In this document: positions 1-64,000 of the stretch, piece after piece
Layout of the letters: each line of letters opens with the position of its first letter
Position numbering within the stretch: the stretch's first letter is position 1
Source of the DNA: Rhizobium leguminosarum
GTDB lineage: Bacteria > Pseudomonadota > Alphaproteobacteria > Rhizobiales > Rhizobiaceae
Assembly: GCF_001652265.1 (NCBI RefSeq)
Contig: NZ_LWBS01000417.1
Location: 124,001 to 188,000 of the forward strand
Direction of reading: 5' to 3'
Length of the DNA: 64,000 nucleotides
Made by a program: the position numbers and the translations under genes
The notes under the pieces: model-generated
The model's input: the letters and a program-made list of their open reading frames with translations, nothing else
Databases searched by the model: none
What the model was told of the DNA's origin: nothing

Positions 1-20
1 CCGGGCCGTCCAGTCATGTC

Positions 21-890
21 CTAGCCGGCTGAAGCGACGCCGACGCGGGCAAGGCCGTCGCGAGCCGGCTGGTATTTGGGATCGAGGCCGACCGCGTGGC
101 GATAGGAGCGGGCCGCCTTCGCCTTGTCGCCGCGGCGTTCGTAGACGAGCGCCTGGTTGGCCCAGGATTCGGCGATGTTGCCGTTAAGCTCGATCGCATG
201 GTTGAAATCGGCAAATGCGTTGTCATCGTCGTTCAGCGCGATATAGGAAATGCCGCGGCCATTATAAGGCTCTGGCGAATTCGGCGCGAGCGAGATCGCT
301 TTCGAGAAATCGTCGATTGCCTTATCCTGCTGATTGCGCTTCTGATAGATCAGGCCACGATTGTGATAGGCGCGGCCATCGGTGGTGCCGAGCTGGATCG
401 CCTTGTCGAAATCGTTGAAGGCCTGGTCGTCCTGGCCGGCCATGCGGTAGACATTGCCGCGGCCGATATAGGCGACGTCGTAGCTCGGATTGATCTGCAG
501 GGCGGCATTGTAGTCGGCAATCGCCTGGGCCTGCTGGCCCATATTGCGATAGACGAGGGCGCGGTTGGCGTAAGCCTGGAAAAACCGCGGATTGATCTGC
601 AGCGCCGTATTGAAATCGTTCAGTGCCGGGCGGAACTGGCCAGCGCGGCCATAGGCGGAACCACGGACGTTGTAACCTTCCGGATCCCGCGGATTGGCGT
701 TGATAACCGCCGTCAGCGAAGCGATATTTTCTTCCGAACCCTGCGCCTTATCGATGCGGATCACGGCATCCGAGGTATTGGTCGTGTCGCAGCCGGCGAG
801 GCCGAACATTGCCGCCAGCGCCAAAGCGGTCAGGAACGTCGTTTTCTGCAAGCGCAAAGCGCGGGACGGATTGAAGGTGTTGACAGCCAT
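21..890 (-). CDS. TPR-repeat lipoprotein (NlpI-like)
   Basis: A 289-residue protein with a basic N-terminus, a hydrophobic stretch and a lipobox LAGC (Cys34 counted from the ATG at 890), so it should be a lipid-anchored envelope protein. The mature part is a run of about six tetratricopeptide repeats, each with the Y/N-x-x-R-G/A-x-x-Y pattern, followed by short alanine-rich residues. TPR lipoproteins of this kind are protein-binding scaffolds in the periplasm; NlpI adapts peptidoglycan hydrolases and proteases. The start at 890 is preferred over an in-frame start at 995 because the signal sequence begins there. It lies 135 bases downstream of rpsU on the same strand, with a terminator between them, so it probably has its own promoter. 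The specific partner cannot be inferred. Confidence 0.8.
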   Translation of the reverse strand: MAVNTFNPSRALRLQKTTFLTALALAAMFGLAGCDTTNTSDAVIRIDKAQGSEENIASLTAVINANPRDPEGYNVRGSAYGRAGQFRPALNDFNTALQINPRFFQAYANRALVYRNMGQQAQAIADYNAALQINPSYDVAYIGRGNVYRMAGQDDQAFNDFDKAIQLGTTDGRAYHNRGLIYQKRNQQDKAIDDFSKAISLAPNSPEPYNGRGISYIALNDDDNAFADFNHAIELNGNIAESWANQALVYERRGDKAKAARSYRHAVGLDPKYQPARDGLARVGVASAG

Positions 891-953
891 TCGGGCTCGC
901 TTTCCCCATGCGGCATATCCGGTGCGCGGATATGCGATCCTCAGCGGCAAACT

Positions 954-986
954 AAAAAAGGCGGCGGCGAACCCATCGCCCCCGCC
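954..986 (-). terminator. Rho-independent terminator after rpsU
   Basis: On the minus strand an 11-bp GC-rich stem (976-986 pairing with 960-970, one mismatch) encloses a 5-base loop and is followed by six T (954-959). It sits 40 bases after the rpsU stop and before the TPR lipoprotein gene. Confidence 0.75.
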
Positions 987-1025
987 ACAATGCATCTGAA
1001 AACGTCGAAAAAACGACGGAAATGC

Positions 1026-1241
1026 TCAGCGCGCTGCAACCAGACCCTCGCGCTGAGCGCGCTTACGGGCCAGCTTGCGAACACGGCGAACAGCCTCGGC
1101 CTTTTCGCGAGCACGCTTCTGCGACGGCTTCTCGTAGTAGTCGCGCATCTTCATTTCGCGGAAAATGCCTTCGCGCTGCATCTTCTTCTTGAGAGCGCGG
1201 AGAGCCTGATCAACATTGTTATCGCGGACAAGTACCTGCAC
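1026..1241 (-). CDS. rpsU: 30S ribosomal protein S21
   Basis: A 71-residue very basic protein reading [20 protein letters not shown] at the start, then the S21 signature around [16 protein letters not shown] and an Arg/Lys-rich tail. S21 joins the small subunit near the anti-Shine-Dalgarno region and helps initiation. I chose the GTG at 1241 because an AAAGGAAC ribosome-binding site lies about 11 bases upstream and because family members start with MQVLVRDNN. The GTG at 1250 is in frame but too close to that site. A strong terminator follows at 954-986. Confidence 0.95.
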
Positions 1242-1418
1242 GAGAATCACGTTCCTTTGGTTGGTTGATGCCGGAGGCGGCGCAGCGGCCAGAGGCAAAA
1301 CAATAACGTTCGCGCGGCCGCAGCCTTGCGATTGGTGATGCGGGATACCAGATTGGGCACGGGAAGTCCAGATGGATATGGGAGGCGCACGGAAAAATCA
1401 TGCTTGCCCGATATCCGG

Positions 1419-3020
1419 TCACGATCCGGCGGTTTCGGGCAGGGTTTCGTCCAGCGCGGCGATCGCCTCCTTGAGAGCCGTTCTGACTCGGAGGCGATCG
1501 GCAGGCTCCAGCCGGCTCATATCCAAATGCAGGTCAAGGCCCGAGAGGTGCTCGCTGAGAACTCGGCTTTTGTGGTCCGCACCGAGTGTCAACCCATCCA
1601 CCGCATAGGGCACGATCTCGCGCTGTATGCCTTTCATCGTGATCGGCGGCAGAGGATGGGCGTCGACGATTTCGTTCACCAGCGCGTAGGTTTCGTAGCT
1701 GATGACGATCTCTCCGCCCTGGGCGATCGATTGCAGCCGGGCTGCGAGATTGGCCTCCGCCCCGATGATCGTATAGTCCATGCGGTCGTTGCTGCCGAAA
1801 TTGCCGACGTTGCAATAGCCGCTGTTTACTCCCATGCGGACGACGAAAGGCTCTTCGGTGCCGTTTCTGCGCCATCTGTCCTTGAGTTCGCCGAGACGGC
1901 GCTGCATGTCGACGGCCATGCGCAGACATGCTTTCGCATCCTCTTCCGGGCCCTTGGTTTCGGGATCGCCGAAGAAGACCAGCATCGCGTCGCCGATGAA
2001 CTTGTCCACCGTGCCGCCATGCTCCAGGGCAATGTTCGACATCTCGGTCAGATATTCGTTGAGCATCTCCGTCAGGGCTTCCGGCTGCAGGCGCTCGGTC
2101 GTCGCCGTGAAGTCCTTGATGTCGGAGAAGAAGATCGTCAGGCGCTTGCGCTCGGTATGGACGACGACGTCTTTCTGCCCGGAGAAGATGCCCTTGTAGA
2201 TCTGCGGCGAGAGATAGCGCGAAATCTTCATCGAAACGCTGGCGAGGAATTCGTTCGCCGCTTCCAGATCCTGATTGGCGCTATGGATCGCGCGCGTCTG
2301 CTGCCGCTGGAGCACAATGAAGCTGATGCCGATGACAGCGACGAAAAGAAAATAGCAGAGCAGGTATTTGAAGGCGAAGACGTTGCTCGCGTAGGGTTGC
2401 CGGATGATGACTTCCTGAATGCCACGCACATCGCCCACCTTCCAATCGGTCTTCGGGCTTTCGGGGTGGGTATTATGGCAGGTAACACAGGCCTGGCCCA
2501 TGACGACGGGGGTGATGAGCCGCAAGGTATCGGTCAATCCGACGCGGGTGAGATCGTTCAGGGTCTGCTGCGGATTGGCGCGCATCGCGGCGAGCGCTTT
2601 TTTCTCGAAGTCGTCGAGCTCGTGGGATGCGCGGCTTTTGAACGGCAGGTCGGAGACGAAACGATAGGTGATATTGGCTTGCTGCTCCTTGATGACATCG
2701 CCGAGTTCCAGGGAAAGCGTGGCCGGCAGCGGGATGGCGCCTGGAATATTCGCATAGTTGTGGGAGACCACCGTGCCCTCGGTCGTGCCGCTGGCATGGG
2801 CGGCCACAACGCGCCCCACGACATTCGTGGAATAGTAGGAGCGGATGCTCGATATCAGCGAGCTCATGTCGCGCGCCTGACGGCGCAGGGTATTGCCCGA
2901 GAGATCGCTGATATCAAGCCAGACGGCAAGCGGCAGCCCGGCGAGCATTGCCAGCACGACGACAATCAGCCAGTAGCCGCTTCGGCGTGCGGCGGATTCG
3001 GAAATCACGGCGACCTTCAT
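1419..3020 (-). CDS. Membrane adenylate cyclase with DUF3365 (c-heme) sensor domain
   Basis: 533 residues. A membrane segment at about 15-35 is followed by a periplasmic domain of about 190 residues containing CVTCH (a CxxCH c-type heme attachment motif) in the DUF3365/Tll0287-like style, then a second membrane segment (about 220-240), a short linker and a class III cyclase domain (about 290-480). The catalytic part keeps both metal aspartates (FSDIKDF, DKFIGDAM), the substrate-selecting Lys of DKFIGD and Asp of MDYTIIG, and the Asn/Arg of EANLAARL, so it should make cAMP from ATP. The heme domain would sense redox state or a diatomic gas in the periplasm; that is inference. It is divergent from the CHASE2 cyclase gene at 3307, sharing a 286-base intergenic region. 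Confidence 0.85.
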   Translation of the reverse strand: MKVAVISESAARRSGYWLIVVVLAMLAGLPLAVWLDISDLSGNTLRRQARDMSSLISSIRSYYSTNVVGRVVAAHASGTTEGTVVSHNYANIPGAIPLPATLSLELGDVIKEQQANITYRFVSDLPFKSRASHELDDFEKKALAAMRANPQQTLNDLTRVGLTDTLRLITPVVMGQACVTCHNTHPESPKTDWKVGDVRGIQEVIIRQPYASNVFAFKYLLCYFLFVAVIGISFIVLQRQQTRAIHSANQDLEAANEFLASVSMKISRYLSPQIYKGIFSGQKDVVVHTERKRLTIFFSDIKDFTATTERLQPEALTEMLNEYLTEMSNIALEHGGTVDKFIGDAMLVFFGDPETKGPEEDAKACLRMAVDMQRRLGELKDRWRRNGTEEPFVVRMGVNSGYCNVGNFGSNDRMDYTIIGAEANLAARLQSIAQGGEIVISYETYALVNEIVDAHPLPPITMKGIQREIVPYAVDGLTLGADHKSRVLSEHLSGLDLHLDMSRLEPADRLRVRTALKEAIAALDETLPETAGS

Positions 3021-3306
3021 CCTTCTCTCGAAAGAGCATCTGATTTTCGATCGTTACAAGAGCATTTCACCGCGCGCCGGGCAAGGTTGAAGCCTTTTCA
3101 TCCAGGCAAATGCCCGGCGAAAACTGGAGGCGCGGCCGCATTGAAGACGGTTCCCTCCCGTTCGCCGGAAAGCGGAATGCGGGAGGCTGAAAAGAGAGCG
3201 CCCGGGATGCATCTGCGAATGGCGTTTCTGAGGAAAGCGGCGTAGCTTGTCTGCCGGCAGGTGCGGGTCGCCCAGCCGGCCGTGGGAGGGGACACCCGGT
3301 GAGATC

Positions 3307-5478
3307 ATGACGCGCGCGCAGCAAATCGGTGTCGTTCTCGGCCTGGCGATCGTGACTGCGCTGACGATCCTTCGAGCGAGTGATCCCGGGATCTTCAAGT
3401 TGATCCGCGGCGTGACCTTCGACGAGTATCAGCGGCTGGTTCCCAGAACCTTCGAGCCGATGCCGGTCCGCGTGATCGACATCGACGAGGCCTCGTTGCA
3501 CGAATTCGGCCAATGGCCATGGCCGCGCGACCGGATGGCCTTGCTGGTGACCCGGCTTTCCGAGATGGGCGCCTCGGCCATCGCCTTCGATATTCTTTTC
3601 GCCGAGCCGGACCGGCTGTCACCGCGCAATGTTGTCCGCGACGTCGCGGGGATAGACCCTGCACTTGCCGAGAAACTGCCCGACAATGACGAGATATTCG
3701 CTCGATCGATTGCCGAAAAACCCGTCGTGCTCGGCTTCGGCCTTTCCAACGAGGGCAATTACCGGCCGCCGGTGAAGGCAGGCTTTGCCTTTACAGGCGA
3801 AAGCCCCGTTTCGGCTCCGCCCTATCTCGGTGCCTCGACGCCGCTGCGGCCGCAATTGGAGACCAACGCGGCGGGGCTCGGCCACATCAGCCTCAATCCC
3901 GGCAATCCCTCGCCGGTGGTACGGGCGGTCCCCCTGTTTCTCACCGACGGCGAGCAGCTCTATCCGAATCTCGCGATCGAGGCGCTGCGCGTCGCACAGG
4001 GGGCATCAACCTATGTGCTATCAGGCGCGCCCGATCGCGCCGGCATCATGACATCGGTAAAGATCGGGGATTTCGTCGTGCCGCTGACGGCGGCGGGCGA
4101 GCTCTGGCTCTATGTCACCCCCGACCGGGCGGAGCGTTATATATCCGCCCGGCAGGTGCTTGCGGCCGAAGGGGCCTCTCCAGATGTCGCCGCCGCCATC
4201 GACGGCAGCATCGTCTTTGTCGGGACATCGGCGGCGGGCCTGCAGGACATCCGCGTCACCGCGCTGGGTGAGAACGTTCCCGGCGTTTCGCTGCATGCAC
4301 AGGCCGTCGAGCAGATCCTTTCTGCCCGCTTTCTCTCGCGGCCCGACTGGGCGGATGGGCTTGAAATCGTGATGATCGCCGTGCTCGGATGCCTGCTCGT
4401 CGGGGTGACGACCTTCGTCAGTCCCGCCGTCGCGCTGGCCTGCGGCCTGCTGATCACGGCCATGGCGCTGGTGGCGTCCTGGCTCTCGTTTCTGTATGCG
4501 GGGCTTCTCCTTGATCCGCTGGCTCCGATCATCAGCGGATCGATCATCCATTTCGCCTCGACCTCGTTCCGGATTCTGGTGATCGACAGAGAGCGGCGCG
4601 AGGTGCGGCGCGCCTTCGGGCATTATCTTTCGCCGTCGCTGCTCCATCGCATCGAGCATTCCCGCGACGCGTTGCGCCTCGGCGGAGACGATCGCGAGTT
4701 AACGGTCATGTTCGTCGATGTCAGGAGCTTCACCGAGATCAGCGAGCGGCTGGCGCCGACTGCCGTGGTCGCGTTCCTGAATACGTTGCTCGATGCGCTG
4801 AGCCGCCATGTGGTGGCCAATGAAGGCACGCTCGACAAGTTCATCGGCGATTCGATCATGGCGTTCTGGAATGCACCCGTCGATGTGGCGGATCATGAAA
4901 CCAAGGCCGTTCGCGCAGCGCTTGCGATGCGCGAAACGCTGGCCGAACTGAACGCCGGCGACGCTTTCGGCTTCGGATCCGGACAAGAGGTCGGGATCGG
5001 CATCGGCATCCATACCGGCCTTGCCTGCGTCGGCAATATGGGCGCCAAGACGCGCTTCAACTATTCGGCGGTCGGCGATGCCGTCAACATTGCGGCGCGG
5101 CTGGAATCATGCTGCAAAGAGGTCGGTTTCGATATTCTGATATCAGACAGCACGGCGAGATCGGTGCCGGGAATGGCGCTGATCGAGGCCGGCGCGATTC
5201 CACTCAAGGGGAAGAGCAGCCGAACGCAGATTCTCGCCGTCGTCGGCGACGAACGCGTCGCAGCCTCTGCGGAGTTCGCCGCGCTTGCGGTCGTTCACGA
5301 ACAGCTGACGCAGGCGCTGCATTCGCATTCGAAAAACACGCGCAAGCTTATCGGCACGGCAAAGCTCAGGGCGGCGCAGGTGATCGGCGGGCTGGCGGAA
5401 TTCTACCGGCGGATATCCGGCAGAAGCGATCACTTCCGCGAGGTGGCGGATGGGTTCGAGAAGAGCGTCGCCGATTGA
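3307..5478 (+). CDS. CHASE2-domain adenylate/guanylate cyclase
   Basis: 723 residues. An N-terminal membrane segment (about 5-25) precedes a large extracytoplasmic CHASE2 domain (about 35-340, with the early VRVIDIDEASL and GQWPWPRD motifs), then three closely spaced membrane helices (about 350-440) and a C-terminal class III cyclase domain (about 470-640). Metal aspartates occur in MFVDVRSF and DKFIGDSIM, and the N/R pair in AVNIAARLE. The adenine-specifying position reads FNYSAVGD, Asn rather than the usual Asp, so nucleotide choice is less certain. CHASE2 binds unknown extracellular ligands. The ATG at 3307 is preferred to 3247; a GGGAGGGG stretch lies upstream. It ends 5 bases from a convergent FecR-domain gene, a family often found beside CHASE2 cyclases. 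Confidence 0.85.
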   Translation: MTRAQQIGVVLGLAIVTALTILRASDPGIFKLIRGVTFDEYQRLVPRTFEPMPVRVIDIDEASLHEFGQWPWPRDRMALLVTRLSEMGASAIAFDILFAEPDRLSPRNVVRDVAGIDPALAEKLPDNDEIFARSIAEKPVVLGFGLSNEGNYRPPVKAGFAFTGESPVSAPPYLGASTPLRPQLETNAAGLGHISLNPGNPSPVVRAVPLFLTDGEQLYPNLAIEALRVAQGASTYVLSGAPDRAGIMTSVKIGDFVVPLTAAGELWLYVTPDRAERYISARQVLAAEGASPDVAAAIDGSIVFVGTSAAGLQDIRVTALGENVPGVSLHAQAVEQILSARFLSRPDWADGLEIVMIAVLGCLLVGVTTFVSPAVALACGLLITAMALVASWLSFLYAGLLLDPLAPIISGSIIHFASTSFRILVIDRERREVRRAFGHYLSPSLLHRIEHSRDALRLGGDDRELTVMFVDVRSFTEISERLAPTAVVAFLNTLLDALSRHVVANEGTLDKFIGDSIMAFWNAPVDVADHETKAVRAALAMRETLAELNAGDAFGFGSGQEVGIGIGIHTGLACVGNMGAKTRFNYSAVGDAVNIAARLESCCKEVGFDILISDSTARSVPGMALIEAGAIPLKGKSSRTQILAVVGDERVAASAEFAALAVVHEQLTQALHSHSKNTRKLIGTAKLRAAQVIGGLAEFYRRISGRSDHFREVADGFEKSVAD

Positions 5479-5483
5479 CGGCA

Positions 5484-6473
5484 TCAGCGGTTGCGATTGA
5501 AATTCCGGCCTCTGTCGTGGTTCCGCTCCCCATCACGATCGCGATCTCTATCATGATCGCGGTCACGATCTCGATGATGCCCTTGATCATGATAGTCGTG
5601 ATCATCGTGCTGATCGTGATGTTCATGCCGGCCACGGCCATCATGCTTGTCGGGTTTATCCGGTTCGTCGTGATGCGGCTTGTCAGGCTTGGTCGGCCGC
5701 TCCTTCTGCGGCTCGGCCTGTTGCTGCGGCGGATCCTGCCTCTGCGGCGCGGGCGAAGCCGGAGGCGGGGGCGGGTTTCTGTCCTTTCTTTCCGGCGCGA
5801 CGGAGGCCATATTGCAGCCGCCGAGCATGCCGATGCCGCCCGCAAGCCGCTGATTGCCGGAGAGGAAGGGCAGGGCGCGCTCATTTCCGAGCGTCTCGAA
5901 GATGCTCGGATCGACCCGGCGCGCCGCCGACATATTGCCGTTCGGCTTGGCCACCACGCAATCGCAGCGCTGTTGCAATTGCCGGCAGCCGCCTGGACCG
6001 CAGAAACGGGCAGCACCGTTCAGCAGCACGACGGCGGTCGTGCCGTCAGGGCCGACGTAGAAATCGAAAGCGGTGCCGCGTACGCCAATCGTGCCGGCCG
6101 GCGTCAAGATCTGGTAGGCCGAGGAGTTGGAGCTGCCGCTGACCCAGCGAAACGTGCCCTTGGCCGCCCTGATGGTCAGTTTCTTGACCGATTGGGAGTC
6201 ATCGAAGACATATTTGTCGATGACGACCGACGAACCCCAGCCGACGGCGAGCTTTGTGCCGTCACGAAACAGGAACTGGCCAAGCCCCGATTGCGATGTC
6301 TTGATGCGTTCGTTGCGATGAACGCTGGTGTCGACCTCGATAGGACCGCTCTGTCCCGTCACCTCTGTCTTGATGACGACAGCCTGGCCGACCGGCTCGG
6401 CGGCGGGTGCCGGCCATGCGCTGCTTAACGCGATGCAAAGCGTCGCGACTGATACTGAGCGCCAACCCCACAT
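5484..6473 (-). CDS. Secreted FecR-domain protein with His/Asp/Arg-rich tail
   Basis: About 329 residues with a signal peptide (WRSVSVATLCIALSS, cleavage near PAAEP). Residues about 40-170 form a FecR domain, shown by the LTPAGTIGVRGTAFDF motif, and there is a cysteine-rich stretch near RFCGPGGC. The last 110 residues are low complexity: proline/glutamine-rich, then Lys-Pro-Asp repeats, then a run of His, Asp and Arg ending in RGRNFNRNR. Unlike classical FecR it has no cytoplasmic part or partner sigma factor nearby, so it is more likely a periplasmic binding domain protein. It is convergent with the CHASE2 cyclase gene. The start is uncertain between 6473 and 6494; neither has a strong ribosome-binding site. 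Confidence 0.75.
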   Translation of the reverse strand: MWGWRSVSVATLCIALSSAWPAPAAEPVGQAVVIKTEVTGQSGPIEVDTSVHRNERIKTSQSGLGQFLFRDGTKLAVGWGSSVVIDKYVFDDSQSVKKLTIRAAKGTFRWVSGSSNSSAYQILTPAGTIGVRGTAFDFYVGPDGTTAVVLLNGAARFCGPGGCRQLQQRCDCVVAKPNGNMSAARRVDPSIFETLGNERALPFLSGNQRLAGGIGMLGGCNMASVAPERKDRNPPPPPASPAPQRQDPPQQQAEPQKERPTKPDKPHHDEPDKPDKHDGRGRHEHHDQHDDHDYHDQGHHRDRDRDHDRDRDRDGERNHDRGRNFNRNR

Positions 6474-6527
6474 GATACACATACCCCACAACATGTGATT
6501 GTTAACATTTTAGTAATTGCTTGTCTT

Positions 6528-6545
6528 CTAACCCTCTTGGGTTAG
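6528..6545. repeat. Perfect 7-bp inverted repeat in a divergent intergenic region
   Basis: CTAACCC, a 4-base spacer and GGGTTAG lie 34 bases beyond the alternative FecR-protein start (55 from the start used here) and 181 bases before soxB. It could be an operator for either divergent gene. There is no T tract, so it is not a terminator. Confidence 0.4.
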
Positions 6546-6726
6546 GCCACCGGTCGATGGACAAGCAGAAACGCTGCCGCTTGCGTCATTCGCCTGAAGC
6601 GGCATTCTCTTCAGCGTGTCGAAACCAAAGCTCTCGCGCGTCGCAAAAGAACCGTTGTGCCGCATTTGGATTTGCGATTTGTATGAGCGCGGAGAACAAG
6701 CCCTTTCCCGAAGGAGAAGAAGGCGG

Positions 6727-7980
6727 ATGCGGAAATATTCGGTTTTTGCCGTGGCACGGGAGGCCCTTCGCGGCCACAGGGGCTGGGAGAAGCAGTGGAC
6801 GTCACCGGAGCCGCGCGCCGAATACGACGTCGTCATCATCGGTGGCGGCGGCCATGGGCTGGGCGCTGCCTACTATCTCGCCAAGGAGCACGGCATCACC
6901 AATGTGGCGGTGATCGAGAAGGGCTGGCTCGGCGGCGGCAATACCGGGCGCAACACCACCATCATCCGCTCGAACTATCTCTACGAAGAGAGCATGCACA
7001 TCTACGAGCATTCGATGAAGCTCTGGGAGGGGCTTTCCCAGGAGCTCAACTACAATGTGATGTATTCGCCGCGTGGCGTGATGATGCTCTCGCACAACAT
7101 TCACGACCAGCAGTCCTTCAAGCGGCATATCCATGCGAACCGGCTCTACGGTATCGACAATGAATGGCTGACGCCGGAACAGGCGAAGGCCTATTGTCCG
7201 CCGCTCGATATCTCGGCCAGCGCGCGCTACCCGATCAACGGGGCGGCACTGCAGCGGCGCGGTGGTACGGCGCGGCACGACGCGGTTGCCTGGGGTTATG
7301 CGCGGGCCGCCTCAGACCGCGGCGTGCACATCATTCAGAATTGCGAAGTGACCGGTATCCGGCGCGGCGTAGATGGACGGGTGACCGGGGTCGAGACCTC
7401 GCGTGGCTTCATCGGCGCCAGGAAGGTGGCGGTGTCGGCGGCCGGCCACACGACAACAATCATGCAGATGGCCAACGTGCGCGTGCCGCTGCAATCGAGC
7501 CCGCTACAGGCGCTGGTTTCCGAGCCGCTGAAGCCGATCTTTCCATGCGTTGTCATGTCGAACACGGTGCATGCCTATATCTCCCAGTCCGACAAGGGAG
7601 AGCTCGTTATCGGCGCCGGCACCGACCAGTACAATTCCTATTCCCAGACCGGTGGGCTGCAGATCATCACGCACACGCTCGACGCCATCTGCGAGCTCTT
7701 CCCGATGTTCCGGCGCGTCAAGATGATGCGGCAATGGGGCGGCATCGTCGATAACACGCCGGATCGTTCGGCGATCCAGTCGAAGACGCCGGTTCCCGGG
7801 CTTTACGTCAATTGCGGCTGGGGCACCGGCGGCTTCAAGGCGACGCCGGGCTCTGCCAATCTCTTCGCGCATCTGATTGCCCGCGACGAGCCGCACAAAT
7901 TCAATGCCGGGCTGACGCTGGATCGTTTCCGCAGCGGCCGGCTGATCGATGAAGCGGCGGCGGCGGCGGTGGCGCACTGA
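6727..7980 (+). CDS. soxB: Sarcosine oxidase subunit beta
   Basis: 417 residues, the usual length for SoxB. A dinucleotide-binding motif (VVIIGGGGHGLGAAYYLA) begins near residue 35, and the DAO-fold C-terminus has the PGLYVNCGWGTGGFKATPGS stretch. The heterotetrameric enzyme oxidatively demethylates sarcosine to glycine, passing the one-carbon unit to tetrahydrofolate; beta carries the catalytic flavin. The ATG at 6727 directly follows an AGGAGAAGAAGGCGG ribosome-binding region. It is the first gene of a tightly coupled operon: its TGA overlaps the ATG of the next reading frame. Confidence 0.95.
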   Translation: MRKYSVFAVAREALRGHRGWEKQWTSPEPRAEYDVVIIGGGGHGLGAAYYLAKEHGITNVAVIEKGWLGGGNTGRNTTIIRSNYLYEESMHIYEHSMKLWEGLSQELNYNVMYSPRGVMMLSHNIHDQQSFKRHIHANRLYGIDNEWLTPEQAKAYCPPLDISASARYPINGAALQRRGGTARHDAVAWGYARAASDRGVHIIQNCEVTGIRRGVDGRVTGVETSRGFIGARKVAVSAAGHTTTIMQMANVRVPLQSSPLQALVSEPLKPIFPCVVMSNTVHAYISQSDKGELVIGAGTDQYNSYSQTGGLQIITHTLDAICELFPMFRRVKMMRQWGGIVDNTPDRSAIQSKTPVPGLYVNCGWGTGGFKATPGSANLFAHLIARDEPHKFNAGLTLDRFRSGRLIDEAAAAAVAH

Positions 7981-8381
7981 TGTGGAAGGCGGCTCTCCTC
8001 GCAATCGGGATCGACGGCGCGGCCATGCCGGCCAGTGACGTCTTTCCCGGCGTCGGGGATTTCCGCCTGCAGAAGATCCACAGGGCTGCCGGCGAAAGCG
8101 AGTGGCCCTTCGTCGCCGAGAGCGGCACGCTGCTTTGCGCGATGATCCTGCGCAAACCAGCCGTTTATTTCGTGCCTGAGGTCGGCCGAACGCCGGGACG
8201 TGCTTTCGCGATCGACAACGATATCACCAAGATGGCTTTTGCGAATATCGGCATGACCGATGTGCTGGAGCCCTACGACAATTTCGAACAGCTTCTCAAG
8301 CGCCTCATTCCCTATGTGACGATGGGAAAGCGTCTCTGCAATCAACCTCCGGGAACCAATGTTTCCGGGTCGGAACTCTAA
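7980..8381 (+). CDS. Uncharacterised protein inside the sox operon
   Basis: 133 residues. The ATG overlaps the soxB stop (TGATG), and the frame ends 12 bases before soxD, so it is embedded in the operon and probably translationally coupled. The middle reads plausibly as a folded protein (FVPEVGRTPGRAFAIDNDIT, then DNFEQLLKRLIPYV); I see no signal peptide, membrane helix, cysteine cluster or motif I recognise. The standard sox operon is B-D-A-G, so this is an extra gene. It might be a small accessory or assembly factor, or an over-called spacer frame; operon position and the coupled start favour a real gene. Confidence 0.6.
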   Translation: MWKAALLAIGIDGAAMPASDVFPGVGDFRLQKIHRAAGESEWPFVAESGTLLCAMILRKPAVYFVPEVGRTPGRAFAIDNDITKMAFANIGMTDVLEPYDNFEQLLKRLIPYVTMGKRLCNQPPGTNVSGSEL

Positions 8382-8393
8382 GACGGGTAACAC

Positions 8394-8735
8394 ATGCTGC
8401 TGATCTATTGCCCATACTGTCAGGAAGAGCGCTCCGAGCTCGAATTTCGTGGCGCAGGTGATGCGCATATCGCGCGGCCCACGGATATCGCCTCGATCTC
8501 GGACGAGGAATTCGAGGCCTATTTCTTTCTGCGCGACAATCCGAAGGGGCTGATCTTCGAACGTTGGCGCCACATTCACGGCTGCGGGCGCTTCTTCAAT
8601 GCGGCGCGCGATACGGTGACCGACAAGTTCATCGTGACCTACAAGGCGGGTGAGCCGAAGCCTGAGATCGGTGCGGCGGCCAAGCAGCATGGGCCTGTCG
8701 AGACATATGAAGCCGTGGAAGGAGAGGCGCAATGA
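8394..8735 (+). CDS. soxD: Sarcosine oxidase subunit delta
   Basis: 113 residues. The N-terminal CPYC, a conserved His in RWRHIHGCGRFFN and the Cys of HGCGRFF form the delta-subunit zinc site. In the complex SoxD is a small structural subunit contacting alpha and beta. The stop overlaps the soxA start by four bases (ATGA), typical of these operons. Confidence 0.95.
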   Translation: MLLIYCPYCQEERSELEFRGAGDAHIARPTDIASISDEEFEAYFFLRDNPKGLIFERWRHIHGCGRFFNAARDTVTDKFIVTYKAGEPKPEIGAAAKQHGPVETYEAVEGEAQ

Positions 8736-11725
8736 ACGGCGTGAACCGTATCGCCGGCAAGGGGCGTCTGACACCGGCCAAGACTGCGCGCTTCAGCTTC
8801 GACGGCAAGAACTATACGGCGCTCGAAGGAGATACGGTCGCCTCGGCGCTGATCGCCAATGGCGTACATCTCATCGGCCGTTCGTTCAAATATCACCGGG
8901 CCCGCGGTATTCTGTCGGCGGGGGCCGAGGAGCCGAACGCGCTGATCGACGTTTCCCGCGATACGGCGCGCAAGCAGCCGAACGTGCGCGCCACCGTGCA
9001 GGAAGTCTTCGACGGCATGATCGTCAGCTCGCAGAACCGCTGGCCCTCGCTTGCCTTCGATGTCGGCGCGGTCAACAATCTGATGTCGCCGTTTTTCGCC
9101 GCCGGTTTCTACTACAAGACCTTCATGTGGCCGCGCGCCGCCTGGAAACACGTCTACGAACCGCTCATCCGCCGCGCCGCCGGCCTCGGCGTCGCGCCGA
9201 CGGAGGAGGATCCGGACCATTATGCCAGCCGCTATGCCCATTGCGACGTGCTGGTGGTCGGCGCCGGCGTGGCCGGGCTTTCGGCAGCGCTGGCCGCGGC
9301 CGAGACCGGTGCCCGGGTGATCCTTTGCGACGAGCAGGCGGAAGCCGGCGGGGCGTTGCGCTACGATACCGGCGTGACGATCGAGGGACAGGACGGCAAT
9401 AGCTGGGTGCAGACGGCCGTGGCGCGGCTGAAGGCGATGGACAATGTCGAAGTGCTGGTCCGCACGACCGCCTTCGGTTACTACAACCACAATTTCGTAG
9501 GTCTTGCCGAGCGCGTCACCGATCATATCGCCAAGCCTTCCCACGACCTACCGCGCGAGCGGCTTTGGCAGGTTCGGGCCAAGCGGGTGATCCTCGCCAC
9601 CGGCGCGATCGAGCGGCACATGGTATTTCCGAACAACGACCGGCCGGGCATCATGCTGGCTGCGGCAGGGCGGATGTATCTCAATCATTACGGCGTCGCC
9701 GTCGGGACCAAGATCGGCATCTACACGGCGCATGACTCGGCCTACGAGGCGGCCTTCGATCTGAAACGATCGGGTGTTTCGATTGCCGCCATCGTCGACA
9801 GCAGGCAGGCGCCGGGAACGGCGGTGCTGGAAGAGGCGCGTGCGCTCGGCATCGATGTTCTGGCCGGCCAATCGGTCGTCAATACGTCGGGGCGGCTACG
9901 CATCTCATCGATGACGGTGGCGCGCAACGGCGGCGGTTCGCCGCGCAAGATCGCGGTCGATGCGCTGCTGGTTTCGGCCGGCTGGACGCCGTCTGTCCAT
10001 CTGTTCTCGCAGTCGCGCGGCAAAGTGGCCTTCGATGCCGAAAGCCAACGTTTTCTGCCCGGCTCCTATGCCCAGGACTGCCTCTCGGTCGGCGCCTGCA
10101 ACGGCACCGACGACCTGCAGCGGACGATCGAGGAATCGCTTGCCGCCGGCGAACTGATGGCGCAGGCCACCGGCAACAGCAGCGGCGAGAAGATCGCAAT
10201 TTCGGCCGAGCAAGCCTATGACTGGACGGGCGGCATGATCGGCGCTGCCGAAGGCGCCGGACCGAAGACCAACGCCAAGGCCTTCATCGATTTCCAGCAC
10301 GACGTCTGTGCCAAGGATATCCGCCTTGCCGTGCGCGAGGGCATGCATTCGATCGAGCATATCAAGCGTTTCACGACCAACGGCATGGCCTCGGACCAGG
10401 GCAAGCTCTCCAACATGCATGGCCTGGCGATTGCCGCCGAAATGCTCGGCAAGGAAATCCCGCAGGTCGGGCTCACCACTTTCCGTGCGCCCTATACGCC
10501 GGTCACCTATGGTACGCTGGTCGGCCATTCGCGCGGAGAGCTGTTCGATCCGACACGCAAGACGCCGCTGCACGGCTGGGAAGAAGCCCATGGCGCGGTC
10601 TTCGAGGATGTCGGCAACTGGAAGCGTGCCTGGTTCTATCCGCAGGCCGGCGAGACCATGCATCAGGCGGTTTCTCGCGAATGCCGGACGGCACGCGAGG
10701 CGGCCGGTATCTTCGACGCCTCGACGCTCGGCAAGATCGAGGTAGTGGGGCCGGATGCGGCGGAGTTCCTCAACCTCATCTACACCAATGCCTGGGATAC
10801 GCTGAAGCCCGGCAAGGCCCGCTACGGCATCATGACCCGCGAGGACGGCTTCGTTTATGACGACGGCGTTGTCGGACGCCTGGCGGACGACCGTTTCCAT
10901 GTGACGACGACGACCGGCGGTGCGCCGCGCGTTCTCCACCACATGGAAGATTACCTGCAGACGGAATTCCCGCATCTGAAGGTCTGGCTGACCTCGGTAA
11001 CCGAACAATGGGCTGTCATCGCCGTGCAGGGGCCGAAGGCGCGCGAGATCGTCGCGCCGCTGGTCGAAGGGCTCGATCTTTCGAACGAGGCTTTCCCGCA
11101 TATGAGCATCGCCGAGTGCACGGTCTGCGGGGTGCCGGCGCGACTCTTCCGTGTCTCCTTCACCGGTGAAACCGGCTTCGAAATCAATGTGCCGGCCGAT
11201 TACGGCCAGTCGGTGCTCGAAGCGGTCTGGGCCAATGCCGAGCCGCTCGGCGCCTGCGTCTACGGCACGGAGACGATGCACGTTCTTCGCGCCGAGAAGG
11301 GTTACATCATCGTCGGGCAGGATACGGATGGGACCGTGACCCCCGATGACGCCGGCCTTTCCTGGGCGGTTTCGAAGAAAAAGAGGGATTTCGTCGGTAT
11401 TCGCGGGTTGAAGCGGCCGGATCTTGTCAAGGACGGGCGCAAGCAGCTCGTCGGCCTCGTCACCAAGGACCCGAAGCTGGTGCTGGAAGAAGGCGCGCAG
11501 ATCGTGGCGAGCCCGAACGAGCCGAAGCCGATGACCATGCTCGGCCACGTCACATCAGCCTATTGGTCGGACAATTGCGATAGGTCGATCGCCTTCGCGC
11601 TGGTCGCCGGCGGCCGGGCGCGGATGGGAGAGACACTCTATGTGCCGATGCCGGACCGGACGATCGCCGTCGAAGTGACGGATCTGGTATTCTTTGACAA
11701 GGAAGGGGGCCGCATCCATGGCTGA
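8732..11725 (+). CDS. soxA: Sarcosine oxidase subunit alpha
   Basis: 997 residues, normal for the family. The N-terminal ferredoxin-like region (about 1-110, LEGDTVASALIANGVHLIGR) is followed by an NAD-binding Rossmann motif (DVLVVGAGVAGLSAALAAAE, near 170-190), a pyridine-nucleotide oxidoreductase part, and a C-terminal aminomethyltransferase (GcvT-like) half from about residue 600 that binds tetrahydrofolate and makes 5,10-methylene-THF. The start overlaps soxD and the end overlaps soxG by 8 bases. Confidence 0.95.
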   Translation: MNGVNRIAGKGRLTPAKTARFSFDGKNYTALEGDTVASALIANGVHLIGRSFKYHRARGILSAGAEEPNALIDVSRDTARKQPNVRATVQEVFDGMIVSSQNRWPSLAFDVGAVNNLMSPFFAAGFYYKTFMWPRAAWKHVYEPLIRRAAGLGVAPTEEDPDHYASRYAHCDVLVVGAGVAGLSAALAAAETGARVILCDEQAEAGGALRYDTGVTIEGQDGNSWVQTAVARLKAMDNVEVLVRTTAFGYYNHNFVGLAERVTDHIAKPSHDLPRERLWQVRAKRVILATGAIERHMVFPNNDRPGIMLAAAGRMYLNHYGVAVGTKIGIYTAHDSAYEAAFDLKRSGVSIAAIVDSRQAPGTAVLEEARALGIDVLAGQSVVNTSGRLRISSMTVARNGGGSPRKIAVDALLVSAGWTPSVHLFSQSRGKVAFDAESQRFLPGSYAQDCLSVGACNGTDDLQRTIEESLAAGELMAQATGNSSGEKIAISAEQAYDWTGGMIGAAEGAGPKTNAKAFIDFQHDVCAKDIRLAVREGMHSIEHIKRFTTNGMASDQGKLSNMHGLAIAAEMLGKEIPQVGLTTFRAPYTPVTYGTLVGHSRGELFDPTRKTPLHGWEEAHGAVFEDVGNWKRAWFYPQAGETMHQAVSRECRTAREAAGIFDASTLGKIEVVGPDAAEFLNLIYTNAWDTLKPGKARYGIMTREDGFVYDDGVVGRLADDRFHVTTTTGGAPRVLHHMEDYLQTEFPHLKVWLTSVTEQWAVIAVQGPKAREIVAPLVEGLDLSNEAFPHMSIAECTVCGVPARLFRVSFTGETGFEINVPADYGQSVLEAVWANAEPLGACVYGTETMHVLRAEKGYIIVGQDTDGTVTPDDAGLSWAVSKKKRDFVGIRGLKRPDLVKDGRKQLVGLVTKDPKLVLEEGAQIVASPNEPKPMTMLGHVTSAYWSDNCDRSIAFALVAGGRARMGETLYVPMPDRTIAVEVTDLVFFDKEGGRIHG

Positions 11726-12266
11726 TGTCGCAATTCGCAAACCGGCTCTTGCCGGCCGTTTCGGCGGCTCCGCAACGGTGCGGCTGACGACCGCACGCAC
11801 TGCCAGCCGGGTGGCGCTGCGTGCGCCGGCGGAATCGCTCGTAGCACTTTCCTCTGCTCTTGGCTTGTCTCTGCCGGCCGCCCCGAAAACATCCGGCCGG
11901 GCTGGCGCCCGATCGGCGCTCTGGCTCGGGCCGGACGAATGGCTGGTGATCGACGAGGATGGCGCCGACCTGATGGCGGCATTTTCCGGTGCCGGTGCGC
12001 TGCATTCGGCGACCGACGTGTCCCACCGCAATGTCGGCATCATCGTCTCGGGACCGGGTGCGGAGGCGACGCTTTCGGCCGGCTGCCCGCAGGATCTGTC
12101 GCTTGCTTCCTTCCCGGTCGGAGCCGCATCGCGCACGATCCTCGGCAAGGCGGAGATGGTGCTTTTCCGTACGGAAGAAGACACATTCCGGGTCGAGTGC
12201 TGGCGGTCGTTTTCGGACTATGTCTTCGGTTTGCTGAACGAGGCCGCCGAAGACGCGGGGCATTAA
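11718..12266 (+). CDS. soxG: Sarcosine oxidase subunit gamma
   Basis: 182 residues. A short GcvT-like fold with the SoxG-type motifs LWLGPDEWLVI and TDVSHRNVGIIVSGPGAE. Gamma is required for assembly and stability of the tetramer. The ATG at 11718 has a GGAAGGGGG ribosome-binding site inside the end of soxA and overlaps soxA by 8 bases, so all four subunits are coupled. An in-frame start at 11694 is rejected because it would enlarge the overlap without a better site. Confidence 0.93.
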   Translation: MADVAIRKPALAGRFGGSATVRLTTARTASRVALRAPAESLVALSSALGLSLPAAPKTSGRAGARSALWLGPDEWLVIDEDGADLMAAFSGAGALHSATDVSHRNVGIIVSGPGAEATLSAGCPQDLSLASFPVGAASRTILGKAEMVLFRTEEDTFRVECWRSFSDYVFGLLNEAAEDAGH

Positions 12267-12314
12267 GCCCAGGCCAATCCCGGCTGGGTAGGCCTTTATT
12301 CAAAGGGTAGGCCA

Positions 12315-12713
12315 ATGCTGCACCATGCCTCCCTCGGCGTTTCCGATATTGAACGGTCGGCAGCATTTTACGATGCCGCGCTGGCCGCGCTCGGTTATGC
12401 CAGGGTCTGGGACGACATCAGGCCGGGACAAACAGGGCAGGCAATCGGCTACGGCAATCCCGGCGGCGGGGACAAATTGGCGATCAAGCATCGGCCGGAC
12501 GGCCAGCGTGCGCCCGGTCCCGGCTTTCATCTGGCTTTCGCCGCTCCGAACCGGCAGGCGGTCGATCAATTTTATGCGGCGGCAATCGCGCATGGCGGCA
12601 GCGACAATGGCCGTCCCGGCCTGCGGTCCCATTACGGCGAGCACTATTACGCGGCGTTCGTCATCGATCCCGACGGACATGCTCTCGAAGCCGTGTTCAA
12701 TTCGGCCGAGTAA
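12315..12713 (+). CDS. VOC (glyoxalase/bleomycin-resistance) family protein
   Basis: 132 residues with one vicinal-oxygen-chelate module: the opening LHHASLGVSDIERSAAFYD beta-alpha unit, the metal-site HLAF, and the closing Y-AAFVIDPDGHALEAVF strand with a metal-binding Glu. Many small VOC proteins are dioxygenases, isomerases or lyases, or have no known substrate. It follows soxG by 48 bases on the same strand and may be co-transcribed, but nothing shows a link to sarcosine metabolism. It is convergent with the maoC-like gene. Confidence 0.85.
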   Translation: MLHHASLGVSDIERSAAFYDAALAALGYARVWDDIRPGQTGQAIGYGNPGGGDKLAIKHRPDGQRAPGPGFHLAFAAPNRQAVDQFYAAAIAHGGSDNGRPGLRSHYGEHYYAAFVIDPDGHALEAVFNSAE

Positions 12714-12728
12714 CAAAAGCAGTTTTGC

Positions 12729-13217
12729 TCAGACGTCCTCGGGACGGTCCTTCGGGTCGAATTGGATGATGGTGATCCATTTTGCCGTCAACGCCGGCTT
12801 CTTCTCGTTTTCGATCTCGATTGTGACATCATAAGTGGTCATCAGCATGCCGGCGCCGCGGAAGCGGGCGTCGGAGAGCAGGAAGCGGCCGCGGACGCGG
12901 GCGCCACTCTTCACCGGCGTCATGAAGCGGACGCGCTCGAAGCCGTAATTGATGCCCATGGTCTGCTCGCGCACTTTCGGCAGGCAGTTGTAGTTCATCG
13001 TCGATAGCAGAGACAGTGTCAGGAAGCCGTGGGCGATCGTGCCGCCGAAGGGGCTCTCGGCCGCCGCGCGCGCGGGATCAACGTGGATGAATTGATGGTC
13101 GTCAGTCGCCGCCGCGAAAGCGTCGATCATCGACTGGTCGACGGCGATCCAATCCGATAGGCCCGTTTCCATGCCGATCAATCCCCGCACGTCGGAGAGT
13201 GAAATTTCCGTGACCAT
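12729..13217 (-). CDS. MaoC-like (hot-dog) dehydratase
   Basis: 162 residues. The hydratase-2 signature is clear: DHQFIHVDPARA followed by FGGTIAHGFLTLSLL, the Asp/His pair of (R)-specific enoyl-CoA hydratases. These act on fatty acyl-CoA and can supply PHA precursors. The ATG at 13217 has a GAGGA ribosome-binding site 5 bases upstream; an in-frame start at 13235 lacks one. It lies 90 bases downstream of glgX on the same strand and could be the last gene of the glycogen operon or separate. A small CAAAA-gcag-TTTTG hairpin at 12714-12727 lies between it and the convergent VOC gene. Confidence 0.85.
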   Translation of the reverse strand: MVTEISLSDVRGLIGMETGLSDWIAVDQSMIDAFAAATDDHQFIHVDPARAAAESPFGGTIAHGFLTLSLLSTMNYNCLPKVREQTMGINYGFERVRFMTPVKSGARVRGRFLLSDARFRGAGMLMTTYDVTIEIENEKKPALTAKWITIIQFDPKDRPEDV

Positions 13218-13307
13218 GAATTCCTCGTGAAACAAGCCGTCGCGGCAAAGCCTTATCGTGCATTTGTGACGATTGCGACAAGGATTTGCGCAAGCGAGGG
13301 CAGGCGG

Positions 13308-15287
13308 TCAATTTTCTACGAAAAAGGCGACGGAGCGTGGCTCGACGGCTGCACCATTGCCGGCTTTCTTCGTTCCATCCCGCGTCAACTGGCGCCAGCC
13401 CGGTTCGCCCAGGGAAGGGAGCGTGAAAAATTGGCGGCTCTCCGAGCGGTTGAAAAGCACGCCAAGCCGGGTCTGCCTGCCGCGTGCGGAGCGGTCCCCG
13501 GTCGACAGCAGCATGCCGAGGATGGACAGCGACGGCGTCTCCCATTCGGCAACGGTCATCGGTTCGCCGGAGAGCGAAATCCATTCGACATCGCCGTTTC
13601 CTGACAGGAAACCCGTTTCGGAGAAGACGGTGAAGCGGCGGCGCAGCTCTGCAACGAAGGCGGTGTGGGCGATGAGATCCCCGTCCAACGCCTTCCAGTC
13701 CAGCCAGGTGATCTCGTTGTCCTGGCAATAGGCGTTGTTGTTGCCGTGCTGGCTGCGGCCGCCCTCGTCGCCCGCTGTCAGCATGAGGCTGCCGCGGGTG
13801 GCAAAGAGCGTTGATATCAGCGCCATCACATCGTCGCGGCGACGCTTGCGGATCGTCGGATAGACGGTTTCCCCCTCGACGCCGTTGTTCCAGGAGTGGT
13901 TCTCGTTATGGCCGTCGCGATTGTGTTCGCCGTTGGCGTCGTTATGCTTTCCGGCGTAGGAGACGAGATCGATCAGCGTGAAGCCGTCATGGGCGGCGAG
14001 GAAATTGACGCTGCGCGTTTTCTTGCCGTCGTTGCGGGAGAAGATGTCGGAGGAGCCGGCGAGTGCGGTTGCCAGCGCGCCGGTCTTCCAATCGTCGCCG
14101 CGCCAGTAGCAGCGCAGGTCGTCGCGAACCCGGTCGTTCCATTCAAGGAAGGGCGCTGGGAAATTGCCGAGCTGGTAACCGCCCGGGCCGATATCCCAGG
14201 GTTCGGCGATCATGATGCGGTCGGCAAGCACATCGTCGGCCAGGATCGCGGCCAGTGTTCCCCCGTCGCGCTCGAAGCCTGTCGCGGTGCGGCCGAGCAC
14301 CGGGGCGAGATCGAACCGAAAACCGTCGACGCCGGCATTGAGCACGAAATGGCGCAGGCTGTCGATGACGAGGCGGCGGACCTCAGGATGATCGCAGGCG
14401 AGCGTATTGCCGGTGCCTGTGTCGTTGACGAGTTCGCCCGGCCAATTCTGGGCGTGGCGATAATAATGCAGGTTGTCGAGGCCGCGCAGCGACAGCATCG
14501 CGCCGTATCGGTCGCTCTCGCCGGTGTGGTTGAAGACGAGGTCGAGGATGACGGCGATACCTTCGGCATGGAGGGTCGCGACTGTCTCGCGCAACTCCGT
14601 CATGCCGCCGGGGACGAGCCGCGGATCGAGCGCCATGAAGGCGACGGGATTGTAGCCCCAGCCGTTGCTGAGGCCGAGTGGCGGCAGGTGGCGTTCGTCG
14701 ATCCAGGCAGTGATCGGCATCAGTTCGACGGCATCGACACCGATCCGCTTCAGGTGCGCGATGACGGAGGGATGGGCAAGCGCTGCCACCGTGCCGCGCT
14801 CTGCCTGCGGCACGTCGGGATGGAGAATGGTGAAGGGTCGTACCGCCACCTCATAGATAAAACCACCCGGTTTGAAGAGCGGCTTGCTGATCGCGGCTGG
14901 GGTATCGGTGGTGACAATCGCCTTCGGCATCAGATCCTGGCTGTCCTCGCCATAGATGCCGAGGCGGGGATCGTAGCGGAACGGCCTATCGATCTGCTTG
15001 GCGTAGGGATCGATCAGCAGTTTGGAGGGATCGTACCAGAGGCCGTTATCAGGCGCGTAGATACCATCGGCGCGATAGCCGTAGCGCGCGCCCTGCTTCA
15101 GTCCGTCGACAAAGAGACGATGAATATAGTTGCTGTCGCGCGCCATTGGCAGGCGCGCGAATTCCCTGTTGCCGTCATCCTCGAAGAGGCAGAGTTCGAT
15201 CTGTGCAGCATGATGCGACCACACGGCAAATTCGACGCCGGTCTCGAAGACGATCGCGCCGGCTTGCGCCGAACTGCTTCCCCGCAT
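13308..15287 (-). CDS. glgX: Glycogen debranching enzyme
   Basis: 659 residues, a GH13 isoamylase-type enzyme. An N-terminal carbohydrate-binding domain (about 10-100) precedes the catalytic barrel, whose four conserved regions are visible: DLVFNHT, GFRFDLAP (nucleophile Asp), IAEPWD (acid Glu) and NFLAAHDGF. It hydrolyses alpha-1,6 branches left after phosphorylase trimming. It starts 12 bases after the pgm stop and is the last core gene of the minus-strand glycogen operon. Confidence 0.93.
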   Translation of the reverse strand: MRGSSSAQAGAIVFETGVEFAVWSHHAAQIELCLFEDDGNREFARLPMARDSNYIHRLFVDGLKQGARYGYRADGIYAPDNGLWYDPSKLLIDPYAKQIDRPFRYDPRLGIYGEDSQDLMPKAIVTTDTPAAISKPLFKPGGFIYEVAVRPFTILHPDVPQAERGTVAALAHPSVIAHLKRIGVDAVELMPITAWIDERHLPPLGLSNGWGYNPVAFMALDPRLVPGGMTELRETVATLHAEGIAVILDLVFNHTGESDRYGAMLSLRGLDNLHYYRHAQNWPGELVNDTGTGNTLACDHPEVRRLVIDSLRHFVLNAGVDGFRFDLAPVLGRTATGFERDGGTLAAILADDVLADRIMIAEPWDIGPGGYQLGNFPAPFLEWNDRVRDDLRCYWRGDDWKTGALATALAGSSDIFSRNDGKKTRSVNFLAAHDGFTLIDLVSYAGKHNDANGEHNRDGHNENHSWNNGVEGETVYPTIRKRRRDDVMALISTLFATRGSLMLTAGDEGGRSQHGNNNAYCQDNEITWLDWKALDGDLIAHTAFVAELRRRFTVFSETGFLSGNGDVEWISLSGEPMTVAEWETPSLSILGMLLSTGDRSARGRQTRLGVLFNRSESRQFFTLPSLGEPGWRQLTRDGTKKAGNGAAVEPRSVAFFVEN

Positions 15288-15299
15288 GTTTCCCCCGGA

Positions 15300-16937
<1,638 letters not shown>

Positions 16938-18380
16938 TCACATGCCTTTCGAGACGAGGCTTGAATAGAGGGCAGCGTAGCGTTCGGCGCTCTTCTCCCA
17001 GGAGACATCCGATTTCATGCCCTGCTTTTGCAATTGGGTCCAGAGTTTTCGGTCCTGGTAAAAATGCATCGCACGGCGGATTGCCTGTAGCATGCCCGTT
17101 TCCGTCACGGGGGCAAATTGTATGCCGGTTGCGACTTTCGCTGCAAGTGCGGCGTGATTGGCGTCGATCACCGTGTCATTCAACCCGCCGGTGCGGGCGA
17201 CGATCGGCACGCAGCCGTAACGCAAGCCGTAAAGCTGGGTAAGGCCGCAGGGCTCAAAACGCGAGGGGATGATGATCGCGTCGCAGCCGGCCTGCATCAG
17301 GTGCGACATCGGCTCGTTATAGCCGATCGAGACGCCGATGCGGCCGGGATGGCGGCTGGCGGAGGCGAGCAGCGCGCCTTCAAGGGCGGCTTCGCCGGAG
17401 CCGAGCACCACGAGCTTGCCGCCCATGGCGACGATCTCGTCGGCGACGTTGGCGACGATATCCATGCCCTTCTGCCAGGTGAGACGGCTGATGACGCAGA
17501 ATATCGGGGCGTCGTCATTGTCGAGATGGAAGAATTCGGCGATCGAGCGACGGTTCTCCTCGCGGTTCTTCAGCGTCGTCGGGCCGTAATGGGTGTGGAC
17601 GACAGGATCGGTCGCCGGATTCCAGATATCGGTGTCGATGCCGTTGACGATGCCGTGCAGGCCGTCGATGCGGCTGGCGATGACGCCCTCGAGCCCCATG
17701 CCGAATTCCGACGTCAGGATCTCATCGGCATAGGTGGGGCTGACTGTCGTGATCGCATGGGCAGTCTTAAGGCCGCCCTTGAGGAAGCCGACAGTGCCGT
17801 AATATTCGATGCTTTCGGTGGCGAAGGCATGGGCGGGCAGGCGTAGGCCGGGAAAGATCTCTGAACCGAACTGGCCCTGGAAGGCGATGTTATGGATGGT
17901 CAGCACGCTCGGCAGTTCCGGCGTCGGGTAATAGCGCATGTAGACGGACGTCAGCGCCGCCTGCCAGTCGTGCGTGTGGACGACATCTGGCCGCCAGCCG
18001 GGCAGCAGGCCGGCGGCGATCTCGGAGGCGGCGAGCGACAGGGCAGCGAACCGGCGCCAGTTGTCGGGATAGTCCTTGCCGAGCGGATCGAGATAGGGGC
18101 CGCCCGGCCTATCGTAATAGGCAGGCGCATCGAGGATGAGCAGATCGAGCCCCTCGTGCTCAACCTCGATCACGGTCGCCCGCTCACCGAGCAGGTCGGG
18201 GAATTCGAGCCTGACGACGGGGTCGCGAATGACCTTCATGACGGCGGGATAGCCGGGCAGAAGGGTCTTGGTCTCGACCCCGAAGGCTTTCAGAGTAATC
18301 GGCAGGGCGCCGGACACATCGGCCAGACCCCCTGTCTTGATCAAAGGGAAGACTTCGGACGAAACCGAAAGAACTTTCAT
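16938..18380 (-). CDS. glgA: Glycogen synthase (ADP-glucose type)
   Basis: 480 residues, GT5 family. The ADP-glucose binding motif KTGGLADV lies at about 17-24, and the C-terminal domain has [20 protein letters not shown], which contains the catalytic Glu of the retaining GT-B fold. It extends alpha-1,4-glucan chains from ADP-glucose made by GlgC. It starts 3 bases after the glgC stop, so translation is probably coupled. Confidence 0.96.
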
Positions 18381-18383
18381 AAG

Positions 18384-19646
18384 TCAGATATCCAGCTTGT
18401 CGATCATCGGTTGCGTGATCAGGCAGATGCCGCTTTCCGTCCGCCGGAAGCGCTTGGCATCGAGCTCGGCATCCTCGCCGACAACCAGGCCTTCCGGAAT
18501 GATGACACCATGGTCGATCACCACATTCTTGAGCTGCGCGCGCCGTCCGATCTTCACGTTTGGCAGAATGACCGCTCCTTCCATCTTGGAGAAGGAGTTC
18601 GCCCTGACACCGGTGAAGAGCAGGCTGTTGTTGAGCATGGCGCCAGAGATGATGCAGTCACCTGACACAACGGAGGAGGTGGCCGAGCCGCGGCGATCCT
18701 CGTCGTCATGGACGAATTTCGCCGGCGGGGTGATCTCGGCATAGGTCCAGATCGGCCAGGACTTGTCGTAGATGTCGAGCTCCGGAACGATCGCCGTCAG
18801 GTCGATATTGGCCTGCCAATAGGCGTCGATCGTGCCGACGTCGCGCCAGTAGGGTTCGTGCTCGAAATCGGAACGGACGCAGGACTTGGCGAAGCGGTGG
18901 GCAACAGCCTTACCGTTCTTGACGATATAGGGGATGATGTCCTTGCCGAAGTCGCGGCTCGATGTCGGATCGGCGGCGTCGCGACGCAGCGCATCTAGCA
19001 GGAACTTGGTGTGGAAGACGTAGATGCCCATCGAGGCGAGGGCGAAATCCGGCTTGTCGGGAATGGGTGGCGGATCGGCCGGCTTCTCGACGAAGGCGAT
19101 GATCTCGTCCTTCTCGTTGACATGCATGACGCCGAAGCCGACCGCTTCCATGCGCGGCACTTCCAGGCAGCCGATGGTGACGTCAGCGCCGGAATCGACG
19201 TGCTGCTGCAGCATCCATTCATAGTCCATCTTATAGACGTGGTCGCCGGCAAGAATGACCATGTATTCGACGCCGTAATCCTGGATGATGTCGATGTTCT
19301 GATAGACGGCGTCGGCCGTGCCTTCATACCATTGCGTCTCGGAGACGCGCTGGCTGGCAGGCAGAATATCGAAGCTCTCGTTGCGCTCGGGGCGGAAGAA
19401 GTTCCAGCCGCGCTGCATGTGGCGGATCAGCGAATGCGCCTTGTATTGCGTGGCAACGCCAATGCGGCGGATGCCGGAATTCAGGGCGTTCGACAGGGCG
19501 AAATCGATGATGCGGGCCTTGCCGCCGAAATAAACGGCCGGCTTGGCACGCCGGTCGGTGAGTTCCTTGAGACGGCTTCCCCTGCCGCCCGCCAGTACAT
19601 AAGCCATTGCATCGCGGGCAAGTGGCTGAACGCGCTTTTCTACCAT
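18384..19646 (-). CDS. glgC: Glucose-1-phosphate adenylyltransferase
   Basis: 420 residues, the typical GlgC length. The pyrophosphorylase motif is [17 protein letters not shown], the substrate region is [16 protein letters not shown], and a C-terminal left-handed beta-helix region follows (about 300-420). It makes ADP-glucose and is the allosteric control point of bacterial glycogen synthesis. The ATG at 19646 has an excellent GGGAGGAG ribosome-binding site; the frame stays open upstream to 19796, but that part overlaps glgB and lacks the family start. Confidence 0.96.
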
Positions 19647-19665
19647 TTTCTCCTCCCACCAGTCA

Positions 19666-21873
19666 CTAATTTTCAGGTTCAAGCATGATTGTCGCCAAGG
19701 GCGGCAAGGTAATCGAGCAGGTGATGTTGCCGCCGGCATCGACGGCCTGCACGCGCCCGCCATTGCCCTTGCCGCTGCCGCCGTAGATGTCGGCATCGGT
19801 GTTCAGGATTTCCCGCCAGCGCCCTGCGGACGGCAGGCGGATCGAGTAGTTCTCGCGGTAGACAGGGGTGAAATTGGTGATGACGGCGACCGGCTTCTGG
19901 CCTGGCGCCTTGCGCAGCCAGGCAAAGACGGAATTCTGGTGGTCGTCGGCGACCAGCCATTCGAAACCTTCGCCCTCGCAGTCACGCGCATGCAGCGCCG
20001 GCTTGCTGCGATAGGTGAAATTGAGATCGCGGACCAGGCGCCGCATGCCCTCGTGCATGCGATACTGAAGCAGGTTCCAGTCGAGTGCCTTCTCTTCGCT
20101 CCACTCGCTCCATTGGGCGAATTCCTGGCCCATGAACAGCAGCTTCTTGCCCGGATAGCCCCACATATAAGCGTAGTAGGCGCGCAGATTGGCGAACTTC
20201 TGCCAGTCGTCGCCCGGCATCTTGGCGATCAGCGAGCCTTTTCCATGGACAACCTCGTCATGCGAGAGCGGCAGGACGAAATTTTCCGAATAGGCGTAGA
20301 GCAGGCCGAAGGTGAGCTCGTTGTGATGGTGCCCGCGATAGATAGGATCGCGGCTCATGTAGCTCAGCGTGTCGTGCATGAAGCCCATGTTCCACTTGAA
20401 GCCAAAGCCGAGGCCGCCTTCATGAACGGGCTGTGAGACTTTCGGCCAGGAGGTCGATTCCTCGGCGATGGTCATGACGTTGGAATTTTTGCCATAGATG
20501 CGGATGTTGAGATCCTGCAGAAAACGGACCGCTTCGAGGTTCTCGTTGCCGCCATATTCGTTCGGGATCCACTCGCCGTGCTTGCGCGAATAATCAAGGT
20601 AGAGCATCGAGGCGACGGCATCGACACGCAGACCGTCGAGATGGAATTTTTCGGCCCAGTAGAGCGCGTTGTTGACGAGATAGGAAACGACCTCGGTGCG
20701 GCCGAAATTGTAGATCGCCGTGCTCCAGTCGGGATGGAAGCCCTTGCGCGGGTCTTCGTGCTCGTAGAGAGCCGTGCCGTCGAACCAGCCGAGGCCGTGC
20801 TCGTCGGTCGGGAAATGCGCCGGCACCCAGTCGAGGATGACGCCGATGCCGACCTTGTGGCAGCCGTTGACGAAACGGGCAAAACCCTCCGGCTCGCCGA
20901 AACGCGCGGTCGGCGCGTAAAGGCCGGTCGTCTGGTAACCCCAGGAGGGATCGTAGGGATGCTCGGTGATCGGCAGGAATTCGATATGGGTGAAGCCCAT
21001 GTCGGCGCAATAGGGGATGAGGCTGGAGGCGAGCTCGTCCCAGGACAGCATCGTGCCGTCCTGCCGGCGCTGCCAGGAGGCGGCATGCACCTCGTAGATC
21101 GAGATCGGCTGCCGGCGCTTGTCAGTCTCGCGCCAGTGTTTCAGATGGGCTTCGTCTTCCCACTCCTGCTCCAGCTCGGCGGCGGTGATGGAGGCGGTCT
21201 TCGGCCGGAGCTCGCTGCGGCGCGCGAAGGGATCGGCCTTCAGCGGCAGCAATACGCCGTCCTGGCCGCGGATCTCGAACTTGTAGGCAACGCCGATCGG
21301 TACGTCAGGGGCAAAGATTTCCCAGATGCCGCTGTCGGCGCGGAAGCGCATCACGTGGCGACGGCCGTCCCAATTGTTGAAATCACCGACGACGGAGACG
21401 CGCTGCGCATTCGGCGCCCAGACGGCGAAATGGATGCCCTGGGCGCCGTCATGCTTGATAAGGTGGGCGCCCATCTTGTCGAACAGGCGCAGGTGCGAGC
21501 CCTCGCGGGCGAAATAATCATCCATCGGTCCGAGCACCGGACCGAAACTGTAGGGATCGGTGACGGCCCATTCGGCATCGCCGCGCCGGGCGCGGTAACG
21601 TATCGGCTGGAGTTTGGTAAGGGAAACCGGGCCGGCAAAGACGCCGTCGGCGTGGAGCTGCTTCAGTTCGCCGATGACGCCGCCGTCGAGCGTCATGGCG
21701 GTCACCTCCTCCGCGCCGGGGATGAAGCATCGGGCGACAAAAGCGTCGCCGGCCTGGTGCACACCTAGGACGGCAAAGGGATTGGAATGCGAGCCGGCAA
21801 GGATCGCCGTGATTTCATCTGCCGAAATTTCCCAGGAAAGCTTTACTTCAGGGATAGTTTTCGGCGTTTTCAT
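19666..21873 (-). CDS. glgB: 1,4-alpha-glucan branching enzyme
   Basis: 735 residues, GH13 subfamily 9. Two N-terminal beta-sandwich domains (about 20-240, including [20 protein letters not shown]) precede the barrel, with catalytic residues in [25 protein letters not shown] and [12 protein letters not shown]. It transfers alpha-1,4 chains to make alpha-1,6 branches. The start overlaps the glgP stop by four bases (ATGA), so the two are translationally coupled. Confidence 0.96.
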
Positions 21874-24332
21874 CCGGCTCTCCAGATTTCGTCTGCATAT
21901 TGCCTGATCGTACGGTCGGAAGAGAACCAGCCCATCCGCGCCGTATTGTTGATCGTCTTGGTGTACCAGGCGGACTGGTTGGTCCAGATCTGGTCGACTT
22001 CGCGCTGGGCCTGGGCGTAGGCGTCGAAATCGGCGGCGACCATGAACCAGTCGTGCGAATAGATGCCGTCGATCAGCGCCGTGTAACGGTTGCGATCATC
22101 GGGCGAGAAGACGCCGGAACTGATGGCGGCGAGCGCTTGAGCGAGTTCGCGCGATCCCTCGATGATGGCGCGGGGATTGTGGCCATCGCTGCGGACCTTC
22201 GACACTTCGTCGGCCTTGAGGCCGAAGATGACGATGTTGTCCTCGCCGACATTGTCGCGCATCTCGACATTGGCGCCATCGAGCGTGCCGATCGTCAGCG
22301 CGCCGTTCAGGCCGAACTTCATGTTGCCGGTGCCGGATGCTTCCATGCCGGCGGTCGAGATCTGCTCGGAAAGGTCGGCGGCCGGAACCATGACTTCGGC
22401 GAGCGAGACATTGTAGTTCGGGACGAAGACGATCTTCAGCAGGCCGCGCACCGACGGGTCGTTATTGATCGTGCGCGAGACGTCGTTGATCAGCTTGATG
22501 ATGAGCTTGGCATTGTAGTAACTCGGCGCCGCCTTGCCGGCGAAGAGTTTCACGCGCGGCACCCAGTCGAGCTCGGGATGCGAGCGGATCTGGTCGTAGA
22601 GCGCGACGGCCTCGATGATGTTCAGCAGCTGGCGCTTGTATTCGTGGATGCGCTTGATCTGGATGTCGAACATCGCCGACGGATCGAGCTTCACGCCCAT
22701 GCGGCTGGCGACGAGGTTGGAGAGCGCCACCTTGTTGGCGCGCTTTACCGCCGCGAATTTCTGCTGGAAAGCCGGATCGGAGGAATGCACGTCGAGCGCA
22801 CGCAGCTTCTCGGCATTATCGAGGAATTCGTCGCCGATCGCTTCGCGGATCAGGCCGGTGAGACCGGGATTGCACTGCTGCAGCCAGCGGCGTGGCGTTA
22901 TGCCGTTGGTCTTGTTGTTGATGCGGTTGGGATAGAGCTTGTGCAGGTCGGCGAAGACCGTGACCTTCATCAGGTCGGTGTGCAGGGCCGAGACGCCGTT
23001 GATCGAATGCGAGCCGACGAAAGCGAGGTTGCCCATGCGCACGCGGCGATCGCCGCTTTCATCGATCAGCGAGATCGAGCGGATTTCCCCATCGGAGAAG
23101 TTCTTGCCCTTGCGAGCGTCGATCAGGATCTTGGCATTGATCGCATAGATGATCTGCATGTGACGCGGCAGCAGGCGCTCGAACAGCGGCACCGCCCAGC
23201 TTTCCAGCGCTTCGGGCAGAAGCGTGTGGTTGGTGTAGGAGAAGGTATGGCGGGTGATTTCCCATGCCTGGTCGAAATCCATCCCGTGTACGTCACAGAG
23301 CAGGCGCACGAGTTCGGCGACCGAGACGGCGGGGTGAGTGTCGTTCAGCTGGATCGCCACCTTGTCCGGCAGCGAGGTGAAGTCGTCATATTGCTGCAGA
23401 TGGCGGCGCAGGATGTCCTGCAGCGAGGCCGACGAGAAGAAGAATTCCTGGCGCAGGCGCAGCTCCTGGCCGGCCGGGGTGGCGTCCGCGGGATAGAGAA
23501 CCCGGGTCAGGCTTTCGGCCTTGTTGCTTTCGCGGAGCGCGCCGATGTGGTCGCCGGCGTTGAAGGCATCAAGCAGGATCGGATCGATCGGTTGCGCCGA
23601 CCAGAGGCGCAGCGTGTTGACCCGTTTGCCGCGCCAGCCGACGGCCGGCGTATCGAAGGCGGCGGCAATGACGCGCTCGGCTGGTTTCCAGACGTAGCGT
23701 GGCTGGTCGTCATGGGTGGTGATGAATTCGACGGCGCCGCCGAAGCCTATTTCATAGGAGCTTTCGCGGCGCTCGAATTCCCAGGGATTGCCATGGGCGA
23801 GCCAATTTTCCGGCAGTTCCACCTGCCAGCCGTCGGCCAGCTGCTGGCGAAAGAGGCCGTGGACATAGCGGATGCCGTAGCCATAAGCGGGCACGTCGAC
23901 CGTTGCCATGCTTTCCATGAAACAGGCAGCCAGGCGGCCGAGGCCGCCGTTGCCGAGTGCGGCATCCGGCTCCAGGCCGGCGATGACGTTGACATCGACG
24001 CCGAGCGAGGCGAGCGCATCGCGCACCTCCTCCATCAGGCCGAGGTTGGAGACGGCGTCGCGCATCAGGCGGCCGATCAGGAATTCAAGAGAAAGATAAT
24101 AGACGCGCTTGGCGCCGGTCGCATAGACCTCGCGGGTGGACGCCATCCACCTGTCGATGATGCGGTCGCGCACCACCAGGATCGTCGCCGTCAGCCAGTC
24201 ATGCGGCTTTGCCACCTTGGCATCCTTGCCGATGCGGTAGGTCAGACGTTCGATGATTTCTTCAGCGAGAATTTCCGGCCTTGAACTGCGAGGGGCGGGG
24301 GAGGGGATGATCGGCTTGGAAACAGTGTTCAT
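21870..24332 (-). CDS. glgP: Glycogen phosphorylase
   Basis: 820 residues, GT35. The pyridoxal-phosphate region EASGTGNMKFGLNGALTIGT contains the Schiff-base Lys, and GNGGLGRLAACFMES is the conserved N-terminal glucan site. It releases glucose-1-phosphate from glycogen, the substrate for Pgm and GlgC. It is the first gene of the six-gene minus-strand operon glgP-glgB-glgC-glgA-pgm-glgX, so degradative and synthetic enzymes are co-transcribed. The ribosome-binding site before the ATG at 24332 is weak (GAGA). The operon promoter should lie between 24333 and 24600. Confidence 0.96.
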   Translation of the reverse strand: MNTVSKPIIPSPAPRSSRPEILAEEIIERLTYRIGKDAKVAKPHDWLTATILVVRDRIIDRWMASTREVYATGAKRVYYLSLEFLIGRLMRDAVSNLGLMEEVRDALASLGVDVNVIAGLEPDAALGNGGLGRLAACFMESMATVDVPAYGYGIRYVHGLFRQQLADGWQVELPENWLAHGNPWEFERRESSYEIGFGGAVEFITTHDDQPRYVWKPAERVIAAAFDTPAVGWRGKRVNTLRLWSAQPIDPILLDAFNAGDHIGALRESNKAESLTRVLYPADATPAGQELRLRQEFFFSSASLQDILRRHLQQYDDFTSLPDKVAIQLNDTHPAVSVAELVRLLCDVHGMDFDQAWEITRHTFSYTNHTLLPEALESWAVPLFERLLPRHMQIIYAINAKILIDARKGKNFSDGEIRSISLIDESGDRRVRMGNLAFVGSHSINGVSALHTDLMKVTVFADLHKLYPNRINNKTNGITPRRWLQQCNPGLTGLIREAIGDEFLDNAEKLRALDVHSSDPAFQQKFAAVKRANKVALSNLVASRMGVKLDPSAMFDIQIKRIHEYKRQLLNIIEAVALYDQIRSHPELDWVPRVKLFAGKAAPSYYNAKLIIKLINDVSRTINNDPSVRGLLKIVFVPNYNVSLAEVMVPAADLSEQISTAGMEASGTGNMKFGLNGALTIGTLDGANVEMRDNVGEDNIVIFGLKADEVSKVRSDGHNPRAIIEGSRELAQALAAISSGVFSPDDRNRYTALIDGIYSHDWFMVAADFDAYAQAQREVDQIWTNQSAWYTKTINNTARMGWFSSDRTIRQYADEIWRAG

Positions 24333-24543
24333 CGTCAGGTCTCGCCAATTTTAATTTGGTTTCAGGATGTTATGCCTGATTCAATCAATTCGTCGCTTGT
24401 GCAGCCGACAGTTTATGCATCGTTACTAAGCACTTGCAACAAAGGATTTGGACAAACGAAAAATTTGCGAAACCTTCATGATCAGGTGGGCCGAGGGGGT
24501 TGATTTCAAACGCTTTTCCCGATCTGATGCACCGAACGAGCAC

Positions 24544-24569
24544 AACGAAAAGCCGCGCCGGTTTGTTCC
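24544..24569 (-). promoter_or_regulatory. Possible EcfG-type promoter upstream of the glg operon
   Basis: The minus strand reads GGAAC, 17 bases, CGTT, matching the rhizobial general-stress sigma consensus. It is 212 bases upstream of glgP and points at it. It overlaps the terminator hairpin of the gene at 24609, so the match could come from the hairpin sequence by chance. Confidence 0.35.
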
Positions 24570-24579
24570 GGTGCGGCTT
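24549..24579 (-). terminator. Terminator of the Tad-like gene
   Basis: A 12-bp stem with one wobble position and a 6-base loop, just after the stop of the 24609-25847 gene; on the minus strand it runs into TTTTCGTT. The plus strand has a poorer T tract. Confidence 0.7.
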
Positions 24580-24608
24580 CTTCGTTAGGCTTTTGCCGGG
24601 ACATATCG

Positions 24609-25847
24609 TCAGTTGGTAAGGCGCGTCACCTGCGCGGAGGCCTTCGCTCCGATTGCCTTGAAGGCGGCAAGAAGGTCTTCCATTTTTTCCGGCTGGAAAT
24701 AATGGGAGTCATCGGAGGCGCAATAATGCAGCAGTGCCTGTCCGCCCGCGGGCGCCATAAAGGCAATCGTATAGATTTCGATGCCTTTCGATTTCGCGTC
24801 GTCGCATGTCTTCTTCGTCGCGGTGTCGTAGGAACGGCCGCCGCTGCTATCATTGTTATTGTCGCCGTCCGTCATGAAGAGAATGTACTTCTTGGGTGCC
24901 TGGCCGGTTTTCTGCTGGTGGGCGGCGTCTTCGGCGTCATTCCCAGCCGCGTTCTTGGCAGTTAAAGACGAGTAGGCTGTGGCCATTGCGCCGCTGGAGT
25001 TCGTGCCGCCATTTGCCTGAAGCGCATTGACATAGCTTGAGACACCGGCAGTCCCCCAGGCGAGACTGCTGGCTGGGTATTGAACGATATCGTAGGATAC
25101 CGCGCCTGTGCGTACATATTCGGCATTGGGATCGGCGCTATTGAGCTGACCAAAGAGGTTGCCGGCGGCGAGCTTCAGCGCCTCTATTTTCGTATAATAG
25201 TTCGTGCGACTGCCGGTGCATTTGTCGTAGACCACCTTAGTGCCATTTCCATTCAAGTGGGGGTTGCAGTCGTAGGTGTAGGGTTCCGTTGGCGAAGCCA
25301 CGTTGACAGTCGCTGTGTTCTCTCCCATCGATCCCGACTTATCGAGCGCGAGATACATCGAGATGGAGCCCTGGGTCTGTGAGTGACCGCCGACCGTCGT
25401 GCCGGAGGTCGAGAGATGCTGCGTCGTAAAGCCGACTGCCTGCATAAGCGGGTTGACGGTGAGGTCGTAACTCGGCGAAACCGTTACCTGGTAGGATGTC
25501 GATTTGCCCGATGTCGTTGCCTGGACATTGACGGCGGTCGTGCTCTTGATATCGGCACCGCTCTGCAGGTAATTCGCCATTTGTCCGGCGACGAAATCCC
25601 GCGCGAAGGCTTCGGCCTGTGAAGTTTGGATCTTGCCGTTCGCCAGGGCGGTCGCGGTTGCCAGCGCGGCTGAATCGGCGGCTTCCTGCAACTGCTGTTT
25701 CGAGAGCAATATATCGCCCACCTGAATCGCCATGCCGGCAGCCCCAAAAAGGACGGGCAGTACGATCGCCGTCATTATACCGAAATTACCGCCACGATCG
25801 CCAAGCATGCGACGCAGGCAGGGATGCAAAAAGGAGGTGCTCATCAT
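24609..25847 (-). CDS. Tad-like pilus/von Willebrand A-domain protein
   Basis: About 412 residues. An N-terminal TadE/TadG-type membrane segment (RGGNFGIMTAIVLPVLFGAA) is followed by LSKQQLQEAADSAALATA, the usual putative pilus-assembly Flp/TadG pattern. The C-terminal two thirds is a von Willebrand A domain with a full metal site: DKSGSMGE, the Thr of GGTNSSGAM, and MTDGD. Such proteins are exported, membrane-tethered adhesion or assembly factors. No tad, cpa or flp gene is adjacent, so it is an orphan. The start may be the GTG at 25853 or ATGs at 25847 or 25844; GGGTGA just upstream suits 25847. It ends at a terminator. Confidence 0.8.
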   Translation of the reverse strand: MMSTSFLHPCLRRMLGDRGGNFGIMTAIVLPVLFGAAGMAIQVGDILLSKQQLQEAADSAALATATALANGKIQTSQAEAFARDFVAGQMANYLQSGADIKSTTAVNVQATTSGKSTSYQVTVSPSYDLTVNPLMQAVGFTTQHLSTSGTTVGGHSQTQGSISMYLALDKSGSMGENTATVNVASPTEPYTYDCNPHLNGNGTKVVYDKCTGSRTNYYTKIEALKLAAGNLFGQLNSADPNAEYVRTGAVSYDIVQYPASSLAWGTAGVSSYVNALQANGGTNSSGAMATAYSSLTAKNAAGNDAEDAAHQQKTGQAPKKYILFMTDGDNNNDSSGGRSYDTATKKTCDDAKSKGIEIYTIAFMAPAGGQALLHYCASDDSHYFQPEKMEDLLAAFKAIGAKASAQVTRLTN

Positions 25848-25961
25848 GTTCACCCGTGTATGGAGGCCCTGTCGAGGTGATATTGAGCACGCTCTCCTTT
25901 CCGCCGCCCTTACGGCATCAATACAATTTTAACGAATCGTCGGATTTTTCCAGTTTTGGGA

Positions 25962-26849
25962 TTATTTCAGCGGAATGACGTCGACCGCCTGGACGGCACG
26001 GTGGCCGCCATAGCTCTTCAAGACGCCGATGACGGGGACGACATCGGAGTAGTCCCGGCCGTAGGCGACGACGATGTGGTCCATGCCGGCGGGAATGTTG
26101 TTGGTCGGGTCCAGTTCGATCCAGCCGATCGTCTCGCCGCACCAGATGCGCACCCAGGCATGCATGGCGTCTGCCCCTTCCAGCCGTTCCTTGCCGGGCG
26201 GCGGGATGGTGCGCAGGAAGCCGGAGACGTAGCCGGCCGGAATGCCGAGGCTTCTGAGAGCCTGGATCATCACATGGGTGAAATCCTGGCAGACGCCGCG
26301 CTTCAGCTTGAACGCCTCGAGCGGCGTGGTGTCCACCGTCGTCGCCTCCGGGTCGTAGGTGAAATCCTTGTTGATGCGGGCGCAGAGCGCATGAGCGATC
26401 TGCATGGCCGTCAGATCAGACGTGGCGCAGCTTCGCGCATAGTCGGCGATCTCGCGCGCTTCGGTGAGGCGCGGGCTGTCACCGAGGAAATGGTGCGGCG
26501 AATCCGGCGCCAGCGACCACATGCCTGATATCTCCTCCGGCAGGTCGGCAAGCAGCGGCGAGAAATCGGCGGCGATCGGCTGGCTTTCCACCTGCACCCG
26601 GGCCTGCATGCGAATGTCAAGCGTCTCGTGCGGCGCGCGCAGCAGGAAGGAGGTGGTGGGGTGATGGAAGAAATCGACGAAATGCGACTGCTCGTCCGGC
26701 GAGGGCGAAATGGTGATCGAGCCGGCGATCAGCCGCTGCCGATTGGCCAGCGACAGCGGCATCAGGCGCATGATGTGGCGGGCGCCGGAGGCTGGCGCGT
26801 CGTAGCTGTAACCCATGTGGAGGGAGAGATCGTAGAGCACGGCCGTCAC
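25962..26849 (-). CDS. Transglutaminase-like cysteine protease-fold protein
   Basis: 295 residues with an N-terminal beta domain (bacterial transglutaminase-like N) and a transglutaminase core whose triad is visible: Cys187 in GVCQDFTHVM, His230 in DAMHAWVRIW and Asp247 in WIELDPTNN. Proteins of this type are thought to hydrolyse or transfer amide bonds. No signal peptide is seen, so it should be cytoplasmic. The start overlaps the stop of the ATP-grasp gene by four bases (ATGA), placing it third in a coupled cluster. The substrate is unknown. Confidence 0.85.
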   Translation of the reverse strand: MTAVLYDLSLHMGYSYDAPASGARHIMRLMPLSLANRQRLIAGSITISPSPDEQSHFVDFFHHPTTSFLLRAPHETLDIRMQARVQVESQPIAADFSPLLADLPEEISGMWSLAPDSPHHFLGDSPRLTEAREIADYARSCATSDLTAMQIAHALCARINKDFTYDPEATTVDTTPLEAFKLKRGVCQDFTHVMIQALRSLGIPAGYVSGFLRTIPPPGKERLEGADAMHAWVRIWCGETIGWIELDPTNNIPAGMDHIVVAYGRDYSDVVPVIGVLKSYGGHRAVQAVDVIPLK

Positions 26850-29266
26850 CCGAGATAGGTCTGGGCGAGCAGATCGGAGAGCTGCTCCAATTCGCGTTCC
26901 AGTCGCTGATAGACTTCGACGCCCATGCCCTCCGGCGTCATCACCGCCAGGCCGGAGTGGAGCCGCATCGCCTCGCGGTAGAAGGGCGACATCTGGCCGT
27001 TGATCATGGCATTCGGCAGTTGTTCGACCTCGTGATGGATCTCGTTCACCTGGAAGAGGACCGAACGCGGGTTGAGCGGGTCGAGTGCCAAGAGGTCGGT
27101 GACAGTCAGCCGCGCGGTGTTGACGTTATAGCGGCGGCGATGGGTCATGACGCTGTCGCCGATCTCCAGCAGCATGTCGAGCGCGCCGTCAGGCGCTTCC
27201 GGGCCCGACATGTGGCCGAGCAGGCGCGTCATGTGCAGGCCGCGTTCGATATAACGGCCGAGCGAAAGGAACCGCCAGCCGGTGAAGCGGTACATGTTTT
27301 CATGCATGAGACCGGCGAAGCCTGCAAGCTTCCGCAAGAGGATCGTCATCGCGTGGCTGGCATCGTCGCCGGCGGCGACGGTGACGTGGAAGCGGCGGGC
27401 GGTCTTGGCGAGATCGTTGAGTGCCAGCCAGCCGTCCGGCGAGAAACGGTCGCGGATGTTGCTGGCCGAATAAACGGCGCTGTCGATGTTGCGCAGCAGC
27501 GTTTCCGGTACGGCGTCGGCAGTATCGATATCGACGGCCGTGAGATAGTCGGAGACATCGGCGAGCAGCGGCTGGCTCGGATCGGCAGCTTCGGCGTAAC
27601 GCGCATGCCAGGCGCGCAGGATGCGCAGCGCTCCTTCGGCGCGCTCGATGTAGCGGCCGAGCCAGAACAGGTTGTCGGCCGCCCGGCTCGGCAGGCTGCC
27701 CGGCATGTTGCGGGTGAAGCTGCCCTCGGCGGGCAGCAGCGTGTGGCGCTCGACCGGTTTGTCGCTGACGATCCAGACATCGGCGGCCGCACCGCCGGAC
27801 TGCATGGCGATCGCCGCGACATCGGCGCCGGAGCCGATACGGGCAAAACCGCCGGGCATGATCTGCCAGCCGTTTGCGGTGCGCGCGGCGAAGACGCGCA
27901 GCGACATCGGCCGCGGCACGAGCTTGCCGTCCACCCAGGCGGGTGTGGTCGACAGCGTGACGACCTCCTGGCCGACGAGCTTCGGGCCGTCCGAACTTAG
28001 CCAGTCGGTTATCGAATCCTTGGCAGCCGCGCGCAGCGATGAGCCGAGCACGGATTCGCCGTTATCGTCGAAGAAGGGAGCACGGGAATAGGCCGGGCCG
28101 ATGACCATCTTTTCGATGTTTTTTGCCACGTGCTCGCGCTCTTCCTCCTGACCGCACCACCAGGTAGCGATCGAGGGCAATTGCAGATCTTCGCCAAGCA
28201 GATGGTGACAGATGGTCGGCATGAAGGCGAGAAGCGCCCGGGTTTCAAGAATGCCGGTGCCGAGCGCATTGACGATGGTGAGGCTTTCGGCGCGCAGCGC
28301 TTCCACGAGGCCGGGCGTGCCGATATGCGAATTCTGGTTCAACTCCAGCGGGTCGGCAAAAGCCGAATCGAGACGGCGCCAGAGCACGCCGATCGGCTTC
28401 AAGCCGGCGACGGTGCGCACCATGACGCGGCCCTTGACGACGGTCAGATCCTCGCCCTCGAGCAGCATGAAGCCGAGATAGCGGGCGATGTAGGCGTGCT
28501 CGTAGTAGGTCTCGTTGGCGGGGCCGGGTGTCAGCACGGCGATGCGGTCGTCGCCCGAATGTTTCATACCCTGTAGCGCGTCGCGGAAGGCGCCGAAGAA
28601 GGAGGCGAGGCGATGGACCGGGGTTTCTGCATAGATATCCGAGAAGGCACGAGTCGTCGCGACGCGGCTTTCCAGCGCGAAACCAGCGCCTGAGGGAGCC
28701 TGCGTCCTGTCGGCGAGCACCCACCAGTTGCCGTCAGGCCCGCGGCCGATTTCGAAGGCGCAGAAATGCAGATAATGGCCGGATGCGGGCTTGATGCCGG
28801 CGAGCGGGCGCTGGAATTCGGGATTGGCGGCGATCAGTGCCGGCGGCAGGAAACCTTCCTCCACCAGCCGGTTGTCGCCGTAGATATCGGCGATGATCGC
28901 TTCCAGCAGGTCGGCGCGCTGGACGAGGCCTGCCGACAGCGTCTGCCATTCGCGTTCGTCGATCAGCACGGGGATATGCGAGATCGGCCAGGCTCGCTCG
29001 CCGGTGCCCTTGCTGCCATAGGCGCGGTAGAAGACGCCGGCATCACGGAGATAGCGGTCGGCGCGGGCGAAACGCTCGGCGAGATCCTTTTCCGGCATTG
29101 CGCTCAGATGCGAGAGGAAATTTTGCCAGACGGGGCGGACGGCGCCGTCGTTGTCGACCATCTCATCGGCGGTATCGGGATGCGGCGCATAGTCGAAGGC
29201 CGCATTCTTGGCGATGCGGCCCTCTGCCTCTTCCCTGCGCTCCACTGCCGGCTTCTTGCCCATCAA
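26846..29266 (-). CDS. Circularly permuted ATP-grasp / alpha-E fusion protein
   Basis: 806 residues. Residues about 50-490 match the circularly permuted type-2 ATP-grasp family (motifs RDAGVFYRAYG, IADIYGDNRLVEEG, LTPGPANETYYEHAYIAR, VDGKLVPRPMSLRVF). Residues about 515-806 form the alpha-helical alpha-E (DUF403) domain, with LPSRAADNLFWLGRYIERAE and a second LGRYIERGLHMTRLL. In many bacteria these are two genes; here they are fused. Comparative genomics predicts amide or peptide ligase activity partnered with transglutaminases, but a product is not established. It is the second gene of the cluster, 24 bases after the DUF2126 gene and overlapping the downstream transglutaminase gene. Confidence 0.88.
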   Translation of the reverse strand: MMGKKPAVERREEAEGRIAKNAAFDYAPHPDTADEMVDNDGAVRPVWQNFLSHLSAMPEKDLAERFARADRYLRDAGVFYRAYGSKGTGERAWPISHIPVLIDEREWQTLSAGLVQRADLLEAIIADIYGDNRLVEEGFLPPALIAANPEFQRPLAGIKPASGHYLHFCAFEIGRGPDGNWWVLADRTQAPSGAGFALESRVATTRAFSDIYAETPVHRLASFFGAFRDALQGMKHSGDDRIAVLTPGPANETYYEHAYIARYLGFMLLEGEDLTVVKGRVMVRTVAGLKPIGVLWRRLDSAFADPLELNQNSHIGTPGLVEALRAESLTIVNALGTGILETRALLAFMPTICHHLLGEDLQLPSIATWWCGQEEEREHVAKNIEKMVIGPAYSRAPFFDDNGESVLGSSLRAAAKDSITDWLSSDGPKLVGQEVVTLSTTPAWVDGKLVPRPMSLRVFAARTANGWQIMPGGFARIGSGADVAAIAMQSGGAAADVWIVSDKPVERHTLLPAEGSFTRNMPGSLPSRAADNLFWLGRYIERAEGALRILRAWHARYAEAADPSQPLLADVSDYLTAVDIDTADAVPETLLRNIDSAVYSASNIRDRFSPDGWLALNDLAKTARRFHVTVAAGDDASHAMTILLRKLAGFAGLMHENMYRFTGWRFLSLGRYIERGLHMTRLLGHMSGPEAPDGALDMLLEIGDSVMTHRRRYNVNTARLTVTDLLALDPLNPRSVLFQVNEIHHEVEQLPNAMINGQMSPFYREAMRLHSGLAVMTPEGMGVEVYQRLERELEQLSDLLAQTYLG

Positions 29267-29290
29267 AACTTAAGCCTCAAACCCTCGGCC

Positions 29291-32200
29291 TCAAACCCCG
29301 GCGGGCCGCCTCAGATCCAGCGTCAGCGGAAATTCCGGCGAACCTGTCTCGACGCGCGGAATGTATCCGCCCGCCGTATGCCCCCACGGTTCGAACCGGG
29401 TGAGCCGTCTTGCTTCCGCCTCGTTACCGTTGACCGGGAAGGTGTCATAGGTCCGGCCGCCGGGATGGGCAACATGATAGATGCAGCCGCCGATCGAACG
29501 TTTCGACCATGTATCATAAATGTCAAAAGTCAAAGGTGTGTTGATCGGCAGGACAGGATGCAGGCCCGAGGCCGGCTGCCACGCCTTGTAGCGGACGCCG
29601 GCGACCGACACGCCCGATGTGCCGGTCGGCGTCAGCGGCAGGGTGCGGCCATTGCAAGTGACGGTATAACGCGAGGCGTTGTCGGTTTCGAGCCGCACCT
29701 GCAGGCGTTCGACAGAGCTGTCGACGTAGCGGGCGGTGCCGCCCGGCGCGCCTTCCTCGCCCATGACATGCCAGGGCTCCAGCGCCTGACGGAGTTCCAG
29801 CTTCGAGCCCTCGTATTCGACCTCGCCGCAGAAGGGGAAGCGGAATTCGAGCTGGGCCTTGAACCATTCCGGGCTGACGTCGAAGCCGTTTTCGCGAAGA
29901 TCGGCAAGCACGTCGAGGAAGTCGGCCCAGACGAAATGCGGCAGCATGAAACGGTCGTGCAGGGTCGTGCCCCAGCGGACGAACTTGCCGTCGACGGGAT
30001 TGACCCAGAAGCGGGCGATCAGCGCGCGCACCAGCAATTGCTGGGCAAGCGACATGCGCGCGTTGGGTGGCATCTCGAAACCGCGGAACTCGATGAGGCC
30101 GAGCCGTCCTGTCGGGCCGTCGGGCGAGAACAGCTTGTCGATGCAGATCTCGGCGCGGTGGGTGTTGCCGGTGACGTCGGTCAGAAGATTGCGGAACAGG
30201 CGGTCGACGAGCCAGGGCAGCGGCTGCTGGCCACGGCCGGGGGCTCCGATCTGCGCCATGGCGATCTCCAGCTCGTAGAGGCTGTCGTGACGAGCCTCGT
30301 CGATGCGCGGCGCCTGGCTGGTCGGGCCGATGAACATGCCGGAGAAGAGGTAGGAGAGCGAGGGGTGGCGCTGCCAGTGGAGGACCACGCTCTTCAAGAG
30401 ATCGGGACGGCGCAGGAAGGGGCTATTGTTCGGATTGGCGCTGCCGACGACGACATGGTTGCCGCCGCCGGTGCCGGTGTGGCGACCGTCGATCATGAAC
30501 TTGTCGGCGCCGAGCCGGGTGGCGCGCGCCTCCTCGTAGATCGCCGTGGTGATGTCGACGCAGTCCTTCCAGTTCGAAGCCGGATGAATATTGACCTCGA
30601 TGACGCCGGGATCCGGGGCGACGCGGATGACGTTGATGCGCTCGTCCTGCGGCGGCGGATAACCTTCGATATGGACGGGAAGCTTGAGCTCGGCGGCGGC
30701 GTTTTCGGCGGCGGCGATCAGCTCGAGATAATCCTCGATGCGTTCGACCGGTGGCATGAAGATGCAGAGCCTGCCGTCGCGCGGCTCGACCGACATGGCG
30801 GTGCGTACGGCGCCGCGAAGCTCGCCGAGCGTCTGTTCGATCCGGCCGCGATTGCTCTCGTCGGCATGGAAGGAGGCTTCCGGCATGGCCCGGCCGGCCG
30901 GTACGAAGACATCAGGCAGCGGTTCGCGCGGGATCGTCGGATCGGCGGGGTGGATATAAGGGTAACGCGCCGGGGGAACATAGGGCAGCGTGCCGAGCGG
31001 CAGGCGGTATCCGATCGGACTGTCGCCCGGGACAAGGAAGATCTTGCCGCGGCGGGTGCGCCATTTCTCGCTGACCCAGACCCGTGTTTCGGCTGCCTTG
31101 GCGTTCCATGCCTGAACCGGAAGGACGTAACCGGTCGGGGTCGTGAGGCCGCGGGCGAAGACGCGGGCGATGCGGTTGCGCTCCTCAGGATCCTTCAGCT
31201 TCGAATTGGACGGATCGACATTTTCGGGAAGGCTGCCTTCCTTGATGATCCAGTCGGCCGGATCTTCATAGGCCGGCTGCACCATGTCAGGCTTGATCGC
31301 CAGCTCCTTTGCGATCGCCGTCAGGAGCTTTTCGGCATCCTCGGCTTTGACGCCGGTATCCTTGCCTTCGGCGGCGACCAGATCGAGGTTCTGCCAGACC
31401 GGCTTGCCGTCGCGGCGCCAGTAAAGCGAGAAGGTCCAGCGCGGCAGGCTTTCGCCCGGGTACCATTTTCCCTGGCCATAATGCAGAAAACCGCCGGGGG
31501 CGAAGCGTTCGTGCAGCTTGCGGATCAGGATGTCGGCCTTTTCGCGCTTGGTCGGGCCGACGGCGGCGGTGTTCCACTCCTCGGACTGGAAATCGTCGAT
31601 CGAAACGAAGGTCGGCTCGCCGCCCATCGTCAGATGCACGTCCTCGGCTTCGAGGACGCGGTCGACTTTCTCTCCGAGTTCGTTGAGCTCCTCCCAGCTT
31701 TCATCGGAAAAGGGCTTGGTGATGCGTGGGTGTTCGGCGACGCGCGAGACCTTCATGTCGAAGGCGAACTCGGTTTTGGCCTCACCGAAATAACCGCCGG
31801 AAATCGGCGCGGCGTTGCGGTAATGCGGCGTTGCGGCAAGCGGGATATGGCTTTCGCCGGTCAGCAGGCCGGACGTCGGATCGAGGCCAACCCAGCCGGC
31901 GCCGGGCAGATAGACCTCCGCCCAGGCATGCAGGTCGGTGAAATCGACTTCGGTGCCGGAGGGGCCGTCGAGCGCCTTCAGGTCCGGCGTCAGCTGGATG
32001 AGGTAACCGGAGACGAAGCGGGCGGCAAGGCCGAGATGGCGAAGGATCTGGACGAGCAGCCAGCTGGTGTCGCGGCAAGAGCCCTTGGCGGTTTCCAGCG
32101 TTTCTTCCGGCGTCTGCACGCCGGTTTCCATGCGGATGACATAACCGATCTGCCGCTGCAGACGGGCATTCAAGCCGACGATCATATCGACCGTCGGCTG

Positions 32201-32617
32201 GTCGGGCGACCAGTCGAGCGTCGGCAGCAGCGCCTTCAGGCGCGGACCGGCCGGCTCCGGCGTCATGTAGATCGACAGATCCTCCTGGATCGTTTCAGGG
32301 TATCCGAAGGGCCACTTGGTCGCCTCTTCCTCGACGAAGAAGTCGAAGGGATTATAGACCGTCATGTCGGCGACGAGATCGACCTCGATCTTGAACTCCG
32401 TCACCGGGTCCGGGAAGACGTAGCGGGCAAGGTAGTTGCCGTAAGGATCCTGCTGCAGGTTGACGAAATGGTTGGAGGGCGTGACCTTCAGCGAGTGGCT
32501 GAGCACCCGTGTCTTCGAATGCGAGGCGGGTTTCAGTCTGATGATCTGTGGGCCGAGACGGACCGGCTTGTCATAGGTGTAGTGCGTCAGATGATAGATG
32601 CTGGCTTTGATCGACAT
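29291..32617 (-). CDS. Transglutaminase-DUF2126 protein
   Basis: 1108 residues. An N-terminal beta domain (about 1-110) and a transglutaminase core with Cys181 (KGSCRDTSW), His230 (DLHAWAEVY) and Asp246 (VGLDPTSG) are followed by a very long DUF2126 region (about 290-1100), including [18 protein letters not shown] and the [18 protein letters not shown] motif. DUF2126 resembles an amidoligase of the glutamine-synthetase/gamma-glutamyl-cysteine-ligase superfamily, so the protein may both form and break amide bonds. It is the first gene of the cluster, with a 100-base promoter region between it and the histidine kinase gene. Confidence 0.88.
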
Positions 32618-32717
32618 ATTTCTTTTTTATCCGGCGCGCATCGTCGTGCGGCTTGCTGTTCCCGAAAATCAGTGTGTGCAATGCAGCGAAAGAAAGCAAG
32701 CGAAAGGTCGATGGCTT

Positions 32718-34100
32718 TTACGCCGCCTTGGCAAAGGTGACGGCCGCCTTCAGGCCCCTGCCGTCCGTACCCGGCTCCAGCGTCAGCGCGGCATTGAAAA
32801 GATTGGCGATTTCTTCAACGATTGGCAGGCCGAGGCCGGCACCCGGCGCACCTGTCTCATTGCCGCGTGAAAAACGCCCACGTACCGCCTCCAGCTTTTC
32901 GCGCGGAATGCCGGGGCCGTTGTCCTCGACTTCGAGGCGGATCGTCTCTGACGCGGTGATGATGCGGACGGTGACCTCAGCTCCCTTGCCGGCATAAGCG
33001 ATGGCGTTGCCGGCAAGGTTGCGCAGCATTTCGCCGATCAGCAGCGGCTCTGCGCGGACCATTGCCGGGCTTTCGCCCTCAAAGCCGAGATCAATGCCGG
33101 CGACGGCGGCCGTCGGGATCTGCTCGCCGGTGATTTCTTGAGCGATGGCGGCAAGATCGATGGCGGAGGCGGTCAGCGCCTCCTTGGCGGTGGCTGCGTC
33201 GATCTTCGCCATCAGCAGAAGCTGGGCAAGAATGCGCTCGGCATGCGCTACGGCCTGATCGCCCTTCAGCGCTGCGGCCTGCGCCTCATCAAGCGAGCCA
33301 GCGCGGGCGGAAAGGGCAAGTTGAGTGCGGATTATCGCCAGCGGCGTGCGCAGTTGGTGGCTGGCATTGCCGGTGAAATGGCGCAGCGCATCGAGCGCCG
33401 ACTGCAGGCGGACCATAAAGGAATTCACCGTTTCGACCAGCGGCTCGACCTCGCTCGGCACGGTCTGCTCAATCGGATGCAGGTCATCGGGGCTGCGTTC
33501 GCCGATGGCGTCGCCGAGCTTGTAGAGCGGGCGGAGCGCCACCGTGACCGAGATCCAGACGATGACGGCCGCGCCCGCGATCATGAAGGCGAGGCGGAGT
33601 GCGGAGCGGACGAGAATCGCCTGCGCCAACTGCCGGCGGGCGATAGTGGTTTCGGCGACCGTCACGACGAAGGGCACGGAGCGGATGCCCGTCGAGGCCG
33701 AGCGTTCGAGTGTGGCGATGCGGATCGGCTCGTCGCGGAAGGTATCGTCGGCGAAGGTGGCCGCATCGCCCGGCGTTTTCTTCAGGACCGGCAAAGACTG
33801 GTAGCCGGTGATGAATTGGCCCGGCGGGCCGTCGACGCGGTAGAAGACGCGATCCTGCGCGGCCGAGGTCAGCATCTCAAGTGCGACATAGGGGATATCG
33901 ACCTGCAGCGTGCCATCCTCGGCGACGACGACGCGTTCGGCGATCGCCAGCGCGGAGCCGGCGAGGACGCGGTCGGAGACGATGTTCGATGTCTGGACCG
34001 CCTCGCGATAGGTATCGGCGAGTGCCAGCGTGCCGATGACGGCTGTCGAGACGAGCAGCCAGAAGAGCAATCGGCGCCTGAGGGAATAGGCGGGCTTCAT
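32718..34100 (-). CDS. TctE-type sensor histidine kinase
   Basis: 460 residues: two membrane segments (about 8-30 and 170-190) flank a periplasmic 2CSK_N-type sensor (GSALAIAERV through GQFITGYQSLP), then a HAMP linker, a HisKA helix with the phospho-acceptor His in ASHQLRTPLAII, and an ATPase domain with N, G1 (DNGPGIP) and G2 (GAGLGLPIV) boxes. The 2CSK_N sensor is typical of TctE kinases that control tricarboxylate uptake. It overlaps the response-regulator gene by four bases. Its target may be the tctCBA operon 6 kb away; that is inference. Confidence 0.85.
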   Translation of the reverse strand: MKPAYSLRRRLLFWLLVSTAVIGTLALADTYREAVQTSNIVSDRVLAGSALAIAERVVVAEDGTLQVDIPYVALEMLTSAAQDRVFYRVDGPPGQFITGYQSLPVLKKTPGDAATFADDTFRDEPIRIATLERSASTGIRSVPFVVTVAETTIARRQLAQAILVRSALRLAFMIAGAAVIVWISVTVALRPLYKLGDAIGERSPDDLHPIEQTVPSEVEPLVETVNSFMVRLQSALDALRHFTGNASHQLRTPLAIIRTQLALSARAGSLDEAQAAALKGDQAVAHAERILAQLLLMAKIDAATAKEALTASAIDLAAIAQEITGEQIPTAAVAGIDLGFEGESPAMVRAEPLLIGEMLRNLAGNAIAYAGKGAEVTVRIITASETIRLEVEDNGPGIPREKLEAVRGRFSRGNETGAPGAGLGLPIVEEIANLFNAALTLEPGTDGRGLKAAVTFAKAA

Positions 34101-34774
34101 GAGGCCTCGGGCAGCTTGTCGAGATAATAGCCGATGCCGCGAGCAGTCTTCACGGTCAGGCCGTGCGGCGAGAGGCGCTTTCGCAGGCGGCTGACATATT
34201 GCTCGATGGCGTTTGCGGAAATGTCGTCGTCGAAGGCCGTCAGCGATTGAATGATCGCCTCCTTGGCGACGACCTTGCCGGCCCGCATGAAGAGAATTTC
34301 GAGCAGGCCGAGTTCGCGGGCGGGAATATCGAGGGGCGTGGCGCCCGATGAAAAGGTGCGGGAATTGAGATCGAAGGAGATGCCGCCGAAGCTGACTGTC
34401 GCCGAACGCAGGCCGGCCTGGCGGCGCAGCAGCACACGCACACGGGCCTCGAACTCGGCGATATCAAAGGGCTTGATCAGATAATCGTCGGCGCCGAGAT
34501 CGAGCCCCTTCACTCGCTCTTCCGGCGTGCCGCGTGCGGTCAGGATGAGGACGGCCGCCTGGTTCTGCCGGGCGCGCATGGCGCGCAGCACGTCGAGTCC
34601 GTCCATCTCGGGCAGGTTGAGGTCGAGAATCACCAGATCGAAATTTTCCGCGGCGATGACCGCATTGGCAGACGCCCCGTCATGGACGACATCGACAGCA
34701 TGGCCCGTACCGCGCAAGATCGCCGACAGGCCGTCGGCCAGCGCGATATTGTCTTCGGTGAGCAGGATGCGCAC
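34097..34774 (-). CDS. OmpR/PhoB-family response regulator (TctD-like)
   Basis: 225 residues. The receiver domain (1-115) has the acidic pocket EDN, phospho-acceptor Asp51 in VILDLNLPEMDG, Thr in LTARG and Lys in YLIKPFD. A winged-helix DNA-binding domain follows (about 125-220, ending VKTARGIGYYLD). It is the first gene of a two-gene operon with the kinase at 32718. Confidence 0.88.
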   Translation of the reverse strand: MRILLTEDNIALADGLSAILRGTGHAVDVVHDGASANAVIAAENFDLVILDLNLPEMDGLDVLRAMRARQNQAAVLILTARGTPEERVKGLDLGADDYLIKPFDIAEFEARVRVLLRRQAGLRSATVSFGGISFDLNSRTFSSGATPLDIPARELGLLEILFMRAGKVVAKEAIIQSLTAFDDDISANAIEQYVSRLRKRLSPHGLTVKTARGIGYYLDKLPEAS

Positions 34775-34899
34775 GGATGTTTCCCCTGTTTTTCAAAGGA
34801 GATTACAGAGGTGAAGGAGGGATGTCACAGCGATTTTGAATCTACAGTGCCACGCGTCCTTCAGAAGCGCAAAGGACGCTGTCATACTTTGCACCCTAC

Positions 34900-34943
34900 G
34901 CATCGTGCTTTCCGAAAATCGATTCCGATTTCGGGCCAATACG
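34900..34943 (-). repeat. Rhizobial palindromic repeat, copy A (inverted relative to 43281)
   Basis: A 44-base block containing a CCGAAAATCG-type palindrome is nearly identical, in reverse orientation, to 43281-43325. Just before it (34854-34880) is a degenerate version of the GCGTCCTTT/AAAGGACGC hairpin that also accompanies the other copy. This is a dispersed intergenic element family. Confidence 0.75.
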
Positions 34944-34972
34944 CTGGGTGAACGGCCGGGAAAGGCTCGATC

Positions 34973-36841
34973 TCAGCTCCCGGTTCTTTCGATCCGCTCG
35001 CGCTGCGTCATCGCGGCGGCGAGGAGTTTTTGGAAGCGGTGATCGTCGCGGATGTTGTCGAGGTCGGAATCATTGTCGAACCATTTGATATGGTAGACAG
35101 AGCTGTTCGGCAGCAGCTTCTGCAACAGATCAATCGCTTGGTCGACGTCGCCGAGGACGGAGTAGACGCAGGCGAGATTATACTGCGCGACGATGTCATC
35201 AGGATCGATGGCGATCGCACGATCGGCCCAGTCGCGTGCCCTTGCCGCATCGCCGAGATGGGCAAGCGCCAGCGCGCCGCGATGGGCGGGGCCAGAATTT
35301 TCCGGATTAAGGTTTAGGGCGCGTTCGGCGCGCAGCAGGCCGAGGCGCGCCCAATTTTCCGTATCCAGCACCCGGCCGAGCGAGCGGTAGGCAGACATCA
35401 GATGGATCGGCGAGACGTAATCATCCGGGCGGATTGCGGCGGCGCGGGTGAAATATTGCACGGATTCGGCGAAGTTGCCGCGCATGAAGAAGAACCGGGC
35501 ATAATGGAAATTCGCCTCGAAGAGATTCGGGTCGAGCGCCAGGGCACGTTCGAAGGCCGCGGCCGCCCTATCGTCGCAGCCGCTCTGATGCAGGGCGAGA
35601 CCATGGGAGGCGTGGGCTTCGGGAAGGTCGGGATCAAGCGCCAGGGCACGGGCGCTCATGTCGAGGATGCGCCTCAGCGGCACGTCATCAGGTGCCCAAT
35701 CGCGGATCGCCGCGTCGCAATCGGCGATGCCGGCATAGGCGCGGGCATAATCCGGATCGAGCTCGACCGCCTTGCAGAACATGCGTCTTGCGAGCTGCAG
35801 ATAAGATTTGGTCCAGGTGTGGGAGAGCTGGCGGCCCCTGAGATAGTAGGTATAGGCCTCGACATTGGCGGTCGGCTCAGTCGCGATCGCCTTCTTTTCT
35901 TCCGGCAGCAGGCGCACCTTCAGCTGGCCGACGATCGCATGGGTGATCTCGTCCTGGATGGCGAAGATGTCGGTCATGTCGCGGTCGTAACGCTCGGCCC
36001 AGAGATGGTCGCCATTGGCAGTGTCGATCAACTGACCGGAAATGCGCACGCGATTGCCGACGATGCGCACACTTCCCTCGAGCACATAGCGCACGCCAAG
36101 CTCCTGAGCCAGCCGCTTCACCTTTACCGATATGCCCTTGTAGGTGAAAATGGTGTTGCGTGGCACGACGTGCAGGCTGGAGATCTTGGAGAGATCGGTG
36201 ATGATGTCTTCGGTGATGCCGTCGGAGAAATAATCCTGGTCGGCATCGCCGCTCATATTGGTGAAGGGCAGCACCGCGATAAAGCAGGTGTTGCGGTTCT
36301 GCGCGACCAATCTGGCGGAGGAAGGCGGTGCCAAGCTGACGGTATAGACCTGAACGGGCTGCCGGATGTTCTTCAGCATATGTTCGCCGATGAATTCGAA
36401 GCCGAGATTGAGGCGCGAGCCGACCTGGTCGCGCACCGAGGCCGACACGGCGATGCCGCCCGGCGTTGCGATGCGCTCGAGCCTGGCGGCGAGATTGACC
36501 CCATCTCCGAAGATGTCGCCGTTCTCGACCACGACATCGCCGAGATTGATGCCGATGCGGAATTCGACGCGCTCGTCTTTGGGCACGTTCTCGTTGCGGG
36601 CCGCCATGCTGCGCTGGATTTCGGCGGCACAGGCGACCGCATTCACCACGCTCTGGAATTCGGCAAGGATGCCGTCGCCGGTGAGTTTGACGATCCGGCC
36701 CTTGTAATCGGAAATACGAATGTCGACCAGCTCGCAGCGATGGCGGTTCAGCGCCTGCAACGTGCCAGATTCATCAATGCCCATCAGTCGGCTATAGCCG
36801 ACGACATCAGCAGCAAGAATAGCGCTCAGTCGTCGTTCCAT
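34973..36841 (-). CDS. Adenylate cyclase with TolB-like and TPR domains
   Basis: 622 residues and no membrane segment, so probably cytoplasmic. An N-terminal class III cyclase domain (about 5-175) keeps metal aspartates in AADVVGYS and VKLTGDGIL and the closing VNLAARLE motif. A middle TolB/FlgO-like domain (about 190-310, FIAVLPFTNMSGD) and a C-terminal TPR array (about 340-600) follow. This architecture is expanded in rhizobia. The ATG at 36841 is chosen for its GGGAGGGG ribosome-binding site; the upstream in-frame start at 36853 would contain that site. It is divergent from the carbamoyltransferase-like gene. Confidence 0.85.
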   Translation of the reverse strand: MERRLSAILAADVVGYSRLMGIDESGTLQALNRHRCELVDIRISDYKGRIVKLTGDGILAEFQSVVNAVACAAEIQRSMAARNENVPKDERVEFRIGINLGDVVVENGDIFGDGVNLAARLERIATPGGIAVSASVRDQVGSRLNLGFEFIGEHMLKNIRQPVQVYTVSLAPPSSARLVAQNRNTCFIAVLPFTNMSGDADQDYFSDGITEDIITDLSKISSLHVVPRNTIFTYKGISVKVKRLAQELGVRYVLEGSVRIVGNRVRISGQLIDTANGDHLWAERYDRDMTDIFAIQDEITHAIVGQLKVRLLPEEKKAIATEPTANVEAYTYYLRGRQLSHTWTKSYLQLARRMFCKAVELDPDYARAYAGIADCDAAIRDWAPDDVPLRRILDMSARALALDPDLPEAHASHGLALHQSGCDDRAAAAFERALALDPNLFEANFHYARFFFMRGNFAESVQYFTRAAAIRPDDYVSPIHLMSAYRSLGRVLDTENWARLGLLRAERALNLNPENSGPAHRGALALAHLGDAARARDWADRAIAIDPDDIVAQYNLACVYSVLGDVDQAIDLLQKLLPNSSVYHIKWFDNDSDLDNIRDDHRFQKLLAAAMTQRERIERTGS

Positions 36842-37275
36842 GACCCCTCCCATGGATCTTCCCAGTTTAATCTAGCTTTTTATAGAGTTTTTGTCGCATA
36901 GAGTCGTCCTCCGAATAAGAAATTCGGGTGGTTTCGACGTTTTTACGCGGCAGCGGACCGTATAAACGTCGTCGATCTTCATCAATACTCTAAATGGGTG
37001 AAGGATGGAGCAAATCCCTAATCCTTTGTGATGAAAAGACAATTCACATCGGACAAAAACGGAAAGTTCTGCTTTGGCCTACATTTTCTGTATCGGCATC
37101 ATAAACCGATCGCCCATCGATTTAAGGCTTGAGCCGGACCCGGGGGCATGGCGTGGAAGACGAATCGCGAGGCTATCCAACGCGGTATGGAATGTGATTC
37201 GCGCTTGTCTCGGCGATTGCCGTGAGACCAGCGAAGGGTATTGTGGCGACCGTCTCAAGCGCAACGAGGGTTGGA
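36842..37275. other. 434-base divergent intergenic region
   Basis: Relatively AT-rich sequence between the TPR cyclase and the carbamoyltransferase-like gene, expected to hold both promoters. The only structure I can point to is a 6-bp inverted repeat CCGAAT/ATTCGG at 36911-36927. No convincing gene is present. Confidence 0.5.
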
Positions 37276-38055
37276 ATGACAGGTTCGGTCCGGAATTTTC
37301 TGGAGTTTCGTGATTTTCCGGAGGCCGGGCTTCGGTCGATCATCGGTCGCGCCGGTGAGCTTGCCAAAGCCTGGGATGAGCGCACGATGCCGCAGAGCCT
37401 TGCGGGCAAACACGTCGCGCTGATTGTCGACGACGGCGGCTGGCGCAATACGACCGCCTTCGATCTCGGCATCCAGGCGATGGGTGGTATCTGCGTTCAT
37501 GTGCCGATAAGCTTCAATACCAGGGAGGAAACCGGCGATCTCTCCGGTTATCTCGGCAACTGGTTCGACATGCTGGTGATCCGCACGAAGGAGCTTGCGA
37601 TACTGAAGGCTGTCGCTGCCGTCTCGCCGGTGCCTGTCATCAACGCGCGGACGCGTTCGAACCACCCTTGCGAGACGCTCGGCGACCTTGCCTACATCAA
37701 GAGCCGGCGCGGCTCGATCGACGGGTTGAAGGTAGCCGGCGTGGCGGCGGACGCCAATATCTTCCGCTCCTGGGTCGAAGCGTCGATCGCGCTGCCGATC
37801 GAGGTGGTGCAGGTCTATCCCGCACGCTGGCATGTCCGAGACAGCGCGCTGCTCAATGGGCGCTTCCGCGCGAGCACCGATATGGGCGAACTATTGGATG
37901 CCAACGTCATCGTCACCGATTCATGGCCGGGCGACGCCGCGGCCGACGCACTTGCCGGCCACAGGATCGGGACCGATGTGCTCGATCGGTTGCGGGAGGA
38001 CGCGATCTTCCTGCCGTGCCCGCCGGTGACGCGCGGCCAGGAGGTGACGGCCTAG
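37276..38055 (+). CDS. Divergent aspartate/ornithine carbamoyltransferase-like protein
   Basis: 259 residues, shorter than the roughly 305-330 of real carbamoyltransferases. The fold is recognisable: NFLEFRDFPEAGLRSII at the start, SNHPCETLGDL equivalent to the HPCQ carbamoyl-phosphate motif, TDSWPG equivalent to the ornithine-site loop, and LPCPPVTRGQEV near the C-terminus. The carbamoyl-phosphate loop STRTR is replaced by GWRNTT, keeping one Arg. It may use another substrate or have lost catalysis. The ATG at 37276 follows GAGGGTTGGA. No arginine gene is adjacent. Confidence 0.75.
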   Translation: MTGSVRNFLEFRDFPEAGLRSIIGRAGELAKAWDERTMPQSLAGKHVALIVDDGGWRNTTAFDLGIQAMGGICVHVPISFNTREETGDLSGYLGNWFDMLVIRTKELAILKAVAAVSPVPVINARTRSNHPCETLGDLAYIKSRRGSIDGLKVAGVAADANIFRSWVEASIALPIEVVQVYPARWHVRDSALLNGRFRASTDMGELLDANVIVTDSWPGDAAADALAGHRIGTDVLDRLREDAIFLPCPPVTRGQEVTA

Positions 38056-38214
38056 GCGATGGAGCATCCGCTCTGCCGAAGCCGTGCCGCAAAGGCTTTT
38101 CTGCTGCACGCGCAGAATGCGCTGTTGGAGTGGATAGCGGCTTAATTCCGGCCTTAGATCTCCACCGCGCAGCATGTTCATGATAGAAGAGGCGAGCGAC
38201 CGGGAGGTTGGCAG

Positions 38215-38727
38215 ATGGGAGAGTGGACGATCGAGCTCGCGAAAAGTCCGGCAGAGATCGCCGCCGTGCGAGATCTCTGCCGATCATTCCGGCAATGGCT
38301 CTATGACAATTACCCCCAGCATCGGCCAGTGATCGATCTCTATTACAATCCGCAAAAATTCGAGGCGCTGCTCGTCGACCTGCCGCAAATTCACGCAAGG
38401 CCGAAGGGCGCGATCTTCCTGGCGCGGCTCGATGGAGAGCCTGTCGGCTGCGTCATGCATCACGAGCAGGCGCCTGACATTGCTGAGATGAAAAGGCTTT
38501 TCGTCTCGGGCGCCGCTCGCGGTCATGGTGTTGCCGTTGCGCTCTGCGAGGCATCGATCGTCCAGGCGAGAGCTGACGGCTATCACTCGATGCGGCTTGA
38601 CACCGGCATTTTTCAGACGGCAGCGCAGGGGCTCTATCGGCGCCTCGGCTTCCGGGAGCGGAATGCTTACCATCAGGTCCCGCCGGAGCTCGAACAGATC
38701 CTGCTCTTCTTCGAGCGGGAACTGTGA
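38215..38727 (+). CDS. GNAT-family N-acetyltransferase
   Basis: 170 residues. The acetyl-CoA-binding motif A is degenerate but readable (EMKRLFVSGAARGHGVAVAL), and LYRRLGFRERNAYHQVP is the usual C-terminal motif. The substrate is unknown. It stands 159 bases after the carbamoyltransferase-like gene on the same strand. Confidence 0.85.
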   Translation: MGEWTIELAKSPAEIAAVRDLCRSFRQWLYDNYPQHRPVIDLYYNPQKFEALLVDLPQIHARPKGAIFLARLDGEPVGCVMHHEQAPDIAEMKRLFVSGAARGHGVAVALCEASIVQARADGYHSMRLDTGIFQTAAQGLYRRLGFRERNAYHQVPPELEQILLFFEREL

Positions 38728-38798
38728 TCCCGTCACGCACCGCGTGCCGCCTCGGCCGCGCCCTTGCTCCTCCCGGCGTGCTCAGGCATTGTTGCTGC

Positions 38799-39863
38799 AT
38801 GAGGAGAGCTTTCATCTTGCTGCTGGCGTTCTGGCCGGGTATTGCCTTGGCGGATCAGGCCTTCTATCCGGCAAAATCGGGCAATGCCGATGCGCCGGTG
38901 CTGACGGTTTATTCCTCGCTCGACGAACCGTTGGCGCGGCCGATGATCCGGGGTTTCCAGGAGGCCAATCCCGACGTCGCGGTCAAATACGAGGACATGC
39001 TGACCGGCGACATCTACGACCGGATCGTCCGGGAAACGGATGCCGGCAAGAAGACGGCGGACTTCGCCTTTTCCTCGGCGATGGACCTGCAGGTGAAGCT
39101 TTCCAACGACGGCTATGCGCAGGTCAGCAACCTGCCGATGAGTGCGCCATGGCCGAAATGGGCGAACTGGCGTAACACCGCCTATGCGCTCACCTTCGAG
39201 CCGGCGGTGTTCGTCTATCACAAGCCGAGCTTCGCGCATGAGCCGGTGCCGAGCTCTCGGGCTGAATTCGTCGATTATCTGAAGCGCAAGGGCAACGACG
39301 TCCATGGGCGGATCGGTACCTACGATATCGAGCGCTCCGGCGTCGGCTTCCTTTTCATGGCGCGCGACCAGGAGCAGTTCGGCGACATCTGGTCGGTGAT
39401 CGGGGCGATGGGGGCTGCCGGCGTCAAGCTCTATTCGACGAGTTCAGCGATCCTCGAACGCGTTGCCGACGGGCGCTTCGTGCTCGGCTACAATATTCTC
39501 GGCTCCTATGCGGCCGACTGGGCTTCACGCTATCCTGATGTCGGCATCGTGCTGCCGAAGGATTATACCGTGGTGATGTCGCGGATCGGGCTGGTGCCGC
39601 AGGCGGCCGCCGAGCCGGAGCTCGGGCGGCGTTACCTCACCTTCTTCATGTCGCGGGAAGGGCAAACGATCTTGGCGCGCGAACTGCAGATCCCGGCCGT
39701 CAGCCCCGAAGTGGCGGGGGAAAATACCGCCAATACGCTGCAGGATCTGCTCGGCGCCCAACTGCGGCCGGTGCCGGTCAGCCCCGGGTTGATGGTCTAT
39801 CTCGACCAGGTGAAGCGGGCGCGGCTGATCGCGCACTGGAACGAGGTTCTGCGGACGCAGTGA
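38799..39863 (+). CDS. Periplasmic solute-binding protein (ABC iron/phosphonate type)
   Basis: 354 residues with a signal peptide (MRRAFILLLAFWPGIALADQ) and the bilobed extracellular solute-binding fold seen in VYSSLDEPLARPMIRGFQEA and a C-terminal YLTFFMSREGQTILARE helix. The family binds Fe3+, 2-aminoethylphosphonate or related anions. No permease or ATPase gene is adjacent, so it is an orphan; such proteins near TctDE-like systems can act as signal receptors. The ATG at 38799 gives the signal peptide. Confidence 0.8.
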   Translation: MRRAFILLLAFWPGIALADQAFYPAKSGNADAPVLTVYSSLDEPLARPMIRGFQEANPDVAVKYEDMLTGDIYDRIVRETDAGKKTADFAFSSAMDLQVKLSNDGYAQVSNLPMSAPWPKWANWRNTAYALTFEPAVFVYHKPSFAHEPVPSSRAEFVDYLKRKGNDVHGRIGTYDIERSGVGFLFMARDQEQFGDIWSVIGAMGAAGVKLYSTSSAILERVADGRFVLGYNILGSYAADWASRYPDVGIVLPKDYTVVMSRIGLVPQAAAEPELGRRYLTFFMSREGQTILARELQIPAVSPEVAGENTANTLQDLLGAQLRPVPVSPGLMVYLDQVKRARLIAHWNEVLRTQ

Positions 39864-40241
39864 AGGCGCTTTCGGTGGGCTTCGCTCTCCTTAGAGAGCT
39901 TTGGGTCGCTGCGCCCGTAGTCTCGTCAGATGAGGCTCGCGGCAATGCTTCGCGGCGGCTAGTAGTGTTGGCCATCCGGCAGCGAAGAACCGGGATTTAG
40001 ATCGGCGCCTGCCAATTACGGCAAAAAAGTGTCGTCTCCTTCTGGATATCTCACCGATGTCAGCTAAATGACAGGTTGTTGTGGTCGCTTTGGCTACTTC
40101 TTCTCCGTGGAGGCGGAGAGCTGAAGCCTTGGGAGGTATTCCGCTCGTCATTCAGGACCCTTGCGTCCGCTGGCCGGCCATTCCTCCCGATTCCCTTGAG
40201 AATAACAGGCGGTCTGCTCAGCCGCCGACGGAGGACACATC
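39864..40241. other. 378-base intergenic region before tctC
   Basis: Directly after the solute-binding gene there is a small GCTCTC/GAGAGC hairpin (39884-39899) that may be a weak terminator. The rest should contain the tct promoter and the GGAGG ribosome-binding site of tctC (40230-40234). Minus-strand frames here look non-coding. Confidence 0.45.
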
Positions 40242-41186
40242 GTGAAGCATAAGTTCATCGCAACCCTTTTTGCAGCGACCATCGCGCTGCCGGCCTATGC
40301 GGCCGATTACACCATCATCGCGCCGGCGGCTCCCGGCGGCGGCTGGGACCAGACGGCCCGTTCGCTGCAGACCGCGCTGCAGCAGGAGAAGATCTCCGGC
40401 AACGTGCAGGTCCAGAACGTTCCGGGCGCCGGCGGCACCATCGGCCTTGCGCAGTTCAGCAGCCAGGCTGCCGGCAATCCGAATTCGCTGATCGTCGGCG
40501 GCTATGTCATGGTCGGCGCGATCCTCACCAACAAGTCGCCGGTCACGCTCAAGGACGTCACGCCGATCGCCCGTCTGACCGGCGAGTACGAGGCCGTCGT
40601 CGTTCCCGCTGCATCCGAGATCAAGACGATGGCCGATCTGGTTGCGGCGCTGAAGAAGGATCCGGGTGCAGTTTCCTGGGGTGGCGGTTCGGCCGGCGGC
40701 ACCGACCATATCACCGTCGGCCTGATCGCCAAGGCTTCCGGCGTCGATCCGACCAAGATCAACTATGTCGCCTTCTCCGGCGGCGGGGAAGCGCTCGCCG
40801 CCATTCTCGGCGGCCAGGTCACGGCCGGCGTCTCGAGCTATAGCGAGTTCGAATCGCAGGTGAAGTCAGGCACGCTCCGTCTTCTCGCCGTCTCCAGCGA
40901 CAAGCGCATCGATGGCGTCGATGCCCCAACACTGAAGGAAGCCGGCACCGACGTCACCATCCAGAACTGGCGCATGGTCGCCGCAGCCCCCGGCCTGTCG
41001 GCCGAGCAGGTGGCAAGCGTCACCGCCGATTTCGAGAAGCTGCATACCTCCGCCACCTGGCAGGAAACCCTGAAGACCAAGGGCTGGGCCGACACCTATC
41101 TGTCCGGCGATGCCTTCAAGGCGCAGCTCGAGAAGGATGTCTCCGCCACTGAAGGCATTCTCAAAGACATCGGACTTGTCCAATGA
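40242..41186 (+). CDS. tctC: Tripartite tricarboxylate transporter, substrate-binding protein
   Basis: 314 residues with a signal peptide ([19 protein letters not shown]) and the Bug/TctC fold: [11 protein letters not shown] near residue 30 and [13 protein letters not shown] for the carboxylate-coordinating loops. It captures citrate-like carboxylates in the periplasm for TctAB. The start is GTG at 40242, with GGAGG 8 bases upstream. Its last four bases overlap tctB. Confidence 0.9.
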
Positions 41187-41674
41187 GCGAGGATAACACC
41201 TCCTCGGCAACCGCGCGCCGCCCTGATTGGGCGGCGTTCATCATTGCCGTTTTCCTCTTCGTCGTCGCCGGCGTGATGGCCTGGGATGCCTTGCATCTGA
41301 AAACGATCGCGCAGTACGACCGCATCGGTCCTGCGACAGTGCCGCAAGTGGTGGCGTTCGGGCTCTTCTGTCTGGGGATCTGGACCGCCTTCGAAGCCTG
41401 GCGCGGCGATTTTCCCGAACGTGACCGGCAGGAAGTCGCACCCGTCATCTGGATCGTCGCCGGTCTTGCCGGCCAGATGCTGCTTCTGCGGGTCGCCGGT
41501 TTTTCGATAGCGACCGGCATCCTCTTCGCGCTGACGGCACGCGGCTTCGGCAAGCGTAAGCTCTGGATCTCGCTGCCGCTTGGCATCGTCCTCAGCTTCG
41601 TCGTCTGGGCGATCTTCTCGCAGCTGCTGCAACTGACGCTGCCGGCCGGCCCACTCGAACATCTGTTCTTCTGA
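41183..41674 (+). CDS. tctB: Tripartite tricarboxylate transporter, small membrane subunit
   Basis: 163 residues with four predicted membrane segments (about 13-33, 50-68, 88-118, 130-150), the normal TctB layout. It pairs with TctA to form the permease. It overlaps tctC by four bases (ATGA). Confidence 0.88.
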   Translation: MSEDNTSSATARRPDWAAFIIAVFLFVVAGVMAWDALHLKTIAQYDRIGPATVPQVVAFGLFCLGIWTAFEAWRGDFPERDRQEVAPVIWIVAGLAGQMLLLRVAGFSIATGILFALTARGFGKRKLWISLPLGIVLSFVVWAIFSQLLQLTLPAGPLEHLFF

Positions 41675-41762
41675 CCGCGCGGACGCGCTGTCAGCTCTTT
41701 TGATTTTGCGCGGCGCCTGACCCCGAAATCGGATGGTCGGGAACGCCGCTTGGGACACCAAG

Positions 41763-43280
41763 ATGAACACATTCGAATTCCTATGGCAGGGTATCCTGGT
41801 TGCGATGCAGCCGATGAACCTGGTTTATGCGCTGGTCGGCGTCACGCTTGGCACCGCCGTCGGCGTGCTTCCCGGCATCGGCCCGGCACTCACCGTGGCG
41901 CTGCTGTTGCCCGTCACCTACAAGCTCGATCCCGGCGGCTCGCTGATCATGTTCGCCGGCATCTATTACGGCGGCATGTATGGCGGTTCGACAACCTCGA
42001 TCCTGCTCAACACGCCGGGTGAAAGCGCCTCGATCGTCACCGCGCTCGAGGGCAACAAGATGGCGCGCGCCGGGCGCGGCGGACCGGCGCTGGCGACGGC
42101 GGCGATCGGCTCCTTCGTCGCCGGGCTGATCGCGACGCTCGGGCTTGCGTTCATCGCTCCCTATGTCGTCAAGCTGGCGCTGGTCTTCGGGCCGCGCGAA
42201 TATTTCGCGCTTATGGTGCTTGCCTTCGTCACCGTCTCCTCGGCTTTCGGCGATTCGGCGCTCAGGGGCCTGACCTCGCTGTTTATCGGTTTCGCGCTCG
42301 CCATGGTCGGCATCGACCAGCAGACAGGGCAGGCCAGGCTTTCCTTCGGTATCCCCGACCTGCTCGACGGCGTCGAGGTAACGACGCTGGCTGTGGCGAT
42401 GTTTGCGATCGGCGAAACGCTCTATATCGCCGCGCACGGCAACCGGATCGCGGAGAAGGTCGAGGCGGTCAAGGGTTCGCTCTGGATGACCGCTGAGGAC
42501 TGGGCGCGTTCGTGGAAGCCCTGGCTGCGCGGCACGTTGATCGGTTTCCCGATCGGCGCGATGCCGGCGGGCGGCGCCGAAATCGGCACCTTCCTCTCCT
42601 ATGCGACCGAAAAGCGGCTGGCGAAAAACCCGGAAGAGTTCGGCCATGGCGCGATCGAAGGCGTGGCCGGTCCCGAGGCCGCAAACAACGCATCGGCCGC
42701 CGGCACGTTAGTGCCGCTTCTGACGCTCGGCCTGCCGACGACGGCGACGGCGGCGATTATGCTTGCCGGCTTCCAGCAATACGGGCTGCAGCCGGGCCCG
42801 CTACTGTTTGCCACCAATCCGCAGCTCGTCTGGGGGCTGATCGCCAGCCTGCTCATCGCCAATGCGATGCTCTTGGTTCTGAACCTGCCGATGATCGGGC
42901 TCTGGGTAAAGCTGCTGACCATTCCGAAGCCATGGCTCTATGCAGGCATCCTGCTGTTTGCGACGCTCGGAACGATCGGCGCCAATCCGTCGGTGTTCGA
43001 ACTCGGCATGCTGCTCGCCTTCGGTCTGCTCGGTTATGTGATGCGGCTCTTCGGCTATCCGATCGCGCCTACCGTCGTCGGCCTGATCCTCGGGCCGCTT
43101 GCCGAACAGCAGCTGCGCCGAGCGCTGGCGATCAGCCAGGGCGATATCACGACGCTGGTGATGTCGCCGATCGCGGCGGGTCTGCTCATCGTTGCCGCGG
43201 CGGCCTTCCTCATCCCGCTGATCCTGCGGCTGCGCGGCAGGGGACAGGTGCTGTCGCAACTGGCGGCAAACGAAGACTAG
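41763..43280 (+). CDS. tctA: Tripartite tricarboxylate transporter, large membrane subunit
   Basis: 505 residues with about 10-12 membrane helices and the TctA signatures [37 protein letters not shown] and [16 protein letters not shown]. It is the channel-forming subunit of the secondary transporter. The ATG at 41763 is preferred to 41733 because family members begin at this point. It follows tctB by 88 bases, and the palindromic repeat at 43281 directly follows its stop and could end transcription. Confidence 0.92.
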
Positions 43281-43384
43281 CGTATCGGCCCGAAAATCGG
43301 AATCGATTTTCGGAAAGCACGATGCGCAGATTTCAAAGTGTTAGAGCGTCCTTTGTGCGTCCGAAAGGACGCACGGCGCTCTAA
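43281..43384 (+). repeat. Rhizobial palindromic repeat, copy B
   Basis: Two hairpins in tandem: CCGAAAATCG with CGATTTTCGG (43290-43313), then a nested one in which TTAGAGCG (43341) pairs with CGCTCTAA (43377) and GTGCGTCC pairs with GGACGCAC around GAAA (43355-43374). It follows tctA directly and is trailed by an A-rich stretch. The first part recurs inverted at 34900-34943; a faint relative is at 46888-46905. Confidence 0.8.
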
Positions 43385-43540
43385 CAAGAAAAAGACGACC
43401 CACCCCCTCCTCGAGGCCGGCCATGGAGACATGCGCCGGCCTCCGTTTTTGCATGGCTGAGGTGATTTTCTGAGCATTGTGGAGGCATATGCGCGATGCC
43501 ATCTATGAGCAGTCAATCATAGAGCAAGAGGAAAAGGACA

Positions 43541-43711
43541 ATGTCCGCACTCCGCAATTCAGTCCGTATGGGTTTCTTTGGCCGCGCATTCGCCGTCCTT
43601 GGGGCTGCAAACGCCGTCAGCGCTGCTGTCGAAGCAGGTCGCCGTCCGCGCGCCAACGACCTCACCACACTCGGTATCGACCCGACCTCCTTCGATCAGG
43701 TCTCCCGCTAA
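43541..43711 (+). CDS. Small conserved-looking protein, 56 residues
   Basis: Reads MSALRNSVRMGFFGRAFAVL and then an alanine-rich helix, ending DPTSFDQVSR. A good ribosome-binding site (GAGGAAAAGGACA) precedes the ATG, and a clear terminator follows 27 bases after the stop, so it looks like a complete small transcription unit. It is probably an amphipathic helix; I recognise no domain, though similar short proteins occur across Rhizobiales. Confidence 0.7.
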   Translation: MSALRNSVRMGFFGRAFAVLGAANAVSAAVEAGRRPRANDLTTLGIDPTSFDQVSR

Positions 43712-43738
43712 GACCTCCAAGTCATGCATGAATGAATT

Positions 43739-43770
43739 AGCCCGCAACCGGATGGTCGCGGGCTTTATTT
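43739..43770 (+). terminator. Rho-independent terminator after the 56-residue gene
   Basis: AGCCCGC pairs with GCGGGCT, and an inner ACC/GGT pair extends the stem; TTATTTTTA follows. It also lies near the end of the convergent DUF475 gene. Confidence 0.8.
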
Positions 43771-43815
43771 TTATCTCTACGGGTGCAATCGCGCGGCGCG
43801 CTGTGACACCCGACG

Positions 43816-44907
43816 TCAGGCTTGAAGCTCTTTCCGCTGGGCGTCGTGATCCTCCACCCTTTCGCGCCTGTTGTGGCGGATGGATGACCAGAGGGACAGG
43901 CCGATCAGCGCCGCGCCGCCGAGGCCGGTGATGACTTCGGGGATGTGCACCAGCGTCTGCACATACATGATCACCGAGAGGATCAGGATGGCGTAGAAGG
44001 CGCCGTGCTCGAGATAGCGGTATTCGGCAAGCGTTCCCTTCTCCACCAGCATGATCGTCATCGATCGCACGTACATGGCGCCGATGCCGAGGCCGATCGC
44101 GATGACGAAGAGGTTCTGCGTCAGCGCAAAGGCGCCGATGACGCCGTCGAAGGAGAAGCTCGCATCCAGCACCTCCAGATAGATGAAGGCGCCGAGGCCA
44201 CCCTTGGCGGCAGCACTCATCGTCTGCTGCGAAGCATCGAGCAATCCGCCGACCACCTCGACCGCGAGGAAGGTGAGCAGGCCGTAGATGGCGCAATGGA
44301 CGAAGACGGTGGCCTCCTCGCCGCCGATCAGCCAGGAAAAGACCAGCATCAGCGCAAGCACGAAGGCGATCTCGATACCCTTGATGGTGGCGGAGCGCGC
44401 CATCATCTTTTCAAGGCCGCCGATCCAGTGAACTTGCTTCTCGTGATTGAAGAAGTAGTTGAGGCCGACCATCATCAGGAAAGTGCCGCCGAAGGCTGCG
44501 ATGGGCAGATGTGCGTCGTTCATGATGCGGGCATATTCCGCCGGCTCGCGTGCGGCAAGCACCAGAGCGTCCCAGGGGCCGATCTGTGCCGCAATCGCGA
44601 CGATTGCCAGCGGGAAGACGATGCGCATGCCGAAGACGGCGATGACGATGCCCCAGGTGAGGAAGCGCTTCTGCCAGACCGGCGTCATCTCCTTCAGCTT
44701 GTTGGCGTTGACGATGGCATTGTCGAAGGAAAGTGAAATCTCCAGCACCGCAAGCACCGTGCAGATGAAGAAGACGGTCGCCATGCCGCCGATCGTGCCG
44801 GTCGTCTGCCAGCCGAGTACGGCGCCGAGAACGAGGCCGAGGGCGGTGACGATGAAAGCCCAGCGGAAATAGCTGAGCGAGGATTTAGGGGTCTGAGGTT
44901 GATTCAT
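43816..44907 (-). CDS. DUF475 / TerC-like integral membrane protein
   Basis: 363 residues with about nine membrane helices. FEISLSFDNAIVNA-like wording (LEISLSFDNAIVNANKLKEM) and a second acidic LDASFSFDGVIGAFAL motif are the paired metal-site signatures of the TerC/DUF475 superfamily, which handle Mn2+ or other divalent metals at the inner membrane. The C-terminus is charged and cytoplasmic. The ATG at 44907 has GAGGTG upstream; a start at 44976 lacks support. The exact substrate is not known. Confidence 0.85.
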   Translation of the reverse strand: MNQPQTPKSSLSYFRWAFIVTALGLVLGAVLGWQTTGTIGGMATVFFICTVLAVLEISLSFDNAIVNANKLKEMTPVWQKRFLTWGIVIAVFGMRIVFPLAIVAIAAQIGPWDALVLAAREPAEYARIMNDAHLPIAAFGGTFLMMVGLNYFFNHEKQVHWIGGLEKMMARSATIKGIEIAFVLALMLVFSWLIGGEEATVFVHCAIYGLLTFLAVEVVGGLLDASQQTMSAAAKGGLGAFIYLEVLDASFSFDGVIGAFALTQNLFVIAIGLGIGAMYVRSMTIMLVEKGTLAEYRYLEHGAFYAILILSVIMYVQTLVHIPEVITGLGGAALIGLSLWSSIRHNRRERVEDHDAQRKELQA

Positions 44908-45205
44908 GGCCGCACCTCGCGGCCGCAAATCGTGTTGAAGAGAGTGGATATATGGGAGAAACGCGGCACGCCACAACGGGCACGCGGGTCAGGCATGGTG
45001 AGCTTGGTCATCGATGAAAAATCCGCCGGCTAAGCTGCAGGCGGTACCGACATCACGAGAGCGCCGTAAAAACTCTCGCCAGAGGGGCCCGGCACCAAAG
45101 TTCCCCCGTCAGCCGATGTCTGGAAGGCTGCGGGATAGGCTCTAGGTAATGGGCTTCCCGGGCCAGTCAAGGCCGACAGGCATACCGAGATTGGGTAATT
45201 TTTTT

Positions 45206-45230
45206 GGAACCATCCTGATGCCCGCCCGTT
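45206..45230 (+). promoter_or_regulatory. EcfG-type general stress promoter
   Basis: GGAAC, 16 bases, CGTT matches the rhizobial EcfG/RpoE2 consensus exactly. Transcription would start near 45237, 25 bases before the ATG of the 81-residue gene. It lies in the 353-base divergent region after the DUF475 start, where I see no other gene. Confidence 0.7.
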
Positions 45231-45260
45231 AGGCACTGTTGAGCTTAAAAAAGGAGGCCG

Positions 45261-45506
45261 ATGATGCACACTTCGACCCATGTTCCCGATAAACGCACGG
45301 AGGCATCCGACCGCATGAAGCGGGCGAAGCCAAACCGCATGCAGAAGGCGCAGGTGCTGCCGCCGCATCATGTCGATCTGACGCTGACGCCCGGTGTCTA
45401 TCACGACATTCACGTGCCGGCCCATGTTACCGGTGCCGATCTTTCCAAGGGTGGTCTCGACATTAAAGGCCCCGACGTGAAAGCCAATGCAGAAACCAAG
45501 AAATAA
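45261..45506 (+). CDS. Small hypothetical protein, probably stress-induced
   Basis: 81 residues, basic in the first third (RMKRAKPNRMQKAQ) and otherwise hydrophilic; no signal peptide or membrane segment. AAGGAGG sits 5 bases before the ATG, and the EcfG-type promoter at 45206 points at it, so it is likely a member of the general stress regulon. I recognise no domain. It may be co-transcribed with the next small gene. Confidence 0.7.
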   Translation: MMHTSTHVPDKRTEASDRMKRAKPNRMQKAQVLPPHHVDLTLTPGVYHDIHVPAHVTGADLSKGGLDIKGPDVKANAETKK

Positions 45507-45567
45507 CGGCTATTCCGGAAGCCTCTTTGGGGCGCTGACGGCAGATTTGAAACAGGGTGAGAAACAT

Positions 45568-45744
45568 ATGACGATCAACTTTGTGCCCCGCGAGATCTTC
45601 ATCCGGCACGAAAATGAATGGCAGGCTGTCCGCGAGGCGGCGGACGAGCACATCAATATCGGCAAACGGCAGAAGCCGCTCGCGTCCATCGGCGGCACCG
45701 CATCGGTTGGGAAAAACGATGCTTCGGCCGCGCGCTCCGAATGA
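45568..45744 (+). CDS. Small hypothetical protein, 58 residues
   Basis: Starts MTINFVPREIFIRHENEWQA and then continues as a hydrophilic chain. The ATG at 45568 follows AGGGTGAG; the frame is open to 45487, but that part would overlap the preceding gene. It sits 61 bases after the 81-residue gene, so the pair may be an operon. No function can be inferred. Confidence 0.5.
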   Translation: MTINFVPREIFIRHENEWQAVREAADEHINIGKRQKPLASIGGTASVGKNDASAARSE

Positions 45745-45789
45745 CCAACGGGCAGTCACGCTGACATTAGCGACATTAGCGCCCGGCAC

Positions 45790-45910
45790 GATGCCGGGCA
45801 GTCGCGTGTCACGCTCGAAGCCGATCAGGCCGCCGCAGACGATAGCGCCGAAGAGACGGGCGAAGATGACGGGATAGTGGATGCGCGATGTCGGCGATGA
45901 TGCGATCCAT
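45790..45910 (-). pseudogene. Frameshifted, truncated MgtC/SapB remnant
   Basis: An ATG at 45910 opens MDRIIADIAHP; after one base out of frame (45877) the sequence continues YPVIFARLFGAIVCGGLIGF then ERDTRLPG, the N-terminal transmembrane start of MgtC-family proteins. After that the similarity stops and no MgtC C-terminal part follows. It therefore looks like a 3'-truncated remnant with a one-base deletion. A perfect 8-bp hairpin (GCCCGGCA/TGCCGGGC) lies at its broken end. Confidence 0.5.
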
Positions 45911-46142
45911 GGATTTTTCCCTCGGAACAGATGAAATTTTCGCTGGCTGACGTCTGAGCGCGGAATTTGTTCAGCTTTTTCTCCTCATCCGTTTCGGCCG
46001 CCACGTTGGGCCAATCGATGCACCTAGGCATTTTCATGTCATTCGAGGGAAAGATCGGCGAACCAGCCATCATCCTGTCGCTGCGCCAACCTTTCGGAAA
46101 GGATTGGGCAGCGATAATCCCGGCCTCACGGGAATCGCACAG

Positions 46143-46868
46143 ATGGCCAAGACAGCAACACGCGGCCGCCGCAAGGCGCCGGCGAGAGGAAAGAGCAAAG
46201 CGCGCAGCAGCGGTGGCGGATTGCTGCCCTGGGCGGTGATCGGCATTGCCGCGATCGGCGGCATCGTCGCTCACGACCATTGGAAGAGCATCCAGCCGAT
46301 GCTTGCAAGGCAATCGGCGTCGGTCACGCGGGAAACGGCGGAGCCGAGGCCCGTCGTCAGGAAGGACGTGCCGCCGAAGCAGGTAGCGCTTGCCGCCCCC
46401 ACGCCGAAAGCCGCAGCGTCGGTGCCTCAGTCGCAGCCGCTGCCGCCGGCCGCGATCCCGACGTCGATGATCCAGCCGATAAAGGCAGTGCCGTCCCCGG
46501 CCTCCCCTGCGGTTTCGGAAACCGGGACAGTGGCCTTCGGCTATTGCGGCCAGGGCGCCCATATCAATTGCGTCGGCGACGGCGGTGTCTTCTGGTACAA
46601 GGGCGAAAAGATCGTGATCGCCGACATGGCAAGCCCCGTGGTCGATCAGGCGCGCTGTGACGGCGAGCGCCGGGTGGCCTTTGCCGCCAAGTCGCGGCTG
46701 CTGGCGCTTCTGAACGCCGGACCCTTCACCATGAACGCTGCGGGCAAGAGCGAGCCCTCAGGCGCGCCGCGCGTGGTCTCGCGCGACGGGCGCTCCTTTG
46801 GCGCGCAACTGATCAATGAGGGCCTGGCTCGCAAGCCAGGGGCTGCCGGCAGCGCCTGGTGCGCCTGA
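46143..46868 (+). CDS. Membrane-anchored protein with degenerate nuclease (SNase) fold
   Basis: 241 residues. A basic N-terminus and one membrane helix (about 26-44) are followed by a proline/alanine-rich linker (60-125) and a staphylococcal-nuclease-like domain (about 132-240). The domain is recognisable from INCVGDGGVFWYKGEKIVIAD and DGRSFGAQLINEGLARK. In active thermonucleases the first motif is DGDT and the second has an Arg before the Asp-x-Pro-Glu; here they read DGGV and IADMASPV, so the calcium and catalytic residues are gone. It is probably a binding protein, not an enzyme. The ATG at 46143 is used; GGGAA lies upstream. Confidence 0.75.
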   Translation: MAKTATRGRRKAPARGKSKARSSGGGLLPWAVIGIAAIGGIVAHDHWKSIQPMLARQSASVTRETAEPRPVVRKDVPPKQVALAAPTPKAAASVPQSQPLPPAAIPTSMIQPIKAVPSPASPAVSETGTVAFGYCGQGAHINCVGDGGVFWYKGEKIVIADMASPVVDQARCDGERRVAFAAKSRLLALLNAGPFTMNAAGKSEPSGAPRVVSRDGRSFGAQLINEGLARKPGAAGSAWCA

Positions 46869-46887
46869 CGGCTACTGCATAATTCCT

Positions 46888-46905
46888 TAAATCGGAATCG
46901 ATGGA
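46888..46905 (+). repeat. Fragment of a rhizobial AT-type palindromic repeat
   Basis: TTCCTTAAATCGGAATCGAT resembles the TCGGAATCGAT centre of the repeat at 43281 but lacks the other arm. It lies in the 71-base gap between two convergent genes. Confidence 0.35.
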
Positions 46906-46939
46906 AAACCGCTGCGCACTTTTGCTGGAATTGCTCTGG

Positions 46940-47434
46940 CTACTTACCCTTTTTCACCAGCTTGCCACCGGTGCGGAAGCTGCCGGTGAAGGAGGAATCC
47001 TTGCTTTCGGCGGTGCATTCGATCGCGATCGGCTTGCCGGCATAGGGATTGCCGAAGGTGCAGAAGCCGGCAACCTTGACCTCCCCGGTCATCTTGTTGC
47101 CGACGCCCGTGGTAACGAGGCTGAGCGGCAGGCGGGCATTGCCGTTGGAAGCGGGCTTGATGCCGCTGCCGTCGCCCTGGAAGCCGAGCGCCTTGCCGTC
47201 TGAAGTGAAGATGAAGGTCACCAAGCCATTGGCCAGCGTGACGCTGGCAAGCTCGTTCTTGCAGCCCTTGGTGGCGTCGAATTTGGCGACGACCAGCCTG
47301 GCGCATTTGCCGGAAAGCGTAATGACGCCGGGAGCGCCGGGAAAGGTCTCGGCGGGTGCGGCCGGCGCGGCAGAGGCCGGCACGGCGAGGACGGCAGAAA
47401 AAAGGGCGGCGGCTGCCGGTGCGAAAAGTCTCAT
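46940..47434 (-). CDS. Small periplasmic hypothetical protein
   Basis: 164 residues with a signal peptide (MRLFAPAAAALFSAVLAVPA, cleavage near ASA-AP). The mature part has four cysteines, in GKCARL, KGCKNE, GFCTF and IECTA, probably two disulfides, consistent with a periplasmic beta-rich domain. I recognise no family. The ATG at 47434 gives the usual signal-peptide length; 47452 is an in-frame alternative. Confidence 0.7.
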   Translation of the reverse strand: MRLFAPAAAALFSAVLAVPASAAPAAPAETFPGAPGVITLSGKCARLVVAKFDATKGCKNELASVTLANGLVTFIFTSDGKALGFQGDGSGIKPASNGNARLPLSLVTTGVGNKMTGEVKVAGFCTFGNPYAGKPIAIECTAESKDSSFTGSFRTGGKLVKKGK

Positions 47435-47557
47435 TGTCTGTCTCAACCCCATCTGTCTGCGACGGCGAATCGGCCATGCGCTGGATAGTCAGGCAATGGC
47501 ACGGTTCTGTGACTTATTTTGGTCTTACCCTTCGTCGAACGGGTGTCGAAGAGGGCG

Positions 47558-47752
47558 TTAGGAACTTTTGAAGTCGTCCCACAGGATTGCTGCCCCGGCC
47601 GCGAACATGGTGATCGGAATCAGCCAAAACTTGACGCTAATGGGTTCGGCGACATGAAACTGCATATATCCGAAACCGAAGAGGCCAGCCCCAGCCAGGG
47701 CGAGGCCGAGGATTATGGATACCGCTTTGCGCGTCCGCGTCCTTTGCGCCAT
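47558..47752 (-). CDS. Small two-helix membrane protein
   Basis: 64 residues: a basic start (MAQRTRTRKA), then two hydrophobic segments (about 11-30 and 41-57) and a short charged tail. A GGGGG stretch lies just upstream of the ATG. No function can be inferred. Confidence 0.6.
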   Translation of the reverse strand: MAQRTRTRKAVSIILGLALAGAGLFGFGYMQFHVAEPISVKFWLIPITMFAAGAAILWDDFKSS

Positions 47753-47937
47753 ACGTCCCCCTATTTCCCACCTGCGGGGCTATCCCACAGCCATTGAAAC
47801 CCCGGCCCGGATCATGGTCGCGGACCAATCACACCCAGGCCCTCGCTCCGCAAAGTGCTGGATCTGGAGCACGTGCCAGGCTCAGGAATCAAAAAATCCC
47901 CAAAGGGGGATTTATCAACGATGTCAGGGAGATCGGA

Positions 47938-48012
<75 letters not shown>

Positions 48013-48025
48013 ATCCGATGGCGGC

Positions 48026-48056
48026 GCATAGATCACAAAACCTTCGGAGCCGTCAA
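48026..48056 (-). promoter_or_regulatory. Possible promoter of tRNA-Val
   Basis: The minus strand shows TTGACG (48051-48056) and, 18-19 bases on, CTATGC/TCTATG (48026-48032), a fair match to the rhizobial CTTGAC-N17-CTATAT pattern, just upstream of the tRNA. Confidence 0.4.
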
Positions 48057-48096
48057 TAGGCTTTTTTCAGTTTTGTGACGCGCCGTCCTGCAAGCC

Positions 48097-48459
48097 TTAC
48101 GCGGCAAGCATTTTGTTGACCTCGTCGACGAGGTCGCGCAGGTGGAAAGGCTTGGAAAGGACCTTGGCATCCTTCGGCGCTTTCGAATCGGGGTTCAGCG
48201 CCACGGCGGCAAAACCGGTGATGAACATCACCTTCAGGTCGGGGTCGAGTTCGGTGGCGCGGCGCGCCAGCTCGATGCCGTCCATCTCGGGCATGACGAT
48301 ATCGGTCAGCAGCAGGGAAAACGGCTCCTCGCGCAGCCGGTCATAGGCGCTGGCGCCATTGTCGTAGGAAAGGACCTTGTAGCCGGCCTTTTCGAGCGCT
48401 TTCACCAGGAAGCGGCGCATGTCGTTATCGTCTTCGGCGAGAAGTATCTTCTGAGTCAT
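48097..48459 (-). CDS. cpdR: CpdR-like single-domain response regulator
   Basis: 120 residues, a lone receiver domain: acidic pocket EDD (9-11), phospho-acceptor Asp53 in LLTDIVMPEMDG, Thr in FITGFAAVAL and Lys in LSKPFHLRDL, ending NKMLAA. It closely matches CpdR of Caulobacter and Sinorhizobium, which when unphosphorylated primes ClpXP for degrading cell-cycle regulators and is itself controlled by the CckA-ChpT phosphorelay. The ATG is at 48459. It is divergent from the N-formylglutamate amidohydrolase gene. Confidence 0.88.
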   Translation of the reverse strand: MTQKILLAEDDNDMRRFLVKALEKAGYKVLSYDNGASAYDRLREEPFSLLLTDIVMPEMDGIELARRATELDPDLKVMFITGFAAVALNPDSKAPKDAKVLSKPFHLRDLVDEVNKMLAA

Positions 48460-48646
48460 CAATCCAGACCGCGATCCATAAGTTTTTGGTGGGCTACCAG
48501 CCGTTTACACTAGTCTTTACCCGGTAAACAACCGGTGAATTGCCTGTGCCTGACCGCCATCCCTTCTACATAGTATGGACTTGCGGCCGGGCAACTGGCA
48601 ACATGCGCAAAGCAGTCAGTTCATGACATGGTAAAGAGGGCCGAAA

Positions 48647-49528
48647 GTGCCGGAAATACGCGAATACGAGCTTTTTGAGATCCATGAGCCCGTGTCGCAG
48701 ACCATTCCCTTCGTCTACAACTCCCCCCATAGCGGCCGTATTTATCCACCGGAATTTATTGCCCAGTCCAGGCTGGAGGGCATCGCCATCCGCCGTTCCG
48801 AGGATCACTATGTCGACGAGCTCTTCGGCTCGGCCGTCGCCCTCGGCGCGCCGCTTCTTGCGGCCAACTTCCCGCGCGCCTATCTCGACGTCAATCGCGA
48901 GCCCTATGAGCTCGATCCGCGGATGTTCGACGGGCTGCTGCCGCCCTATGCCAATGTCAATTCGCTGAGGGTCGCCGGCGGGCTCGGCACCATTCCGCGT
49001 ATCGTCGCCGAGAACATGGAGATCTATGCGCGGCGCCTGCCGGTGCAGGAGGGGCTCGACCGCGTCGAAGCGGTCTACAAACCCTATCATGCGGCGCTGC
49101 GCCGGCTGATTGCGCGAACGCATGTGCAGTTCGGCTTCGGCGTGCTGATTGACTGCCACTCGATGCCCGGCAATGTGCGCGTTGCCGGCAGCACTTCGCG
49201 ACCTGATTTCATTATCGGTGATCGCTACGGCACCAGCGCTTCGGCCGAGCTTTCGCGCGCGGCCATCGCCATCCTCGAGGAGATGGGTTTTGCGGCGATC
49301 CGCAACAAGCCCTATGCCGGCGGCTTCATCACCGAACATTACGGCCGGCCTTCGCGCGGACTGCACGCGCTGCAAATCGAGGTGAACCGGGCGATCTATG
49401 TCGACGAGCTGACGCTGGAGAAACGCGAAGATTTCGCCGCTGTGGCTGATGCCGTCACGGACTTCATGCAGCAGATGGCGGAATATGTCGAGAAATTTGC
49501 CGGAGATCGGGCGCTGGCCGCCGAATAG
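48647..49528 (+). CDS. N-formylglutamate amidohydrolase family protein
   Basis: 293 residues. The family motifs are the early VYNSPHSGRIYP, RAYLDVNREPYELDP, LIDCHSMPG and GGFITEHYGRPS, giving the zinc-binding His/Asp set. Members release formate from N-formylglutamate in the alternative histidine-degradation pathway; no hut gene is adjacent, so the native substrate is not certain. The start is GTG at 48647 after AAAGAGGG. Confidence 0.88.
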   Translation: MPEIREYELFEIHEPVSQTIPFVYNSPHSGRIYPPEFIAQSRLEGIAIRRSEDHYVDELFGSAVALGAPLLAANFPRAYLDVNREPYELDPRMFDGLLPPYANVNSLRVAGGLGTIPRIVAENMEIYARRLPVQEGLDRVEAVYKPYHAALRRLIARTHVQFGFGVLIDCHSMPGNVRVAGSTSRPDFIIGDRYGTSASAELSRAAIAILEEMGFAAIRNKPYAGGFITEHYGRPSRGLHALQIEVNRAIYVDELTLEKREDFAAVADAVTDFMQQMAEYVEKFAGDRALAAE

Positions 49529-49573
49529 GTCGCTTTTCGATGTCGCTTACGTCTGGCCTTCGTCTTCCAGGCC

Positions 49574-49652
49574 AAAAAAAACCGCGCTTGTGAGCGCGGC
49601 TAAGTCTAGGGAGGAAACACCCAAGGAGGGTATTTACAGTCAGAAGACTGTA
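49574..49652 (-). ncRNA. mmgR: MmgR-like (alpha-r8) small RNA
   Basis: The minus strand encodes about 79 nucleotides with three hairpins: ACAGTC/GACTGT at the 5' end (49636-49651), ACCC/GGGT (49619-49631), and a terminator stem CCGCGCT/AGCGCGG (49582-49599) followed by eight T. Between the second and third hairpins is an unpaired UUUCCUCCCU (49608-49617), an anti-Shine-Dalgarno core I associate with the MmgR sRNA of Sinorhizobium, which is nitrogen-regulated and restrains PHB accumulation. There is no protein-coding frame. Identity rests on recalled core and architecture, not on a database comparison. Confidence 0.75.
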
Positions 49653-49657
49653 TGAAG

Positions 49658-49686
49658 ACGCTACTATTGCATTGCACAAATGTCAA
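49658..49686 (-). promoter_or_regulatory. Promoter of the MmgR-like sRNA
   Basis: A perfect TTGACA (-35, 49681-49686) with a 17-base spacer to TAGCGT (-10, 49658-49663), placing the start near 49652, exactly at the first hairpin. The -10 is weak. Confidence 0.55.
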
Positions 49687-49803
49687 GCAATATATTGCGC
49701 TGCGATATCTTTGGGCAGTTACAGCCAAATTGCCTGCTGCGTTTGCATTCCCGTTGCTTTTCGCTATGAAAAGCGCCATTCCCGCCAGCCAAACGGATCC
49801 ATC

Positions 49804-50577
49804 ATGTTTCCTGACCGTTCGTTCTTCAACCGCCTGGCGGAAGCCGCCCGGGCCGAGACGCTGCCGCGCTTCCGCTCCGGCCTCGATGTCACGAACAAGC
49901 TTTCCTCCGGTTTCGATCCGGTGACGGAGGGCGACCGGGCGGCCGAACTCGCCATCCGGGCGCTGATCGAGGAGAGTTTTCCCGGCCACGGCATTCTCGG
50001 CGAGGAGCACGGCAATGTCGGCCTCGACCGCGAATATGTCTGGGTGATCGATCCGATCGACGGCACACGCGCCTTCATCTCCGGCGTGCCGGTATGGGGA
50101 ACGCTGATCGGCCTGCAGAAGGATGGCAGGGCGATCATGGGCATGATCGAGCAACCCTTTACCGGCGAGCGTTATTTCGCCGACCAGAACGGCTCGATCT
50201 ATACCGGGCCGGAGGGCGAACGGCGGCTGGCGACGCGCCAGTGCGACACGCTTTCGAACGCCATCCTGTTCACCACCTCGCCGCATCTTTTTGCCGGCGA
50301 GGAGATGGAGAAATACCGCGAGATCGAGGGCCAGGTGCGGCTCTTCCGTTACGGCTGCGACTGCTATGCCTATGCGCTGCTTGCCGCCGGCCATATCGAT
50401 CTCGTCATCGAAAACAGCCTGAAGCCCTATGATGTCGGCGGCATCATTCCCGTCATCGAGGGGGCGGGCGGCATCATCACCACCTGGGACGGCGGACGGC
50501 CGGAAAATGGCGGCTCGATCATCGCCGCCGGCAGCCGGGCGGTCTACGAAGCGGCGATCGCCGTGCTACAGCGCTAA
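49804..50577 (+). CDS. hisN: Histidinol-phosphatase (inositol-monophosphatase type)
   Basis: 257 residues of the IMPase superfamily. Metal-site motifs are DPVTEGDRAAE, GEEHG, WVIDPIDGTRAF and the C-terminal YDVGGIIPVIEGAGG. The DVGG form is typical of HisN, which removes the phosphate from histidinol-phosphate in histidine synthesis. The ATG at 49804 is chosen because it begins at the family N-terminus; the open frame upstream is not coding-like. It is convergent with the hydrolase at 50602. Confidence 0.85.
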   Translation: MFPDRSFFNRLAEAARAETLPRFRSGLDVTNKLSSGFDPVTEGDRAAELAIRALIEESFPGHGILGEEHGNVGLDREYVWVIDPIDGTRAFISGVPVWGTLIGLQKDGRAIMGMIEQPFTGERYFADQNGSIYTGPEGERRLATRQCDTLSNAILFTTSPHLFAGEEMEKYREIEGQVRLFRYGCDCYAYALLAAGHIDLVIENSLKPYDVGGIIPVIEGAGGIITTWDGGRPENGGSIIAAGSRAVYEAAIAVLQR

Positions 50578-50601
50578 TCCCGATCAGCTGCGCTGGCCAG
50601 G

Positions 50602-51576
50602 TTACGTGCCGAGGGCGGCGACGTCCTGGTTTTCTTCGGCATCGCTGCCGGGTATGAAGGCGTGGAAGGCGGCAAGGGCGGCGGCGCGGTAGATATCGCG
50701 TTCCTGGAAGATCTCGTGACGGGCGCCGTTGATCGGCACCAACTGGCCGGCGCGGAAATAACGCGAGAGCCGCTCCTGCGCCGTGTAGGGCACGACACCG
50801 TCACGCGTCGGGGCAATGATGACCGTCGGGATGGTGATCGAGAAGAGGTGGTAGGGCGAGGTGACCCGGTCCATCGTGCGAAAGGCCTCGGTCAGCCAGC
50901 GGGCTGTGGGTGGCCCAAGTGTCAGCTCCGGATGGGCCTTCATCATCGCGACATTGCGCTCGAAGCGGCGTTCGTCCGAGGTCAGCGGATTGTCGCGGAA
51001 ATCCGGCTCCTTCAGGTTCGAGGTCAGCGGCAGGAAGCCGAGGCCGACGGCGTTCAGCGTGCCGGCAAGTGTGCGAATGACGCGGGGCGAAGCCGCCTGG
51101 CCGGTCAGGCCGATGAAGGGCGCCGACAGCACCATGCGATCGATACGGGTGGTGAGATAGGGGGCGGCCGAGAGCGCGATCAGGCCGCCTGTGGAATGCG
51201 CGAGCAAGTAGAAGGGCAGGCGGGTATCCGGCAGCACCACCTTTTCGAGGAAGGTGTCGAGATCGCGCTCGTAATCGACGAAGCGGCGGATGTGGCCGTG
51301 GTTGCGGCGTTTCAGGAGCCGCTGCGAGCCACCCTGGCCGCGCATGTCGAAGGTCGCGACCCAGAGGCCCCTGGCCGTCAGGTCGCGGATCGTCTCAAAA
51401 TATTTCTCGATATATTCGTTTCGGCCGTGCAGGATGACGACGGTGCCCTTGGCAACCTGTCCGCTGGAGCGGAAGACGGCGTAACGCAGCTGGTGGCCGT
51501 CATGGGTTTCGAAGAACCCCTCCGCGCGATTTTCCGGAGCGGGATTGTCGGGCGTCGAATAGAGAACCTGATCCAT
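50602..51576 (-). CDS. Alpha/beta hydrolase (lysophospholipase / monoacylglycerol lipase type)
   Basis: 324 residues. Serine-hydrolase motif LLAHSTGGLIAL (nucleophile Ser in HSTGG), oxyanion VVILHGRNEYIEKY, acid in APTRDGVVP and catalytic His near NGARHEIFQE. The domain belongs to the Hydrolase_4/PldB group acting on lysophospholipids or monoglycerides. No signal peptide from the ATG at 51576. A frame extension to 51672 lacks a ribosome-binding site and looks non-coding. Confidence 0.82.
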   Translation of the reverse strand: MDQVLYSTPDNPAPENRAEGFFETHDGHQLRYAVFRSSGQVAKGTVVILHGRNEYIEKYFETIRDLTARGLWVATFDMRGQGGSQRLLKRRNHGHIRRFVDYERDLDTFLEKVVLPDTRLPFYLLAHSTGGLIALSAAPYLTTRIDRMVLSAPFIGLTGQAASPRVIRTLAGTLNAVGLGFLPLTSNLKEPDFRDNPLTSDERRFERNVAMMKAHPELTLGPPTARWLTEAFRTMDRVTSPYHLFSITIPTVIIAPTRDGVVPYTAQERLSRYFRAGQLVPINGARHEIFQERDIYRAAALAAFHAFIPGSDAEENQDVAALGT

Positions 51577-51845
51577 GACTTTGCCAATGCGCCGCTGCTG
51601 AGTGCTTCCACCTTCAGGGATAGCGCATGGCATCCGGCTTGGAAAGCGGGGGAAAAGGGCCGGCAGGAGCATGAGGGTGCTCGCGGCCGGCCGAAGTTGA
51701 GACTGAAGAAGAAGGGACGATGCACTTCAGCCATCGGGACCAGATTCACCCGACGCCGAAATTTCTAGGCGAATGCGCCTGAACGCGCTCCGAACCGGTC
51801 GTTCATGCGGGGTTCACAGGCCGATCAAGGCGATTCCGGAAAGGT

Positions 51846-51874
51846 CTTGAACTCGTCAAATCCCATCACCATCT
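51846..51874 (+). promoter_or_regulatory. RpoH-type heat-shock promoter of hsp20
   Basis: CTTGAA (51846-51851), 17 bases, CCATCT (51869-51874) matches the alphaproteobacterial RpoH consensus CTTGAA-N17-CCANAT with one mismatch, giving a leader of about 100 bases before the hsp20 start. Confidence 0.6.
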
Positions 51875-51958
51875 CCTTTCTGCGGGTGCCGGAAAGGGCC
51901 TGCGCAACCGTCCCGAGGCCGCCAAAGATGGGGTTTCAGGGGCATTTCATCGCAACAC

Positions 51959-51977
51959 GTCGCTTCCACAGGAGGAC
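51959..51977 (+). promoter_or_regulatory. ROSE-like RNA thermometer hairpin of hsp20
   Basis: GTCGCTTCC folds back on GGAGGAC across an ACA loop, hiding the GGAGG ribosome-binding site (51971-51975) 6 bases before the ATG. This resembles the 3' hairpin of rhizobial ROSE elements, which melt at heat-shock temperature. The upstream part of the roughly 100-base leader is GC-rich and could form the other hairpins. Confidence 0.55.
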
Positions 51978-51980
51978 ATC

Positions 51981-52451
51981 ATGCGTCACGTAGACTTCTC
52001 TCCCCTTTATCGTTCGACCGTCGGTTTCGACCGGCTCTTCACCATGCTCGACAGCCTTGCGCAGCCGGAGCAGGCGCAGACCTATCCGCCCTATAACATC
52101 GAGCGCACCGGTGAAAACACCTATCGAATCACCATGGCCGTTGCCGGATTCGACGAGACCGAACTTTCGATCGAAGCCCATGCCCATGTCCTGTCCGTGA
52201 AGGGTGAAAAGCACGAGGAACCTGCCGAAAGCGGCGAATTCCTCTACCGCGGTATTGCCAAGCGTGCCTTCGAGCGCCGCTTCCAGCTTGCAGACCATGT
52301 CGAGGTGAGCGCTGCTTCGCTGAAGAACGGCCTGCTGCACATCGACCTTCTGCGCAATATTCCCGAGGCCATGAAGCCCCGGAAGATTACGATTGCTGCA
52401 GAACCGGTCGAGGCTCCGAAGGCCATCGAAGCGCAGATCATCAACGGCTAA
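51981..52451 (+). CDS. Small heat-shock protein, Hsp20/IbpA type
   Basis: 156 residues with a central alpha-crystallin domain (about 38-130): YPPYNIERTGENTYRITMAV at its start, LSVKGEKHEE in the middle and the LKNGLLHIDLLRNIPE strand. N-terminal DRLFTMLDSL is the usual IbpA sequence. It is an ATP-independent holdase that keeps denatured proteins soluble. Regulation is visible: an RpoH promoter and a ROSE-like thermometer precede it, and a strong terminator follows. Confidence 0.92.
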   Translation: MRHVDFSPLYRSTVGFDRLFTMLDSLAQPEQAQTYPPYNIERTGENTYRITMAVAGFDETELSIEAHAHVLSVKGEKHEEPAESGEFLYRGIAKRAFERRFQLADHVEVSAASLKNGLLHIDLLRNIPEAMKPRKITIAAEPVEAPKAIEAQIING

Positions 52452-52474
52452 TCAGATCCTTGTCGGATGAAACG

Positions 52475-52502
52475 AACGGCGCTCCATCGGAGCGCCGTTT
52501 TT
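52475..52502 (+). terminator. Terminator of hsp20
   Basis: A perfect 11-bp stem AACGGCGCTCC/GGAGCGCCGTT with a 3-base loop, followed by T residues, 24 bases after the hsp20 stop. It may also stop the convergent transporter transcript. Confidence 0.9.
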
Positions 52503-52526
52503 CATTGGTGCTTGGCGCGACATGCT

Positions 52527-53531
52527 TCATGCCGGGCTGGCGGCTTCGTCGATTTCCTTGTCCGTTGCGCGGCGGGCCGCGGCGGCGGCGTATTTCTGGG
52601 CGATGACGGCGCAGGCCATCAACTGGATCTGGTGGAACAGCATCAGCGGAAGCACGATCGCGCCGATCGACTGGCCTGCGAAGATGACGTTCGCCATCGG
52701 CACGCCGCTTGCAAGGCTCTTCTTCGAGCCGCAGAAGGTAATGGTGATCTCGTCGGCCTTGTTGAAGCCCAGCCAACGGCTGCCGAACATCGTCACCACC
52801 AGGACAATTGCCAGCAGGACCATGTCGGCGACGATGACGACGGCGATATCGCCAATCGAGAAAGTATGCCACAGGCCCTCGACCACAGCCGTGCTGAAGG
52901 CGAGATAGACGACCATCAGGATCGAGCCGCGGTCGACAGGCATCAGGATCTTCTTCTTGGCGCGAATCCAGTCGCCGATCCAGGTCTGCAGAATCTGACC
53001 GATGATGAAGGGGGCAAGCAGCTGCAGCAGGATCTGCTCTAATGCGTCGAAGGAGAAGCCGCCGTGGCCGCTGACGGAAAACAGCAGGCCGACGAGCAGC
53101 GGTGTCAGGAACATGCCGAAGATGTTGGATGCCGAGGCCGAGCAGATGGCGGCGGGCACGTTGCCGCCCGCCATCGAGGTGAAGGCGATCGACGACTGCA
53201 CCGTCGACGGCAGCACGCAGAGGAAGAGGATGCCGAGATAAAGCGGCTGCGGCAGGATCGCGTCGGGGATCAGTCCGAGCGCCATGCCAAGCAGCGGGAA
53301 GATGCCGAAGGTCGTCAGCAGGATGACGAGATGCAGGCGCCAGTGCAGCAGGCCTGATATGACGACGTCGCGCGACAGGCGGGCGCCGTGCAGGAAAAAC
53401 AGCAGCGCGATGGCAAGGTCGGTGGCGATACCAAAATAATCCGCGAATGTGCCGCGCGCCGGCAGCAGCGAGGCGAGGATGACGGTGCAGACAAGCAGGA
53501 TGGTGAATGTATCGGGCAGAAAGCGGCGCAT
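52527..53531 (-). CDS. Bile acid:sodium symporter family protein (SBF/YfeH type)
   Basis: 334 residues with about nine to ten membrane helices, starting MRRFLPDTFTILLVC. Family signatures include ALLFFLHGARLSRD and the crossover-type LPSTVQSSIAFTSMAGGN. YfeH-like members export or import organic anions with sodium; the substrate is not known. In-frame starts at 53561 and 53576 exist; 53531 matches the family N-terminus. It is divergent from the LysR regulator at 53622, which probably controls it. Confidence 0.82.
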   Translation of the reverse strand: MRRFLPDTFTILLVCTVILASLLPARGTFADYFGIATDLAIALLFFLHGARLSRDVVISGLLHWRLHLVILLTTFGIFPLLGMALGLIPDAILPQPLYLGILFLCVLPSTVQSSIAFTSMAGGNVPAAICSASASNIFGMFLTPLLVGLLFSVSGHGGFSFDALEQILLQLLAPFIIGQILQTWIGDWIRAKKKILMPVDRGSILMVVYLAFSTAVVEGLWHTFSIGDIAVVIVADMVLLAIVLVVTMFGSRWLGFNKADEITITFCGSKKSLASGVPMANVIFAGQSIGAIVLPLMLFHQIQLMACAVIAQKYAAAAARRATDKEIDEAASPA

Positions 53532-53621
53532 GGCGATCTCGCGGCGTGATAAAACAGTCATTGTTCTGTCGTCCATTATGATCCAGGATGCAAGGAATAA
53601 CAGTTATCGAGAAACTGGATC

Positions 53622-54476
53622 ATGCTGGACCTTTCGCAATTGCGCAGTTTCGTTGCCGTCGAACAGATGGGCAGTTTCACGCTCGCGGCAGAGAGGCTCA
53701 GCCTCGGTCAGTCGACCGTCAGCCAGCACATCCAGCGGCTGGAGACAGCACTCGGGCGCAAGCTGCTGGCGCGCGACACGCATAAGGTGATGCTGACCGG
53801 CGATGGCGAGGCGCTGCTGTTGCATGCGCGCGCCATGCTTTCGATCGAGGGGCAGGTACAGTCGCTGTTTAAGAACAACAGCCTGCGCGGCAGTCTGCGG
53901 CTCGGCGTGTCGGAAGATTTCGTCACCAGCCAGCTGCCGGCGGTGCTCGAGGATTTCGTGCGTTCGCACCCCTCCGTCGACCTGGAACTGACGGTGGCGC
54001 TTTCCGGCGTTCTCTACGAGATGCAGGACAATGGCGAGATCGATCTGGTGCTGGCCAAGCGCCGGCTCGGCGATGCGCGCGGAAAACTCGTCTATCGCGA
54101 GCCGCTCGTCTGGCTGGCGCGAGATCCCGAGCGTGTGCTTGCCTCCGGCCCTCTGCCACTGATCGCCTTTCCGCCGCCGAGCGTCACGCGGGTGATCGCG
54201 CTCGAAGCGCTTGGTCGAAACGGGGTGCCGTGGCGGATCGTCTGTACCTGCGGCAGCCTGAGCGGGCTAACGGCAGCGGCGCGGGCCGGGATGGGCGTGC
54301 TGGTGCAGCCGCGCAGCATGGCACCGTCCGGTCTGAAGGAAATTGCTGCGGGAAGACTTCCGGTGCTGGAGGATGTGGAATTCGTGCTGGTTCCGCGCAA
54401 GGGCGCGGATCAGGCGCTGGTTTCAGCACTGTCGGAGGATATTCTGCAAAAGGTGAGGGGACTGAGGTCGACGTGA
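53622..54476 (+). CDS. LysR-family transcriptional regulator
   Basis: 284 residues. The N-terminal winged helix-turn-helix is standard (DLSQLRSFVAVEQMGSFTLA, then LSLGQSTVSQHIQRLE), with a periplasmic-binding-protein-like effector domain from about 90. It is divergent from the symporter gene with a short shared intergenic region, the classic arrangement for autoregulation plus control of the neighbour. The effector is unknown. Confidence 0.88.
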   Translation: MLDLSQLRSFVAVEQMGSFTLAAERLSLGQSTVSQHIQRLETALGRKLLARDTHKVMLTGDGEALLLHARAMLSIEGQVQSLFKNNSLRGSLRLGVSEDFVTSQLPAVLEDFVRSHPSVDLELTVALSGVLYEMQDNGEIDLVLAKRRLGDARGKLVYREPLVWLARDPERVLASGPLPLIAFPPPSVTRVIALEALGRNGVPWRIVCTCGSLSGLTAAARAGMGVLVQPRSMAPSGLKEIAAGRLPVLEDVEFVLVPRKGADQALVSALSEDILQKVRGLRST

Positions 54477-54531
54477 GTCCTTGCCCGCCAGCGAAGGGCC
54501 TGCCGGGCCCGCAAGCCTTTCGGACAGGCGA

Positions 54532-55584
54532 TCAGGCGGCCAGGTACTTCAAGAAGCCATCAACATCCGCGTCGGTGGTCGCGAAACTGGTGACGAGGCG
54601 GATCAGGGTTTCGCTTTCGGAAACGAGTTCGGGCGTTGCCGCCGGGAGCGGCCATTCGTAAAATTTCGCGCCCTTTTCCTCCGCGGTTTTTGCGGCACTT
54701 TTGCTGACGACGGCAAAGACTTCGTTGGATGCGGTCGGCCAGGCGAGGCGGGCGGAATTGCTGGTGGCGATGCCGGCGCGCAGCCGGTCGGCCATGCCGT
54801 TTGAATGACGGGCGAGATCGAGCCACAGGCCGTTTTCGAAATAGGCGTCGAACTGGGCGGCGATGAAACGCGACTTGGAGAAGAGTTGGGCGGCGCGCTT
54901 GCGGATGAAGGGCATTTCCCGGGCCTGATCCGGATTGAAGAAGACGATTGCTTCCGCACACCAGCAGCCGTTCTTGGTGCCGCCGAAGGACAGCATGTCG
55001 ACGCCGCGCTTCCAGGTCATTTCGGCCGGGGTGGCGCCGAGTGCGACGAGCGCGTTGGCGAAGCGGGCGCCATCCATGTGGAGCGGCAGATTGCGCTTTC
55101 TGGCGATGGCGGCGATCTCGCCGATCTCCGGCAAGGAATAGACGGTGCCGATCTCGGTGGTCTGGCTGATGGTCACCGCGCTGGCGCGGCCGTGACGGAC
55201 GGCATCCTCGGGAAAGCTTGCGATCTTCGCCGAGAGCTTTGCCGGGTCGATCTTGCCGGCTTCGCCGTCAACGGCAACCAGGCGGGCGGAGCCTGAGAAA
55301 AATTCCGGCGCACCACATTCATCCTCGATCACATGGGCCTCCGAATGGCAGAAGGTGATGCCGCCGGGGCGCTGGACGCTTGCGAGCGACAGCGAGTTGG
55401 CGGCCGTGCCGGTGGCGACGAAGAAAACCGAAACCTCGCGCTCGAAGATCTCGGAAAAACGGGCTTCGACCTTTCTGTCGAGATCGCCGGCGCCATAGGC
55501 GGCGGCAAAGCCGGTCGATTCCGTCAGCAGACGTTCGGCAATGGATTTGTGGGCGCCGGCCCAGTTATCGGAAGCAAAGAACAT
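54532..55584 (-). CDS. Low-specificity L-threonine aldolase family protein
   Basis: 350 residues. A fold-type I PLP enzyme: LPLHMDGARFANALVALG carries the Asp that binds the PLP ring nitrogen, SFGGTKNGCWCAEA the Schiff-base Lys, and GTAANSLSLA the phosphate-binding loop. It cleaves threonine or allo-threonine to glycine and acetaldehyde. I use the ATG at 55584 (FFASDNWAGAH opening); an in-frame ATG at 55632 adds 16 residues without family support. Neither start has a strong ribosome-binding site. It is convergent with the LysR gene. Confidence 0.85.
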   Translation of the reverse strand: MFFASDNWAGAHKSIAERLLTESTGFAAAYGAGDLDRKVEARFSEIFEREVSVFFVATGTAANSLSLASVQRPGGITFCHSEAHVIEDECGAPEFFSGSARLVAVDGEAGKIDPAKLSAKIASFPEDAVRHGRASAVTISQTTEIGTVYSLPEIGEIAAIARKRNLPLHMDGARFANALVALGATPAEMTWKRGVDMLSFGGTKNGCWCAEAIVFFNPDQAREMPFIRKRAAQLFSKSRFIAAQFDAYFENGLWLDLARHSNGMADRLRAGIATSNSARLAWPTASNEVFAVVSKSAAKTAEEKGAKFYEWPLPAATPELVSESETLIRLVTSFATTDADVDGFLKYLAA

Positions 55585-56121
55585 GTGGGAAACCGTTGGA
55601 AAGGAAGGGGTTGGCAAGTTCGCAGCGGACATTACGCCAAAGCTTCACAGGATCAAGGTTGTCGCCCGCGACACATCACGGAAATTGAACTAAGCAATCA
55701 ATAAACAAAATAATACGTCATAACGTAATTTTCTTTCGTCATCGCCGCTACCCAGGCAATCTTCCGTCGCAGATTGACGTTTTTTGACGGAGCGCTCTTG
55801 CAGAGCCGGATGCTTTCTGGCATAGAACTGATGAATTAGGACAGTGTTGCTGTCCTATTTTGGCCTTTATGACCGAAGAGGCGCCGAAAGCCCTGGAACA
55901 GACCGGCTTTCACGCTATAGTTCTTCCGAGCGTTAAGCCTCAAGGGCGGCGCGCGGAGGCGAATGGCAGGCGCGGAACGCGACGGTTTGCTTTCCTTTAA
56001 AGCAGATGTCTGCGGCCGATCTTCACAATGCAACAGCGCTGTCATGCGCCGAACCTATCTTCGGGTTGCGGCGCGGGACGAAAAGCCGCCCGCGGCCCCG
56101 CGGGCTTCGACAGGAGGAAAG
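55585..56121. other. 537-base intergenic region upstream of gltB
   Basis: Divergent region between the aldolase and gltB. It has an AT-rich stretch at 55690-55735 and, at 55837-55857, a perfect 8-bp hairpin TAGGACAG/CTGTCCTA with a 5-base loop, followed by TTTTGG. If transcription of gltB starts upstream, this hairpin could act as an attenuator. No gene is evident, though the gltB frame stays open to 55963. Confidence 0.5.
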
Positions 56122-60846
<4,725 letters not shown>

Positions 60847-60858
60847 ATTGCACCGGGA

Positions 60859-60891
60859 CATCCGTCACCTGCTGACTGCAGGTGACGGATG
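60859..60891 (+). repeat. Perfect 14-bp hairpin between gltB and gltD
   Basis: CATCCGTCACCTGC, a 5-base loop and its exact complement, starting 12 bases after the gltB stop. There is no T tract, so it is not a standard terminator. It may be an mRNA-processing or stability hairpin that adjusts the gltB to gltD ratio; inference. Confidence 0.65.
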
Positions 60892-61074
60892 ACGACAATA
60901 TCTCAATGACCCGTGACGATCACGCCGACGACGTAGGCTGTTCAGATCGCCCGGATGTCTTGCAGGGGGATATGTTCCAATGACGGTCAAGACAAGCAAC
61001 TTGCCCCGGATACCGGGACTGACGATAGACAGATTGGCTGCGGTGAGGCGGTCATGAGGGTAAGGGACGAAGAT

Positions 61075-62529
61075 ATGGGTAAGGTAACAGGGTTTCTGGA
61101 AATCGACCGGCAGGTGGCGAAATACCAGCCGGCGTCGGATCGGATCCGTCATTTCCGCGAGTTCACGATCCCGATGTCGGACCCGGAAGTGCAGAAACAG
61201 GCTGCGCGCTGCATGGACTGTGGCATCCCCTATTGCCACGGCCCGACCGGCTGCCCTGTTCACAACCAGATTCCCGATTGGAACGACCTCGTCTACAACA
61301 ACAACTGGGAAGCGGCGATCCAGAACCTGCATTCGACCAACAACTTCCCAGAGTTCACCGGTCGCGTCTGCCCGGCGCCCTGCGAGGAAGCCTGCACGTT
61401 GAACCTCGAGGATGCACCGGTCGCCATCAAGACGGTCGAGCAGGCGATCGCGGACAAGGCCTATGAACTCGGCTTCATCCGGCCGCAGCCGGCAACGGTC
61501 CACACCGGCAAGAAGGTCGCCGTCATCGGTTCCGGTCCCGCCGGGATGGCGGCCGCCCAGCAGCTCGGCCGCGCTGGCCACGAGGTGCATCTCTACGAGC
61601 GCGAGACGAAGCCGGGCGGACTGCTGCGTTACGGTATTCCGGATTTCAAGATGGAGAAGAACTTCATCGACCGCCGCGTCGAGCAGATGAAGGGCGAGGG
61701 TGTCACCTTCCATTGCGGCGTCAATGTCGGCGTCGACGTCAAGGTCGAGCAGTTGCTCGCCGATCACGACGCCGTCCTCTACTGCGGCGGCTCCGAGACG
61801 CCGCGCGAGGCGGGCATTCCGGGCACCGACCTTGCGGGCGTGCATGATGCGATGCCCTATCTGGTGCAGCAGAACCGCCGCGTCGGGCGCGAAAACATCG
61901 ACAGCGTCGGCTGGCCGTCGGACCCGATCCTTGCTGGCGCCAAACACATCGTCGTCGTCGGTGGCGGCGATACGGCTTCTGACTGTGTCGGCACGGCCTT
62001 CCGCCAGGGGGCCGTCAGGGTCACCCAGCTCGACATCCGGCCGCAGCCGCCGGAGAAGGAAGACAAGCTTGCCGTCTGGCCCTTCTGGGCGACGAAGATG
62101 CGCACCTCGTCCTCGCAGGCTGAGGGCGCTGTGCGTGAATTCCAGGTGGCGACACTTGAATTCGTCGGCGAAGACGGTGTGCTGACCGGCGTCAAGTGCT
62201 GTGAGGTCGATGAGCGCCGGCGGCCGGTTCCAGGCACGGAATTCGTCATCAGGGCCGATCTCGCCTTCATCGCCATCGGTTTCCGCGGCCCGTTCACCGG
62301 CAGCGTGCTGAAGGAGCTCGACGGCAAGCTGACGCTCAACACCGACAAGCGCGGCTCGACCAACGTCGTCGCCAACGACCGCGACTACAAGACTTCGGTC
62401 GACAAGTTCTGGACGGCGGGCGACGTGCGCCGCGGCCAATCGCTGGTGGTCTGGGCGATCCGTGAAGGCCGCCAGGCAGCGCGCGCCATCGACGAGGAAT
62501 TGATGGGCTCGACCGTGCTACCGAACTGA
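61075..62529 (+). CDS. gltD: Glutamate synthase small subunit
   Basis: 484 residues, the usual GltD length. The N-terminal cysteine-rich region ([20 protein letters not shown] and [12 protein letters not shown]) holds the iron-sulfur clusters; the FAD motif [18 protein letters not shown] is near 147 and the NADPH motif [16 protein letters not shown] near 297. It transfers electrons from NADPH to GltB. The ATG at 61075 has AAGGGA upstream. The 229-base gap from gltB contains the 14-bp hairpin. A strong terminator follows. Confidence 0.96.
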
Positions 62530-62559
62530 CTGCTAGCTCGCACGCCTTCGCAAGACACC

Positions 62560-62588
62560 AACTCCGCCTTTCCGGCGGAGTTTTTTTT
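62560..62588 (+). terminator. Terminator of the gltBD unit
   Basis: AACTCCGCC/GGCGGAGTT with a 5-base loop and a long T run, 31 bases after the gltD stop. Confidence 0.95.
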
Positions 62589-62793
62589 GTGTGCCGCGCT
62601 TTGGCGCGACCACTTGACGCGGAGGTCGTGCGCCGCAAGCCTCAGGCAATGCCGGGAAGCCAGATTTTCCGCCGGACGCGGGCTCAGGTGGAGCCGGCGG
62701 CGACCGAAGCGGAGGTGCCCCGCCGTTTTGGTCGTAGTGCATTCACTATCGGCTGCGGCGTGAGGCCGCGAATGATCGACAAGGACATTTCAA

Positions 62794-63426
62794 ATGGTTT
62801 CCGCACTTGACAGCACGCGTTTGGTTTCGGCCCAATATGCCCTGAAAAACCTGCGCAGTTCCGACGACAGCGAGCAGGATACGCAGAGTTCTTCGGCCGC
62901 CAGCATCCTGAGCAGCTACGGGCTCGATCCGAGCTCCGCCTCGCTTCTTTCCAACCAGGCGCTTTCCGGGCTGCTCGACACGCTTTCGGCCCAAAGCGAC
63001 ACGTCTGACGAGACCGATACGACGGGGGACGGCGCCGACGTCACCAGCGCCTCCTTCATGTCGATGTTGAAGCAGCAGTTGCGGGATGCGGCTGCGGCCG
63101 AAGGTGAGAGCGGCAAGGCGCATGACATGCTGGCCGCCCTCGAAGCAGGCACGCTCACCATCACCGATCCGACGCAGGGCGTGGCGGTCAACGCCTGGGA
63201 TGTTGACGATCCCGACGAGGCGGACACCGAGAGCAAGGCCGGCAAGGATATCGATGTCAGCGGCTGGAGCGACTTCCTCGACGCGCATCTGGAGCGCGGC
63301 ACCGATGGCGCCTTCGTCAAGGAAAACGGCAGCTATGTCGACCAAACGAACGACAGCAACGCCTTCTTCGGCCTGATCGGCTCGAACTACTATTATCTGA
63401 GCTGGCCGCAGGCGACGGCGAAGTAG
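62794..63426 (+). CDS. Acidic hypothetical protein
   Basis: 210 residues, serine- and aspartate-rich and strongly acidic (for example SAQSDTSDETDTTGDGADVT). There is no signal peptide or membrane helix; the middle has one amphipathic helix (FMSMLKQQLRDAAAAEGESG) and the end is aromatic (SNYYYLSWPQATAK). AAGGA precedes the ATG. I recognise no family; the composition resembles proteins exported by type I or flagellar routes, but no export signal is clear. Confidence 0.65.
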   Translation: MVSALDSTRLVSAQYALKNLRSSDDSEQDTQSSSAASILSSYGLDPSSASLLSNQALSGLLDTLSAQSDTSDETDTTGDGADVTSASFMSMLKQQLRDAAAAEGESGKAHDMLAALEAGTLTITDPTQGVAVNAWDVDDPDEADTESKAGKDIDVSGWSDFLDAHLERGTDGAFVKENGSYVDQTNDSNAFFGLIGSNYYYLSWPQATAK

Positions 63427-63514
63427 ACGGAAAAGTTTAAGTTCTGCGACAGCAGTTCTCTGTACTTTCAGTGAGATTTGATTTTGTCGCGAAAGCTAGA
63501 ACATGCGAAATGGG

Positions 63515-64000
63515 CTAGGTTGGTCTGCGGTTAAACCGCGCCTCCAAGTCCATCTCCATCACGACGTCGGTCTGCAAGTCGTCACCGACCGCAAACGTGG
63601 TGCTCCCGGTTGCCGCAAATCCGGCCCGTTTGTAGAACGCTATTGCTCGCGCGTTTCGCTCGAACACGGTTAGTTCAAGTCGCGTAACGCCACGCTGTGC
63701 CGACTCACTCACAACCGTATCGAGAAGATCGTTCGCCAATCCGCTTCCTCGCCATTCGGCATCTATGCAAATCCGATTCAGAAGAGCCGAGCGACTTTCG
63801 GTTGACCCCACAACGACTTGTGCAAATCCGATGATGAGATCATCGATCGTCGCCAGGAAAACAGCGGCTGAGAGATCGACAATCTCCGCTTCCTGACGTT
63901 CCCTGTTGAAATTCTTATAGATATAGGCGTCAAGATCGGCGGCTGCCGTGTTGCTGCTGTAGGTTGCGCGGAATAGCCTTGCGGCGAAGTTGGACAAGGC
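63515..64000 (-). CDS. GNAT-family N-acetyltransferase (5'-partial)
   Basis: At least 161 residues; the acetyl-CoA loop is ICIDAEWRGSGLANDLLDTV and the closing motif FYKRAGFAATGS. The first in-window start codon is a TTG at 63997 with no ribosome-binding site, and the frame is open to the edge, so the true start probably lies beyond 64000. The substrate is unknown. Confidence 0.8.
   Translation of the reverse strand, partial: ALSNFAARLFRATYSSNTAAADLDAYIYKNFNRERQEAEIVDLSAAVFLATIDDLIIGFAQVVVGSTESRSALLNRICIDAEWRGSGLANDLLDTVVSESAQRGVTRLELTVFERNARAIAFYKRAGFAATGSTTFAVGDDLQTDVVMEMDLEARFNRRPT

Follow-up and report, generated by a model that had tools for sequence, protein, structure and literature searches.

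Known systems

Systems that combine an amidoligase, a transglutaminase and an Alpha-E protein were predicted in 2009 by Iyer et al. (as cited in the available parts of PMC6376114 and PMC5666114). In the Anbu operon of Yersinia bercovieri, the ATP-grasp protein frees phosphate from ATP, according to the available part of PMC6376114. In Burkholderia cenocepacia, the excerpt of PMC5491218 places I35_5080-83 in the NtrC/sigma-54 regulon and reports DUF404/407, DUF403, a transglutaminase and a large transglutaminase protein; the gene order fits that of a Burkholderia locus compared here (L099), and from the reported domains and this order I35_5083 is probably the DUF2126 protein.

Organisation of the cluster

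The window is the whole stretch of DNA analysed, 64,000 nucleotides of Rhizobium leguminosarum (contig NZ_LWBS01000417.1, positions 124,001 to 188,000), and coordinates are counted from its first letter. Three minus-strand genes, here D, F and t, had been located in it by a first-pass annotation, and their positions are confirmed by gene calls and Pfam domains. The features are as follows.

29291..32617, minus strand: gene D, 1108 aa; Bact_transglu_N, Transglut_core and DUF2126 (putative amidoligase)
31877..32188, minus strand: transglutaminase core of D, residues 144-247; triad Cys181/His230/Asp246
29309..31783, minus strand: DUF2126 domain of D, residues 279-1103; GS-like fold in the model at about 297-1013
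26846..29266, minus strand: gene F, 806 aa from TTG (805 from the next ATG); CP_ATPgrasp_2/1 and Alpha-E
27836..28972, minus strand: ATP-grasp part of F, residues 99-477; active site degenerate
28706..28714, minus strand: A185-D186-R187 of F (806-aa numbering); E-D-N at the same place in Anbu-type ATP-grasp
26852..27694, minus strand: Alpha-E domain of F, residues 525-805; two GRYIER motifs
25962..26849, minus strand: gene t, 295 aa; Bact_transglu_N and Transglut_core; GTGA overlap with F
32618..32717, minus strand: gap 5' of D, 100 bases; sigma-54-like site not found
32718..34100, minus strand: histidine kinase with 2CSK_N, HisKA and HATPase; possible local regulator
34097..34774, minus strand: putative response-regulator ORF, overlapping the kinase; identity read from the sequence

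The four-base overlap of t and F had been described as ATGA; its length stands, but it reads GTGA because t begins with GTG. The 24-base gap reported between D and F holds if F starts at TTG, but a gap of 27 bases is likelier, since an ATG comes directly after the TTG and the closest relative among the database matches listed has 805 aa. An NCBIfam profile search of D, F and t gave no matches.

In domains and genomic association the cluster is like the systems of Iyer et al., as far as the citing passages describe them, and Pfam itself labels DUF2126 a 'putative amidoligase'. The D-F-t cluster belongs to this known predicted amidoligase system and is no new kind of system. The earlier description of it as a predicted amide-bond system without a known product is right, and the literature search found no reported product. 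To call it the strongest candidate for an undescribed system was overstated, since the prediction dates from 2009 and, judging from the passages available, parts have been characterised in the Anbu operon and the NtrC regulon. What the present analysis usefully adds is the evidence on the promoter and on an ATP-grasp that looks dead. Neither degeneracy of the fused ATP-grasp nor a sigma-54 site 5' of D is stated in the literature passages searched; Iyer et al. (2009) may already say so of both.

The ATP-grasp, Alpha-E and transglutaminase proteins are homologous to those of the Anbu operon, and an Anbu-type set often lies at the same locus; a separate ATP-grasp/Alpha-E/transglutaminase set lies elsewhere in the Rhizobium genome (L001). 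The D-F-t cluster differs from the Anbu operon in the fusion, the degenerate ATP-grasp, the added GS-like ligase and the lack of an Anbu gene.

Conservation of the cluster

D, F and t occur together in 47 of 51 sample loci and 69 of 80 named loci, including loci titled Verrucomicrobiota and Acidobacteria, which excludes a co-occurrence confined to close relatives. Since the gene set is kept between phyla, a chance arrangement is excluded. The 50 sample loci were stretches hand-picked from 71 positive genomes, with mainly near-duplicates and contig-end matches left out, and the named loci are the 80 top matches out of 591. Alpha-E is present in all 71 DUF2126 genomes among the 249 searched. In the databases, proteins resembling D number at least 8000, since every one of the 8000 candidates that were scored passed.

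The fusion of ATP-grasp and Alpha-E had been singled out as a feature of this locus. It is present, but as it is found in 47 of 51 sample loci and 71 of 80 named loci, it is the rule for D-F-t type clusters and no oddity of the Rhizobium genome. Three sample loci (L040, L048 and L049) have D with a separate ATP-grasp and Alpha-E and lack F; therefore, F is dispensable in some loci.

The ATP-grasp part of F

F has the circularly permuted ATP-grasp fold that it shares with 3N6X, glutathione synthetases, E. coli Gss and Cp1B, and its Alpha-E domain (PF04168) matches at 202.6 bits. However, two features of 3N6X and the Anbu-type enzymes are missing from it, the E-x-N pair and the glycine loop. The two residues of E-x-N, which are metal ligands, occur together in none of 110 fused sequences as against 46 of 46 Anbu-type sequences, and A185 and R187 stand in their place in Rhizobium. 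The glycine-rich loop and K316 are each kept in 1 of the 110, D423 is lost in practically all of them, and K363 is kept in 59, with Gly at that place in Rhizobium F. These 110 are the sequences out of 118 that passed a length filter. The E-x-N correspondence was drawn with 3N6X by HMMER and with Gss and Cp1B by eye; profile comparison of the ATP-grasp alignments with E. coli Gss (P0241) gave no significant match.

Judged from these sequences, the ATP-grasp of F looks enzymatically dead throughout the fused family. As a statement on catalysis, the proposal that permuted ATP-grasp and Alpha-E make up the ligase module is probably wrong, because E-x-N, the glycine loop and other residues are lost in the 110 fused sequences. 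F retains several conserved residues (R, E, H, D, GG) together with a new conserved motif, DRTQxPSG, and therefore an altered chemistry of F is possible.

The transglutaminase domains and DUF2126

Both Cys-His-Asp triads are as first annotated. That of D is kept at 98-99% in 131 D proteins, and Cys187/His230/Asp247 of t is kept at 100% in 92 small transglutaminases, which passed a length filter out of 120 found. Both t and the N-terminal part of D are putative Cys-His-Asp hydrolases or transferases.

The DUF2126 match of D (PF09899) scores 1331 bits, above the cut-off, and covers profile positions 2-826 of 826. Loss of ATP-binding residues in both ligase domains had been named as a ground for refutation, and half of this is seen, namely in the ATP-grasp. 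DUF2126 keeps invariant acidic, His and Arg residues (E334, E651, E674, H721, E823, E843 and R845 in 64 sequences); GS-like motifs were matched by eye only, and profile comparison gave no significant alignment that would place these residues at the metal- or ATP-binding positions of glutamine synthetase (GS). The predicted model of D has a glutamine-synthetase-like fold, with a Foldseek match to GS that is weak alone (E 0.1), but when DUF2126 was compared by profile with 29 GS sequences (loci L171-L200), no similarity was detectable. Therefore, the GS assignment of D rests on structure. DUF2126 also differs from the GS superfamily (GS, YbdK, Dop, plant GCL) in its fusion to a transglutaminase domain and in being a family of 826 positions. 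DUF2126 of D is a putative ATP-dependent ligase; the literature search found no activity, function or product reported for any DUF2126 protein.

Proposed mechanism

We infer the reaction of each protein, the role of F and the regulator in Rhizobium as follows. D, F and t would work together in the cytoplasm, forming and cleaving an amide or isopeptide bond; the location is presumed, and no signal peptide was seen on reading the sequences. The DUF2126 part of D would use ATP to link a carboxylate with an amine, either an amino acid or a peptide, and the transglutaminase-like domain of D together with t would reverse or trim the product. F would be paralogous to the ATP-grasp and Alpha-E proteins that the Anbu operon encodes separately and, having lost catalysis in its ATP-grasp, may help D by holding the substrate, by providing a scaffold or as an allosteric subunit. 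Taken as a whole, this reading of a reversible amide chemistry, with D as ligase, its N-terminal domain and t as hydrolases and F as a non-catalytic partner, is tentative and falls somewhat short of being probable.

A wider evolutionary scheme, which is doubtful, can be described as follows. In a nitrogen-starvation system the ligase role would have moved from the ATP-grasp to the GS fold: duplication and fusion of an Anbu-type ATP-grasp/Alpha-E pair would have been followed by loss of the catalytic residues, before the cluster spread between phyla. The fused protein would have stayed on beside the DUF2126 ligase without catalysing, as its substrate carrier or allosteric subunit, and the two would form a new reversible machine for modifying proteins or peptides.

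A dead F with D as the ligase would change how the cluster should be tested: assays on the annotated 'ATP-grasp ligase' would then fail, and testing would begin with D, which makes the old prediction directly testable.

Regulation and alternative functions

Promoter sites were scored with weighted sigma-54 and NtrC consensus patterns. A sigma-54 site lies 5' of the operon in 45 of 79 named relatives, counts that are not independent because the named loci are related to one another. Sites scoring at least 23 occur in 5 of 51 sample loci versus 3 of 317, 41 of the 51 have none of at least 22, and sites of at least 22 are found also elsewhere within loci. Enrichment of the strict NtrC pattern TGCACC-N5-GGTGCA (at least 9 of 12) is mild, at 31 of 77 versus 88 of 427. 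Apparently, the cluster is switched on by nitrogen starvation in many relatives; in many beta- and gammaproteobacteria sigma-54 would transcribe the operon under NtrC in nitrogen limitation, together with an Anbu-type set.

In contrast to I35_5080-83, the Rhizobium cluster has no detectable -24/-12 sigma-54 site on its 5' side, where the best score is 19 of 25, at 395 bases, a score reached by 29 of 100 shuffles; window positions 20001-38000 hold no site of at least 22. A two-component system lies 5' instead. A histidine kinase is also found 5' of the cluster in a locus of the same genus (L043), where the putative response regulator has a 93% identical relative. In Rhizobium, control may have passed from NtrC/sigma-54 to the neighbouring two-component system.

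The sigma-54 sites in relatives also agree with nitrogen salvage, in which transglutaminase-like hydrolases and associated peptidases would break down peptides or amides during nitrogen starvation to yield amino acids or ammonia, and the ligase would only prepare the substrate. The accessible parts of the sources point the same way: in Burkholderia, NtrC-type regulation takes in genes for urea and amino-acid transport as well (PMC5491218), and in Pseudomonas putida it covers the Anbu operon (PMC8050072, PMC7801951). However, regulation is no proof of function, and among nine identified neighbour families an ABC-transporter ATPase recurs in 5 loci only, so that salvage as the main function seems unlikely. 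A pupylation-like tagging is also improbable. Here proteins would receive a tag or an amino acid from D, and this would be removed, or the target degraded, by t or by a protease (Anbu, Peptidase_Mx). Among ORFs of at least 90 aa beside the cluster none was recognised as a tag gene, with 9 identified out of the 30 most recurrent neighbour families, and Dop is no closer than GS or YbdK. Anbu was not detected in the Rhizobium genome (G000, 93.39% complete) with a query that matches 84 of 249 genomes; its one PF00227 match, a 180-aa frame, was taken as HslV. That both ligases are active, with a rearranged ATP-grasp site and D and F acting in sequence to build a peptide, is quite improbable, as E-x-N, the glycine loop, K316 and D423 are gone in practically all 110 fused sequences, Rhizobium F is also without K363, and alanine at conserved active-site residues abolishes or attenuates the activity of Cp1B in the excerpt available.

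Among the nine scanned neighbour representatives, three had no Pfam match, and one of these (L048) is Anbu by coordinates. A competence protein, gyrase A, a helicase, a kinase/receiver protein and the ABC ATPase recur with no apparent functional tie, and the recurrent neighbour Peptidase_Mx (16 loci) looked functionally related.

Organization of the cluster

The three minus-strand genes proposed at 25962-32617 by the first-pass annotation were borne out by the open reading frames and a domain scan, and the Cys-His-Asp triads of both transglutaminase cores were found on sequence check as it had given them. The F/t overlap, reported there as ATGA, is GTGA. The cluster genes and the two features downstream of t are as follows.

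29291-32617, minus: gene D, transglutaminase-like domains and DUF2126
26846-29266, minus: gene F, circularly permuted ATP-grasp fused to Alpha-E
25962-26849, minus: gene t, transglutaminase-like
24609-25853, minus: Tad/VWA-domain protein (domain scan)
21870-24332, minus: large putative glycogen phosphorylase gene (sequence reading)

F probably starts at the ATG immediately after a TTG and not at the TTG itself. No obvious signal peptide was seen on D, F, or t when the sequences were inspected by eye. Those of the closest database relatives that carry a name are mostly from Rhizobium. A 1324-aa open frame lies antisense over D and part of F (28766-32740, plus strand); this is probably a shadow frame, produced by the GC-rich coding strand.

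Genes for a histidine kinase and a response-regulator-like protein (32718-34774) lie 100 bases upstream of D on the same strand, and the pair may regulate the cluster in Rhizobium. Among the loci searched, a relative of the kinase occurs only at the same-genus locus L043, where relatives of the Tad/VWA-domain protein and the putative glycogen phosphorylase both adjoin the cluster.

Gene order, co-occurrence, residues, folds, and promoter counts were established by computation. The cluster truly belongs to a predicted system that is already known and widespread, and three results appear most useful: of the two presumed ligases, the ATP-grasp protein F very probably does not act as one; D, the other, has a glutamine-synthetase-like fold in the structure model; and, in many beta- and gammaproteobacteria, the cluster appears to belong to the response to nitrogen limitation. 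As to the roles of the individual proteins, we infer that F would act as a scaffold and that the cluster would carry out a reversible modification.

Conservation of the cluster

Of 249 evenly sampled Pseudomonadota genomes, 71 carry DUF2126 and 132 carry Alpha-E. All 71 DUF2126 genomes carry Alpha-E (Fisher p 1e-25, kinship ignored), and 64 of them have at least two Alpha-E matches (p 4e-41, kinship likewise ignored). Two sets of loci were compared: 51 sample loci, which are hand-picked stretches from 50 of the 71 DUF2126 genomes plus the window, and 80 named loci. The latter were the top 80 among 591 confirmed matches, and the query used skews them towards Burkholderiales and Pseudomonas. D, F, and t occur together in 47/51 sample and 69/80 named loci. 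Co-occurrence extends beyond close relatives and into other phyla: going by record title, one of the named loci is an acidobacterial contig and about seven are verrucomicrobial. Both DUF2126 and Alpha-E are also present in the control genome of Synechococcus elongatus. The order D F t, with no other genes of these families in the stretch, was found in 58 of the 131 loci and is retained in most of the remainder. The cluster is old and conserved.

D stands alone in the full-length stretches L044 and L151, and also at L097 and L118, but these lie near a contig end; several further misses are cut by contig ends. At L040, L048, and L049, D is accompanied by separate ATP-grasp and Alpha-E genes with an Anbu gene nearby and F absent, so these loci offer a natural experiment on whether F can be done without.

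Relation to Anbu and Peptidase_Mx

Both an ATP-grasp and an Alpha-E gene of the separate, Anbu type occur in 22/51 sample and 33/80 named loci. Searches with known proteins place an Anbu gene no more than 150 bases from D in 10 of the 131 loci. The Anbu query matches 84/249 genomes, including five of eight same-family genomes of other genera, and none of the three genomes of the window's genus, its own included. That genome carries a separate ATP-grasp/Alpha-E/transglutaminase operon elsewhere (C220, about 226.3-229.5 kb; L001/L164), where the ATP-grasp site is intact and no Anbu gene was found.

Peptidase_Mx, a putative zinc peptidase with a zinc ribbon, was searched for in the same way and is no farther than 4.2 kb from D in 16/131 loci (L052, L054, L056, L067, L068, L070, L072, L073, L107, L108, L110, L113, L114, L116, L128, and L132), and within 500 bases in 10. 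Matches to it, a few of them weak or broken, came from 34/249 genomes; Alpha-E is present in 33 of these 34 and DUF2126 in 24. In genomes G102 and G186, it occurs with Anbu, adjoining the Anbu-type operon (L166, L167). In the window's Rhizobium, it lies away from the cluster, beside an AlgH-like gene (L165).

Apparent nitrogen regulation

The region upstream of D was scored for a -24/-12 pattern (maximum 25) in 79 named loci, the eightieth starting at a contig edge. Scores of at least 22 were found in 45/79 loci versus 6/431 control genes, and of at least 23 in 38/79 versus 0/431. The signal is weaker in the sample (10/51 versus 6/317 controls and 5/51 versus 3/317, respectively), in which some control matches sit before an Anbu-type ATP-grasp gene, a position with a site in nine sample loci. 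No -24/-12 site scoring 22 or more was found in positions 20001-38000 of the window. An NtrC-like palindrome matching 11 of 12 positions, a looser pattern picked after a stricter search, was present in 17/78 loci versus 6/430 controls.

The enrichment of -24/-12 and NtrC-like sites agrees with published data. In Burkholderia cenocepacia, values of -6.0 to -9.4 are listed for I35_5080-83 when ntrC is mutated (PMC5491218), and the Burkholderia locus L099 has the I35_5080-83 gene order followed by F and t. For the Pseudomonas putida Anbu operon, published reports describe PP_2685 and PP_2688 as up on nitrate versus ammonium, with a PP_2688 promoter that responds to nitrogen limitation (PMC8050072), PP_2685-2687 as up (PMC3325844), and PP_2686-2688 as up with PP_2685 not (1.12 in the first strain column; PMC7801951). 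Expression of the Anbu operon is given as unchanged under various other conditions in PMC5666114. PMC3597751 describes Bact_transglu_N and DUF403/404/407 as co-varying with urea domains across marine metagenomes.
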